Source of the DNA: Rhytidiadelphus loreus
Lineage: Eukaryota > Streptophyta > Bryopsida > Hypnales > Hylocomiaceae
DNA length: 64,000 nucleotides
Direction of reading: 5' to 3'
Assembly: GCA_947034895.1 (NCBI GenBank)
Contig: OX344764.1
Coordinates: 62,725,348 to 62,789,347 of the forward strand
The notes beneath the pieces are model-generated. The model did no database searches. It was not told the DNA's origin and worked only from the letters and a program-made list of their open reading frames with translations. Below are positions 1-64,000 of this stretch, in pieces. A program made the position numbers and the translations under genes. The first letter of the stretch is position 1; every line of letters starts with the position of its first letter.

Positions 1-3000
1 GTCCTTTAGGGGTTAACTTCCATGATTGTATGACTTTTATAATCCCTTCACACAATAAAGCTCCACTTTTGCATTTTAAAACTATAATTAGATTAAAGTT
101 AATCTAAATTTAGAAACAAGTTTACTTTTAGGTACTTTTAATTTGTTTGTCCAATACTTTTTCTACTTTAATTGCAAATTTAGGATTAGCTTTTCTTTTC
201 TTTCAACCCTTAAACAATAGCCCAAGCCCCTCTGGTTCAATTTTGAAAGAATCATTGAAAAAAAGTGGCTTTTGGATTTTTTGGAATGTTCAACCCACCA
301 AAAACCCTTCTGTAGTGAATGTAGTTAACAAAATCCTGCATTTAGGTTGCACAGTCAAAGTTCTAATCACTATTCACTTTTGCATACCCTAACCATACAA
401 ATTTTGGACAAGCAATAAGCCCCATACCTTACTTCAAAAAGATTTTTGATTTCCCATTGAACTATTTTCTAAGCAAGTGAATGTAAGGTAAATAATTAGA
501 GCATCTTCAAAACTTCAAAGGCTGATACATTCAAAAGATCATCTAGGCAAAACATTTTGCTTAAGATTTGAAAAGTGGATCACTTGTGTGTCTTGCTTGT
601 GATAGTTATCCTGTCTTTAGAGTGGATAGTGAAGCACAGCTCAAATCCATTTTGTTTTTTCCATTATTATTTAACCCACCCACCCGACCTCCAAAATTTT
701 AATTAAAATTTTTTAAATTAAATTTGAACCTCCCCCTCTTTGTAATTTCCCCCCTCTTTGTAATTTCAGGAACCAGGAACCCTCACAAACAATATGGGAT
801 AATTATCAAGTTACCAAGTATGTATTCCAATACGTATCCGTATCAGTACCATATTAGTACCCGTATCAGTATCAGTACCCGTATTCGTATTCGTATTCCA
901 AAAAAAATTGAGATCAACGGTTGTGAGGGGGGGGGTTGTAATTTTTTTTACAAAAAATCAATGGTTCTCGTTTTTTTAGCACAGAGGGGGGGAGAGGGTT
1001 GATAATTAATGCAAACCTGTACACACAGTAGATAGTGATACTCACTATTTTAAGTTTAAACTAATAGCAAATTTCAAAATGTGCAAAAATAAAAAGAACC
1101 ATCAAATGAGATTTCAGGCCTTTGGAGGGTTGTTTCCTTGAGCATTGCCAGAAATAATATTTCCAATCACAAAATAAATAAAATTTTAAATAATAATTTT
1201 TTTCAAAAAAATACTATTAAAAGATTATTTTAAAATTAAAAAATACTATTATTTTTCTTAAAAATGATTTAAATTAACATGGTACCCAATCTGGTGTGGC
1301 CAAGAAATGGCAACATCAAATCCACATCATATTTATTATTAATTATTATAAAAATATTTCTTAAATAAAATTATATATATATATTTTTAAAATTTTAAAA
1401 TTTATTTATTTTTTAATTTTTTTTTAATTTTTTTTAATTTATATATATTTATTATTATTATTATTAAAAAAAATTTAATTATTAATTTTTTTTAATAAAT
1501 TTCTACAAACTATAACTCATAGTCTTGTTTAGGCTTGGAATCACATCTAATGTCATCATTGGTGATGTCAATATACTAGTGTGAAAATAAATAGTAATAT
1601 TTGTCAAAGTTGCAAAATATTGACAAAAATGTATTTTTTGCAATGCCAAAAAGAATATTTTGGTGTAACCATGCATTTATTGCACACTTTTGATTCCAAA
1701 AATACCAAAGTGAACTTAATAGTTGTATCTCTTAAATGCTCTTATTTAAATTAAGTGCTCGAGAAGACTCTTTGTACTAGTCACTCTAATCTAAAAGCTA
1801 ACAATTTTTTTCACTTTGTGGAAAAATACAATAACTAGTTATGTATTGTGAGATGATCAAATTTAGAAAATTTGAAATTGTATTTGGAATCAAGGATCTC
1901 AAAGTAGCCAAAATTTGAACAACTAATTAGATTGAAGAGCAACAAATTTAGATGCTACAATAAAAAAAAGCAAAATAAGACACACTATTAAATAGTCAAT
2001 GTGCTATAAACCTACACTTAGTCTACGATGGCAATAGAACCATCCTAAAATTAACACTTTATTCTAATGTGGCAATTTTAAAGTCATGGCAACTTTCTTA
2101 ACCTCATTCTCACAACAAAGCATCATTCAACATCTTTAATTTGTTTTACAAAAGTAAAAATGACTACATTCCTTGATTTTTCTCAATTTTGTATGCTTGT
2201 GTTTTTGCCACTTTAATTGCAAAATTATGATTATCTCATTTCAGTGACTGAGTTTGCTCTTAAGTGCTTGAATTTGCACTAGTATAGACAATGTCTACAT
2301 AGACTACAAAGATGTATCCAATTTGACCCACTCGTGCTCAACCACCATTTCTACTAGTGTTGTGCATCTTGAAAACTTTTAGTTATTAATAATAATTTCC
2401 AATTGTAGACTCCTGTAGTGTATTCAGACCCAACACCTAAAACAAACATTGTAGGTATTGCATCATCTAAGCTAATTGTGACACAATGTCACAATGAACT
2501 CAAAAAAAAAATTAATTTTAAAGTTTTAAAACTGTCATATCCCCCCTCTCCCCTACACTCTTGTAATTTTCAAAAAGAAATGTAATTGACAAACAATATG
2601 GGACAGACAACATCCTATATCTTGTACCCATATCCCACATTCATATTTGTATTCATATCTAGTATTATACAATGTTTGTATCCATATTCACATTCAATAT
2701 TCACTATGTATTTATATACAATATTGTATCTATACCCAATATTTCATTTTCATATCCATATCCGTATTGATATTTAAACAACTCAAATTAAATCTCTCAA
2801 AATCAACAACTTGTGATTTTTTGAGAAATAAATGGTGATTTCAAAGGTAAGCATTTAAAAAACAAACAATCAATGGCCTTTAAATTTTTTGAGGGGGGGC
2901 AACTAATACTGTTGGCAACATCTTTTGGACTCATTGTTAAACACTAAATATATTTTCTACTGTTAGATTGGTCAGATACTTAGATCCTTGATAGCAAAAG

Positions 3001-3075
3001 AAAGGGGATTCCAATACACCTAATATGAAAGCAAATTGATTAGGTTTCAAGACCCTCAATCCTAATCTCCAAAAT
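1..3075. other. AT-rich repeat DNA, no gene seen
   Basis: No convincing coding region is visible. The stretch is AT-rich with homopolymer and TA-rich low-complexity tracts, densest around 1360-1500. It contains two related degenerate segments (about 760-980 and 2530-2900). Each has a C-rich patch, a conserved ACAAACAATATGGGA block, a run of TATCCGTAT/TATTCATAT-like 6-mers and a G-run, which suggests two old copies of one dispersed element. The ORFs here are low-complexity translations. Confidence 0.6.
830..900. repeat. Degenerate GTATCN microsatellite
   Basis: A run of GTATCC/GTATCA/GTACCC/GTATTC hexamers lies just after an ACAAACAATATGGGA block. A related hexamer run occurs at about 2615-2775 after the same block, so the microsatellite probably belongs to a dispersed element rather than having arisen twice. 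Confidence 0.6.
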
Positions 3076-3655
3076 TTAACCCCTTAAGGTAGGAATACCA
3101 TAAATGGTTAAAATAAGCATTTTAACCTATAAGATATGGGAAATTCATTGAGAAATTCAGCTCAATGTATGCACAAACAAGGATGAGGAAGAATGAAACA
3201 AAATAAAAATAAAAATCTTCAAAAATGAATATTTTATTGAATATAAATGTGGATTTCTAATACAGACCCCATTCTTGTCTTATAGCTTCACCTAAAACAG
3301 TTTCCCTTGGAACTTGTTCTTAATAAAGTTTAAGCCAATCAAATTTCAGCAAATCAAATCTTTTCAAATCAACATAAAAGCTAGCTATTGTTGGTTTTAG
3401 AACACACTATTGTGCCATTTGGAGGGGGGGTGCCATTTATGGTATTCCTACCATAACACCTCAATCCTTTTTCAACTTTTGGCACATTTTTGCTACATCT
3501 TTGTACAGAAATATCATTTACCACAATTTCATGAAATTAGTCATTAAGGGAGGTCATCTTTTCAAGATTCAAATGTTAAATTGGATGAATGAGAAGTTAG
3601 TTGGACGAAATAGCGCCTGCAAGCCCTCTGTTCATCATCCAGCCTTAAGGGTTAA
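3076..3655. mobile_element. TTAA-bounded composite MITE-like element
   Basis: The stretch begins TTAACCCCTTAAGG at 3076 and ends CCTTAAGGGTTAA at 3643-3655. Inside it, 3088-3107 and 3433-3452 form a perfect 20-bp inverted repeat (GGTAGGAATACCATAAATGG), giving a roughly 380-bp inner unit. The right part, 3462-3655, is an inverted copy of the element at 6778-7006. It may be two nested or adjacent elements sharing one end. No transposase is encoded, so it would be nonautonomous. Confidence 0.6.
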
Positions 3656-4034
3656 TTCGTAAAAGACCTGTTACCGACACAAGATCAGAAGTTTAAAAGG
3701 ATTACATTATTATTATCAATACGTACTCATTGTGTAAGATTTTAGGAAGTCACTGTTGGGCAGTGCATTTATTGTTAGCTTCTCCCAAATCAAGTGTGTG
3801 CTTGGCCTCGCCTTACAAGAGATGTCAAAGTTATTCAATGAGAATGGAATGACGGCACTGGAGTTTCTCAGCATAGTCCAAGAGAATTTTTAGATGCTGG
3901 AGAATCAAGGCACTACTCCGCCAGATCACGAAACCCCGAGGGCATGAAGCCATAAACCAGAAGAAAACTCTAAACAAAATTCTGATATCCAATTTAGTAG
4001 CATCTGAGAACTGATCCCCATGCCTGGTTGTCTT

Positions 4035-7000
4035 CTAACTGGTGGTATTTTGGCCTTTCCAAGCTATTAACTGAAGAGCAGCCTCATGAAGACTTGCATT
4101 CCCAGCTGCAATCACTTCAATTCCAACTTCACCTACACAACAACAAAGCCAAGCCCCACTTAGGCCACCATTCCAAAGGAAGGACACCATTTGCGTACCT
4201 TGAAGCATTTTATCAAAATGAAGAGTGATTTTTGGGACATCACTGCAGATCAGTGGTGGGATCACTTCGGGAACAAGAGTCAAATCAGTTGAGGTCAGAT
4301 TTTTATCACTAAGTAATAAATTTTTATGCAACGATTTCAAAGTGGAAAGTTGTAGACCACTATTGAAGTAGACCACTCCATTTCCATTCAAAGATGAGTG
4401 GGCATAGACATTTAACCAAGTCATTCTTACACCACTTGGTAATAACTGTTGGTAAAAAAGGTCAGTATAGGAGACAGGATCAGGTCTGTAACGGTTTTGA
4501 TATCCTCAACCTTACATTACCTCCAGAAGAGATAATATACACTCCAAAAGTTGCAGCAAGGAGACCATTCTACACAGCAAGTTGAAGGTTGAGAAATGGT
4601 ACCGATTTCAGGCAACCAGCGAAGTTTCTGACCATCCCAGTTGGTAATTACACCTCCTGCTCCCTCCACCACTGGAACTAAAGCCAGATAATCGTATGGC
4701 TGTCACAGAGATCAATAGCAAACAGTAAATACAGATTCAATAATGGGAGGGAAGTACGTGATGGATCTCGCAGCTGAACGCAAAATTTTAGGGAACGCGA
4801 AAGGTTTACCTTCAGTCCAGACTCGACGACTAGATCAACGTGGCCGGCTGCCAACAGCCCATACGCATAGCAGTCACAGCCATACAGAGGTACCTTCACC
4901 TGAGAATTCAAACTTGTCAGCGTCTGATAGAATTCATTGGGCTAGGTAATGGCAATCAATCAAATTGTCATCCAAAAATTTGTCAGTTAGTAACTACTTT
5001 GCCAAGTGGCATTTTAAAACTACAGCCAAAATCTAATCCTTCCAAACTTATTTTGGGTACCAGATCTGCAAAATCCAACCATAGGAACTTGATTATCACC
5101 ATGTGTTTGTCCTGTACTCAAATTTTCACCCGCTGATTCTATGGGTACTAAAAGATTATGACTATTAAAGTCTTAGGCTTCAAAATGCAACACTGCAAGG
5201 TGACCTTGAGTAACGTTCGAGCGCTCAAATCTCATTGATTGCATATCTTCTAAATCAGCTACTGTGTTGGGTTAAAAGTGCAATTAAGACGGGCAAGCAT
5301 TATATGTTCTAATCCTCCTCTCAACCATGGAGACTCTGGCACACCAACTTCAAAAATCCGATTTGGCATTACGGGTGTCTTTAAAGTTTAGGCACTGCAA
5401 TGTATAAATGACTACAACTAAGCAAATAAGATTTCTTGAGCAAAGTAAGCAACGCTTATTACCTCATCTCGGACCCGAATGAAAGCTTTTTCCGCGTCTC
5501 CAGCGAATAGATGAGGGCTGGTTGTATACCTGGCTCCACAACAACAATGACTGTTCAAGTGAGTGAATGAAATTGATATCTGCAAGTGATTCATGAATGT
5601 ACTTGTGCATGTAAAAGATAATGGATGTCACGTATTGGATGCCACGTATTTCACAGAATGAAAAAACTAACCGAATAAAGGTTAAAGGATAGATGTCATG
5701 GTTCCAAGAAATATTTATACCATTGACTTGATGTATTACCATGCAAAACTAGTGACAAAGTTTCAGGTTAACCATTTCAATCACCAGAGTTCATATAGAA
5801 GAGTAAAGTGCATACAAATAAGAATCTTTGAGCAAAGCGGTATCACGTGTTTGAATCTCAACTCCATTCAATGTAGTAGCCCTGCCCTGAATTCCCAACC
5901 ACCGCTCCTTAAGCACTGGCTGATCAATGACGCCAAGCACCTGAAAATCACTAACAATCAAAATCAATTGAGGCAAAAGCATCTCAAGGGCAGACGATGT
6001 ACAGAATCAAAATCCTGCAGCTACAAGGAAATCCTCTAAGAGAAGATGACATCCTCTCTGTCCTTACAGACAACATGCTACTGAAAATTGAATCGAAACG
6101 AATAATCTCAACCACAAGAGTTTGGACCACCTTAACAACTTAACAATGAGTTCAAAACGGAAATTCTCAAGGGTGGACTTGTGAAACGAAAATTCTCGAG
6201 GGAGTAATTTATAACCTCAACGGCCACAGATAAGAGGCTATATGGGAGGTTAAGGATAAGTGAATCTTACTGGAACTCCTTTATGCATTAGAGCAATGAG
6301 TGTGCCAAAGACTGGCTTTCCTGTAGTTGAAACATATTCCAAGAAGTGAGTTGCAAAGGCAAATCCTTACCTACCTTGTTGCAAAATCAACACAGAGACA
6401 AAAATTTCATCTCAAAAAATTTGGCTCTTTTACGCAAAAATCTCACCACACCTCTATTCATCTCCGAAAATTCACCTTCATACATATCTTGAAGTGACGG
6501 AAAGAGTATCCTGTACCTTAATGCCGGAGAAGACAGTGTGCACATTCGAATCCCTTCGAGGGACTTACCAGTGATGAAGCTCTTGGTGCCGTCGATGGGG
6601 TCCAGCACCCAAACATAATCCGAACCTTCAACAGGAGTTGTCAATCCCCATTCCTCTCCATATCTGCATAAATCCTTCACTTTAGCGTACAAAACTGCTC
6701 CACTCGACCATTATGAATAGACTTTACAGGAAAATAGCTATGGCTACACCATTCATTCTATTGGGCGCCGTTCATGATTAACCCTTAAGCGCTCCGACGT
6801 CTATATTCTGGACGATGAACAGAGGGCTTCGAGGCGCTATTTTGTCCACGAAACTTTTCATTCATCGAGTGCAACATTTGAATTTTGGAAAGACAACCTT
6901 CCTTAATGATCAATTTCATGAAATTCCAGTAAATGATATTTCTGTTCAAAGATATAAGCAAAAATGTGCCAAAATTAGAAAAAGGATCAAGGCGTTAAGG

Positions 7001-8008
7001 GGTTAATGCGCCACCAAATAGCTTTCCATACAATAAATGAACTATTTGTCCAATACCAATAGTGTACCTTGGGACCACAATCAAGTTTTTGAGTGAATGG
7101 TCAGTCCGCTCAACAAGCGGCTAACATGAGATCCAAAGCTTCCAAAATAGTGTTCAATCCTTTCTTTCATCACTGTCCTATGAGCTTTGACGTGAGATCC
7201 GAATCAAAACAGACTCTTAAGGTGCCAGTTTCAAGGAACTAGAGACTTTCTCTCTTTTTTTCAATCTTATCCATCAAAAGATTCAGTAACACATGAACTT
7301 AAGAATGGTGTTCCAATTAGCCTAAGAAATAGTGTATCATACACTAATTAGAAAAAACAGTGCCGCTGACTTCCAGAGAGGCATTGCAAACCCTATATCC
7401 TAGTACTAATTGTGAGAGATTCTTACATGGAATGTGATGGGCAAAGCTCACCCAATAACTCACGCATTGCCAGCTCCGCACTCCGATCAGCAATTGTAAC
7501 AGGGCCTGCATGCCACTCAAATGCTCAATTAAGAAAACAAACTTCTCCTAAACTCTTTCTTGTTCTGTTGCTTCAAAAGGACTGTGCTTAATCTAAGTGT
7601 GCCAAATAAAATTCAGAGAATGTGCTTCACGTCTCCAGTGCACTTACTCGAATCGGCCTTGTCAATGATCTGAAACTTGGACCTGAAGTACTTCAAGGTG
7701 ATTTCGCGAGCAGTATCTGCAAGCTTGTGGACCACCTCCACAAACTGGTCCATGGTCTCATCCGACACGGGAACCTCAACTGCTATGCTCGCACAAATGT
7801 GACGCTGCCTTCGGGACACACCCAAGCTCAAGATTCGCTCTCTTTGCGCAATTGAACACTTTGACAAGGAAGCAGAGAAAGTGGACTCAAGACCGAAATT
7901 GCGAACCCTGATTGACTTAGTTCCCCATATTGCTGTCAGGACATGAGATTCCTGTCGTTGCGAAAAAAAGGAGGGGTTGGAGAGGGAGGAAATTTGGGAG
8001 ACAAACAT
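4035..8008 (-). CDS. HISN7: Histidinol-phosphate phosphatase, IMPase family, plastid
   Basis: Dephosphorylates histidinol phosphate in histidine biosynthesis, probably in plastids. It matches plant HISN7/IMPL2. Nine exons give 353 aa with all phases closing: 7648-8008, 7427-7505, 6569-6663, 6271-6320, 5816-5940, 5463-5529, 4810-4899, 4603-4699 and 4035-4132. The first roughly 75 residues are Ser/Arg-rich like a transit peptide. The inositol-monophosphatase signature DPIDGTKSF lies at about 168-176, with the GEE metal-ligand region at about 149-151. The second metal motif, PYDYLALVPVVEGAGG, starts at about 290 (Asp about 292). The start is the first ATG at 8008; the upstream in-frame GTG is not a plausible plant start. 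The weakest junction is the exon 8 donor (GTACCA). Intron 2 carries a MITE (6778-7006). The gene is divergent from the cyclophilin gene. IMPL1 is a less likely alternative, because the C-terminal half follows IMPL2. Confidence 0.93.
6778..7006. mobile_element. TTAA-bounded MITE in HISN7 intron 2
   Basis: The element starts TTAACCCTTAAGCGC and ends GGCGTTAAGGGGTTAA, imperfect inverted termini flanked by TTAA. The interior is an inverted copy of 3462-3655; shared blocks include the GCCCTCTGTTCATC segment and the TTGGCACATTTTTGC segment. It is noncoding, lies inside intron 2 of HISN7 and does not disturb any exon. Confidence 0.7.
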
Positions 8009-8514
8009 TGTCACTCACGTGCTTCCTGATTCACATCTATCTCTCGGTACTCGCATCTGAAATCGACCAAAAAAATCTCTAACGTGTTGGTGATATCTCG
8101 TGAGAATGGTGCTTCCCAACATTCAGGTCTGCACTGAAGACGATGGCAGACCTAAGTAACTGATCCGCACGATATTTGCAGCAATTTCTATCAAGAGAAT
8201 CGAATGACCAAACTAAAGTTATCCCTTGGCCCACAAATTGCTAATGCTCGAGAACTCGAAGAGTCTATAGAGAACTTGCTTGTTTTTTCCCCTGCCTAAA
8301 CCCTAACCCTAATTTAACAATTGGACGAAGTCTCGGAATCCAGTTTCCAGATACTTCTTTGAAACCTGCGCATATCTCTTTCAGTTATTTCTGCAATGAT
8401 ATTTCGTTCACGTTCTTCTTAATTCGAGTATTACACGGCGGTTTAACGTTCGCTTGGATTGACGTTGCAAATCTACTAAACCCTCCGCAGGAAGATTGAC
8501 AAGTATTCTTTATC
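8009..8514. promoter_or_regulatory. Bidirectional promoter, HISN7 / cyclophilin
   Basis: 506 bp separate the start codons of two divergent genes, so both promoters and 5' UTRs must lie here. A telo-box-like AAACCCTAACCCTAA occurs at 8298-8312. In plants such boxes are common upstream of housekeeping and translation-related genes. No clear TATA box was assigned to either side. Confidence 0.6.
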
Positions 8515-10389
8515 ATGGTGATTTTCTGACCCTCTATCTCGCGTTGAGTTGCTTGTAGATCCGAGATTTTTTCATTGATTGGGGATCAAGGTGTCGATGT
8601 AAGAGTTGGAACTGAAGTGTCAATGTACGCTTGATTTTGGGTTTCTACAGTCGGTAACATTGCATACGAATGTGGGGGAGATCAAGTGTGAGATTTTCTG
8701 CGACGAAGTTCCGAAAGCTGCTGAGGTACAGGAGTTCACTACCATCTCCTGCTTGTGTATGACGGTGGTTTCTTGATAACTCTAAAGATATTACTCTATT
8801 GCCCCTTCATTTTCCTCAATCGATTTCTCATATTGTAAATTGTAAACCCTGTACCAGAATGGTTGGCAACCTGAAGGTTTAGAAAGTTTATGTTACGCAA
8901 TCTCGTGGTAAGAATCTCGTTGTAACTACTAGGGCTGTCAAGAGGTGCACGACAAATTGCTCTGATTCTTATGAGTAATATTCGTGCATGTGCAGAACTT
9001 TCTTGCGTTATGTGCGAGTGGATATTACGATGGCACGATCTTTCACAGGAATATTAAGGGGTTTATGATTCAAGGTGGAGATCCTACGGGCACCGGGCGA
9101 GGCGGCACCAGTATATGGGGGCGCAAGTTTAACGACGAAATCCGTGAGTCCTTGAAAGTGAGTGTGCTATCAAATCTGACAAACATGTATTTAAAAAAAG
9201 AATCGCAGCAGTCAATGAATAAGACCAGATTAGGTCTTGAATTTCGCTTGAGGTCCCTGGACTTCTGCAACAATGATGTGGTTTAGGGTTTAGGGCGTTA
9301 TTCAGATCAGCCTTAGCTTTGAACTTCCAATTTCTTGTATATTTTGTGCTGCCTTTTGCTGCTGCTAAGGTAGAGGATACGAAAACTGTTAGGGACCTAA
9401 TCTCGTCTCCTATTCCGATCCCTGGTACCAACTGCACCTCATCTACTCTTACTCTTGTTTGGCCTTCAATTAGCAAGTGGTGTAAGCTAGACTTGGATAA
9501 ATGTCTATGACCTCAGATCATTGAATGGAAATAAAGTTATCTACTTTCGCTTGTAGTAGCCAAAAACGTGAGTTCGATGGACCTTCACCGATCATTTCTC
9601 AGACATTGAATTTTACAGCTTCTGGCGGTATTAGTGAGTTTGCGTTCGTGCATGTTAAGCTGCTGATTTCAATCTTGGGTTGCACAAGGCTCTAATGGTT
9701 TCTGTTTTTTTTGTTGCAGCACAATGCAAGGGGTGTATTGTCCATGGCCAACAGTGGGCCAAATACGAATGGAAGCCAATTCTTCATGACATACGGAAAG
9801 CAACCTCATCTCAATGGACTTTACACAATTTTCGGTCGTGTGATTCACGGACACGAAGTCCTGAACGTGATGGAAAAGGTATGCCTAATGAGAACCATCA
9901 TATACCTGCTGGAACGCATTCAGCGTAGAAAATTGTCAAGCACTATATGCCTTGAAATTCTCTGTTTTGAGGTCTGTATTATCCCCGTATGTGCCCAAGC
10001 TAAAAAATAAAAAGCCTACTTTGGATACCACTTGTCGACTGTAGTAACTCTTGAAGCATAATTTTATTATTCAAATATGTAGGTATGATTTCTTCTTTCT
10101 ATTGCTATTTTTTGTTACCCTCCTTGAAGCTCCATAAATTATTTATTTAAACTCATTTGAGCACTTAGGGTTAAGGATTTGATGACCTCATGAGAGAACT
10201 CTGGAAGATTTGGCGTTCGCTATTTTTATGAGCGTCCAGTAATCTGAAATTTCTGTCATGATCTTTGCGGTTTCTCGTTATTTATGATGCTGTGGTTTGT
10301 TGCAGACACCGACAGGACCAGGTGACCGACCTCTTGCAGAGATTCGTCTAAACCGGGTCACAATGCATGCTAATCCATTAGCTGGGTAG
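8515..10389 (+). CDS. CYP18-1: Peptidyl-prolyl isomerase, cyclophilin CYP18-1/PPIL3 type
   Basis: Single-domain cyclophilin that catalyses cis-trans isomerisation of prolyl bonds. Its closest recognised relatives are plant CYP18-1 and animal PPIL3, the latter a spliceosome-associated protein. Five exons give 160 aa, the family's usual length: 8515-8517 (only the ATG), 8651-8725, 8996-9157, 9720-9878 and 10306-10389. Visible motifs are [15 protein letters not shown] (active-site Arg and substrate pocket), [25 protein letters not shown] and the near-C-terminal [13 protein letters not shown]. There is no targeting peptide, so it should be cytosolic or nuclear. All introns are GT-AG and in phase 0. 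An intron immediately after the start codon is unusual. Intron 3 contains a short TTTAGGG run at about 9281-9297. The gene shares its promoter with HISN7. Confidence 0.95.
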
Positions 10390-11215
10390 AAACAATGTCT
10401 GCATTGCTTCTTCGGTAGTTTGGACATTTTAGTAGCTTAGCTTAACTTTTGGACGAATGAGTTATTGTTCTTTGTCGGCAGCCCTTCGGAGGAAACTGGG
10501 TCTCTGCAAAGGGTTGTTAACTTTAAATCAACTCTGAGCTTGTAATTTTTTCGACTTAATGTTTCCACTCGCTATTCTTTACGATGGAATATGATCTAGA
10601 ACTCTTGTTCATATGACTGCTTGCTACCCCAAGAGCCCTTGCTTACCTCGTAGTGAGTTCGATGTAACCATGATTTTTGAGCTCTTATTTCTGATGTGAA
10701 TTATTTGGTCCATGGAGTCACTTCTCTAGCTTGTATACAAGATGACCTAATGCCTAACGCTGAACATGCTGAAGTGCTGGGCCTCTGTCGAGGCATCAGT
10801 GCCAAACTTTCCTTGAAACTGATTGCAAGAAGCACTTCGAACATTTAACTACTGCACATTCGCATTCATTTCGCATGGCCATTCGAGAAATTGTCACTCA
10901 CAACCTAATATTAATAGATAAAATTTCAGAATTAGTTGTTGAACTCCTCATCCACATGCTTGTGGGATTGTTGCTTTGATAATTATCCTCATGGTCATTA
11001 ATTTTGCTATGAATGGCTGCTGTGTACAAGGCCACATCTCCAGATTGGAGAAAACTAAAATACCGATACTGGAAGGTTAGTAGTCTGGTACATAATCAAA
11101 TAGAAGAACTACTTGGATCTCTTTCCTCTAGTAAATACCAAAATTTTCTGTTAGCAAGTGCAACTGAGCTTAAGTAGCAACGCTAATACGTCACGTTGAG
11201 TAGCAGTGTTAATAC
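10390..11215. other. Convergent intergenic / 3' UTR region
   Basis: This 826-bp stretch lies between the stop codons of the converging cyclophilin and kinase genes. It should hold both 3' UTRs. No ORF, inverted repeat or RNA gene was recognised. Confidence 0.5.
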
Positions 11216-14200
11216 TTAAATGCCTGGTGAGCGCTTGAAAGCTGCAAATAATCCTGCAAGTTTTTTGTCTTTATTTCTCCTCGTCAGACCTTCTGCATCA
11301 CGATTCACCTGCTCCGCATCGCCACGGCCACAAATTGTCACGAGGCATGGACTAAACAGCTTTTGTAACTGATTACCAAAATTTTCATATCCGAAAAAAA
11401 TTGCAAAATTTCAAGATATTGGCAGTTTCTCAGACAACCATCTGGAACCTCAAATCTAAATTCCCTATCTATTGGAGCTCTGTGCAATTGGATGTCATGA
11501 TTTTAGAGTGTTGAACATGCCATTTTAATGAATATGACCATCAAAAGGTAGCCCAGGTGGTTTGGGTCAAACCCTCTGAACATAGAAATCAAGCAAATGG
11601 TGGAAACCTTCAGGAAGCTTCGCATGCAAACCTGTTTCAGGACGTCCTCAAGCACACCAGTTATTTCTGAGAAATCTGGCCTTCCTTTTGGGTCTGTTTT
11701 CCAGCAGCGTTGTAGTAACTCGATCAGAGTTGGATCTATGTTCTCAGGAATGGTTGGTCTCAAACCCTGGAATAACCCAATCCACAGATATATACACAAG
11801 TCAGCATTTGAAAGATTCTTGAACGGGGTGATTATCTATCAGACAAAAATGGCTGAACAAATGCAAATTGCGGAACTGAAACATTCAAGAGTACCTTCTT
11901 GACCACGCCAACTGCAGCTTGAAGAGGAGTAAGGTCTTCGTAAGGAACCTGGACAAGATTTTGTGTAAAATGTGGAATTATAAACCCATCACCATCATCG
12001 GTCATTTCTCAGGATTTTCGCACTCTAAATCTGTCTGCACTCTAACTGTACATGTCAATGAGACAGGCTAGGTCACAAGCGCGAACCTCCTATTGAACAG
12101 TATGTTGACAAAAACAACATTGGGATGTTTCAACCTCCCAATTAGTTGAAATCATTGTTGTTACTGGTATCACTTTTTTTCATTACTGTATACCAAACTG
12201 GTAAAAGCATATCCGGGAGGGTATCAGTTCTTTTTTTCCAATGTTATGCATGCAAGTATGAAAATAATTCATATTAAATTGAAAATATTATACTCGCCCG
12301 GTTTGGCATTACTGAAGACCACTTTTCATGGCAGTAAGTATTGCATACCCTTGGTCACAACTAATATTCCAAATGAATGCTGTTGTTTTATTTATGATTA
12401 TTCCAGCACTCAGGACAAACATCAACTTGAGATACCTCACTTTATTCCACACATACTAAATATATGCCAAAGACTGTGGCCATACCTGTCCTGTTAGTAG
12501 CTCCCAAAGTACAATGCCGAAGCTGAAAACATCCGCCTTGCTATCATAAGGTTTGTGCTCTATAACCTGGCGAGCAGAATGATGTCAGGACTAGTCATAA
12601 ACCACATTCAAGTATTTCTCTGTAATTTTAAGCAAACACTGTTTCGTTAACAGTACGTTTCTCAACATGCCAACTTCGTTAAATTAGTGGAATTCTACGA
12701 CTCTGGCACTTTTCAGAATGCGTGGCCTATGTCTACTTTTGGTTCCTATTTTTTAGGCCTTTGTGTAGAGGAATGTCACAACGAAATAGTGTTTGCTTTA
12801 AATTACAGAGAATTGCGACGAGTTAATAAAATTGACAGTTCAGGTAGTAATCATAGACAGCAAGCATTGCCTGGTAATGACAATATTCCATGGAAAAAAG
12901 ACGATCTAGGTAATTATAACTATACCTCAGGAGCCATCCACCGGTAAGTGCCTGTCTCTGCTGTCATGATGCCCGACTGTGCTTGCACTCTTGCTACACC
13001 AAAATCAGCCACCTTGACCACCTGAAATTAATCCTCCATGAAACTCAACTAGTGTCAGTGCTGGAGGTTTTGTATGAGGTAAGAGGTGCTGAATTAAAAC
13101 AGTGGGATTGCACTACAGAGACTTGGGAGCTGTAAGCATATATGTCGAAGAGGCAATCAAAGGAAGAATTAATTGAAGGTCACAGGGCATTGCTTACGTA
13201 CCTCATTCTCGTCCATAAGTAGGTTCGATGCTTTCAAGTCACGATGTATGATTTTGTTCTGATGAAGGTAGTCCATCCCCTTGGAGACATCAATGGCCAC
13301 TCGCAGAAGCATTGGCATCTTCAAAGCTGCCTTTTGCTGGTGCAAGTAGTCATAGACACTCCCACCAGACATGTATTCTGCATGCAATTCATGCAGACAA
13401 CTTAACAAAACATTAAATCTTAAGACCTAGCTAAACCCTGGAGCTATGTATGAAGGTACAGTATTGTCCAGAAAATGGAAATTAAACAAAAGTGAATCGC
13501 ACTCATTTGGTGCCTTAACATGCGTCCCAGCGTTTTTTGTCAACATAAATCAAAATGTACAATATTATCGGGAATATTATTTATTCTATAATTGGCACAA
13601 GCAGTCCTTTGAAAACTCGGACGCATGCAGACTTTGGTTTAGAATGCCTGCATAAAACTTCACCAATTGATATCATGGAAAACTGACATTCAATTAATAT
13701 TTAATCAATATTCTAATGATGATCGAGGACATCCAATTTAGAGATATACCTGTGACAATGCAGAAATTGGGGGGCTTTGTGCAAGCGCCAATGAACTGCA
13801 CAATATTCTTGTGCCTCACTTTCCTGCACAAGTTCACGTCCGACTTCAGCCCAATCTGGCCGCTTTTACAGAAACTAAGGCACGCTGGGTGCGGCGTACG
13901 TATCCATCAAATTGAAGGTGAGACTGGCATGCTAGAGATAATTAATACAATTTAGGAGAGTTCCATTACTGAAAGTTCTCTCGAAAAGCTGAACATTACC
14001 GCATGACAAACACTTCTTGTTGAAATTCTTGCCTCAAGCTTTCGTTCATCCGCTCTGCCTTGAGAACTTTGATGGCCACATCTTGACCACAATAGCTACC
14101 TTGATATCTGAATACATTCAAGGGATTGACTATACTCGTCAGCTTTAAATCAACAGTCACTCATGCAAAGGTTCACAGTACAATTTAATTTCCCAGATTG

Positions 14201-17200
14201 GGTTTAATTTACTTAGAATTCGACAGTTGCTAAACTAGGCACTAGAATGTAGGAACTATTAATGTACGACGTGAATGCACAGAGTTGTCACTCAAGGAAG
14301 GTAAAGACTCGTAGACAAACAATGCCCTTAAGTTTCATAATATTCTTTATCAATACAATTGCGTACCCCTTAAAAACCTCCTGCACATGGGGTAAGAAAT
14401 GTCAAGCATCCACCAACTGAAATTAAAATTACGGTAAATTAAGTTAGACATAATTAAGTGCAGGCACATTCACCACTCCATAATTTAATTGAGGGACATT
14501 CTGAGAGACAATCTATCCTGGTAAAGAATGTAATGTTGCATCCACCGTTGCTAGAATAATTAGGTCAGCTTAATTATACCAAGATGCTTAGCATTTACTT
14601 AATCCTGTCCACTTTCCTCTAAATCAGTTCTCTTACTAAATGGAATAGTGTAGCTGCATGCAGGTGATACTTACAAATCTCCAGAAGAGCCAGTTTTCAC
14701 CTTGCCGACGAACTTTAACTGGCTACTATCAATTTCCCAATCATCTGGGCCACTCGAACCTGCTACTGGTGTGATCCGTTTACTGTCGTTAAGCTCAGGA
14801 GCTGGCACTGACCCAGCGCTCAACACTGCAGGCTGAACATCAACATCAATATTGCACAGGAGCAAGTTAGAGCATACTTACCTATCCCTGGGTTTCCTTT
14901 TTTCCAGATGTTTTCATTGTTTAACTCAAATTAAATAACTGCATGGTCACAGTAACCGTTTTCAGATGTTTGGGATAGTTTAACTCTCCAAAGGGTTTTA
15001 AACCCTAAACCCTAACCCTAAAGCCCTAAACCCTAAACCCCAAATGATGGAGATTGTTTAATGAAAAATGTTGCATGTTTGCTTAAACATGTTCCCAAAT
15101 TTGCAAGTTTGCTAAAAACATTGCTCAAGCATGTACAAAAACGATGCATGTAACTAAACTGCTAAAGACGTAACTGAATCAACGTTGCTAAACCTTCAAA
15201 TTCTAGATATATCGATCGTAATCCAGCACTTGCAGTTCGAAAGTAACAGTGATCGAGGTTGTGAAAGAGATTTTAAAAAGGGTCACTGCATCACCTCCAT
15301 AGTTGAAAGTGCCTCAAGAAGAGCCTGCTTCACATCTTCAGTATCCTGAACACCAGAGATTGATTCAAGGTGATTAATTCGTGAACAAGCTAGAATCGTA
15401 ATAATTAAATGACGTTCGTGTTGATCCGGCCAAGACATACAGCTTCCTTTCCGGATGCAAGATCTATCAGAAAGCCCTGCAAAGAGCGCATAGAAAGTAA
15501 ATCGAAATAGCTCATAGTAAGTAATTAATTCAGTTTTCATTAAAACTGAATTACCCCCATCTTCAGGCGCTTAAGATTGGGAAGCATCTCCATATCCAAG
15601 TGGTTATAAAACTTCAAGTCAATCTTCAGTTCCAACCTTCGAATGATACTAAAAATGATTGAATTCTCTTGAGGTGCTTAAGATTGGGAGGTCTAGATCT
15701 CCATCTTCAGGTGCTTATAGAATTTTGTACGTCTCTCCACATATCGTGAATTCCGATCTCACAGTTCGGTGCAATTTTAATTTAAATAGTTGAAACACTG
15801 TTGCATGGAGGCTTTACCTTTGTAGGCCAGCCATCTACGACGAAAACGTCGAGGGAGTAGCCGTCAGTGGTTGAGAAGACGTGTGCTTCTCGAATGTTCA
15901 GCCCCACATCTGCGAGCAATGCTGACAACTAAACCAACAAAGCACAGAATTATTATGCATTGTTTGAATAGATTGAATTCCTCAGTACACATACACCGAT
16001 CCAAATTTTTAGAGCTTTGAACACAATTTTGGAGCTCTGAAACACAGCATTTTGACAGATACGACTGGTACTCCTTTGATATGAGAGGATATGTGATGGT
16101 TGATGATTGAAGCTCAACGAACCCGGCCTGACAGCACTGACAGTGATATTCATATCCATTAATTACTATCTTCGAATAGAAAATCCTCAAGCTTAAATAA
16201 AGTTAATACCACATTTAGGATACTGGGAACAAGCTTGCATGCATCGAGCGCCCGAGTTTTTTGGACTCTTTCAGAGCAGTTTGACAATTTGGATCCATAC
16301 CCCCATAATAGCATCATAACAGCATACCCCTCTTTTGTGCATTTGAATACTGGTGGTAGTAAACTGGTCCTTAGACTTCAGATTTGATCAAGACTCTGCA
16401 CACCTGACTCAGAAGTTTGGGTTTATCGGTGCTTGAGATCGTAACTTCATGCACTGCCAGGTTTGCCACATACGTCGAACTGCATCCCATAATCCCCGGG
16501 CTGATGTTAGTGCTTCCTCAAGAGCCAGAGCTTCAACAAGCAACTATTTTGAGCAGCGTAGCTGTATTGTCAACACGCACACCATCATCCGTGGCATATT
16601 AATCCTTAACGCAGCATGCCATGGCCATATAACTCAATTAAGCGATGAGGTAGATTCTCGTCAGTTGAGAGGAGGATTACAATCCACTGGATATATGCTG
16701 AACTCTTTTAACTGTACTCATATCTAAAGAATTTTTCTTAGAAGATATGAAACCAAAGTGCAGAAAGCTAGATATATCAAAGTGCTTACCCTCAAGATCA
16801 AATTAAGTGCAGTGCTGAATCTGGAGGTCTAAATTTTTTGAGTGGTATATATGATCTTTTAGCATATGTACCTTTGAGAATTCTGGCTACCCTCTTCAGT
16901 CCGATCTGCAGAACTGTTGACCTCTGAGGCCGATGCTTCTTGGTTGGGTGACGACCCCTGAGGCGGGAGTTGCAGTCTGCAATGGTGTTATTCAATAAGT
17001 CCAGGATTAATTGAAAGGCTAAAAGACACAACTATATATCTCCTGCTCACTACTCTACTGCCGTTTGAAATCCTGTAAAGCCACTCTCGTGTCAATACAT
17101 GAACGGGAAGCATATAGCGATCATTTTAACCAGCTAGAGGAAAATATCAAATACGTACTTTAGCTTGGACATTGGAGGATCGTCCATAGCTTCATCAAGA

Positions 17201-18877
17201 AGAGATGGCTTATCTGAGATGGGTTCGGCGGAACCAGTCCGAATCTGTCAAAAAGATTTTAAAACTTGAATATGAAACTTGTTAACTGATCAACACAAGA
17301 AAGTAATCCGAAAAGGCAGCATCAAGTAATGACCTCGATCGGCTATGACTGATGAGTCGATGGAAAGATTGGCTTGATCTATCAAAAGACCAGCTAGCTA
17401 GAAATATGAAAAAAAACTTGATTAGTGGTCGGGTTAGCTACTGCAAAGGCCAGTTTTATTGATTTCTTTAATCATCATGACTGGATGCATTTAATGAAAT
17501 GCGAGTTAAGGTTCGTGAGAGAATTGCTGCACCACGTACAGGAACTGCACGAACATGGAATACCGCCTTGCTTTCGGAGACCTTGACCTCCTCAAGAAGC
17601 CGCTTGTGAATGAGAACATCATCTGCCCTGTCAACGTGCACATATAATGCGTACCTGCGGACATATATAAGCCAATGTTCAAGAACATCTGGAATTTTCA
17701 GTATTGCTTGAATGCAGTAAATCTCATGATCGATGCCATTCAATCTTCCTCTATCCACTATTGCCACATGGTCAGATAGCAGAAAGTACCTCATACAGTA
17801 TGAATCCAAACTGAAAGTAAGGATTCGCTAATATGAATTCAATTAGAAAATTTCTAGTGTAAGCCATCATACATTCATTACAAATTCAAGCTGCAGTCAT
17901 GATCATCTTCGACACGCACAATTAGTAATTAAATCTCATGCTGTAAATTTTCTGCATCGATCTACTAAGACTGACTTACAGTCACTAGTTCAATTCTCAT
18001 GATCGACTCAGTCCCTCAAGGCCCGACGATTTATGGTTTCAAAATGAACAATTTAATTGACCACACTGTGGAGAATATAATTCAGATTGAGCCAAACTCT
18101 ATATCACTGGTCTAATAATAATGGTAATAGTACACAACAAAGTCTTCATGTGCCCGGCCTCCTCAAAATTGCAAATTAACATAGCCATGAGCACCAATTT
18201 GGGACCCTCGTCCTTCAGGGGTTAACTCCCTAACTTGCTCTCTGGGATATTGATCTTAATACTCAACGATTCTACCAACTGTGGTAATGTAATCAGCATT
18301 GACTGATAGATGCTAGCTGAGCCACATTAATTTGAACAGTCAAACTAAGAACTGAATCCAATTACGCTAGTTCCAGATCAATGCGTGAGAACCTATAGTC
18401 TGTAGGGTTTATGATATGCCTGTGGCTAATGACGATGTTTTGGATCTGCATGCATTACTGTGAGTCACCCAAACCAAACAACATGAGGAACAGTATACAC
18501 ACCTAATTAGTCTAATCAGAAGGCAAAATCGAGAGAAACTGACTGAAAGTAGTCTGTAAGCTGGTATTGTTAATCCAAACAATTGCAATAGATTGCAGTT
18601 TCCAGTTGTCTAAGTCAATCAGGCTGAGAGGATTTGTTAACTGAGAAGCAAGGGAGCTTACTTTCTAATGACGTTGTGCATTGAGTGCACCGACTTACCG
18701 AGTGGGAAGCCGTTCGAAGTGACTGTGAAGCTCTTCAGCAAATGCAGGCATTGCCACAACTTCCTCATGATCCCGTAGCTCCCACAGAATGCTCTCACAC
18801 ACCTCTTTCTTTTTCTGCTTCCGCTGCGCATTCAACGCCATCTTTGTACTAATCTTCTTGCCCTTAAAATCCACCAT
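11216..18877 (-). CDS. ACT-domain Raf-like Ser/Thr/Tyr kinase (STY8/17/46 group)
   Basis: Plant dual-specificity kinase. Arabidopsis members phosphorylate plastid transit peptides in the cytosol. Seventeen exons give 577 aa and all phases close: 18699-18877, 17540-17654, 17159-17244, 16872-16976, 16404-16479, 15818-15928, 15441-15476, 15295-15345, 14675-14832, 14000-14107, 13750-13823, 13202-13377, 12926-13021, 12486-12566, 11895-11948, 11632-11766 and 11216-11308. An N-terminal helical region includes [19 protein letters not shown]. The ACT domain (about 171-237) contains [20 protein letters not shown]. The kinase domain shows a Gly loop (GSSGDLYQGSY), VAIK Lys about 319, HRDLK Asp about 413, DFG Asp about 431 and APE. 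The tail [12 protein letters not shown] resembles the family C-terminus. The exon 5 acceptor (16480) has a poor pyrimidine tract and is the least certain junction. The exact STY paralogue cannot be assigned. Confidence 0.92.
14998..15041. repeat. Interstitial telomere-type repeats in kinase intron 8
   Basis: About six CCCTAAA-type units, some imperfect (CCCTAAC, CCTAAAG), lie between kinase exons 9 and 8. They are the plant telomere unit on the + strand. The run is short and intronic and could be a repaired break or an intronic telo-box enhancer. Confidence 0.8.
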
Positions 18878-21787
18878 CAATGCAAACGTAGGAAGTCTCT
18901 ACCATCACCTACTGTTCCAAATCTCGATGCTTGGAAAGTAAACATAAACCTCCAGAACTTTTTTAATACTTTCCTGTCAGTCACAGTGACCAGCTAGTAC
19001 TCGCGGCATCTGGGATATACCGAAACGGAAATCCTTCCAGCACCAATTGGACGGCTTAGTACCCAAGAACCATGGCGAGGAATCATATCTCACCACCTAG
19101 CACGAAAAAATCCTCAGTACGTACCCTAATCGCATCATCCAGCTATTACAAGATCACAAATGCCGGTTTTATGCACGATCTCGTCCGAAACCCGCTATGG
19201 ACACATCCCTATAGACACATTCAGAATTTCAGACTGTCGAGATGGCGGTGCTTCCTGTCGGCAGCTGAACAGCCTGAAGCCCTGAACTTGGTGTATTGTC
19301 AAGACGATGAAGCTAAGAGTTCTCGCATAGTTCCAGATCGAACTGGGTCCCGTACTGGTGACCATCATCAGATGTGGAAGCTAGCTAGCTTGCAAGCAAG
19401 CTGGTGATCGATTCATACGCTTTGACACTTAGCTTCATCATCATCCCTGCCACGACAAACGTAACGTAACCCTTCCCTGACCTGTCAATGAAACTCCCAT
19501 GCGCAGGCTAGGTACAAACTGAACTTACTTAACTCCACAGTTTGTACAGTGTCATCATTGTGGAGCTTCCAGTAATCCAAGCCTCCAGTAATTACCGCAG
19601 CTAGCCCTGCAAAGTGCACACAGTCGTCACAATTGACGCCGCAGATAGAGCCACTCGTCGCCGTGAACTAACGTTGGCGTCCAGGTGACCAAGGGAGCTG
19701 CACCCAACTCCCGACTTGGAGGAGCAAGCAAGTCGGGAGGGTCCCAGAGTACACTAAGTTTGATTATGGTAAATTTCAATGTGTGCTATCCCCAAAGAGT
19801 AAATACACTACTGGACTGCAGCCACCGCGTCATCCCCCTTGCCAAGTGTAGCAAATGGCATCATGATGGAGATGGTAGCCTCCATTGGGAAGACGGACGC
19901 CGGCACATGAAAACGCGGAGATTTGTTATTTCCGACATCCTCACGGCGGCGGGTCTGGCTGTCTTATCCACTCTCCCAGTTTTTCTGGACTAAACTAGCA
20001 AGACTTTGGGGCTGGCCTTTGGGCGGTCCTAAGGGCCACCGTAAAAGTAAGCACTCGGTCAGAGTCTGACGACCTGCTTTCAGTCGCAATAAGTTTTCTT
20101 AATGGCGCAATCATGCTATGGAGCTTTGGAAGTCCCTTTGGAAGTGCCAAGTGGGTGGAGCCCAAGTCTGCTTGGTTTTCTATTCTGGTCGGTTTGCATG
20201 AACACGAGGACATACTGCCTGGCAGGATGGGCACATTCACTTGGGGATTCCGGCACCTGGAATCCCTGGACTGGGCTTAAGCATATTATAAGCGCATATA
20301 GATTAAACGTTTAAACCCCCAGGCATCTGTCGTCCTTGCTCTTCGTCACGCAGCTTCCTGGATCTCACGACTGCTTCAATGTCACATGGCCAAAGCCATA
20401 ATAGATCAGTTGCTGCCAGCGTCTATTCCAGGCGTTGGTTTAATTTCTGTGGTGCAGTGGTGAGTTGGTCTGAGAGCTCCCTGTCACCAACTGAAAGCGG
20501 CTTAAGTTAGCAGCAGCAGCAGCAGCAGCTGTATTGTTGCCAGGCCAGCCCAGGGCACGAAAAGCACGATCCACCAGGCTGTGATTGCAGTACTAATAAG
20601 TTCAGTGTTGATGTGCAGGGTTCACGTACTGATAAGATGGATGGCAAGGCAAGTAGCAGCAAGTTTAGTTTTGTATCGATAATATTGTGTTGGTTTCCAG
20701 TGCACTGCTGTGCACCACTTAGTACTCGCGTGCTTGCCCCCACTCAAATCGCAATGGCGTGTGGAGAGGAAACGTGAAGCGCGTGCAAGTGCGTGCGTGC
20801 TGGGTAGTGCACAGCACTGTGTTGGAAATGGACAGCGACTAACTTGGACTCCTCTAGTGGTAGCAGCAGAGGATACTAAGCTATGGCGTTTGATTTCCTC
20901 CCACGCACTGGCTTGTTTCTGTAAAACCTCTGGCACGGATTTTTGATTGTGAGCTGCTGGAACTATGGCAGCCACTACCTTGAATTTTGTTCCAGTCTGT
21001 TCCTGTCTGTTTCAGTCTGCATTCATATTCTTTCACTGTCTCGGTGTCCCAGACGTTGTGAAACATTCCACCTCCTAAGAACTGTTGTACAGCTTCTGGA
21101 ATGCTTGTTTTGGGTGTGATATCAATTGGTAGATCGATTTCAGAGTAGTTACTTTCATTGTTGGAAGGCAGTACTCATCATTGGTGACAGAACTTGCCAT
21201 GTGGTGCACTGACGTTGTTCTATACCTCTTGGAACGTTGGAGGTTGCCATCCATGTGCGTATGAGTTTCAACGTTGAAACGTGCTCATCTTCATGCTTAG
21301 TTTGTGGTATGATTGCTCGTGCTTTCATCGATCAATGGGCACTCGTGCATGTATTCCTCGAATTGGGAAACTGAAACCAGTTCGATGGGTTTCAAAGCTC
21401 CCGCTGCATCATATCGTATTGGTTCTCCCATATTGGAATTGAAGCACTGAATATTGTTTTCTGAGTTGAATCGTACGTTGTCTTAGTGCTGTGTGGCACA
21501 GTAATGAGAGAAATCTACAAGATGACGGTGAAGACATGGAAAATTCCTTGTGGTGACATTGTCAAAATACCGGTGGTTAAAATGGCAAAATTCCAAGAGA
21601 TTGGCACTTATCCGAACTGCCATCTACAACCTCAACTTTACAGCAGTCGTCCTTGTGTTTGCAGTGGTCCGTACTAGGTTTTTGAGCTCTGTTCACAAGA
21701 ATCATCACGTTTATGCTCTGAACCTTTACTGATATGGCCATAATGATAGCTGTTTCGATTCGCCTTTAAATGCGAATGAGCTTGATG
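18878..21787. other. Kinase upstream region, no gene recognised
   Basis: Base composition here is closer to genic DNA than to the AT-rich deserts, so 5' UTR exons or regulatory DNA of the kinase gene are plausible. ORFs such as 19072-19407 show no recognisable family. A perfect 11-bp inverted repeat (CTCCCGACTTG / CAAGTCGGGAG, 19708-19718 and 19729-19739) forms a compact hairpin with a 10-nt loop. A CAG-type triplet run lies at 20509-20529. Confidence 0.4.
20509..20529. repeat. (CAG)n microsatellite
   Basis: Seven uninterrupted CAG-type triplets in DNA with no assigned reading frame. Confidence 0.85.
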
Positions 21788-22110
21788 TGATCCTGTGTAG
21801 CGGTTATTGTAATTGTCAGTGTTCAGTAATGGAGTGAAACTTCTAGCTCCACTGTAGAGAATTATTTGCAGCTGGAGCATCTCTCCTCCAGATCAAACTC
21901 ACAATCACAAGTCAACTTCTGCAACAATCTATCCTTGCCCACTAGGCCATCGCATGATATTGCAAGTAAAATCAATGTTCTAGAAGTTGACTTGTGGCTA
22001 TAAACTTGATTTGGAGGAGAGATGCTCTAGCTGCAAATAATTCTCTACAGTGGATAAGTTTCACTCAATTACTGAACACTGACAACTACAATAACTGCTA
22101 CACAGGATCG
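21788..22110. repeat. Long fold-back element (about 130-bp arms)
   Basis: The arms 21788-21920 and 21982-22110 are reverse complements with only about ten differences, around a roughly 61-nt spacer. Shared blocks include ACTGTAGAGAATTATTTGCA and CAAGTCAACTTCT on one arm. It is noncoding and could be a fold-back transposon or a hairpin small-RNA precursor. No clear target-site duplication was identified. Confidence 0.85.
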
Positions 22111-22119
22111 GCAACCAGG

Positions 22120-22296
22120 GAGGATTGTCTCCCTTATTGCGACATGTTTTTCCTTTGCTTGAATTTTTTATTTGCCACCCATGATAAAATTGCAAATTGT
22201 AAATTCATATTTGCAATCATGAGCTCTAAATTAGCTAGTAAAAGACCAGTGAAGAAATAAAAAATTTACTCAACACAAAATAAGGGACAATTTTTA
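22120..22296. mobile_element. MITE-like element, relative of the 48.1-kb element
   Basis: Short inverted ends (ATTGTCTCCCTTATT at the left; AATAAGGGACAAT at the right) bound an interior resembling that of 48135-48348: a TTTTTTATTTGC block followed by a TTCATATTTGCAATCA block. The ends have diverged from the other copy but still pair with each other. Confidence 0.5.
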
Positions 22297-22930
22297 CATT
22301 TACCCTTGGATGTACGGCAAGTCTATTGCAAGATGATGTTGCTTGGATTTCAAAAAGAAGTATTCTCAACTCCTCCTAAAAGATTAGATTTCATCTTTCA
22401 AACTTTTTGTCCAAAAATGTGTAGATCTTACAACTTGCAACTCTACAAAATATATTGAAGAAATAAATTGCCCAAGGATATACATAAAAAATTTCAACAA
22501 AAAATATTTTGTATTCATGCTTGAAAAAAAATTGTAGGTAGAAAAAAGTAGAGAATGATTTGAAATATGTACTAAATTCTTAAGAATTTAGTTATGCAAT
22601 TGAAAAATGCCAATCCAATGGTTGAAATGTTGTAATAAATAATCTAAATCCTATGATTTTATTTTTTTCAAAAATATTGAAATTTGAGTTAAATAAATGA
22701 CTTCAAAGTTTATTTAAAAGTAGAGATTCCATTAGAGTAATTCTTAGCCCTCCAGAGGGCCGCTCCAGAGCAGCTGAAAGGACCCAAGATTAAATTTAAC
22801 TTTGCTTAATGATTTATTTTTCCCCTATAGTCGATCACCGGAAGTTGCGATGTCCGACGATTGTCAGTGGTTTAAAATTCAAGTATAAGTAGTTAAATAA
22901 TTAGGGTTCAGATATTGTAAATTAAGCAAA

Positions 22931-23623
22931 TTCCATTTTGATTAATGAGATGAAAGTTATGAGAAGTTTTAGTTTGCAGGCAATTATGCATTAGAGAAAT
23001 TCTTAGCCCTCCAGAAGGTCGTTCCATAGTGACCAAATCAGTCTATTAATTGCGTAAGAATTAGTAAGGGCCTATAGCCGTAGTGCATTGTCAGAGTGGA
23101 TGAAACCAGTCTATTAATCGCGTAAGATTTAATAGGGGCATATAGCCGCAGTGCATTGTCAGAGTGGGTGAATATCACGAAAAATGTCAAAACTCCAATA
23201 ATGAAAGTGTACAGCCACGTAAACATACAAGGTGATTAATTGGAAAATTAAGCAAATTCAATGAAATTAAGCAAAATGAAGTGAATTTTCAAGCTAGTTG
23301 CCCAAAAAATTAGGAAACTCTTACATTTTTCAACCAACTTTTAAGTCACTTAGTATAGGATGTTTAATGATGAGAAGAGAATCTCTTTATGTACACATGG
23401 GGTAGTAGAAGGTAGAACAATCCATGTGGGATATGTAGTTTAGAATTTGTAGTTTTTCAACCACTCATAGTTAAGTTTAAAATAGGAATTGTATTAAAAC
23501 TAGAATTTCAGACCTCATTTAGGCATAGTAGAATAATTTTTGTTAAAACTAGAATTTCTCTAATGCATAATTGCCTGCAAACTAAAACTTCTCATAACTT
23601 TCATCTCATTAATCAAAATGGAA
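22931..23623. mobile_element. Element with perfect 73-bp terminal inverted repeats
   Basis: 22931-23003 and 23551-23623 are exact reverse complements over 73 bp. The roughly 550-bp interior contains a direct duplication of about 67 bp (about 23036-23103 and 23104-23170, each ending in a CATTGTCAGAGTGG block). No transposase is seen. The identity of the arms implies recent insertion or ongoing homogenisation. A related fragment (TTAGCCCTCCAGAGG) also lies just outside at about 22745. Confidence 0.85.
23036..23170. repeat. Tandem duplication, 2 x about 67 bp
   Basis: Two direct copies, each containing CAGTCTATTAAT, GCGTAAGA, ATAGCCG and GTGCATTGTCAGAGTGG, with a few substitutions. They lie inside the inverted-repeat element. 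Confidence 0.75.
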
Positions 23624-24302
23624 TGATTAAAAGTTTTTCATGTATATATAAATCTAACAAAATCTGAAAATTTCAAAGAAAACAAATGAAAACTTCAGTC
23701 ATTAATGGATTACCAAATATGCTATGTTGCCAAAAAAATGCTACTTGCCTTGGTAAGTTAGGGCTGAAAAACTAGTCACTTATATGTGGAAGTCTCATTC
23801 TAATTAAATCATGAATAGTGCTCCACCTTGTCATGCAACACAATTATGAGGCTTTAATCATAAATTTTTGGACTCTAAATTGTATCAAAGTGAAAGTTGG
23901 ATCCAACTCAAAAAATTTGATGGGCTTTAGTGTCATTTTCCCTTAGCAAACCAAGTTTATTTTCAAACACACACCGAATTAATGACAAGCTAGAATTCCA
24001 CGAGCTTATCATTAATTTGATAGATATTCCAATATAAATTTGGTTTGCCAAGGGGAGATGATAAGTCCATCAAATTCTTTGGGTTCTCAACTTTCTTTTT
24101 TTGTTCATTGTCATTGTGATACAATTAAGAGTCCAACCAAATGATTTAAAAAAGTCTTCTACATGCCCATTCTTCTACTCTCAAGGAGAACAATCAACTT
24201 GCACAAGATATTGTGAGTTAAGAATATTTTGTCACGATAAAGCCAACGAGAAGCCACCACCTCCCAATTCTCCAAAGAATAAGATCACAGAGAAAGTGTG
24301 AC

Positions 24303-24375
24303 TACCCCTATTAGATGAAATACCCCTATTAGATGAAATACCCCTATTAGATGAAATACCCCTATTAGATGAAAG
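24303..24375. repeat. 18-bp minisatellite, 4 copies
   Basis: Four near-identical TACCCCTATTAGATGAAA units lie exactly at the inner boundary of the truncated TTAA-ended element at 24373-24635. The last unit merges with GATGAAAGAGATACAAG of the element. Confidence 0.85.
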
Positions 24376-24635
24376 AGATACAAGCCCCAAAAGTTGTAGC
24401 CATCAAATGCAATTTGGTGAACTCAAATTGAACCTCTAAACTTTGATTGGCTTACAAAAAATCAATACATATTGGATTGATCTAAAAATTTTACCACACA
24501 AACTAGAAGAGAGAGTGCAAATTTCCAAACAAGTTTTATTGAATTTGAACAGCAGATGCAAAAGTTACCGCACTTTGAATTGAACTTGAAACTATGTGAG
24601 GACACTTTTGGTCCCCTTGGACGGTGAGGGGTTAA
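24373..24635 (-). mobile_element. Truncated copy of the TTAA-ended element family
   Basis: The reverse complement of this stretch matches the left roughly 260 bp of the elements at 52310 and 53376. Shared blocks are a GAGGAC/GGGGAC motif, TGTCCTC, CAAATTCAATAAAACTTGTT, CTTCTAGTTTGTGTG, AGATCAATCCA and AAGCCAATCAAAGTT. Its outer end is TTGGACGGTGAGGGGTTAA at 24617-24635. The inner end stops at the 18-bp minisatellite, and no second terminus was found. Confidence 0.75.
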
Positions 24636-25010
24636 TAAGAGACTACTTTGACAAGAAGGGAATCGTACTCCTTCAGTTTCAGGACTCATCAATAAAACTT
24701 TGTTTGCCGAAATGGGAAGATACATTCCTGGCTCTGCCACTTCGCCGGCACATGGAAGGCTGCCCTACCATGTCATAAAAGCAGTCACCTGTTCACAGAA
24801 ATAGCTGAAATGGATGCGGTCAGTATAGATATCTGGCTAGTCCGAACATGCCAAGAGATCGAGGGAGTTCTTAGCGGCTCTACATGCAACTGTAATTCGT
24901 GAAGAAGTCCTGTTTTGCAAAGCCATTCAAAATTGCATTGACAATCTTAAAAATATGCTAATCTTCTATATTAATAAAACATTAATAATTGAAGCCTTCC
25001 TGAATAACTC

Positions 25011-28000
25011 TCAAAGTTGCCATTGTGGAGCATTCAATAGTTTCGGTCTTCTGCTACGCTGTTGCTCTCGTCTGAGCTTTTGCGCCTGCTTCTGCTCTTT
25101 CTGCAAAGTATCCCGAATCACTTCAAGCAATCCTTCCATTCCTTCTCCTTCCCTGCATTTGTTTAACATAGCAGAAAACTGAGAGTGGTATCAAAGTGCA
25201 ACAATTGCTGATTTTGAAACTCTATAAATTCTTTTCTCTGCTTTTGTACAGAATCCAACATCTGTCTGATTGTGTATATTAAATTCTTAGGACCAGCAGC
25301 TGGATGACCATCTGTAAAAAAGTTAAATGCCAGGATTCATTAAACCATTTCAGATCATGAAGCCTAAGATAGAGAGAAGAGCACTAAAAGGAGATCACAC
25401 CTTGCACTAATGCCAACAACAGCAGCTGGGCGACGAAAGTCTTGAACTCTCCGTTCTTCTTCTTTCTTTATCATTTGCTTGCGTTGTTCTTGCTTTGATA
25501 CAGCTTGTGAGCTACTATCTCTTTCTGCACTGTCTAATCTGGGCAGACGAGAACTGTCTGCATCGGCACTGCTCATCCCATCGCCATCAACTTCAGGATC
25601 GACTCCCATATTTTGAATCGTCTCCCTCAGACTTTCGAATTTCTGCCTGGCCTGAATTCAAATTTATGATAATGCAAGTAAGCAAAGGCCTTCAGAAGTT
25701 AAAAGATGCAAACCCCCAAATCGTCCCAGTGTCCATATTTTGTGAATTCACAATTCTGCGAGGTACGAAAAGAAGGTAGAGAGAGGAAGACTAATCACCT
25801 CCGGAAGATCAAGCTTGTTGAGAACGACAATATGAGGTCGTCTGACATATTCTGGATTGTAAAGATGAAGCTCCTGCAACAGAATAAACATAAAACCACA
25901 AACTATGTCACATTGTGCATGTTCAAAGGACTATAGTGGTCTTGCTTAAGACGCAATAACATTGAATAAGGCCACTATCACGTGCAGGTTCGATGAAACT
26001 CAGTCAAAGCGCAATGGATTTCCAAGAAAATTCTTCAGACCCTATTTTCTTTGTAACTTGCAACATGTTGAAGGTAAATACAACGCATTTTGATGCAAAG
26101 AACGGAAGCTCACCTCACGCAAAATACTGTAGTCATCCACTGGATCTGGAGTTGACGCGTCTACAACATGTATAAGCACTCTGGTTCTTCTTAAATGACG
26201 TAGAAACATCCTTCCTAGTCCCTATGCCCAAAGATGACAATTAACTCAGTGTCGATATCTAAAATGATAGTGTTCTTAAAATCCACACAATTTAGAGGTG
26301 GCGGTTACTAACGAGCTCATCTTCATGTACTAAAAAGATAACTGGCATGTCTGACAAACACTACGTCGTTGACAATTCTTCCCACACTTTGTTCCCCTTT
26401 GTTTCTGGATGAAATTATATCCAAAGCAATGATATTACAAGATCAGATTAGATAATGACTGTGGCAAGCTCGTCCCAGTACTACCTTGATTAGGAGAACC
26501 AGATCAAGATGAAGAGAACATAAATCACCTTCCCAAGATGAGCATCCTTAATGAGCCCAGGAAGGTCTGCCATTGTTGCTCCACTTGAAAATCCCCCATC
26601 GTTCTTCAGGGGATCACCCTCCAAGCACCCCAAGTTAGGCATGAGGGTCGTGAAGGGATATGAAGCGATCTCAGGCTTTGCAACCGTCACAGCTGCCAAT
26701 AGAGATGATTTTCCTGCATTCGGTAATCCCTGTGGAGCACACCAATTGTAAGGCCTTCCCCGGAGATCCCCATAATAAATACAATCCGCACTGACTACGC
26801 CATTTGCTGGAGAACAACAAAGCATGGAGTAGAAGCCATACCACAAGTCCAACATCTGCCACAACCCGTAGAGTCAACTCAAGTGCAATCTCCTCACCAG
26901 TACCTCCAAGAGTCACAACCTTCGATAACAACCAATTGCAGCTGCATCAGACTTGAGGGAAGGTAGTAGAGAGCGTAATTATGCTCGAGTAGGAAAAAAA
27001 AGCATGATATGTATCCGTAAAGCGCTGTGCAACCTAGCCCCTGAGCTGCTGATAAATGCTACATTATAAAGAAGCAACAGAGTTCAAGAATGTCTAAACC
27101 ACAGAGGATGTTGAATTTCAAAACGCACCTTGTCATCAGGATCCTGTATAGTTGGTAGGCCGTTATCCCTGAGACGCTTGCTATCTTTAGCTTCCACAAC
27201 ACATATCTGCAACAATATTCATTCCAAAAGATTAAATTTTCAATTCAACGATCATCCTAGCCCGTAAATGATAAGAGTCTCAGCGACCCTAAACCTCTCA
27301 ATATCAACTTTGAGAATAGGTACTGAAAGCACGAATCTGTCCAACGTAGTCCATAACAGTCAAGTCTAGTCATAGATAGTATCATCAAAATTCGATATGG
27401 CGACACCGCTATTGAATCGCAACAGTAAATCTTTCAGCATTGAGCTCGGGCAGGGAAAAATATCTTACTCCTCCACGACCACCTCGAGCAACCATAATTT
27501 CATCCCCATGCTTTGCAAGATCAGCTAAAAATTTCCCTCCTCTCTTTCTTTTCACCACTGTACCTGCATTTGTCACAAGGCATATGTTTTGAGTATCTAG
27601 ACCACATCAAGGAATATTTTCTCAATTAGCAGAAACGTAAAAGGTTGCGCGGACAGCCATACACATCTGCCACAATTCCTTCAAAAGACTTTGTCTACAA
27701 TAGTTAATCCCTAAATGCCGTGCAAGACATGCATGTCCCATTCATCACATGCATTCATCCAATAGGAAGCATCTTCGAAGGCAAATTAGGTGTTGCTAGA
27801 CTTGAAATTGAGCTGGCTCTCTAATGGTACTATTCGCAAGCTTAAGGCTTTAAGTTCATCTGTATGGATAACTTATCATCATGCTTAACATCTTGATATC
27901 AAAAAGATTCAAAAAAATTGTAGAGATGATATACTATAGCACAACGAAGTTTTCTGCAAAACCTGGTAGGAATTTGGGAGTAAGCCAAACAGTCTACATT

Positions 28001-29235
28001 CACAAGAAATGAGAGAGAGGCGCCTAATAATTTCAACACTGTAACTATAGTTAACTACAACAAACAGATAGATCAAATGTGCCATTGAAAGTCCATCGCA
28101 TGCTGCAATGTGGAAAGCCTTACCCACAGGAACAGGGATCCGAAGAACGGGACCATCTAGTCCATCTCGAAGAGACGGAGAAAGCGTCCCCATAGAACTA
28201 ACATTTGCACCCCTTTTCGCATTGTGACGTCGTTTCCGGTGATACGGCAACAACGTGTCCGCACTTTCTTCTGCCACAAGGACTACATCCCCACCGTGGC
28301 CTCCCAGAGGCAAAATCAAGGCGCCATCGTTGCCTCGCTTGTAAGTTCCAGCAGGTTTCTTATCCTTCTTCTTGAATCTAATCTCACCGTCGTCTACTTT
28401 CGGTTTCGGCAGCTTCAGAACTGCCCCATTGCCTCCATCGCCCGAGCGCACGGTAATAACTACCTGGTCGAAATACTTGTGCGGTTCCGTGTCTAGGTTC
28501 TTCGGCCCTTCTAACGCATTAGGGTTTTCTTTTGTGAGCGCACAATTGATTCGACTACTGCGTGCTACGGAGAGCCTCTGGTCACCTATCCACAAGCATC
28601 ACAAGCACAATGCATATGACAAGTAGTCTTGTGGCAATTCATGAGAAAAAACAATCCTAACAGCAACCAATCCTAACAGCGACATTTCTTCCGATTCCAC
28701 CTCTTGACTGACAATGTGAAGGAATGGTCCAAAAAAATAGATTAGCGAGGCAAGAGAATGATAACGCAAATCGTTTCGTGTATTCATCCAATTCTCCAAT
28801 AAAATATACGGATTTTCAAATTTGATATATTGAGAACCTAATGTTGACAATACTGTCTTTTCATTTATCATTCATAAAACACAAAATGCTTCGGCGTCCA
28901 TTGCTCGCCTCAAAAAACGCTTCTACTTCAATTCCATTCAACTTCTATTGATTACTCTGGAATGCTTACAACAGTTTTGGAGGCTATATTCTTCTTTCAA
29001 TGATAAATCTAGGTGCCGCATTTCAGCCGGTGTCTCTTTGAGGTGTATTTACCTTATGGCATTCTAAAGAGCAGAAAGAAAGTGAAGCTACAGTACCTTG
29101 CCAGAGATTCTGTTGTGGACATAGATTGAAAGCGAGAGAATGAGCGCAGAGCTGAGTGTACGTAGGCAACTTGCTCCTGCCACCTCGCGCAGCTACAACT
29201 GTGCTCGCACACGACGTACTCGCCAAAGCTTGCAT
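25011..29235 (-). CDS. OBGC: Plastid Obg-type GTPase (ObgC/CPSAR1-like)
   Basis: Large-ribosomal-subunit assembly GTPase. Plant ObgC acts in chloroplasts on 50S biogenesis and membranes. Ten exons give 542 aa: 29097-29235, 28124-28585, 27469-27563, 27129-27206, 26842-26919, 26529-26729, 26114-26221, 25799-25873, 25401-25651 and 25011-25152. The N-terminal roughly 65 residues are Ser/Ala/Arg-rich, like a transit peptide. The Gly-rich Obg fold follows ([32 protein letters not shown]). The G domain shows GLPNAGKS (about 285-292), DLPG (about 339) and NKLD (about 406-409), with VVGISAR serving as G5. A charged region of about 60 residues lies between NKLD and G5, and the C-terminus is basic and Gln-rich. 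The start is the first ATG after upstream in-frame non-ATG codons. An alternative donor two bases later at exon 9 could read into a different short tail near 25.3 kb. The mitochondrial paralogue ObgM is a less likely alternative. Confidence 0.92.
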
Positions 29236-29471
29236 CCTGCCCTGAACAATTCCAAAAGCGCTAGCTCCCCGCCAATATTCCAACGCAATTTAAATTCTAA
29301 TTTACAACAAAATCTGTAGACCAGAAGCCAACCCTAAGTTTCCAACCCCTCCAAACGCCTCAACTCATGACAACTCCGAGCAACAATCGCTCAAAGACGC
29401 CGCAATAATCACTCAAAATTCAAAAACAGATTGCTCCTCTGTGATAATTGTGACTTAATCTGCACACAAAA
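29236..29471. promoter_or_regulatory. Short divergent promoter, Obg / 29.5-kb ORF
   Basis: 236 bp lie between the Obg start codon and the ATG of a + strand ORF. If the ORF is a gene, both promoters are compressed here. No TATA box was assigned. Confidence 0.35.
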
Positions 29472-29798
29472 ATGTTGGCTGTGTCTTCCCACTGGACTGC
29501 CCTGTTCTCCAAAGATAAACCTCCCCTAAACCTCAGCTCAACGAACAGACAGGTCCTCCCTTGCGCTTCGCAGCAGTGCTTTCGAAACCAATTTCTCTGG
29601 TGCGAAATCTCCAAATGTAACAATGAGAAATCTAACGACGAGACACGATTGAGGAATGTCGTAAGAATGGGACGCCTTGCAAATCCGGAGAGACGAGCTC
29701 CACTGCGAAGGGAACAACCTCACGGTGCCGCAATTAGTGTATCCAATATCCTGAAGATATTGCTCTGGGTGTTTGGATTTACTGTGGTGAGAAAATAG
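29472..29798 (+). CDS. Hypothetical protein or first exon, possible plastid single-TM protein
   Basis: The ORF has a true ATG and 108 codons. Family not recognised. The first roughly 50 residues are Ser/Asn/Gln-rich with few acids, compatible with an organellar transit peptide. A basic stretch (about residues 65-85, rich in Arg) follows. One hydrophobic segment (VSNILKILLWVFGFTVV) near the C-terminus is followed by Arg-Lys. A GTGAGA donor-like site after the hydrophobic segment means this may be exon 1 of a longer gene whose remainder was displaced or lost in the transposon-rich DNA downstream. It may also be a chance ORF in the Obg promoter region. Confidence 0.3.
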   Translation: MLAVSSHWTALFSKDKPPLNLSSTNRQVLPCASQQCFRNQFLWCEISKCNNEKSNDETRLRNVVRMGRLANPERRAPLRREQPHGAAISVSNILKILLWVFGFTVVRK

Positions 29799-31829
29799 AG
29801 TGGATAACGACGCAGAACTCCTGATCCGCAACCTTCATTGATAAAATTACGGTAAAAGCGACCCTTTAAGAGCTGATTTGCATTTTGGGGGAAGCTAAAC
29901 TGCTTAAAATAATTTTCAGTAAATTTTAGTGGTAAGAAAAATGGAATTGGCATCTAACCCAAGTCGTTTCATATTTTTTGGACCTGCATGGAATTAGTTA
30001 TGAATTTTTGAAGTTGAAAACACAGTGGTTTCTAAAAGCGACCCCTCCTGAAATGTACACTTTTGGTACATGTTAGAGGCAAAATGTACCAGATTGCTAT
30101 TAGAGACAGGTCACTTTTACAGCCCCCTACCTTAGCAAGCAACATTGTTACGGACACACATGCCTTGAACTCCAACAATTGTACAAAATTGAAATTAATC
30201 TCAAACGTCTAGAATTTCATGAAATTTTGAACTATAAAGTGTATTGGAAAATTTTGAGAGTCAAGTTTCAAGTTATGTAAATTTGGACATTGAAAAAAAT
30301 AAAATGTGTAACAATTTTGACTTTTTTAACCCCTTGAGGATTAAAAAGGACATTTTGACTAAAATGGTAAATTCTTGGTAGGATGAAACAAATCTCAATA
30401 TTTTGCAAAGTAGGATCTTGTAGAGTAACAAGTTGATATGCTTATTGCATTTTTTTATTTTCAAAATTTCAATGTAAGAAGTATTTAAAATTTTGTTTTT
30501 GAAATATAGTCTTGTACTCTTGTAGAAAAAGGGAACAAGCATAATTTTCTTACAATGAAAGAAATAGTTGGGATGGAAAAAACATTTCCTTGGAAATTTC
30601 TAGTCTTTGGTTTGAGCAAACAAATTGCGTCCAGGGAAAAAGAATTCTAATTTGTATTTTTAGCAATTTTAAAAATACAAAGTTCAATCTAGTGTGATTA
30701 AGAACAAAAAATAATCAAAATGATTCCAAATTTCTTTTAAGATTCTCCAAAAAATATGCTAATAATATCAATCTTTAAATTTCAAAAATTAATGCATATA
30801 TAATTTTTTTTTAATTTTGTAGGATCCAATTTAGTCAATTTGCCTCTCTACTCCTTTCATTTGAAAATGTATACGAATTTTAGAGAGTTTTTTATTTCTC
30901 AATTTTTAAAATTAAAAAAAATTGCATTTGCCTTAAATTTCAATATCATTTTTTGGGGGGGTAAAAAAGAATTATTCATCTTCTTATCATTTTTCTTCCC
31001 CGAAAGGTTACTTTTTTTCCTATATGTTGATCATCCAAAAATTGTTATAATCTAAGAATAGAAATGGTTAATATTTTCCACAATTAATTCCATGCATACT
31101 AGACAAAGTAGTCTTTACTTTTGTATGGTTAAAATTAAAAAATTCTAACACATCCATGCACAAAAGAAATATCAAATGTGGGATGACTCATTGAAAACCT
31201 CCATTGTCAAGAATTTGTTAGATCTTTGAGGGATTAAAAGCCAAATGTCTACCACTTAGTACTACCACCTTGGATATCAATATCAACTCCATTCTTTAAA
31301 GCATTGTAGAAATGAAAACACCTTCCCATGCACATTTGGAATTACAACAACCATGTATCCATATTCTATGGCTAATATTGATTTTGAACTAGGTTTTTTT
31401 ATAAATTCTTCCTACATTCTCTAAAGGATTCAAATCTAGGGATTTTGATGGTCAATTTTTTGTAAATTCAAATGCAATGAGCCAATGAAATGGTTGCAAC
31501 TTAGCAACAACACATATTTCTAACCACTTAAGCAACTACTCCTTAGAGAGCTCGTAAAAATTGGTAATGGTGTATTCACTAGAAGTTGACCAAAAAAACA
31601 TTGACTAAAATAGGCCAAGGTGTTCAATTATAAATGCATGTAACATTATGGCCTAGTAGTATACAAAAAGGTACATTAATATGTCATAGTGGTGCATGTG
31701 ACACTAATGTATCAAAGTCCCACTATTTTGAATTAGTGTAGGTTGAAATATTATTGTATTATACCAATTAAGTGGAAATTGTCTAATAGTAAGATTGAAA
31801 ATACTTTCTATTTTTCATATTTCACTTCT
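29799..31829. other. AT-rich transposon desert
   Basis: No gene seen. At 29850-30125 a segment begins GGTAAAAGCGACCCT and ends GTCACTTTTACAGCC, inverted ends typical of a small MITE, with an internal TAAAAGCGACCCC copy at about 30035. At 30329 a TTAACCCCTTGAGG block resembles the ends of the TTAA-bounded elements, but no partner end was found. The remainder is low-complexity AT DNA. Confidence 0.45.
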
Positions 31830-32587
31830 CAAACCTTACAAGGCTTTAGACAATGAACAACCATTGCCACCACCAATCCTTAAAGAAGATGACAAACTAT
31901 CATTTGAACTTAAATGAGTGCAAGCACATGAGATAAGAGGAAGTTGTACAAACCTCAAAAATATTACCTTAGAAAGTGGTTTCATTATGGACTTAAACAT
32001 AATTTATAGGAGCTAAAAAATAATTTGGTTTTGAGGGTGCTCAAAGAATATTAGAACGGCATGGCTTGTTTACAAAAACAATTAATATAAAAGAAAGGTG
32101 TCAAGAGTGTTATTTAGTATTCCAAAGAAGAAAAATATTGAGAACTTTAATAGGCTAAGGAAGAGCCGTAAAGATTATGAATTTATACCATTTGAGTAGA
32201 GATGCTCAAGATTGAATGGAGAGGAGTGTAACATGGGTCATATTGGTACATGTTCAAGATAAGATAAGATAACAATTGCTAAGTAACTTAAGAAGTTTCT
32301 ACAAATATAATGAAAGATAAATGTTTATGTACTTTGACATTCATGTAAAAATAGAAGGCAACTACGCATAGTGGAGAGGCATATATATATAAAAGGAACC
32401 AAGGCTAGAAAAATAAAAATGATATTTATGATTGTTATTCACAATATATATTTGTGAATAGAGAGAGCTTTAGAGTTTCCACCCCATAGTTCAATGGTTC
32501 ATACTAGAATAGATTTGATATTTATTTATCTTTGTTGTAATTCAGTGGAAAATCTATTAGAATAATATTAGGATAAAGATTGTTACA
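31830..32587 (+). mobile_element. Ty3/gypsy retrotransposon 3' end with LTR, decayed
   Basis: About 31855-31990 translates in broken frames to NEQPLPPPILKEDDKLSFEL and VQAHEIRG, reminiscent of the integrase-to-chromodomain linker of plant Ty3/gypsy polyproteins. A purine-rich tract (GGAGAGGAG) directly precedes TGTAAC at 32227, and GTTACA ends at 32587. These are the short inverted ends of a 361-bp LTR. A TATATATAAAAGG promoter-like box lies at about 32381 inside it. The 5' part of the element was not found. The coding remnant has stop codons and is dead. Confidence 0.5.
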
Positions 32588-33170
32588 ATAATCATTGACC
32601 ACTACTTCAATTCATTATTTGCAACTAAAGCTACACAAACTTTTTTATCTCTAAAGATAAGAAGAAATTAATAAATGGCATGCAAGGATTGAAAGTTCAA
32701 AAGTTATAATGGAAGATGAAATGAAATGTATGTTAAAAAGCACTAGGAGTATGTTGGAGTCCATTATTCAAAAGACAATACTCCATATATATTAAATGAT
32801 TGCCTAATTTATAGAAATTCAACTTCCCACACACAATCCTGCATCTTTTTTTTGGTCAATAACTATAAACATACATTGCAAAGTTTTTGGCCTTGCCATT
32901 TGACCATTCTAAAGCATAATCTCTCACAAACAAAACATATCTTTTACATGCAACAAACCCCAACACTTAACAAAACTTTAACACAAAAGGTAGAGAATAT
33001 AGGGTTTGGAGGTTAAGACGAAGATTTAGGTAAAAGCAAACACCTTAGATAAAAGCGGCAATGAGAATTCAAAAATTGTAAGAACAACTTGGATGAATGC
33101 CTAACTTATTTTAATTATATATTATAATTGAGAAATTTTAATATATTATTTTTTACACTTTAATTAATTA

Positions 33171-33741
33171 CTCCCTCCGTTCCAAAATGATCTACATGTT
33201 GAACAAAATCTTCGAGATTAAAGCTAAAAATAACATTTCTAAAAAATATTTTGTATTGTGAATCGAGTTTGGTGCACTCCTAGCATTCTCAAAACTTTGA
33301 ATTTTTTAGCCTTTTTTAAAGTGTAGTTTGGGGATATTGAAAAGTAGAATTTTAGGGGCATTTTCAAAGAGCACCGGTGGACACTTTAATTTTGCCTATG
33401 AGGTAGTCATTTTGTGGGATGTTAATATGGGCCTAAGATCATACATAGACTTGTGTTCCGCCTCCCAAAGCTTCATCTCCTTCAATTGGGCAATACTCAA
33501 AGAGATGCAAAAAATAAGAACAAATAGTGTTGATTGACCCCTTCAATCTTTTATTTGTCTTTTGATTGATGATTGCATGGATGAAGGAGCACTATTGTTT
33601 AGAGTTGTTTTGCTAGTCAAAAATAACAATCAAATCCAAATTTGACCAATAACAATCAATGTCACAAAGTGCAATAGGAAGATCATTTTGGAATTGAAAT
33701 TAAGGCAAACAAGAAGGTCATTTTAGGACTGAAGGGTATTA
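33171..33741. mobile_element. Stowaway/mariner-like MITE
   Basis: The left end reads TA-CTCCCTCCGTTCCAAAATG, the well-known Stowaway consensus terminus, after a TTAATTAATTA run. The right end (33715-33741) is an imperfect reverse complement (GGTCATTTTAGGACTGAAGGGTATTA). A second subterminal copy (AGATCATTTTGGAATTG) lies at about 33680. The interior has no transposase. TA flanks fit Tc1/mariner insertion. Confidence 0.6.
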
Positions 33742-34637
33742 GGCAAAAAAACTACCCAAGTTACTAGGAAGCTACTATGTCATGACATGAAAAATTAGCA
33801 ATCCACTTAGCAATCCTTTTTCACACTACCATAAAGAAAGCAATGGATTTTCTTCATCTTTTGCTATTCCACTTTGTGTGGTTTACATTAGGCTAAAGTT
33901 CCACATTATTTCTTTTTGTCCTTTGAAATGATGTCATAGTCATTATCTCCAATTTGCCATTCTTTAATGAGCCTTGAGACTCACTAAAATATTATGGTAC
34001 CAAAAAGAGAATCTATATTAATAATTTTCATGATGGCATCTATTTCTACTAGATTTTTCTTCTTTACATGACCAACTTAGAACATCATATTTAGGTGTAC
34101 AAAACAACAATGCTAGTGTGTTAACATCTCAACATGTGAACATGTGAGCCTTGAGCATATGTGTAAATTGATATCCTACAACCCTTGAAGGTACTTATAA
34201 CATAAACACCTATAACATAGATACCCTATAATCATAGAAAGTTTCTATAATATAGACACCTATAACATAAGTGTAAAATCTTCTAGGCTCACATGATGCA
34301 ACCCTAGTTACTCTAGCCCAAACAAGGGCCAGAGTCACATCTCTCTTTCAAACAAGTTATTTTCATTCATACAAATGAAAGGACAAAATAAAATAAAATA
34401 AACAAACAACGAAAATCTGATCTCTGCATGGAGAATAACGATAACAAATTAGTTTTCAGAAGGAAATAAGAGTATACAAAACTTCGAGAGTGTTATTGTG
34501 ATGAAGTTCACGTCATCCATTATGGTGCTTCAGTTACACTTTCCTACAGGTCTTCTCATACCGGATAGCTAGTCACCATCTCCAAATGTTTCAATTGCAG
34601 TTTCATATCGGAACTCAGTACAGGCAAGCTTCCCATG
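33742..34637. other. AT-rich spacer downstream of transporter gene
   Basis: No ORF of interest. A locally repetitive patch of CCTATAACATA/TCTATAATATAGACAC-like units lies at about 34190-34275. The last 150 bp probably hold the transporter 3' UTR. Confidence 0.4.
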
Positions 34638-37063
34638 TCATGTTCTAGCATTGGGAGGATTGAAACCAAGATATACCGCAATAAGAAGCAGCACCATCAA
34701 TAAGATTCTTCCGCCAGGTAGAAGCTCAGGATGGCGTTCTTGATCGGATCGAGGTTGCTGGTACCGGTACACCCAAGCCATGATCGGGGGCAGCACACCA
34801 AACAGAAAGCAATTTGCATAGACACCAGCAAAATCAAGTGCTGAGGCGAACACAGTTGGAGATGTCATGGCCACAGCTACTGGAGGAGCCATTGCCAGCA
34901 ATAGAGCTGTCATTTTCCTCGAGTGGCTCAGTTCCTCTGTAACTAAAACGCTCTCTTCTGCATGTGGGTGGATACCAAACAAGCTTACAGTATCGATCAA
35001 CTGCTTTGGAAAGCTCAAGGCATACCCGATGAGTGTTGTACCTAAAGCAGCAAATGCAAAAGCTTGAACCACAGGAGCTGCTGTACTACTCAAGGAAAGG
35101 AGGAGTTTGATGGGGTCAAATGAAGCCACAGCAGATTCTGCCCGAGACTGTGCTAGGCCTACGATGACGGCATTCCAAGCTAAAACCATCAACAAAGGAA
35201 CAGCTCCCCCACACAGTATAGCTTTGCGAGCTTCCTGTGGTCTTCCTCCCACCACTTGGCACACCACAGGCGTGATCACATGGAACCCCAAGGTGAGAAC
35301 AATTACTGGAATTGCAGGAGACAATGCAGTGAAGGACCAAGTGCTCGAGCCTATGGATCCGAGCCAAAAATCTCTTCCCACGGAAACACCGATGCCGACC
35401 AGACCTGTGATTGATGCAATCATAAGACCGCACAGAGCTCGATTCAGGATATCCACAGCTTGAAAGGAGGTAAATGCCAACATGAAGGCAACTACCCCTG
35501 GGCTCAGTATGCAAACCAAAGCCGGATGTAAAGGTAACCAATGTGCCAAAATCGAATGAAGCCCTGCCACACAGGCCACCAGCAGAGCGTAATTGAGGAA
35601 AGCGTAAACAAGAGCAACAACACGCCCTGCAGAGTGCCCAAGAGTGCGCACTGCCAAGCCAGTGAAGCTCACTTCCGCCACTCCCTGCTCTGCCATCACT
35701 GTCAAACGTGGCACAAGTAAAGGAAGGCGAGTAAGTAGTTGGAGAATCTCTACACGCTGTAAGAGGTTGTGGAGATAGGCATCAATCTAGTTCGACCATT
35801 CCTTTTATATTATCCCAGCAATTGGGATCTAATAGGGACGCTTCCAGGAAATAACCTTAAGAGCACAATAAGACACATCAATTCACACACTACATACAGT
35901 GGGGTTCACAATTGAGAGACTAGATGCTGCCTCGCTGCACATCTGCTTAACAACTCTCAACGAAGACGAGACTTACCGGCATAACTCAGCTCTGCTACTA
36001 ACAATATAGAAGCCATGACATACGCCCACACAAAAACGATCGTTACAGTTGATGGGATTAGACCAGCGTGCAAAGTGGCAGCAGGAAGTCCAAGTATGCC
36101 AGGTCCAACAGCAGTGCCTACAATGATTGACAGCAATGGTGGTCGTAACACAACGTCAGACCCAAATCACACTCTCACCACTTTAGGGCCAATTTAAATC
36201 ACCCAAATATTACTGATGTAAAACACGAAAGATGTCCCTCCATAATTCTACACGTCACAAGCGCAAGTATCGTCACCATAACCAAGATTCACTGTCAACA
36301 ACGTAGTGTGCCAGATATAATTGTAGTAGAGTAGGGTGTGCGCGATTCAACTGCCGAGCATACATGAAGAGAAAACTCAAAAGATGAAACGCAGGGACTG
36401 GGAAGAAAAACTAAATACCCATGATAAGTCCAACCACAGAAGCCAAACTCCCGCTCTTTTCGGTATCTGATGAGCATTCAGAGCTGAAAATGTCAATTCG
36501 TAAAAAACATAAACAATTAACACGACGAATGTCACACTGGTAATGACACACTTGCAAATCTGCTAAACTGACAAACTGTAGATTGCATATCTCTCCATAT
36601 ATGAAATTGGAATGCATATCGACATGCAGAACACTTGCCTTGTACCAATGTTGTGAAAGCAATTCAGAAATTGAAAAAATAAAAATAGAACAAAAGACAT
36701 AGGTTTTATATCACTGCCAGTATGTTTGTTACCTGTCTGTGACAAGTACGGCAACTCAACGAAAGAAGCCTCATCGTTCCAGGGCTCAGAATGAATTTGT
36801 GCATAACATGTCATTCCAGTGTTCACGTTCTCCTTGTGTAGAAAAGTTCCATCAATGTAACCATGCGACAATAATCGAGAATTGTCTGTGACAACTGAAC
36901 TTTGACAACGATTTCGCAGGACCATTGGCACTACACCACATCCAACACTCTGCGCACAATACACTCTGCTCTGAGAGTCTTCAACGGTCTTGGCAATGTC
37001 ATACCTCCTTTGACTTCGTTTTGGTGATGTAAACGATGACTGTAGCCCAGGGCTCAGCGCCAT
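34638..37063 (-). CDS. Tyrosine/tryptophan permease-like transporter
   Basis: Multi-pass membrane protein of the aromatic amino-acid permease (Trp_Tyr_perm) family, close to the plant tyrosine-transporter-like proteins. The substrate in plants is not established from sequence. Four exons give 526 aa: 36733-37063, 36419-36466, 35977-36117 and 34638-35698. A hydrophilic N-terminus of about 110 residues, with Arg/Ser-rich content, could be an organellar targeting region. The conserved GTAVGPGILGLPAAT opens the first membrane segment, and roughly ten more hydrophobic segments follow, including LTLGFHVITPVVCQVVGG, LIGYALSFPKQLIDT and ALDFAGVYANCFLFGVLPP. The exon 2 acceptor was chosen by phase (ATCAG before 36466); a nearer TTTTCAG is out of phase with exon 1. 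The start is the first ATG (37063), because the codon upstream is GTG. Confidence 0.9.
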
Positions 37064-38492
37064 GATTTCAAAACCGTGGCTCACGAAACGTATTTGAGCT
37101 TCAGATTCTCACAAGCACAAATTCAAGAGGTAATTCGGACAACATTTTGTGCTTCTACTGGCCGAGCCCATGTTTCTTTCATGTTGACAAGATATAGCTG
37201 TAACACATGTTCCACGAGCAAAGGTGATGCACATGATCAAGAAGTTCAGTGCACTCTTGAAAAATGATGCAGAAAATGTATTCAATAGCTCTCCAAAGTC
37301 GAAAACCCGTTGCTTTGTGACAGAGCACTACTGACTTACATGAAAAGAAAATCTAAGTGAATCCCACAATGGCCGCACAGCGTCAACATGGTCTGCACCC
37401 CCCAAACCCTATTCTACGCTTCTCTCTATCCAGATTTCGCAACACAAACAATACACATGACTAAAATTCCTATGTGTTGCAAACGACTAGGTACAGTCGT
37501 GAAGAATAGTAAAAATCCGAAAAGATTAAAAGGTAAAAATCTACACATATATGTAACCCCGATCACTACCCCTCAAAGTGAAATCGCACTCTTGAACCCG
37601 AACACAAGCTCTAAAGTTCCTGGATTGCAATGCAACTTCTAGATGACACAACTCCACCTAAGAAACAGCAGAAAAAAAATTCTGACCTAATACACTCTGT
37701 CTCGTCTAGAGGCCGATCAAGCATGATAACGAGGAAAAATTCAGTACATTGACGTGAAAAACAACGAAAGAGAACTTTGCAGAGGTCTAGGGCCAAAATT
37801 AAGCGAGGAAATTCGGAGGAATGTACCAGTTCGTAACGGCGGCAGTTAAATCTTACAGTAGGAAACTAGCCTCTTAACATCGCCTACTCGTTGGTGGTCT
37901 GAGTTCAGTTGAAGAAATCCTAGAGCTGCTAGAACTTGTGCCCGGGCTAGCTCGTCCTTGCAATCCATTAAGGTGAATACCGAAGCAGCCCGAAACTTTC
38001 TGCGTATATGAGGGGTTTAGGGTTTTGAGCCATTCTTGAGCATGGTCAGAGCCTCAGAGGGCATAGTTGGGCCAGCTTTGGTGATAACGTCCAGAATTTA
38101 CAGAGTTTCGGCTCATCCTAAATTCCTCATCTTAACGAGTGTTGTCGTTGAGGGTGATTTTAATCTTCGATGATTGTGCGAGTAATTAGGGTTTCGAAGC
38201 TCTTCTTAGGATGCTTTCTTGCATTTCATGTTGCTTTTCGGTTGTGAATTAGGGCTGTGATATGTAGCGTTCTCGGGTGGGTGTGGTATCCATTTTTCAT
38301 CGGGAGTAGGAGGGCTTCAGACAAACACATTCCCTATTTTGTGACTTATAGCTTGGAATTTGTTTCGCTGCCGTGACTGAATTCTTTCGTAGAGCTCCTG
38401 TCGTCAGATTCCTTACCGATTTCAAGGGTAAGCTGTTGTAGTTTAAAGTACCGTGTTTTAGAGTATCTTGACATATTGGATGAATATCACCA
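37064..38492. promoter_or_regulatory. Divergent upstream region, transporter / PDF gene
   Basis: 1.4 kb separate two divergent start codons. Short TTTAGGG/AGGGTTTTG boxes occur at about 38015-38035 and TTAGGGTTTCG at about 38188, telo-box-like elements plausible for the + strand gene. No coding region recognised. Confidence 0.45.
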
Positions 38493-41400
38493 ATGGCGAA
38501 TTCCAAGCATCTTTTGAATCGAATTCGTTCTCCACTTTCTTTGCTTTGTCGAAGAGACTGTGGTATTGCATTGCATGGCCGATCAGACCATGTTTCTCAG
38601 GTTGCATGAATTTGGCGGAAGGTGCTCTTGGCTAGGGTTTTGGCTTGAACCTCCTGGGAAGAGGCTTTGAATAACAGAATATTGAGGAGTGAGGGTTCTC
38701 ACAAATGTTTGTAGGCAGGGGTCCATGGTATTGTCGCGGGCCTGAAACCATTTCGAGTGGGGAACAGGATTCCGCAGATCGTAGATTTGAGGACTTCCAC
38801 TTCTGTTGTCGCTGAGGAGATGTTTGGATTCTAAAAATCGACTTATGAGACTCCATCAACAAAGAAGTACTGGTATCTTGCACGTGACTCCTGAACAAGA
38901 TTTTCAAAACCCTAAAATACCATTGCGAAGTGCAAATGCAGCATTCAACCTCCAATTGTGATCCTGAGGTTGGGTCGTGAGGCTGACGCATGTGGTGTCT
39001 CGCCATCTCCTCTTGCTGCACCAGATTTTCTTGTCCCCTCGATGAGTCTCCACTCCTAGGTAAACCTTCTCAAAGGGACCAAGAAACTTTAGAGTATAAT
39101 TCCTCACATATGATCCTTCTCTTCAACAAAGTCAGAATCTGAAGCTGTTTGCATACATTGAGAGTGTGGTCTTTCCACCTGCGTGGAGGTTTGCTCGATT
39201 AGGGTTTAGCGATTCGGAGGGAAGCACGGACATAGTGGGAAGGTGACTGAAAATTCAAAGAGAACGATTCTTTGTCTAGATTGAAGTCAAGGTTGCATTG
39301 GCTGTGTTCATATGGAGCTTCTCTTACTGAAGTTAGGGTTTAGGGTTTAGCACTCTGAAGATGAGAACGACACAGTTGAAAAGGTAGCTCAAGATCCGGC
39401 AGAGATTGATTCATGTTAGGGTAGAGCAGACGCATTGGCAAGGGAGCAGTTAATTCGAAGAGATGAATCTTACATGATGCTTTGTGTCTAGGTTGAAGTC
39501 AAGTTTTAGTCAAGTTTTTCTGAGCTATAGATATTGGACTTGTTCATGTGGAGGTGTTGTGGTTTAAAGTTTCTTGCTGTTCATAAGTTGGTTTATTTAG
39601 TAGAATTTTGTATCGGTATAATTTGTAGTAAATGTTGCAGCGTTCTTACTACCTATAGAAGAGTGTTAAGGACTAGAGGAACCTTAATGACTGATACTTT
39701 CACACATGTAACTCTCCCGGCCAAAGTCAAGCTTTTAGCCAAGTTTTCGGGAGCTGAATACATTAGAAGTTGTTCATATGCACGTCGAGCTGTCGTTGTT
39801 GTGTCTTCCTCGCTGCTTGGAGGCCAGAGAGGTTAAGGTCTAGCAGTGTGGAGAATCGGACAGGCGGAGTTGAAAGGGAGCAGAGGACCCGAAGAGAGAG
39901 TATCTGTGTTATGTTTTGTTTTTGACTGAAGCTTAGTATTAAGGCTCATACATTGGTAATTGTTGATGTAGAGAACTGCTGAGGGTGTTTTTCTCTCCAA
40001 ACTGAGGGTTTATTCCGAGGGTATTCCACCAAACGGGAAGAGAACATAATTATATATTTGAAGGGGATTGGAAGACTTGAAGAGATGGATTCATACATGA
40101 AACTTTGGTGTATGGACTGAAGTGAAGTTCTAGTCAATTTTTTGGAAGCTTCATACATATGAAGTTAGTCATGCTGAAGACAAAGAAAGAGCTATACAAA
40201 ACAGACAAGGAACAGACGACAATTGAACAGACTTAAAGCTAGTGACAATAATACATGATACTTGTGTCAATGCTGAAGTCGAGTTTTGTAGCTTTTTGTA
40301 TACATTGGGCGTTTCCGATGTTGAGGTTGGGGTTCATGAAGCAAACAAGAAAGGTTTCTCTTCTGCCTGGAGGTTGAGCAATATGGTGAAAGAACAAACT
40401 TAGTTGAAAGGAGCAGATCGAGACTTTTATACTGTATCAACTTTTACTCAAGGTCTCAGACACTGCATACAATTAGACAAGGAGCTTTCCTTAACAGACC
40501 AAGAACATTGACGTGAAAGGGAACCAAGACGCGTAGAGATTCGTTCATATACTTTTTGGAAATAAGAAGTTAGATTCCTGCTTCTGGTGTTACTTTGCTT
40601 TTGCAGAGGAATCGTGTGAAGTAGAATTCGAGCCACAAAACGTTTATATTCATGTTCCTTTTATTGCGTCATAGGCAACAAACGAGGAGCTATTTGGTGC
40701 CTGAAGCTGGTGCACGGGTGAGTAATCGTTCATTTATGGCCATACACCTATTAATCGTACGTGGTTGGTAGATTAAGACGTGTGTCAACTGAACCACTGT
40801 GGTCATGTTAGCAACATATGTGTCCGATATATGTAGATATTCCCCTATTTGATAAATTGAGGGATATTTGATAAATAGGATGTTATGTTTTCCCAAAATT
40901 GACAGGACATGAACTTGGTTTGGTTGGACGTTAAACATTAAATAGTAGTACTGATGAATATTCTACTCTCAAATCTATGCTGCTTCCAATGTGTTTTTTG
41001 ACGCATTGCTGGGGATTCGTGTGACCAGGGTTCCTGTGTGCTCACACTTTTGAAGTCTCGATGGCTTATACATCCTTCTTTATTATTAGTCTCGTCCTCC
41101 CATGGAGAAAGAAGCAGCGGAGAAATTAGGTTTTCATCGTCATCTGTTTGGAGGAAACCATCTGTGAGTACCAATGCTTCAGGTATGTCTCGGATGCCCA
41201 TCCGCATGGCAAGAAATGGGTGTTGCCTGTCTCCCTCAGAAAGAATGTCTGACATTTTGAAGTACGTTCCAGTTGAATCAGGTGAAGCACAGACAATTGA
41301 ACAAGTTTGGGAGGAGTATTTTGCGGATCCTTTGCAATGGTGGGACAAAAGAGTTTACAAGGTATCTCTAGGACTATCAATTGGACTACTGGTTGATGTT

Positions 41401-41777
41401 AGAAAGTCGTGAACAAGCAATGAGGATGGTTATAAATCGCTTCTACAAGGCCATGGGCGCATTGGGAAACAATAAGCATAGTGCATTCTCTATGTGTTTT
41501 GGAGTGGATTGAAGACTTATTAGATCATTCTAATGTTTAACAACTTCAAAATATTGATCAGTGTTCCATATTTGATCATGAGTTGTGGTGCATATAGATG
41601 AATCCCAAATCACCTGACTTTAAACACAAGGTGACAAAGAAAGCACTTTGGGTAGATGGCTGGTCAACTCCACCACGGGTGAAGGCGATGCTCAAATTGG
41701 TGACTCAAAGCAAATTACCTTCTCATGTTGGTTATCAAACCAATGATTCTCAAGAGATTGTAAAACCAAATAGGTAA
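38493..41777 (+). CDS. PDF-motif (OSB-type) organellar protein, possible 5' part of the PPR gene
   Basis: Exons 38493-38600, 41029-41361 and 41598-41777 give 206 aa. The first exon encodes a strong mitochondrial-type presequence (MANSKHLLNRIRSPLSLLCR). Residues of exons 2-3 carry a PDF motif, the C-terminal module of plant organellar single-stranded-DNA-binding (OSB) proteins: VWEEYFADPLQWWDKR, then NPKSPDFKHK and ALWVDGW. No OB-fold (SSB) domain is visible before it, which is odd for an OSB protein. The second and third exons are well supported by the split motif. Exon 1 is chosen by phase and targeting character over a 2.4-kb intron, and its donor is weak (GTTGCA). The ORF can stop at TAA 41775-41777. 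It can also be spliced at AG|GTAAGC (41773/41774) into the downstream PPR ORF in frame. Confidence 0.65.
38900..40400. repeat. Decayed tandem array, about 200-bp units
   Basis: About six degenerate units, recognisable by a TGAAGTCAAG(T) core followed by TTTTAG.CAAGTTTT, GAAGCT and TTCATATG, with cores near 39282, 39492, 39724, 39928, 40118 and 40275. It lies in the inferred first intron of the PDF gene. Spacing ranges from about 160 to 230 bp and divergence is high. Confidence 0.55.
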
Positions 41778-42220
41778 GCATGAGTTGTCTCCCTTTGTGA
41801 CAGAAGTAGGTGCACATAACGTAGCTATAGGTGAAACTTTCATATTAAAGGTGGACTTCAAACTTGCACTGTGTAATATTTTTGTTACGTGCAGCATGAA
41901 ACTTGTGATTTGGGTTGGCGTGAGGATTTGGTTTGTGTAACAGTTGTTTGTGTATTTGCTTTATGTTGGTCACTTTGTGAGTGTTTATTAGGTGCATTAA
42001 AAGTGTAATTCATTTTTGAGAAATATTTTGCATTTAAGAGATATTGTTGCATCTAAGGATGTGCAAATTGATTGAGTAAAAGTTTCCCATGTCTCAAAAG
42101 TTGTTCTCATGAAGAATGTATTGATGAGCCAGGTTACCGAAGGGCAATTTTGGAAGAAGAAACACTTTGCCCACTAGTGCAAGAGAGTCAAAGCAAAATG
42201 CTCAAGTTGGCGGTGGCAAA

Positions 42221-44935
42221 ATGCGCATGCAAAATGCAAGAAACAGTGAAGCAATTGATGTTTTGAAGAACCGACTACAACAAGGCATTGCTATGAGCCC
42301 GTACATGTATGTTGAAGTTCTGAAGCGGTGCTTGAAGCACGAAGACCTTTCAGCAGTCAAGCAAGTTCATGAGTGCATCATTCTAAGTGGAATACAACAG
42401 AATACACATCTGGCAAACAACCTACTGAGTGCCTACATCAGATGTGGGACATTGGAAGATGCATGCCGAGTGTTTGATGAACTTGTGGAGAAGGACTTAT
42501 TTAGTTGGACTAAAATGATCGGAGGTTATGCTCAGCACAGTCGCGCAAAAGATGCGATGGAAGTATTCAATCAAATGCTCCAAGAAGGTGTGCAGCCAGA
42601 TGCGGTTACTTACTTGAGCATCCTGAAGGCATGTGCCAGCCCGTCAGCTTTAGAATGGGGCGAAAAAATTCATGCATATATCAGAGATGGTAGCCTTGAG
42701 TCAGATGTGCGTGTAGGGACTGCGCTCCTTAAAATGTATGCCAAGTGTGGGCGCATAAAGGAGGCAAGGAAAACTTTTGATAAGTTGGCCAGTCGTAATG
42801 TCATTTCCTGGACTGTGATGATTGGAGCATATGCTGAAAGTGGGTGTGGTGAGGAGGCATATCGATTGTTTCTCCAAATGAAACGGGAAGGCTTAAAACC
42901 AGATGCTTTTACATATGCGAGTATTTTGAATGCATGTGCAAGCTCAGGGGCGTTGGAGTGGGTGAAGGAGGTTCACAGCCATGCTCGTGAAGAAGGATTT
43001 GAGTCAGATGTGCGTGTGGGCAATGCTCTAGTCCACATGTATTCAAAGTGTGGCAGCATCGATGATGCCAGACTGGTTTTTGGCAGAATGAAGCACCGCG
43101 ATGTAAGGACATGGACTGTGATGATTGGAGGGCTTGCACAACATGGGTGTGAGCGTGAAGCATATGAACTTATTCTCCGAATGAAACGGGGAGGTTTAAA
43201 ACCAGATGCATTTATATATGCGAGTATCCTGAATGCATGTGCAAGCGCCGGGGCCCTGGAGTGGGTGAAGGAGGTTCACAGCCATGCTCGTGAAGATGGA
43301 TTTGAGTCAGATGTACGTGTGGGCAATGCGCTAGTCCACATGTATGCGAAGTGTGGCAGTATCGATGATGCGCGACTAGTTTTTGACAGAATGGAGGAAC
43401 GGGATGTAATTACATGGAACGTGATGATTGGCGCATATGCTGAAAGTGGGTGCGGTGAGGAAGCATATCGATTGTTTCTTCAGTTGATACGGGAAGGCTT
43501 TAAACCAGACGCAGTCACATATATGAGCATACTGAAAGCCTGTGCAAACACAGGGGCTTTGGAGTGGGTGAAGGAGATTCACAGCCATTCCCGTGATGGG
43601 GGATTTGAGTCAGATGTGCGTGTGGGCAATGCGCTGGTCCACATGTATGCGAAGTGTGGCAGTATCGATGATGCCAAACTGGTTTTTGACAGAATGGAGG
43701 AACGGGACTTGATTTCATGGACTGTGATGATCGGCGCATATGCTGAATGTGGCAGTGGTGAGGAAGCGTATCGATTGTTTCTCCAATTGATTCGAGATGG
43801 TTTCAAGCCAAATGCAGTCACTTATATGAGCATCCTGAATGCATGTGCAAGCGCAGGGGCTTTGGATTGGGTGAAGGAGGTGCACAGCCATGCTTGGGAA
43901 GGGGGGTTTGAGTCGGATTTGCGGGTGGGCAATGCGCTGGTCCACATGTATGCAAAGTGTGGCAGCATCGATGATGCCAGACTGGTTTTTAACAGAATGA
44001 AGCAACGCGATGTAAGGACATGGACTGTGATGATTGGGGGACTTGCGCAACATGGATGTGGGTCTGAAGCTCTAGAACTCTTCAGGAAAATGAATGCAGA
44101 CGGTGTGAAGCCTGATGGTTACTCATTTGTGGCAGTGCTATCGGCCTGTAGTCATGCAGGCCTTGTTGACGAAGGCCGTCAACTCTTCCTAGCTATGTCG
44201 CAAGATTATGGCATCGTCCCCAATGTGCTGCATTGGAACTGCATGGTGGATATTCTTGGGCGGGCAGGCCACCTGGAGGAAGCAAAGCTCTTCATTGATA
44301 ATATGTCAGTTGAACCAGATGGAGCTACTTGGGGAGCCTTGCTCAGTGCTTGTAGATCTTATGGGAATGTGGAGTTGGGTGAACTTGCGGCTAAAGAGCG
44401 TGTCAAGTTGGAACCCAAGGATGCCTCGACGTACGTGCTCCTCTCCAACATCTATGCTGCAGAGGAGAAGTGGGAGGAGGTATCATTGGTGCGCTCTATG
44501 ATGCAGGAGAGAGGTGTACGCAAGGAACCGGGGCGTAGCTGGATTGAAGTGGATAACAAGATTCATACCTTTGTTGGAGGGGATACATCTCACCCGGAAT
44601 CAGAGGAGATATATGCGGAGCTGAGCAGATTGACTGAGAAAATCAAGGCTGAAGGCTACCTTCCAGATACCCGGCTTGTGTTGCATGATATTGACGAGAA
44701 GGATAAAGAATTTTCTGTTTGCTCTCATAGTGAGAAGTTGGCTATTGCGTACGGACTTATTTGCACTCGTAGTAGTAAACCTGTTCGTGTTTACAAGAAC
44801 CTCCGGGTGTGTTCAGATTGTCATACAGCAATCAAATTGATGTGCAAAGTGACTAGAAAAGAGATTGTGGTGAGAGATGCAAATCGCTTTCATCACTTCA
44901 AAGATGGCTTGTGTTCTTGTAAAGATTACTGGTGA
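42221..44935 (+). CDS. PLS-type pentatricopeptide repeat protein with E and DYW domains
   Basis: Organellar C-to-U RNA-editing factor class. The uninterrupted ORF gives 904 aa from the first ATG (42221). An N-terminal region of about 60 aa is followed by P, L and S PPR motifs (about 60-690), E motifs, the PG box (PGRSWIEVDNKIHTF, about 770) and a complete DYW deaminase domain. That domain shows HSEKLA (catalytic His-x-Glu), CSDCH zinc ligands and terminal CSCKDYW. Five successive PLS triplets are almost identical at exactly 303-bp spacing. By the PPR code (5th/last residues), the S motifs are mostly N/D (U) and the P motifs mostly T/D (G). The predicted pattern, with L motifs left open, is U G n A G n U G n U U n U A n U G. 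The ATG-initiated protein has no evident targeting peptide. The frame stays open upstream to 42128, with an acceptor at 42132, which suggests an upstream 5' exon. Confidence 0.93.
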   Translation: MRMQNARNSEAIDVLKNRLQQGIAMSPYMYVEVLKRCLKHEDLSAVKQVHECIILSGIQQNTHLANNLLSAYIRCGTLEDACRVFDELVEKDLFSWTKMIGGYAQHSRAKDAMEVFNQMLQEGVQPDAVTYLSILKACASPSALEWGEKIHAYIRDGSLESDVRVGTALLKMYAKCGRIKEARKTFDKLASRNVISWTVMIGAYAESGCGEEAYRLFLQMKREGLKPDAFTYASILNACASSGALEWVKEVHSHAREEGFESDVRVGNALVHMYSKCGSIDDARLVFGRMKHRDVRTWTVMIGGLAQHGCEREAYELILRMKRGGLKPDAFIYASILNACASAGALEWVKEVHSHAREDGFESDVRVGNALVHMYAKCGSIDDARLVFDRMEERDVITWNVMIGAYAESGCGEEAYRLFLQLIREGFKPDAVTYMSILKACANTGALEWVKEIHSHSRDGGFESDVRVGNALVHMYAKCGSIDDAKLVFDRMEERDLISWTVMIGAYAECGSGEEAYRLFLQLIRDGFKPNAVTYMSILNACASAGALDWVKEVHSHAWEGGFESDLRVGNALVHMYAKCGSIDDARLVFNRMKQRDVRTWTVMIGGLAQHGCGSEALELFRKMNADGVKPDGYSFVAVLSACSHAGLVDEGRQLFLAMSQDYGIVPNVLHWNCMVDILGRAGHLEEAKLFIDNMSVEPDGATWGALLSACRSYGNVELGELAAKERVKLEPKDASTYVLLSNIYAAEEKWEEVSLVRSMMQERGVRKEPGRSWIEVDNKIHTFVGGDTSHPESEEIYAELSRLTEKIKAEGYLPDTRLVLHDIDEKDKEFSVCSHSEKLAIAYGLICTRSSKPVRVYKNLRVCSDCHTAIKLMCKVTRKEIVVRDANRFHHFKDGLCSCKDYW
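42650..44164 (+). repeat. Five 303-bp tandem coding repeats in the PPR gene
   Basis: The block beginning TTGGAGTGGGTGAAGGAG recurs at 42953, 43256, 43559 and 43862. A more diverged first copy lies at 42650 (TTAGAATGGGG). Spacing is exactly 303 bp, one PLS triplet (101 aa). The copies are highly similar at nucleotide level. Confidence 0.95.
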
Positions 44936-47283
44936 TCAGTTTGGAAATCCCGATTGATGGTGGCATCATACGATGCGAAGCACAGGTCAAATTTCTCAAA
45001 ACCTTTGATGAGTCTTGATAATCGTTGACTGTCTCTGTCTATTTTTGATGATCTTTGACAATGTTTGAATATATTGGATGATCATTGATGTAAACAAGGA
45101 ATTGACCTCATTATTCTTTATGTAATGTTATCCTACAAGACATCGGTAAGCTGTAATTGATGCTCACATTTATCTCTCGCTCTTCTGTGACCGCAGGCTG
45201 CATTCAACAGTTTACGCTAGCCAAGGAGCTTGTGCAGCCATCCACTATGTGAGCCAAAACTATCATTAACTAAACCTAAGCATTCTCTCTGCATTTTCAG
45301 GACCTACTCTTAACAGTTGATTCCCTCGGACTTTTTGTAATTGCATCAACTATTTAATTAGCCAGTGTCCTCAAAGAGCTCCTCCACAGTTGTTGTGCTT
45401 GGTGTCTGCTTCCGATCAAGATTGCAGATATCTCAATCCAGAAACAATCACAAGGGATGAGCTGATTGCAGTCAACTTGTATGTGTGCAGTGAGGAATAA
45501 GGAAGCTCGGATGAAATCATGGAGGGGTTCCATCAATCTTGGGACTAAGCACTCTGCACAAGGACGACCTAGAGGCAGAGAGCTCCAAAATTTTCATAGA
45601 TAACACGCTCAGTGATCAACGTCTGCAACAACACCATTGAGGTATGATCAATTATTTTTTTACTTTCGACAGTATATTCGTTTTCTCCATGGGAATTTTA
45701 AGATTTCATCAAGTGCATGAAATATTGTGCTCTGTGCGGGTGTACATATTTAATCGTCATGAAATATTGTGCTTTAGTCTTGAAATTGAAATGGTTAGTT
45801 AGACTGGCACTAATTCACTTTTTTCCAGGCACGCAAAATCCCTTCTTCTGGCAACCAGACGGGGCGGGCTTGAGTCTGCTTGCTGCCTTCTCTATTTGCT
45901 TTATAACTAGAAGAAATTTTTTCATTTATACACTTTGCAACACCTTGGAATTGACCATGATGCTCTAATTTTGGGTATCCATGATGTTCATAATCCCATT
46001 GTAGTATGGAACTACAAGAGGAGGGATGTGACAAGATTATCTATTTTGCATTGTGTCACAACTCCTATCATGACTCATGTCACAAAATCTGTCATGTTTT
46101 CATCCTAGAGAAATATCATCTAACATTCATGATGAAAACTAAGAGTGATAAGTGTTTTTGTGATTTGTCATGCACATGTTTCCTTTGTCTCTTACAAACA
46201 AAAATATGAAATGGAGTTGACTAGTAGAATTTAAGTGTGGATGCTCATGATTGTATAGGTGTGGTTGTAGAACCTACATGAACTTTGAAAATGTTGTTTA
46301 TTTAAAAAATTGTTCTTCTCTACAAAACATTAAATTGTCTATTTGAAATGGGCTCATGTTGATGTGGCATGTCACATCTACTTCACTTTACTTCAAAAGC
46401 CACTTTGTGTAATTAGAGATGAGAAGACAAGTTCTTTATATAAGTTGCAATGGGGTGATGGGAAGTAAACCAAACCATGTGGGATATGTAAATTTGAATG
46501 AATAGGGGCTCAATTGCTCGTAGTTAAATGAAAATTCTAAAACCTTCACTTGTTGCCTAAAACCCTAAAGTCGTTGCCTTGTAAAGGATATCATTGTCTT
46601 CAATTTCATTGGAGTTGAGGTCTTGCAAGGTCATGGGCCTGCAAAATTGAGGTCTTGTGAAGTTGCAATCCTACCATTGGCACATTTGGCTAGGTTCCAT
46701 GGTTGAGCCTAGGCCATATCAGGCCACATTACCTAAGATCCACCTTTGAATGAAGGATTTAGTGTCCCACATGGTTTTGTATATTAATCCCCAAAGGATG
46801 TAGTAGACAATTTTTGTCCTTTGGATGATTTCAAGTAGGATTGTAGAATGGAAAAAAACATTTTTTTTTCATCAAATTTTTTTGGAGGAGGGAATGTTTG
46901 AATGCATTTTTTGTGAATAGTGTTGTATATTCCCTCATTATAGTATTATTGATTTTTTGGATGAAGCAAGTACATTCTTCATTTCTACAATTTCTTTCAA
47001 AATCATTCATCAACAATTTTTTCCGCTAATCATGTATACAAGGATTAAAGGCATACTATTTAAAAAATTTATAGAAGTTATAATTTTTTGTCCACAAAAA
47101 CAATTTCGCTTAGTTTGTTCCCACTAAAATTTATCAATACATGAAAAATTTGTGACTACATGAATTACCTCCAAATTGTGTAGATGCCTAAATATTAGAT
47201 GGTACTAGTACTTCCACCACATTCAGGTAAACCAACTTAGGATAAGCAAACTACCTATAATACACCTAGGAAATGACCCATTA
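44936..47283. other. PPR downstream region and AT-rich spacer
   Basis: No gene recognised. The first few hundred bases, including a TTTGATGA/TCTTTGACAAT simple-sequence patch at about 45005-45090, are probably 3' UTR. A stretch at about 46400-46560 resembles 23376-23475: both contain GAGAAGA, CTTTAT, TGGGGT and a shared CCATGTGGGATATGTA block. It is therefore probably a dispersed repeat. Confidence 0.4.
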
Positions 47284-47560
47284 AGGTATGTGCACCTAAA
47301 AGTGACACTCTCCTAACTGCAACCCCTATCTATAAATGTCCAAGATTTTAAGCTTGAAATCTTGGACAATTGTAGATAGGGGTTGCAATTAGGAGAGTGT
47401 CATTGTTAGGTGCACATACCTTTTAATCTTTGCATCACTCCAAGCCATGACAAACTTTTTTCAATAAATGAGATTTGGTCTACATTAGGAAATGACCCAT
47501 TACAATCTTTGCATCAACCCATAATAGACTTTTTTCAATATGTGAAATTTGGATTACATT
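47269..47560. repeat. Tandem duplication flanking the hairpin
   Basis: Unit 1 (47269-47283 plus 47426 onward, interrupted by the hairpin) and unit 2 (about 47485-47560) share GGAAATGACCCATTA, ATCTTTGCATCA, ACTTTTTTCAATA and a TTTGG.TTACATTAGG block. Confidence 0.7.
47284..47422. mobile_element. Near-perfect hairpin MITE (about 65-bp arms, 8-nt loop)
   Basis: The two arms pair with about five mismatches in 65 bp around TAAGCTTG. The ends are AGGTATGTGCACCT and AGGTGCACATACCT(T), flanked on both sides by TTA (47281-47283 and 47423-47425). A neighbouring direct repeat (47487 onward: GGAAATGACCCATTA then AATCTTTGCATCA) preserves the uninserted version of the same flank. TTA duplication and a short fold-back structure fit a PIF/Harbinger (Tourist-like) MITE. 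The structure also resembles a small-RNA precursor. Confidence 0.8.
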
Positions 47561-47612
47561 AGGTTGAGTTAGTGGCTACAATCAATGTCTTGAATGATGG
47601 TCATTAGCAATC

Positions 47613-47822
47613 CCAAAACTAGCTAAATTTTGCTCAGTTGCTAATTAATTTCTTTATGCCCTCAATGTAAATTCAAAAAAAATCTTCCAAAAATGAACAT
47701 TTGGATAATATCTTGAACCGGACCCTAAAATTGGCTAAATTTCACTCAATTGCTACTTAATTTCTTTATACCCTCAATGCAAATTTTTTTTAAATCTTCC
47801 AAAAATGAACATTTGACTAATT
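47613..47822. repeat. Tandem duplication, 2 x about 115 bp
   Basis: Two copies share CTAAATTT.(G/A)CTCA.TTGCTA, TTAATTTCTTTAT and CCCTCAATG.AAATT, followed by ATCTTCCAAAAATGAACATT. Confidence 0.7.
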
Positions 47823-48134
47823 ACCCTAAACCCATTCTGGAATCACTGATGGTGATGGAATGATTAGGGACTACAATGAAAACTTCCACCTTTTTAGTGT
47901 AAATTCATTACAAGATGTGACTTTTTTATGGTTTTGGAGTAGTTTCAAAGACAAATTCATAACAAATTCATACTTTGTCCAAAAAAAATAAAAAATTCAA
48001 TTGCTCTCCTCATTTCTTCCATTTGACTTTATATTGGATTTTTTTTTTTTAATTTCAACAATGCAAACAAGACAAACCAGTCATTCTGCCATAGGCCAGT
48101 TTACTTTACATGGTTAGGCCACTCCACATGGCTA

Positions 48135-48348
48135 GGGTGAATTGACCCCCTCGTTGCCCCTCTAGGGCAAACCCTGGAATTTTTTATTTGCAAGGCTTAA
48201 TTTTTTTTTGAAATTCTGAATTTATATTTGCAATCAGAGGCCCCAAATTACTCTAGGGAGATGCAAGTATTACCAAAAAATTGGCACAACATAGGGGGCT
48301 TTTTTTCAAACCAACGTTGACCGGGGCAACGAGGGGGTCAATTCTCCC
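48135..48348. mobile_element. MITE with 26-bp terminal inverted repeats
   Basis: 48135-48160 and 48323-48348 are reverse complements with one mismatch in 26 bp (core GAATTGACCCCCTCGTTGC). The 162-bp AT-rich interior encodes nothing. Its interior is related to 22120-22296. The flanking target duplication is unclear. Confidence 0.8.
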
Positions 48349-48989
48349 TGCGGACTCCACATGACGTATTTCACATGATGTGACACGACGGTCAAAACGT
48401 GTAAACAAAGGTGGAACTCAAGAATCTAACCAAATGGCAAAGTTTGAATATTGAAGTGCAGAATCCCTGTGCAATCGTAGACATCTACCTGAGCAGCTAA
48501 TCAAAGCGAAGTGGCAAGTTTCGTCCAGAAAAGACAACTAGAATGCAGTATAATCCGTGAGTCAATACTGGAGATTCATTAGAAAATGAAGTGGATACAC
48601 CTCCGTAAAGGTTTCTGAACAGATAGCAAAGGATTCTTCAATCCTGCACATACATATCACATCCTATAAGACGTGATAATATCTAATACTACATACCTGA
48701 GCGCCCTATTCTCTCTCAAGTCAATAATTCAATGAGTTCCAATGTGCTTACGCAGATAAATCATCGTCTCATCAGCACAGAACCATGCCCCTGTTCTTGG
48801 AAGCACAGTTGCAGCTGAAAGGAGGTCTACAGCAATGAAGGCTATTTTCGACGCATCAAATATAATGAACCTGAGTCGTGATACATCACTAGAACTGTAG
48901 ACAGTCGTGATGGCTCAGACGACTTTGAAAAAATGTAGTGTAGTGGAAACCCTATCATTACAATAATGCAGGAAGTGTAGGGATCGGAT
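48349..48989. other. PRA1 gene downstream region
   Basis: This probably holds the 3' UTR of the minus-strand PRA1 gene in its right part. No other feature was recognised. Confidence 0.4.
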
Positions 48990-49607
48990 CTACACATGAG
49001 TCATCGCTGGCGGCCCAGTGGCTGATGAGAGGAACGACAAGATGCCTCCCGTTGTCTCTTGCTCGTCGAGGAAAAGGTCATCAGGAACGCGGTAAGCACC
49101 ATGGGCAAAGCAGAGAGCAGCGCCAATCATGATAGCGGAAATCAGGATAGATCCCACATTCGTCATGAAGATCATAATCACGGAGAACAAGCTCATGCCG
49201 AGGAGAACCTCCCTTTCGCTGAATGTCCGTCCAAAGACGACGAGAGGCTCCGTGCGCACAAGGTAAAGATAGGTCCACCCGGCCAAGAGAGCAAGAAGGA
49301 AGAAAAGCGATCCGGGATTGAAGATCAAACTCAATGCAACCACGCCAGTCATCACAAGCGCGTAGTTGATGCGGAAATAGAACCAATTCTTGCGAGCCCG
49401 CGTAATAGCCTCGCTGAACGACTCCGGCTTCGCCATTTGCGTCCGGTCAGCCACTTCCGCCCACGGTCGCTTCTGCGCGAGCGCCAGGTTGAACACATCT
49501 TGCGCCTTTCCGGCAAGCACCCAGAACGTCGCCTGCTGCGGCGTCACACCTCCAGAAACTCCTTGCTGAGTAACGGGAAGCACAGGGGGGTGGCCTGCAG
49601 GCGACAT
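48990..49607 (-). CDS. PRA1-family (prenylated Rab acceptor) membrane protein
   Basis: Small endomembrane protein of the PRA1/Yip3 family, which interacts with prenylated Rab GTPases in ER-Golgi traffic. Single exon, 205 aa, the family's usual size. The N-terminal roughly 75 residues are hydrophilic. The signature RARKNWFYFRINYALVMTG then introduces two long paired hydrophobic regions (about 80-120 and 130-165) separated by RTEPLVVFGRTFSEREVLLG, as in plant PRA1 proteins. The C-terminus is short with an acidic patch (DDLFLDEQE). The start is the first ATG (49607); the codons upstream in frame lack one. The plant PRA1 subfamily (B or E most likely) cannot be fixed. 5' UTR and promoter should lie in the GC-richer 49.6-50.2 kb. 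Confidence 0.92.
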   Translation of the reverse strand: MSPAGHPPVLPVTQQGVSGGVTPQQATFWVLAGKAQDVFNLALAQKRPWAEVADRTQMAKPESFSEAITRARKNWFYFRINYALVMTGVVALSLIFNPGSLFFLLALLAGWTYLYLVRTEPLVVFGRTFSEREVLLGMSLFSVIMIFMTNVGSILISAIMIGAALCFAHGAYRVPDDLFLDEQETTGGILSFLSSATGPPAMTHV

Positions 49608-52309
49608 TTTTGTACTCCTAATCCACAAAACCTAGCCCTCCCACAAAACTCTTTCTCGATTCTGTCACGCACTTAATAACAGAGAAACGCTTCTGATTCA
49701 CAATACAATACCTACACAAGCACGAGATCCTTCAGCAACACCACACAGGCGTAAAACAAAACCCAAGTATGTTTCCGAATCAAATGGCCCTCATATCCAC
49801 AGATCAAGGCGAAAAATGCACCAAAATGCTCCAGAGAAAAAATACTCACCAAATAAACACGCAATGCAGTGCAGATCTGAGGCGAAATGTGTCGCGCGAG
49901 GAGTTAAAACACGGATGGCGTAGAGCTCAAGCGTTGGTGAGAGCGTGCAGGGCGCTTCCTGGCTGTGGCGGACCCTTCCTCTTTCTCCTTTCTCTCGACA
50001 AAAGGCTATTGGACCCCGCGTGCATTGAGAACAGATAGAGAACGGTTAGGGAACATGAATGGGAGTGTTCGTTTTCGTTCATTATTGGATTGGGAACAGG
50101 CTGCGGTCGTCGTCGGTCAGCTGGAAACCGGGAGACAGTTGGTTCATTATTCTTGCTGATTTACGACTGAAATTATTGTATGGAGCTATTTATTCAAGGG
50201 AAAAAGTCGAAATTAGAATTTTTATTTCACAAAGGGTTGGAGTGCCCTTCACATTGTAAAATGCTTTTAAATGAAGGGAAAAAAACATGAAAGTCGTTCA
50301 AAATTTGAAGAGAAAATAAATATATGAATGAAATGAAGAGAGAAACCCGAATCACATTGGTGCTAAAGTGATTTGTGTACATAGAGAGTCTAATCATCTA
50401 TGGTCCTATAATTGACTTTAAAAAGTCACAATAAGAATATAATGAACCTTCCATCATAAAAGGTGAAAGGAAATATGACATATGTAATTAAAAGGCAAAT
50501 GAAGAATTGAGATATTAAGCCATGTAGTACTTTGAGCATGTGTATGGATATATAAATATGCAGATATGGGTTAAATTTTGGCCAAGGAAGATTTGGACTA
50601 GATGGAGCTATGGGAGGAATTGGGGCTTTATGTGATTGTAGCTCGAGGATTGGATTAAAAGTGAATGGAGTGTAATGAAGTTTAATTCTTTGGATGCTCT
50701 TATGAACGTGCCACCATTTTGAAAAGAAGTAGACATTATAAATTGGTTTGGTATCTTTAATATTTGAAGGATCATAAATCAAAGTAGAGGTTAGTTGTTG
50801 AATTAGCCCCTAAACAATTTGGAACCATTGCTAACTTATCCATTATTTATGGTAATATTAGTTGTAGAGACAATAAGAAAGTCACATTTGTAAAGCTCTT
50901 TCTTTTTTCATTATCCCATGCAAAGGTTCCATCTTGATGAATGGGAGTATGTGGTTTCCTTATAGTATCATCAATAAATCATGAAGAATTGCCTAACAAA
51001 TATATTATTATCTTTTGATTGGTATAGAATTAAAACTTCAGATTCCTATTATGGAAAGTTTTAAAAAATCGTATAGAATAAATACAAGAATATTCAAGTT
51101 TGAACTTCAAATGATATAAATAGAATCCATTAGAAATAAGCTAGAAGGAAAAAAATTATAGAAACCAAAATTATGCTTAACAAATATTTATAGAAATGGA
51201 AAAACAAATTGTACACCCAAACCTTTTTGAAACATGATTTGTTGTAATTTTCTATATTTTTTTTATCTTTTTGCTTGCTTATAATGGATACTATTTTAGT
51301 TGTCTAAAGACTAAAGACCAAATACAAATGTACACGAAAATATATATGATTATGACTAAAAATATTTCTAAAGACAAATGCCAAAATTTATGGGATATTA
51401 TTTTTTCAAAAAAAATTATATAGGAAAAATGAGTCTCTCTATTTTTCTTATAAGTATTTTTCAGATTTAATTTAATTATTTTGCAAGGAATGCCAAGCTT
51501 CACCATCACATATGATAATTATTTATATAAATTTTTAATGCACTTCCAAAGATAGTCTTTTCAAGTTCCATTATGTATCAATCATTCAAAATATATTTAA
51601 TTTGCAACCATGTTTGCTATGGGCCATTGATGATGCTCTTAGAACTCAAATATTAGTACAAGTTTATTAATCCTTGAAAGACAACCATGAAATTTGTTTC
51701 AATTTTTTTTCGTTGTTTTTTCTATCTTGCAACTCAATTTGAGTGAAAATTATTTTATTTTATTTTCCAGAGATGAAATTTTCAGATTTATTGGTGATGA
51801 TTTCAAATTACCATAATTTTATGAAGTGAAGAAAATTCATATCTAATTCAAAATTAGCTAAAAAAATACAATTTTTTTTCCATGAGTCTATGTTACAAAG
51901 AAGAATATTTTAGTGTAAACAATAGAAACCAATAGACCACAATAATAGGACCAATGTTCAATACACAATAAAATGTGAAATTTTTGAAATTAGAATAGAA
52001 TCTATACACAATCAGCTTCAAATTCCAAAATGAACATTTACATGGCTCAATTCAGATCAAGAACAAAGAGGTAGGAATTGCTATAACACACAAGGACTTT
52101 TTTGTGATTCATGGCACACACTTCCTCATTTTTATTAAATTCTTGGACACCCCCAATAAGGCCCTTTTTGTGTTTGTTATGACAAGAAGAATCTTCTATA
52201 CCAACCTAAACCCTAACAATATGAAAATATGCCATTTTACATCCTCCAACAAGTTTAGTTTTTTTTTTCCATCCAAAATCCACATTTGGGCTCCTCTTAC
52301 ATTCCATGG
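49608..52309. other. PRA1 promoter, then AT-rich spacer
   Basis: 49608-50160 has genic base composition and probably holds the PRA1 promoter and 5' UTR. From about 50200 on the DNA is AT-rich with no recognisable coding or structured element. Confidence 0.4.
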
Positions 52310-53282
52310 TTAACCCTAGACCGCCCAAGAGGACAAAAAGTGTCCTCGCATAGTTTTAAGTTAAATTCAAAGTACTGTAATTTTTACATTCAATGTCCAA
52401 ATTCAATAAAACTTGTTAGGAAAGTTGCGCCTTTTCTTCTAGTTTGTGTGTTAAAATTTTCAGATCAATCCAGGAGGTAATGATTTTCTGGAAGCCAATC
52501 AAAGTTCACAGGCTCGATTTATTTCACCAAAGTGCACTTCATGGCTGCAACTTCGGGGGCTTATATCTCCTTCATCCAATGTTCGATTTCAATAAAATTT
52601 GTTGGGTTGTGTTTCCCTTGAATTCTAGTTATTGTGGTGAAATTTTCATGTCAATCCAAGTTGTTTTGAATGTTTGGGAGCAATTCAAAATTCAAAATCC
52701 CACCATTTATGGACTATAGTGAACTTCGACGGCTTGTATCTTCTTCATAAAATGTCCATTTTCAATAAATGTTTTTGTAAAAGTTGCGCATACTAGTCTA
52801 GTTTGTGTGGATAAATTTTCATATCAATACAAGAATTTATGAATGACTGAGAAACATTTTAGTAGGAGGTTCAGCCCTAGATGTGTTTTTTGCAACTTTT
52901 CTTGCCTATTTTTGACATTTGCAAGCCATTTTGCAAATACATTGAGTCAATTGAATGATATTTTTTTTCACCAATGTGTTTGTATCCTGGTTTTGAATCA
53001 CTTTGTAGTTTAAAGTTTTTTCATTTGATTAGGTTTAGAAATCAAATTTGACCTCTAAATGTGTTTTTAGGAAAATTTCAGCATTCTTTTTCAACACTAA
53101 AACATTATAATCTTGCAATCTACATGGTCAAATGACTTCAAATTTGATCCATGACATCTACAACATGTGTACTACATGATTGTACGGTTAAGATCTTTAT
53201 TACTTAGTCACATTTATATTTATAGCATTTCAAAAGCTAGGATGTTTTTTACCCAAAACGGCCATGGGCGGTCTAGGGTTAA
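52310..53282 (+). mobile_element. TTAA-bounded, piggyBac-like nonautonomous element, copy 1
   Basis: It begins TTAACCCTAGACCGCCCA (52310-52327) and ends with the perfect reverse complement (53265-53282): TTAA target plus 14-bp CCCTAG-type termini. TTAA sites and CCC-starting ends are hallmarks of piggyBac elements. The interior (about 970 bp) has no transposase. It is homologous along its length to the next element (53376-54356) and to 24373-24635. Confidence 0.75.
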
Positions 53283-53375
53283 AACCTAATTTATCAGCAT
53301 TGAAGGAGGGGGTAACGGGAAACCAAAAAACATACATAAAAAATAAATTAAAGCTTTTGACCTAATTCCTCTATT

Positions 53376-54356
53376 TTAACCCCAAAGTGACAAAGAGGAC
53401 AGAAAGTATCCTCACACAGTTTAAGGTCCAGTTCAAAGTGTTGTAACTTTTGCATCCAAGGTCCAAATTCAATCAAACTTGTTGGGAATGTTACGTTTTC
53501 CCCTCTAGTTTGTATGGTATAATTTTCAGATCAATCCAAGATTTATTGGTTTTTTGGAAGCCAATCAAAGTTCAGAACTTCAATTTGAGTTCACCAAACT
53601 GAATTTTAGGGCTGCAACTTCGGGGCCTTGCATCTCCTTCATCCATTGCTCATTTTGAATAAAATTTGTTGGATTTTGATCCCCTTGAAGTATAGTTATT
53701 GTGGTAAAGTTTTCATGTCAATACAAGTTGTTTTGAATGTTTGGGACCAATTCGAAGTTCAAAATCGTGCCATTTTTGAACTTTGGCGGCTTGTTTCTTC
53801 TTCATACAAAGTTTATTTTCAATCATTTTTTTTGGAAAAGTTGTGTATACTAGTCTAGTTTGTGTGGCTAAAATTTCGTGTGGCTAAAATTTCATGTTAA
53901 TCCAAGAATTAATGAGTGATTGAGAAGCATTCTAGTAGGAGGTTCACCTTTAGATGTGTTTTTTGCAATTTTTCTTGTTGATTTCTGACATTTCAATGCC
54001 GTTTTGTAAACACAATGAGTCAATTGAATGAATTTTTTTTTCACCAATGTGTTTGTATACTAGTTTTGAATCATTTTGTAGTGTAAAGTTTTTACATTTG
54101 AGTAGGTTTAGAAATCAAATTTCACCTCCAAATGTGTTTTTGGGAAAATTTCAGCATCCATTTTCAACACTAAAACATTATGATCTTGCAATCTATGTGG
54201 CCAAATGACTTCAAATTTTCTACATGTCCTCTACAACATGTACACTACAAGATTGTACAGTTGAGATTTGTATAACTTGAAGACATTTAGATCCATAAAG
54301 CTTCAAAAGCAATGATGTTTTTGAACCCTAGAAATTGAATGTCACTTTGGGGTTAA
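53376..54356 (+). mobile_element. TTAA-bounded, piggyBac-like nonautonomous element, copy 2
   Basis: It begins TTAACCCCAAAGTGAC (53376-53391) and ends with its perfect reverse complement (54341-54356). The interior is a diverged copy of the 52310 element in the same orientation, about 1.07 kb downstream. The terminal sequences beyond TTAACCC differ from copy 1, but within this copy the two ends match exactly. Confidence 0.75.
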
Positions 54357-55516
54357 ACCAAAAGAACAGCAGGATTGAAAATTAGAATTCAGAAAGTTCA
54401 TCAAAATCTATTGTGACCCCATCATCAGTGAATGGGGAACCTTGTTATCTTGTGAGGTTAGACTTAAGAAGCAACATTCTCGCTCCAGAGACTCAACAAT
54501 GTTGCTCTTGTAAGTGTTCTGTCTTCTCATCGAATTCTAAAGGCACACTCAGTCCTCAGAGTCGCAGAAGAAAGGAGAAAGATCTGAAGTATCATGCACA
54601 AGGGAATGGAGAGGATGACCTGAAGGCAAGCCCTCACAAGGCTAGAAAAGTATGACACCATTTCTGTAAGCGTGGGCAATTGTAAACAAATCTGTTCGCA
54701 CCAAACATAGCTTGAATTCTGAGTTCAACAAACTAGCAATCAATTTCTTAAGTGTCAACCATTTCAGTCACGTCGTTCTCTGTCGATCATTTCAATCATG
54801 TCATTCCCTGGAACACTACTAATCCATCCCAGTAGTTGCTTACTGTAGAGTCATACCAAAGAAAAATTAGAACCTTGCAAACAATGCTGGAAAGTTGTTT
54901 AGATCTCTCCAATCAACCAAAACCTGTGTCGCCGAAACATGAGGTGGTCACACTTGTGAGAACAACTGTACACATTCCAAGATGTTGTCCTTCTCATCCT
55001 ATAAGAGACCTATTCAATGTAGCACACTGACCATCTAACCAGACCTTTCAATGGCCATTGATCTTTGAACGGAAGCGGGCTTGTCTTCTGTCAACTTTAC
55101 TGGTCTTCAAACTCCACTGTACAACCTCTCAATTTGAAATGATCGCATAAGAAATTCATAATACACAGTGACAAAAAAAATTGATCTAACCACAATTGGC
55201 TCTTGCACCCATAGTGATCTATTCAAAATCACACTCCTAACACTCCTACATATGGGTTGAAATGCTTCAAGTGACGGAAAGAGTATACTCTACCTCCAAG
55301 CCTTCATAACGGTGAAAGCTTACAACATCGTCAAGCTTACAAAGAGGCAAGCTCTGCAAATACCTCGCGATCCAGCTCCATCAATTGATCTACAAAAACT
55401 CGCCTGAAGAACATGAACGCAAGTCCTTCCCTCAACATGCCTTGCTGCGCACCTGCATCAACATTCGTCATTCTTTAAAAAAAGAAGACGAAGACGACGA
55501 TATCCCGAAGAAGCAA
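54357..55516. other. Spacer downstream of SET-MYND gene, no gene recognised
   Basis: A short imperfect direct duplication (CATTTCAGTCACGTC / CATTTCAATCATGTC) lies at about 54760-54815. A 27-bp stretch at about 55270-55297 (AAGTGACGGAAAGAGTAT core) also occurs in HISN7 intron 3 at about 6491-6518. The + strand ORF at 54413-54655 starts at GTG and matches nothing I recognise. Confidence 0.35.
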
Positions 55517-55650
55517 TGCAAACTTACGAAACAGGCAATGCAAGCCTACAAAGAGGCAATGCAAGCCTACAAAACAGGCAATGGAAGCTTACAAAAGAGG
55601 CAATGGAAGCTTACGAAAGAGGCAATGCAAGCTTACAAAGAGCCATGCAA
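55517..55650. repeat. 20-23-bp minisatellite abutting a stop codon
   Basis: About six units of the type AGGCAATGCAAGCCTACAAA, with AAGC/TACGAAA variants. The array ends within a few bases of the SET-MYND stop codon (55653-55655), so it is in that gene's 3' UTR. Confidence 0.85.
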
Positions 55651-55652
55651 TC

Positions 55653-56750
55653 TCAGTCATCGTCCACAGCATGCTCCTCGAGATCCCGATGAAACTCCTC
55701 GTCCGACCTGACATGTCCGCAGAAATTGCATTCCATGGATCCTTCCAGTCTTTGCGCATCCAGTTCACCTGGAGGCAAGGGCGCCATGGTCCCCCCGCAC
55801 TCTTCCACAGGACACAAATACTTCACAAAGAACATGGCATGGCCGAAGTCGTCCTCTTCCTCCTCCCCTACATCCTCCTTCACTTCACTACTCTCCAATT
55901 CAAGCTCCTCCTCACTTTCGTCATCTTTCCACTCGGACTCTACCTTACACCTCGCACACTTGCACCAGAATCCATACTCTTCCTGGAGCTTCTTCTGCCT
56001 GTCGCCGTAAGCCCAGTCGACGGGGAAGTAGCTCAAGCACACCTCAGTGCCTTCCTCGATATCGTGGAGAGCACGCACAATGACGTCGGTGTTGCCATCT
56101 CTATCACGATCCACATACTCAAACCTACAAGCGTTTGGGAGGCAATCGTGGTTGAACATTGAAGCCTGCGCATACATCGCGTAGCCACGAACTTTTCTTT
56201 CTTCTCCGGGTTTTGAAGGAGCCATAAGTCCGAATGTATTGCAAGCATCGCGTGCTAAGAAATCCCCCGTCCTCTTTAACGTTGGCTCCACATCCGATGG
56301 GAGAGTCTCAGCAACAAACGCGTGGAGCTTCTTCACGACGTCCTCATCTTGTTCCTGACCTTCTAACTCCAGCAACTTCGCAATCAGTTTCCAATCTAAG
56401 TTGTACGCCGTGATCAAGAACCGTGCTAGGGTTCGCTCCTCCAAAGAGAAATCGTGGTGCTCCTTTTTCAAAGCGCTGATTCCATTGCAAGTCCGAGAAT
56501 TATGGCTACCAGAGTCTAGGCAGGAACTGCTACAGAAAGTGGCTGCGTTGCAAGCAGAGCATGAAACGATCTGGCGATGGGACAGTAAGCGGAGACAGTG
56601 GCTGCAAAAAGAAGTGCTCTCTGCAGCTTCTGCCTCCTCGTAGAGCAAGAGAGGCGATTCTCGTAACAGAACCTCACCTGCTCGCAATCCTCGCGTGGCT
56701 ATCAAGCCTCGACCCCGCCCGGCGATCGTCTCCTGCCGCAGCAGCGCCAT
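55653..56750 (-). CDS. ASHR2: SET-MYND (SMYD-like) protein methyltransferase, ASHR2-like
   Basis: Putative protein-lysine methyltransferase using S-adenosylmethionine. Closest recognised plant relative is ASHR2/SDG39. Its substrate is unknown from sequence. Single exon, 365 aa. The split SET domain begins GRGRGLIATRGLRAGEVL (about 11-28) and is interrupted by a MYND zinc finger (about 49-90: CSHC, CSAC, CSSSC and a final Cys). SET core motifs follow: MFNHDCLPNACRFEYV (NHxCxPN) and EEGTEVCLSYF. The post-SET cysteines are CKCARC. A strongly acidic Glu/Asp-rich insertion (about 273-303) precedes a second Cys-rich pair set (CPVEEC...CNFC) at the C-terminus. The start is the ATG at 56750; the frame stays open further upstream (to 57320) without any similarity. 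It is divergent from DDAH. Confidence 0.9.
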   Translation of the reverse strand: MALLRQETIAGRGRGLIATRGLRAGEVLLRESPLLLYEEAEAAESTSFCSHCLRLLSHRQIVSCSACNAATFCSSSCLDSGSHNSRTCNGISALKKEHHDFSLEERTLARFLITAYNLDWKLIAKLLELEGQEQDEDVVKKLHAFVAETLPSDVEPTLKRTGDFLARDACNTFGLMAPSKPGEERKVRGYAMYAQASMFNHDCLPNACRFEYVDRDRDGNTDVIVRALHDIEEGTEVCLSYFPVDWAYGDRQKKLQEEYGFWCKCARCKVESEWKDDESEEELELESSEVKEDVGEEEEDDFGHAMFFVKYLCPVEECGGTMAPLPPGELDAQRLEGSMECNFCGHVRSDEEFHRDLEEHAVDDD

Positions 56751-57143
56751 GGCCCGCACTCGAACAAAGCGCAAGAGCAACCCCCTAAAACCCAGCTTTA
56801 ACCCTAGTACCCTATATGGATGAAAGCCTCTGTTGGCCTTCAAGAAGATATCAATGTTTCTGCAGGTTTTGACCGACAGTTGCTCGCTTCTTTCCCCTGC
56901 TGTTTCGATTGTGTGCAGGCCGGCATTGCCGATACTTGATCTGAAGTTAAAGAGGGATTGTCTCGAGTTGGGATTTTGCCCTGGAGTTGGAGCAGGGTTT
57001 TGAATTGTGGTGTGAGAGTGGCTAGGGTGGGCCTGGTTTGAGGGTTTTCGGTGATGAGCTTGATGGGAAACGTTGAATGCTGAGAGTGTTTTTGATTTAG
57101 CGGGTGTTTGATTGTTGTGTTGGTTCTCATTGGCGGAAGGGCG
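56751..57143. promoter_or_regulatory. Bidirectional promoter, ASHR2-like / DDAH
   Basis: 393 bp lie between divergent start codons. The region is open in several frames by chance. A short TAGGGTT box occurs at about 56803. No TATA box was assigned. Confidence 0.5.
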
Positions 57144-59434
57144 ATGTCTGAGCTTGCTGCCATGGCATCGAGGATTGCGATTGTCCGTGGTGTGCCGAAT
57201 TCCTTCTGCGACGCACTGTCTCTGACGCCACCACCGCAGCCTGTGAACCTCGACAGAACGCGTTTGCAACATCAGGCATACGTAAACGTTCTGAAAGGTA
57301 CCGCCCTCAAGAGTCTTCAATTTCAGTGGTTCTTTTTTCGGTTAAAAGTCACCAGATTTTGACAAATTCTTTGGTCTGGCCATAAGAAATTTAAGCAGGA
57401 AAATGCAAATATTTTGCCAAATTGTACAGAGAAAGTTCCTTGAAAGTTTCTTGAAAATATCTTGTAAATTGCCAGAAATTGTACCAAGTAGTGAAAATAT
57501 TATGCAATATCGCCAAAATTGGTAGCCTCAACTAAATTCTGTAGCCACCCCAGCGAAAACAGGAAACGAATCAAAAGTTTTAAAAATGTTGTCTTCATCA
57601 TTGTGCAGAATTGGTGCAGAAGGTGATTGAGGTGCCGGCTGATGACAAGTATCCTGACTGCCCTTTCATTGAAGACACGGCGGTGGTGATTGGAAACAGG
57701 GCTTTCATCACGCATCCAGTAAGCCATCTTCATTGAATTTGTTGATTTGTGCTGGGGGCGGAGATTGATGTTGTTGCAGGGAAGCTAACTGAATCATAAT
57801 TGGGGAACTGTAGTTCCAGTCGTACGCTTCTGAGTGAAGTGTTGAAACCATTTTCTGTGTTGCTCCCTAGGCAGTGTATACTCTTTCTGTCGCTTTATCG
57901 AATATGCGGGAGTGTGACTTGGGGGAGATCATATAGAACTGTGGAGAGATCGCCTTTGGGCACAAAAGGCAAATTCTTTTTTGATCAAATTTCTACCATT
58001 ATGTACGAATTTCTTATGTAATTATTCTCAGTGGGAGGTTGTAGAGCACTAGTTAAGGGATAGAAGATAGCCCCATTTCCATTCAAAGAGCTGTGGCGAT
58101 AGGAAATTAGCTAAGTCGTGCTTACACCCACCTCTCTATTTGTAGGCCAACTGAATGTATGAATTTTGCCTTACTTCACAATTCTTTCACCTGGTAACAT
58201 TCTTTAGAAGAACACTGTTGCAAGCTTTCAAAGTCTAAAAGAACACTCTGATATTGCCTTCATTTCCACTGCTCATTCTGAGGCTTAAATTCTTACAACC
58301 CGTTGTTTGTGGACAGGGAGCAGCTTCTCGACAAGGGGAGGAGGTGGCCATTCGGGAGGCTTTGCAGCAGTTGGGAATCGACATCTCCGATGTGGAATCC
58401 GCTGGCACAATCGATGGTGGTGATGTGTTGTATGCTTCGGGCATGCTCTTTGCGGGCAAGAGCAGGTTAGACAAGGACTTGTGATTGTGAACCTTTTTGC
58501 ACTTAATTCCTGTTCATCATATGCCATTTCAGAAAAACTGAGCATGCCATGTTTCTTGACCTGGGGAACCTAGTGTGCTTGTTTGGTTCCTCTTGCGCTG
58601 CCAGGAGCTTGAGATTACTTATCCTCTTGAACCGAGTTTCTCTTCAGAAACTCTGAACCTATCACCAAAGGTCCTCTGATGCGCTCATTCCTTGACCTGT
58701 AATTGCAGCCGAACAGATGCAGCAGGAATTGATTCTTTGCAAAAGGCTTTTCCAGATGTGAAAGTGCACACCATCCCAGTTGTCGAGGGGCTACATCTTA
58801 AGTCAGGTAAGACCATCCTTCTTGATGTCAGTCCTTTTCATGTAGACATATCTCATGCTCTAATGGGACACTCTCTTGCACAATTAGGAGGCAAGTGCAA
58901 AACAGGTCTTTTGGGGAGTTTAAGTAATATGCATATCCATGGACTCTACTGCAAGTTTGAAGAGTATTCACAGAGTATCCTAGAAGTTTGTACTTCAAAT
59001 TGCATATAATTTTTACACCCAAAGAGTAGTTAAACAATCTTTCTTCACACCGTTTTGCAGATCGCTCGAGTGTCCCCGAGTTTCTCTTTCTCATATCCTT
59101 GTCTTTTGTTTTTGTGTGATGTACAATTCCAGTGATTAGCATGATTGCGCCACAAACTCTATCTGTTGAAGACAGCGTTGCTGCAATGGCCATGTTTGAT
59201 GAGATCCAACAAAAGACCGGCGGCCACTTCACGATGGTGAAAACCAAGGGACCAGGAGCAGCGAACACACTACTGGTGGGCGACACTGTGGTATGCTCTG
59301 CAACGCTTGGACTTGGGGCAGACCTGAAAGTTCATTATGAGCAGCATGCTGAACATGTCATTCCCGTGGACATCTCAGAGTTCCACAAGATGGATGGTGG
59401 CCTCACTTGCCTTTCTTTACTCATTGAAAGATGA
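57144..59434 (+). CDS. Dimethylarginine dimethylaminohydrolase (DDAH) family
   Basis: Hydrolase of the amidinotransferase/DDAH fold that, in characterised members, converts methylated arginines to citrulline and methylamines. Five exons give 270 aa with all phases closing: 57144-57297, 57609-57718, 58317-58465, 58709-58806 and 59133-59434. Residues match the catalytic layout: FIEDTAVV (about 71-78, acidic substrate-binding residues), DGGDVL in exon 3, GLHLKS with the general-base His about 167, and GGLTCLSLLI with nucleophile Cys about 263. No targeting peptide is evident, so it is probably cytosolic. It is divergent from the SET-MYND gene. Intron 2 carries a sequence resembling one in HISN7 intron 8. 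Peptidylarginine or arginine deiminase is less likely given length and motifs. Confidence 0.92.
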
Positions 59435-61019
59435 ATTATTATCCTTTCAGACTAAGGTGAAAACACCCCAAACCGACCATGTTAGTGTCCACAAAAGTTC
59501 CATTCAACCGTTCCTTTACTTAATTGCGATTAGTTCACTGTTGATTCTTTAGATTTCAGTTTTATGACCAAGCTATGTGATGGTTTCAAAGGCAGAGGGA
59601 TCTCCCTCTTTGAAAATTCATAGCAATTACATGTATTATTGAAAAAATAAAAAATAAAAAATTCATGATCTCAATTGCTAGTACCATATAAATGTTTTTT
59701 TTCTTGAAAAAAGTGCCTCCAATTATGTTGAATTGCTTATTTTGATGATTTTGGGTGTTTTCACCTTAATCAGGTTATTTTGTGTGATGCCCAATCTCAA
59801 ATTATGTGGGGAAGAGGTGTATGTAAGATGTCCCAATCAGGGTTGTCTTGTCTGACATATTTTTGGGTTTAGGCGTCGTGTATGACGTCTGATGTCACGT
59901 GTCACCAAGTGTCAAGTTTACTTGACAACGTGTCGCGGAGGGGTAAAAAAATTTACCCCACGGTAAATAGATTTTGCCTACGTGGCAAGGTTTACAAAAT
60001 GGCTTGGAAAGCCAACTTGGGTGACTGCGGGTAGGGGTGCATGTACTTCAGCCTTGGGCAACCGCGGATGGAGGCGCGTGCAAGTACAAATGGGGCGACT
60101 ACGGGTTCTAAAATTAGGGTGACTTCTGGTCCAGGGGGGCGACTTCCTTGTTGCAATTGTCAAAAAACACTCAAAACTGCCATTTTTGTGCAAACTGCAA
60201 AGAGCAAAAAAATTTAGAATGGTATTTTTTTTCCATATGTTACCATAGGATCTTGCAATAAAATAGTTTGAGAATGCATGGAAAAAATTTCAGACATTTT
60301 GACCACATAGATTGCAAGATAAATACATTCAAAGTGAAAAAATTGTGTATTTTTGGCACAATGGCAAACTAGTTTAAGAGACTTCAAATCTTCTTAACTT
60401 AAATAGTTTGAATTGTAGATCTTGAATTTAGTTTTTTTTCATCATTCAAAATTGAGTTGAAAATATAGAAAAAATAAAAGTTTAAAATATAATGAAATTT
60501 TCATTCTTTAAAAATTTATTTAGTAGAAGAAGGTATCATAAAGGGTAAAACTAAATCATTAATAGCTCTAAGATGGAATTAAAACTCACTAATTCCAATA
60601 GTGAGATTGTTCTAACAATCAATGTTAATTTGGTAAACCTATTTGTTCTGAATTTTTCTGAAAATTGAACTCAAAAACAAATCCTATACCTATATTTTAC
60701 AAAACAATATTATAATTGTTTGCAAAACAAGATGCTCTATAACTTCTTGGCAACCTCTTCATATCATAAATCCAAATGAAATGAATAAAAGCTTTCCATA
60801 TGGAAATAAAATAAAATATATGAGAAAAAAAATTAATTTTTAATTCAAATTTTTCTAGATTTGTTTTTGCTCATCCAAATGATTTAATTTAGATCAAAGC
60901 TAATTGTTGTATAATTCTTGCTCCTAGGCACCAATTAAAATAAAAATTACATTCCTAGAAAGCTAATTTTTTTTTCCTATCTTTTCATAAAAATTTGACC
61001 ATATAGGAACTTGGCCAAA
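59435..61019. other. DDAH downstream region; GC-rich island; AT-rich DNA
   Basis: The first part is probably the DDAH 3' UTR. At 59911-59960 are two tight palindromes (GTCAAGTTTACTTGAC and GGGGTAAA-AAAA-TTTACCCC, the latter at 59940-59959). 60018-60150 is a GC-rich patch with GGCGACT.CGGGT-type motifs resembling the 63-kb minisatellite. The remainder is AT-rich without genes. Confidence 0.45.
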
Positions 61020-62655
61020 ATCCATTTGCCCCTTGTAAAGACAAATGAATGAGAGTTTAGAGATTAACATCCTATCAGTGTATTATTTAACAAGTGGATT
61101 TTAAATTTGAACACCCTCTGAAGATTTGTATAAAAACATTCCTATTTGATTTTCTCTATTCTCTGTGCATCATCATACTTATGTATAATTTACCACCTTC
61201 ATCTAAAATTTAAAAATAGAGGAAAGAGATTTAAATTAGAGCTTCTCCTCTTGAATTATGCAAATCTCTAAAAGTCATCCTACCAAGGTATTATTTATGA
61301 AGTAGATTTTAAAATACAAAATAATAAAATGTAGATTTTAGAAAGAGCTTTCCATTTTGAATTTCACTATCCTCCAAGTATCATCAATTCATCATACTCA
61401 TGTATTATTTACCACTTTAATTTCAAGCTTAAAAATTAGAAGAAAGAGATTTAAATCAGAATTATTCCTTTTGATTTAATTTATGTAAATTTCAAAGAAT
61501 CATCCTATGGGAGTATTATTTATCAAATGTATTTCAAAATACAAAATAATGAATGGAGATATTTGCAATACCTTCCCCATTTAATTTTCTCGATTCTCCA
61601 AGCATCCTTATAATCAACTGTTTATGAATTATTCACCACCTTCATCTTTGACTTCAAAATTAGAGGGAAGAAATTTGAATTAAAACTTCCTTTTTTTAAT
61701 TTAATTTAGGCAAATCTCAAAGAATCATCCTATGGGTGTATTATTTATCAATTTTTTTTCAAAATACAAAATAATGAATGGAGATATTTGCAATACCTTC
61801 CCCATTTATTTTTCTTGATTCTCCAACCATCCTTGTACTCAACTACTTATGAATCATTTACCACCTTTATCTCTAACTTAAAAATTAGAAGGAAGAGATT
61901 TGAATTAAAATTTTCCCTTTTGATTTATGCAAATCTCAAAGACTTACCCTATGGGTGTATTATTTATAAATTGTTTTTCAAGATACAAAATAATGCATGA
62001 AGATATTTGCAATACCTTCCCCATTTAATTTTCTTGATTTTCCAAGCTTCTTTGTACTCATGAATTATTTACCACCTTCATCTTTAATTTAAAAATTAGT
62101 GGGGAAGGGATTTAAAGAAAAACTTCTCTTTTTGATTTAATTTATGCAAATCTCAAAGAATTACCCTACGGGTGTATAACTTATCAAGTGTATTTAAAAA
62201 TACAAAATAAAGCATGGAAATATTTGCAATACATTTTCCATTTAATTTTCTTGATTCTCCAAACATCTTTGTACTCATGAATTATTTACCACCTTCAACT
62301 CTAACTTAAGAAATTAGTGGGGAAGGAATTTAAATGAAAACTTCCCCTTTTGATTTAATTTATGCAAATTTCAACAAATTATCCTACTAAAGGGGTCTAT
62401 AATTTATGAAGTGTATTTTAAAATACAAAATAATGCATGAAAATATTTGTAATACCTTCTCCATTTAATTTTCTTGGTCCTCCAAACATCTTTGTACTTA
62501 TGAATTATTTACCATATTCACTTCTAAATTAGTGGGGAAGAGATTTAAATGAAAACTTCCCCTACGGATTTAAACAAATCTCAAATAGTCATTCTACAAG
62601 TGTATAATTTATCAAATGAATTTTGAAATACAAAAAAATAGATGGAGAGATATTT
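61020..62655. repeat. Satellite-like array, about 8 units of about 220 bp
   Basis: Units are recognised by CATCCTATGGGTGTATTATTTATCAA-like blocks near 61071, 61277, 61502, 61725, 61945, 62161, 62381 and 62589 (spacing 206-225 bp). Each is followed by AAAATACAAAATAATG, GATATTTGCAATACCTTCC, TTAATTTTCTTGATTCTCC, a TCATGAATTATTTACCACC block, and TTAAATGAAAACTTCCCC. It is AT-rich and noncoding; central copies are the most alike and edge copies more diverged. Confidence 0.85.
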
Positions 62656-63084
62656 ATGATCTTTCTTATTTGATTTATTCCATATTATGTAATCCCAATC
62701 GAATAAATGAAAATGAACCATTGATATATATTTAACAAAATTGCATGTTTGCAAAACTTGAGTGTTCAATGGAAGATGACATCTTGCCATAAAATTTACA
62801 TACTAGAGCTAATTAATAGATCAAATAAGATATTATCAAATACAAGTAGTACTATAGAGAATCCAAAGCAACTAGATTTTTAGAAGAGCTTCCATTTTTA
62901 ATAAATGAGATTCGGTGTCAAAGCTATGAAATCTGATCTCATCAAGGTCCATTTACTTAGCTCACCTACCAAGGTAGGTCCACTAATGTACCTAGCAAAC
63001 TAAAACGAAAGTAATTGACTATAATGAAGTTGTCAATTTCTACTTTCATCACCCAAAAAATGCAGTCCAATGCGTTTTTCAAGT

Positions 63085-63713
63085 AACTTTGAGTCTTGGG
63101 CGACCTCTCATGGAGGAGAATGCGGGTCAGGGCGACCTCGGGTAAGGGGCGACTGCGGGTGGAGGTGGAAAGAATGGCCTTCCTTGGTCCAAAAAATGGC
63201 AAAATTGGGCCTTTTGGGGGTTTCTAGGGGCGACTTCGGGTCTTGGACAACCTCTCATGGAGGAGAATGCGGGTCAGGGCGACTTCTTAAGGGCGACCTC
63301 GGGTAAGGGGCGACTGCGGGTGGAGGTGGAAAAAATGGCCCTCCCTTGGTCCAAAAAAATGGCAAATTTGGGCCTTTTGGAGGGTTTCTAGGGGCGACTT
63401 CGGGTATTGGGCGACCTCTCACGGAGGAGAATGCGGGTCAGGGCGACCTCGGGTAAGGGGCGACTGCGGATGGAGGTGGAAAGAATGGCCCTCCCTTTGT
63501 CCAAAAAATGGCAAAATTGGGCCTTTGGGGGGTTTCTAGGGGCGACTTCGGGTCTTGGGCGACCTCTCATGGAGGAGAATGCACGTCAGGGCGACTTCCT
63601 AAGGGCGACCTCGGGTAAGGGGCGACTATGGGTGGAAGTGGAAAGAATGGCCCTCCCTTTGTCCAAAAAATGACAAATTTGGGCCTTTGGGGGGGTTCTA
63701 GGGGCAATTAAAA
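63085..63713. repeat. GC-rich minisatellite, 4 units in a 2 x about 312-bp higher order
   Basis: Four units of about 150-163 bp built from GGGCGACCTCGGGT/GGGCGACTTCGGGT submotifs, a GGAGGTGGAAAGAATGGCC block and a CAAAAAATGGCAAAATTGGG block. Units 2 and 4 carry an extra GCGACTTC(T/C)TAAGG segment that units 1 and 3 lack, so the array repeats as a dimer. The ORFs through it are by-products of the period. Confidence 0.85.
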
Positions 63714-64000
63714 TTGACATCACTAAGCATATGGTGACATAATGACATGTGCTTCTAATTCAAAGTTGGGCACCAACAAGTGAGGATAGAGATTATACGC
63801 TTTTTAATGAGAGATCCTAAGTAGAAACAAATATTTGATGATGTGGTCAACAATAAAAGGAGTCTTTTGGTTTTAGTTACCTATAGTAAGGCCGCAGGTG
63901 CTACTTTAGAGACCCTCATCCACGCAACTACTCAAATATGACAATGGAATATTTGAAAACACATTAGTAATGAGGTACTTTGTGAGGAAGTTGGGTGTAG
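63714..64000. other. Window end, unassigned
   Basis: AT-moderate DNA to the end of the window. Broken-frame translation shows no family I can name, and a transposase remnant cannot be excluded. Confidence 0.3.

Follow-up and report, generated by a model that had tools for sequence, protein, structure and literature searches.

Examination of the window, namely, the whole 64,000-nucleotide stretch of the Rhytidiadelphus loreus genome considered here (contig OX344764.1 of assembly GCA_947034895.1), revealed what is very probably a five-exon nuclear gene encoding an organelle-targeted PDF-PPR-DYW protein, belonging to a family that would have arisen by the joining of OSB-derived PDF exons to a PLS-DYW gene, with duplication following. 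The assembly amounts to 407 Mb in 489 contigs, five of which measure 51-94 Mb. In the plant editing factors known to us, a PPR tract carries catalytic parts at its C-terminus; a nucleic-acid-binding module at the N-terminus, derived from an organellar DNA-maintenance protein, would, as far as could be found, represent a new editing-factor architecture. No description of a PDF motif fused to PPR repeats was found in the openly licensed literature, most subscription papers lying beyond the scope of that search.

Gene Structure and Predicted Protein

A preliminary description of this region had proposed that an exon encoding an OSB-type PDF motif is spliced to a downstream PPR reading frame. Both halves of the motif were found, with WWDKR in 41282-41361 and NPKSPDFKHK from 41598, as were the donor AG|GTAAGC at 41773/41774, the TAA at 41775 and the acceptor GATGAGCCAG ending at 42132; the 41773/42133 junction closes the phase exactly. 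When exons A-E (Table 1) are joined, they remain in phase and yield a protein of 1092 aa without interruption (1095 aa if the acceptor before 41273 is used), not the 1139 aa earlier proposed. The order within this protein is presequence, OSB-type PDF motif, PLS repeats, E/E+ and DYW.

Table 1. Exons, splice sites and domains of the predicted PDF-PPR-DYW gene in the window.
Feature	Position	Strand	Description
Exon A	40652..40717	+	Start codon and predicted presequence MFLLLRHRQQTRSYLVPEAGAR; 4 Arg and 1 acidic residue among 22 residues
Exon A donor	40717 (end)	+	CGG|GTGAGT, phase 0
Exon B	41029..41182	+	Continuation of the N-terminal region; rich in Ser, without known domains
Exon B boundaries		+	Acceptor ACCAG|G; donor TTCAG|GTATGT, phase 1
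Exon C	41282..41361	+	First half of the PDF motif (WWDKR; EAQTIEQVWEEYFADPLQWWDKRVYK)
Exon C, alternative acceptor	41273 (start)	+	Adds VES; corresponds to the form of Ceratodon P0001
Exon D	41598..41773	+	Second half of the PDF motif (MNPKSPDFKHK...); donor AATAG|GTAAGC, phase 2
Exon E	42133..44935	+	Acceptor GAGCCAG|G; encodes the PLS-class PPR repeats, E, E+ and the DYW deaminase
P1-L1-S1 triplets	42497..44012	+	Five full triplets of 101 aa each, inside exon E; 101-residue spacing, Pfam PPR
E motif (PF20431) and E+ motif (PF20430)	44360..44644	+	Pfam
DYW deaminase domain (PF14432)	44654..44932	+	Pfam E=1.8e-39; terminal DYW

The PPR-DYW frame is open and intact over 42128-44935. P1-L1-S1 repeats are present, with E, E+ and DYW following in order at the C-terminus, above the Pfam cut-off. 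The translation of the DYW domain presents HSE, CSDC and a terminal DYW, the former two matching HxE and CxxC, which we take to be the residues of the deaminase zinc site. The PDF exon was matched by no Pfam model.

The position of the presequence had to be revised. This had been placed at 38493, yet among the 28 paralog loci fetched (L009-L036, taken from the approximately 48 listed; together with the window gene, a sample of 29), that stretch aligns in just five. In L034, the ATG is present and the frame is open, with 18 of the 20 codons that differ among the first 35 being nonsynonymous. No ATG is found in L009 or L025, and in L023 and L033 the alignment begins behind the ATG. Given how few paralogs align, the mostly nonsynonymous codon changes in L034 and the absence of the ATG in L009 and L025, a presequence at 38493 is considered unsupported. 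By contrast, the 22-codon leader at 40652-40717 was detected in 26 of the 29 loci, as two main sequence types, using a search pattern that itself demanded a GT donor; two of the three loci missed by the pattern, L011 and L034, nevertheless show the leader.

Related Proteins in Ceratodon purpureus

Proteins carrying both a PDF motif and a DYW domain were sought outside Rhytidiadelphus loreus, and annotated Ceratodon purpureus proteins were found. The PDF portion of the joined window protein served as query against 5.8 billion proteins, with E values of up to 10 being considered. Two proteins were obtained among 4 candidates, both from Ceratodon. A second query, from another subfamily, returned two among 8 candidates, namely, P0002 once more and a third Ceratodon protein. 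The search requires shared five-residue words, such that the lack of a match elsewhere, P. patens included, does not amount to absence.

The three proteins, P0001 (1122 aa), P0003 (1074 aa) and P0002 (696 aa), are database-annotated models (M758_8G001900, M758_3G008300 and KC19_6G098400) that contain both PDF and PPR portions, and two of them also contain DYW, like the window protein. The model that does not, P0002, is KC19_6G098400. The three are named solely as hypothetical, PPR or DYW proteins, and their PDF portions are 59-83% identical to those of the two queries used. P0001 crosses all four junctions with the order unchanged, and includes an N-terminal segment related to the exon A leader as well as the exon B segment. 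When compared to the window protein, its PDF is 83% identical and its PPR-DYW portion (exon E) 77% identical over 935 aa. Structure prediction of P0001 using a three-row alignment gave helical repeats with pLDDT mostly of 70-90; the PDF part was mostly predicted at pLDDT <50 and the DYW end was likewise unusable.

In a midpoint-rooted tree based on the last 300 residues, P0001 falls inside the clade of the window protein (support 0.975), beside the L010-L032 group (0.80), while P0003 pairs with L024 (0.993). These placements suggest that the PDF-PPR-DYW fusion was probably established before the two mosses diverged, with more than one lineage in existence by then.

Family Size and Predicted Function

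The window PPR ORF matched at least 92 stretches of the genome (from the best 49 of 384 candidates). PF14432 gave 94 matches that were merged into 92 DYW loci, some of them fragments, and PDF exon D gave at least 150 matches (the best 150 of 160 candidates), merged into 148. With the limit for linkage set at 8 kb, 73 of the 92 DYW loci presented a same-strand PDF exon D 1.9-5.6 kb upstream, as judged from those best 150 of 160 candidates. As a control, pairs in the wrong orientation were counted. These numbered 3 and were explained by neighbouring genes of opposite orientation, two reflecting a head-to-head gene pair and the third a PDF that lies on the other strand from the DYW at C4:73910, some 8.5 kb upstream, and probably belongs to that gene. 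The other 19 DYW loci, L027 and L030 among them, are without a PDF among the matches listed.

The PDF-linked loci are not evenly placed. Fourteen of the 73 lie no more than 500 kb from a chromosome end, where 0.92 would be expected if placement were independent, and chaining of loci at <1 Mb delineated 15 clusters. Two near-identical loci, L025 (C2:77729907-77733014, minus strand) and L009 (C2:77744968-77747772, plus strand), lie in opposite orientation approximately 12 kb apart and are the result of a recent duplication; their open frames differ in length, at 1037 and 936 aa, respectively.

In proteins of this type, the leader serves in import, the PLS tract reads RNA and the DYW domain deaminates C. 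In the window protein, the presequence would direct entry into mitochondria (or plastids), the PLS repeats would choose the RNA site via the PPR code and the DYW domain would deaminate C to U, with the PDF motif providing an extra grip on single-stranded nucleic acid that may keep the editor close to nucleoids or to transcripts still being made. In OSB1, the PDF motif is reported to be sufficient for binding single-stranded DNA (PMC6963530), and OSB1 and OSB2 are reported to prefer single-stranded DNA over double-stranded DNA or RNA (PMC4166229), which favours a grip of the PDF on DNA rather than on RNA. We infer that the family consists of organellar C-to-U editing factors to which a nucleic-acid-binding module has been added. 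Such an arrangement would offer a natural design for raising the affinity of programmable PPR editors, and the size of the family allows for testing why a moss needs dozens of extra deaminases.

PLS-class DYW editing factors, such as the ten of P. patens, share with this family PLS repeats, E, E+, DYW and an N-terminal presequence, yet in the latter a PDF motif lies between presequence and repeats and four exons precede the PPR exon. The two also differ in number, with P. patens being reported to possess ten DYW genes, alongside 13 editing sites (PMC9459714), as compared to the 73 PDF-linked DYW loci among the matches listed for Rhytidiadelphus loreus. This excess, together with the clusters and the placement at chromosome ends, would be in line with a fast-turnover set that targets changing organellar RNAs and is less concerned with housekeeping editing, much like restorer-of-fertility-like PPR proteins, which also form a large, clustered and duplicated family. 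Variability within the repeats offers further encouragement for such an assignment, in that position 5 of L1 ranks second most variable among the 101 repeat positions (73 units from 19 proteins). The other positions considered rank lower, at 25th (P1.35), 27th (S1.5), 39th (P1.5), 57th (S1.31) and 77th (L1.35). In 13 of 18 aligned loci, PPR code columns show a pN of 0.211 versus 0.147 elsewhere (permutation p=0.018). In those 13 loci, however, pN/pS at code positions equals that elsewhere (0.33 vs 0.35), so that a change of target is plausible and positive selection is not demonstrated. Restorer-of-fertility-like PPR proteins are, furthermore, generally of the P class, unlike the present family with its PLS repeats, E, E+ and DYW. 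In one account, the restorer candidates of the PLS class number only two and are unproven (PMC7380019). Membership in a fast-turnover, restorer-like set thus seems possible but doubtful.

A more elaborate version of events would have the PDF motif tether the DYW deaminase to single-stranded DNA or R-loops in the organelle, with the family editing nascent RNA co-transcriptionally or even deaminating single-stranded DNA, and the duplicating members forming an organellar surveillance system. This proposal strikes us as improbable. Were it true, PDF-DYW surveillance in this moss would be directed against selfish sequences of the organelle or against transcripts that change.

Origin of the PDF Exons

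OSB proteins are described as organellar single-stranded DNA-binding proteins containing an OB-fold and one to three PDF motifs of approximately 50 aa (PMC4166229). The window PDF aligns with the PDF exon of the one recognisable canonical OSB gene in the genome, where SSB exons at C2:32394138 and C2:32394723 are followed by a PDF match at C2:32395663. The two differ in that the window family has the PDF motif fused to PPR-DYW and no SSB-domain match: Pfam detected no SSB-like OB-fold in the exon B-C frame or in exon D, and none of the 12 matches to PF00436 in the genome lies at a DYW locus. Full-length, single-frame SSB genes were also noted on the low-ranking contigs C147, C174, C199 and C400, which suggests bacterial contamination of the assembly.

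The intron within the PDF motif was compared over 176 bases around the OSB PDF, the upstream half of the motif falling outside them. Just upstream of the exon, the OSB PDF frame encounters a stop, and the acceptor must therefore lie between that stop and PKSPDF. If TTTTGCAG serves as acceptor, then the exon begins two codons before PKSPDF in phase 0, which is the pattern seen with exon D; another AG is found 5 bases beyond TTTTGCAG. As read from these splice signals, the canonical OSB gene has its PDF intron at the same place as do the PPR genes. By contrast, the PDF motifs not linked to DYW match the joined PDF contiguously, that is, intron-free (best 150 of 246 candidates, the OSB gene not being among them). 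Contiguous PDFs are also seen at L043, L044 and L045, which are linked to neither DYW nor copia; L043 contains a frame break and L045 a stop. With the intron position being common to OSB and PPR genes and the other PDFs among the matches listed being contiguous, an OSB gene is the likely source, and the PPR-linked PDF most likely arose from it at the DNA level, by exon shuffling. The PDF exons of an OSB gene, intron included, would have been joined to a PLS-DYW PPR gene, with duplication, in particular near chromosome ends and in clusters, coming after the fusion. This would represent a traceable instance of exon shuffling between organellar DNA maintenance and RNA editing.

PDF-bearing Ty1/copia elements, described below, would be the other conceivable donor, given how the four closest contiguous PDFs among the matches listed (65% identity) are copia-linked. 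Since the PDFs of copia elements, like the other non-DYW PDFs among the matches listed, are without an intron, whereas the OSB exon has one where the PPR genes do, transfer from copia is thought quite unlikely.

Splice Junctions and Selection on the PDF Exons

When a uniform splice model was applied, 21 of the 29 loci, including the window, presented a single frame from exon B to the end. Once exon ends were corrected, L018, L023, L031 and L034 likewise continued in frame from the PDF into the PPR part at the family junctions, meaning that PDF and PPR share one frame across GT-AG introns in 25 of the 29 loci (near-duplicates L025 and L029 counted). Judged across the sampled paralogs, this retention of PDF-to-PPR junctions is far beyond chance. 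Intron lengths vary (C-D, 194-281 nt; D-E, 251-436 nt), with the exons staying in frame. Among the 21 open loci, the exon B donor of L012 is without its GT through loss. In L033, the modelled exon C acceptor has lost its AG and an upstream TTCCAG is kept, which would yield the form seen in Ceratodon.

The PDF is, however, not always kept, as seen in four loci. L022 is broken, and in L024 the frame runs into a stop within exon D when the family junctions are used, being open solely via another donor. In L027 and L030, the PDF is deleted and exon B is joined directly to exon E, with the frame still open. The latter two loci are found at C1:67.79-67.89 Mb. The neighbouring PDF-less DYW loci at C1:67897407 and C1:67924830 may be the same PDF-deletion derivative.

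Selection was considered in 18 of the 29 loci, L012, L018, L022, L023, L024, L027, L030, L031 and L034 being left out, together with the duplicates L025 and L029. The median dN/dS was 0.41 for the PDF exons and 0.26 for PPR-DYW, with all 153 pairs falling below 1 in each case; for exon B, the median was 0.55, with 93% of 143 pairs being below 1. By these ratios, the PDF exons are under purifying selection, and this selection is weaker than that acting on PPR-DYW. The higher ratio of the PDF, along with its absence from L027 and L030 and its disruption in L022 and L024, is what could be expected were the PDF exons a decayed OSB fragment riding upstream of duplicated PPR genes. This seems most improbable, considering that no pair among the 153 from 18 loci reaches 1, that frame and splice sites are kept in 25 of 29 loci and that the PDF is conserved in Ceratodon.

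Although a TAA lies directly behind the donor in the window and the PPR ORF contains internal ATGs, the competing reading of two genes, one for a small PDF protein that terminates at TAA 41775 and the other an independently started PPR-DYW gene, is rejected as the least probable of all, because paralogs retain the AG|GT donor and the AG|G acceptor but not the adjacent stop, with read-through past exon D ending at differing places, and because the Ceratodon proteins continue through the junction. The original proposal of a single PDF-PPR-DYW gene thus stands: the splice sites and phases of the paralogs, the purifying selection on the PDF and the Ceratodon proteins that read across the junctions all support the window containing one predicted spliced gene.

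Antisense PDF Reading Frames in Ty1/copia Elements and Other Observations

In a Ty1/copia lineage, an ORF encoding a PDF motif was observed in antisense orientation directly behind RNase H. Among the matches listed, 58 of the 75 non-DYW PDFs adjoin a Ty1/copia pol at its RNase H end, in tail-to-tail arrangement. Considering RNase H matches (best 76 of 150), 58 of the 64 showing at least 49% identity have such a PDF, as do 0 of the next 12. In L042, a frame running from gag (assigned by eye) to RNase H spans 3-3869 on the plus strand, with three stops, and the PDF ORF spans 3862-4323 on the minus strand, such that the two overlap by a few bases. PDF-bearing copia copies were also noted at L037-L041. 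Comparison of five PDF copies with one another, L044 and four linked to copia, gave a pS of 0.58-0.93 and a pN of 0.24-0.36; on these values, the copia-type PDF looks constrained, as expected of a kept protein. A protein search with the copia PDF ORF returned one short metagenome protein only, and no report of a PDF motif in copia was found in the openly licensed literature. In Retand gypsy elements, antisense ORFs with predicted DNA-binding domains are described between pol and the 3' LTR (PMC11963269).

Elsewhere in the window, long ORFs on the minus strand at 55653-57341, 34638-35786 and 27909-28598 resemble, by eye, a SET/MYND-type protein, an amino-acid permease and an Obg-type GTPase, respectively. 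Finally, the other copia matches are concentrated narrowly on four of the five large contigs, at approximately 48.1-48.35 Mb of C1, 53.2-53.3 Mb of C2, 42.81-42.84 Mb of C3 and 48.8-48.96 Mb of C4, a distribution like that of a centromere marker.
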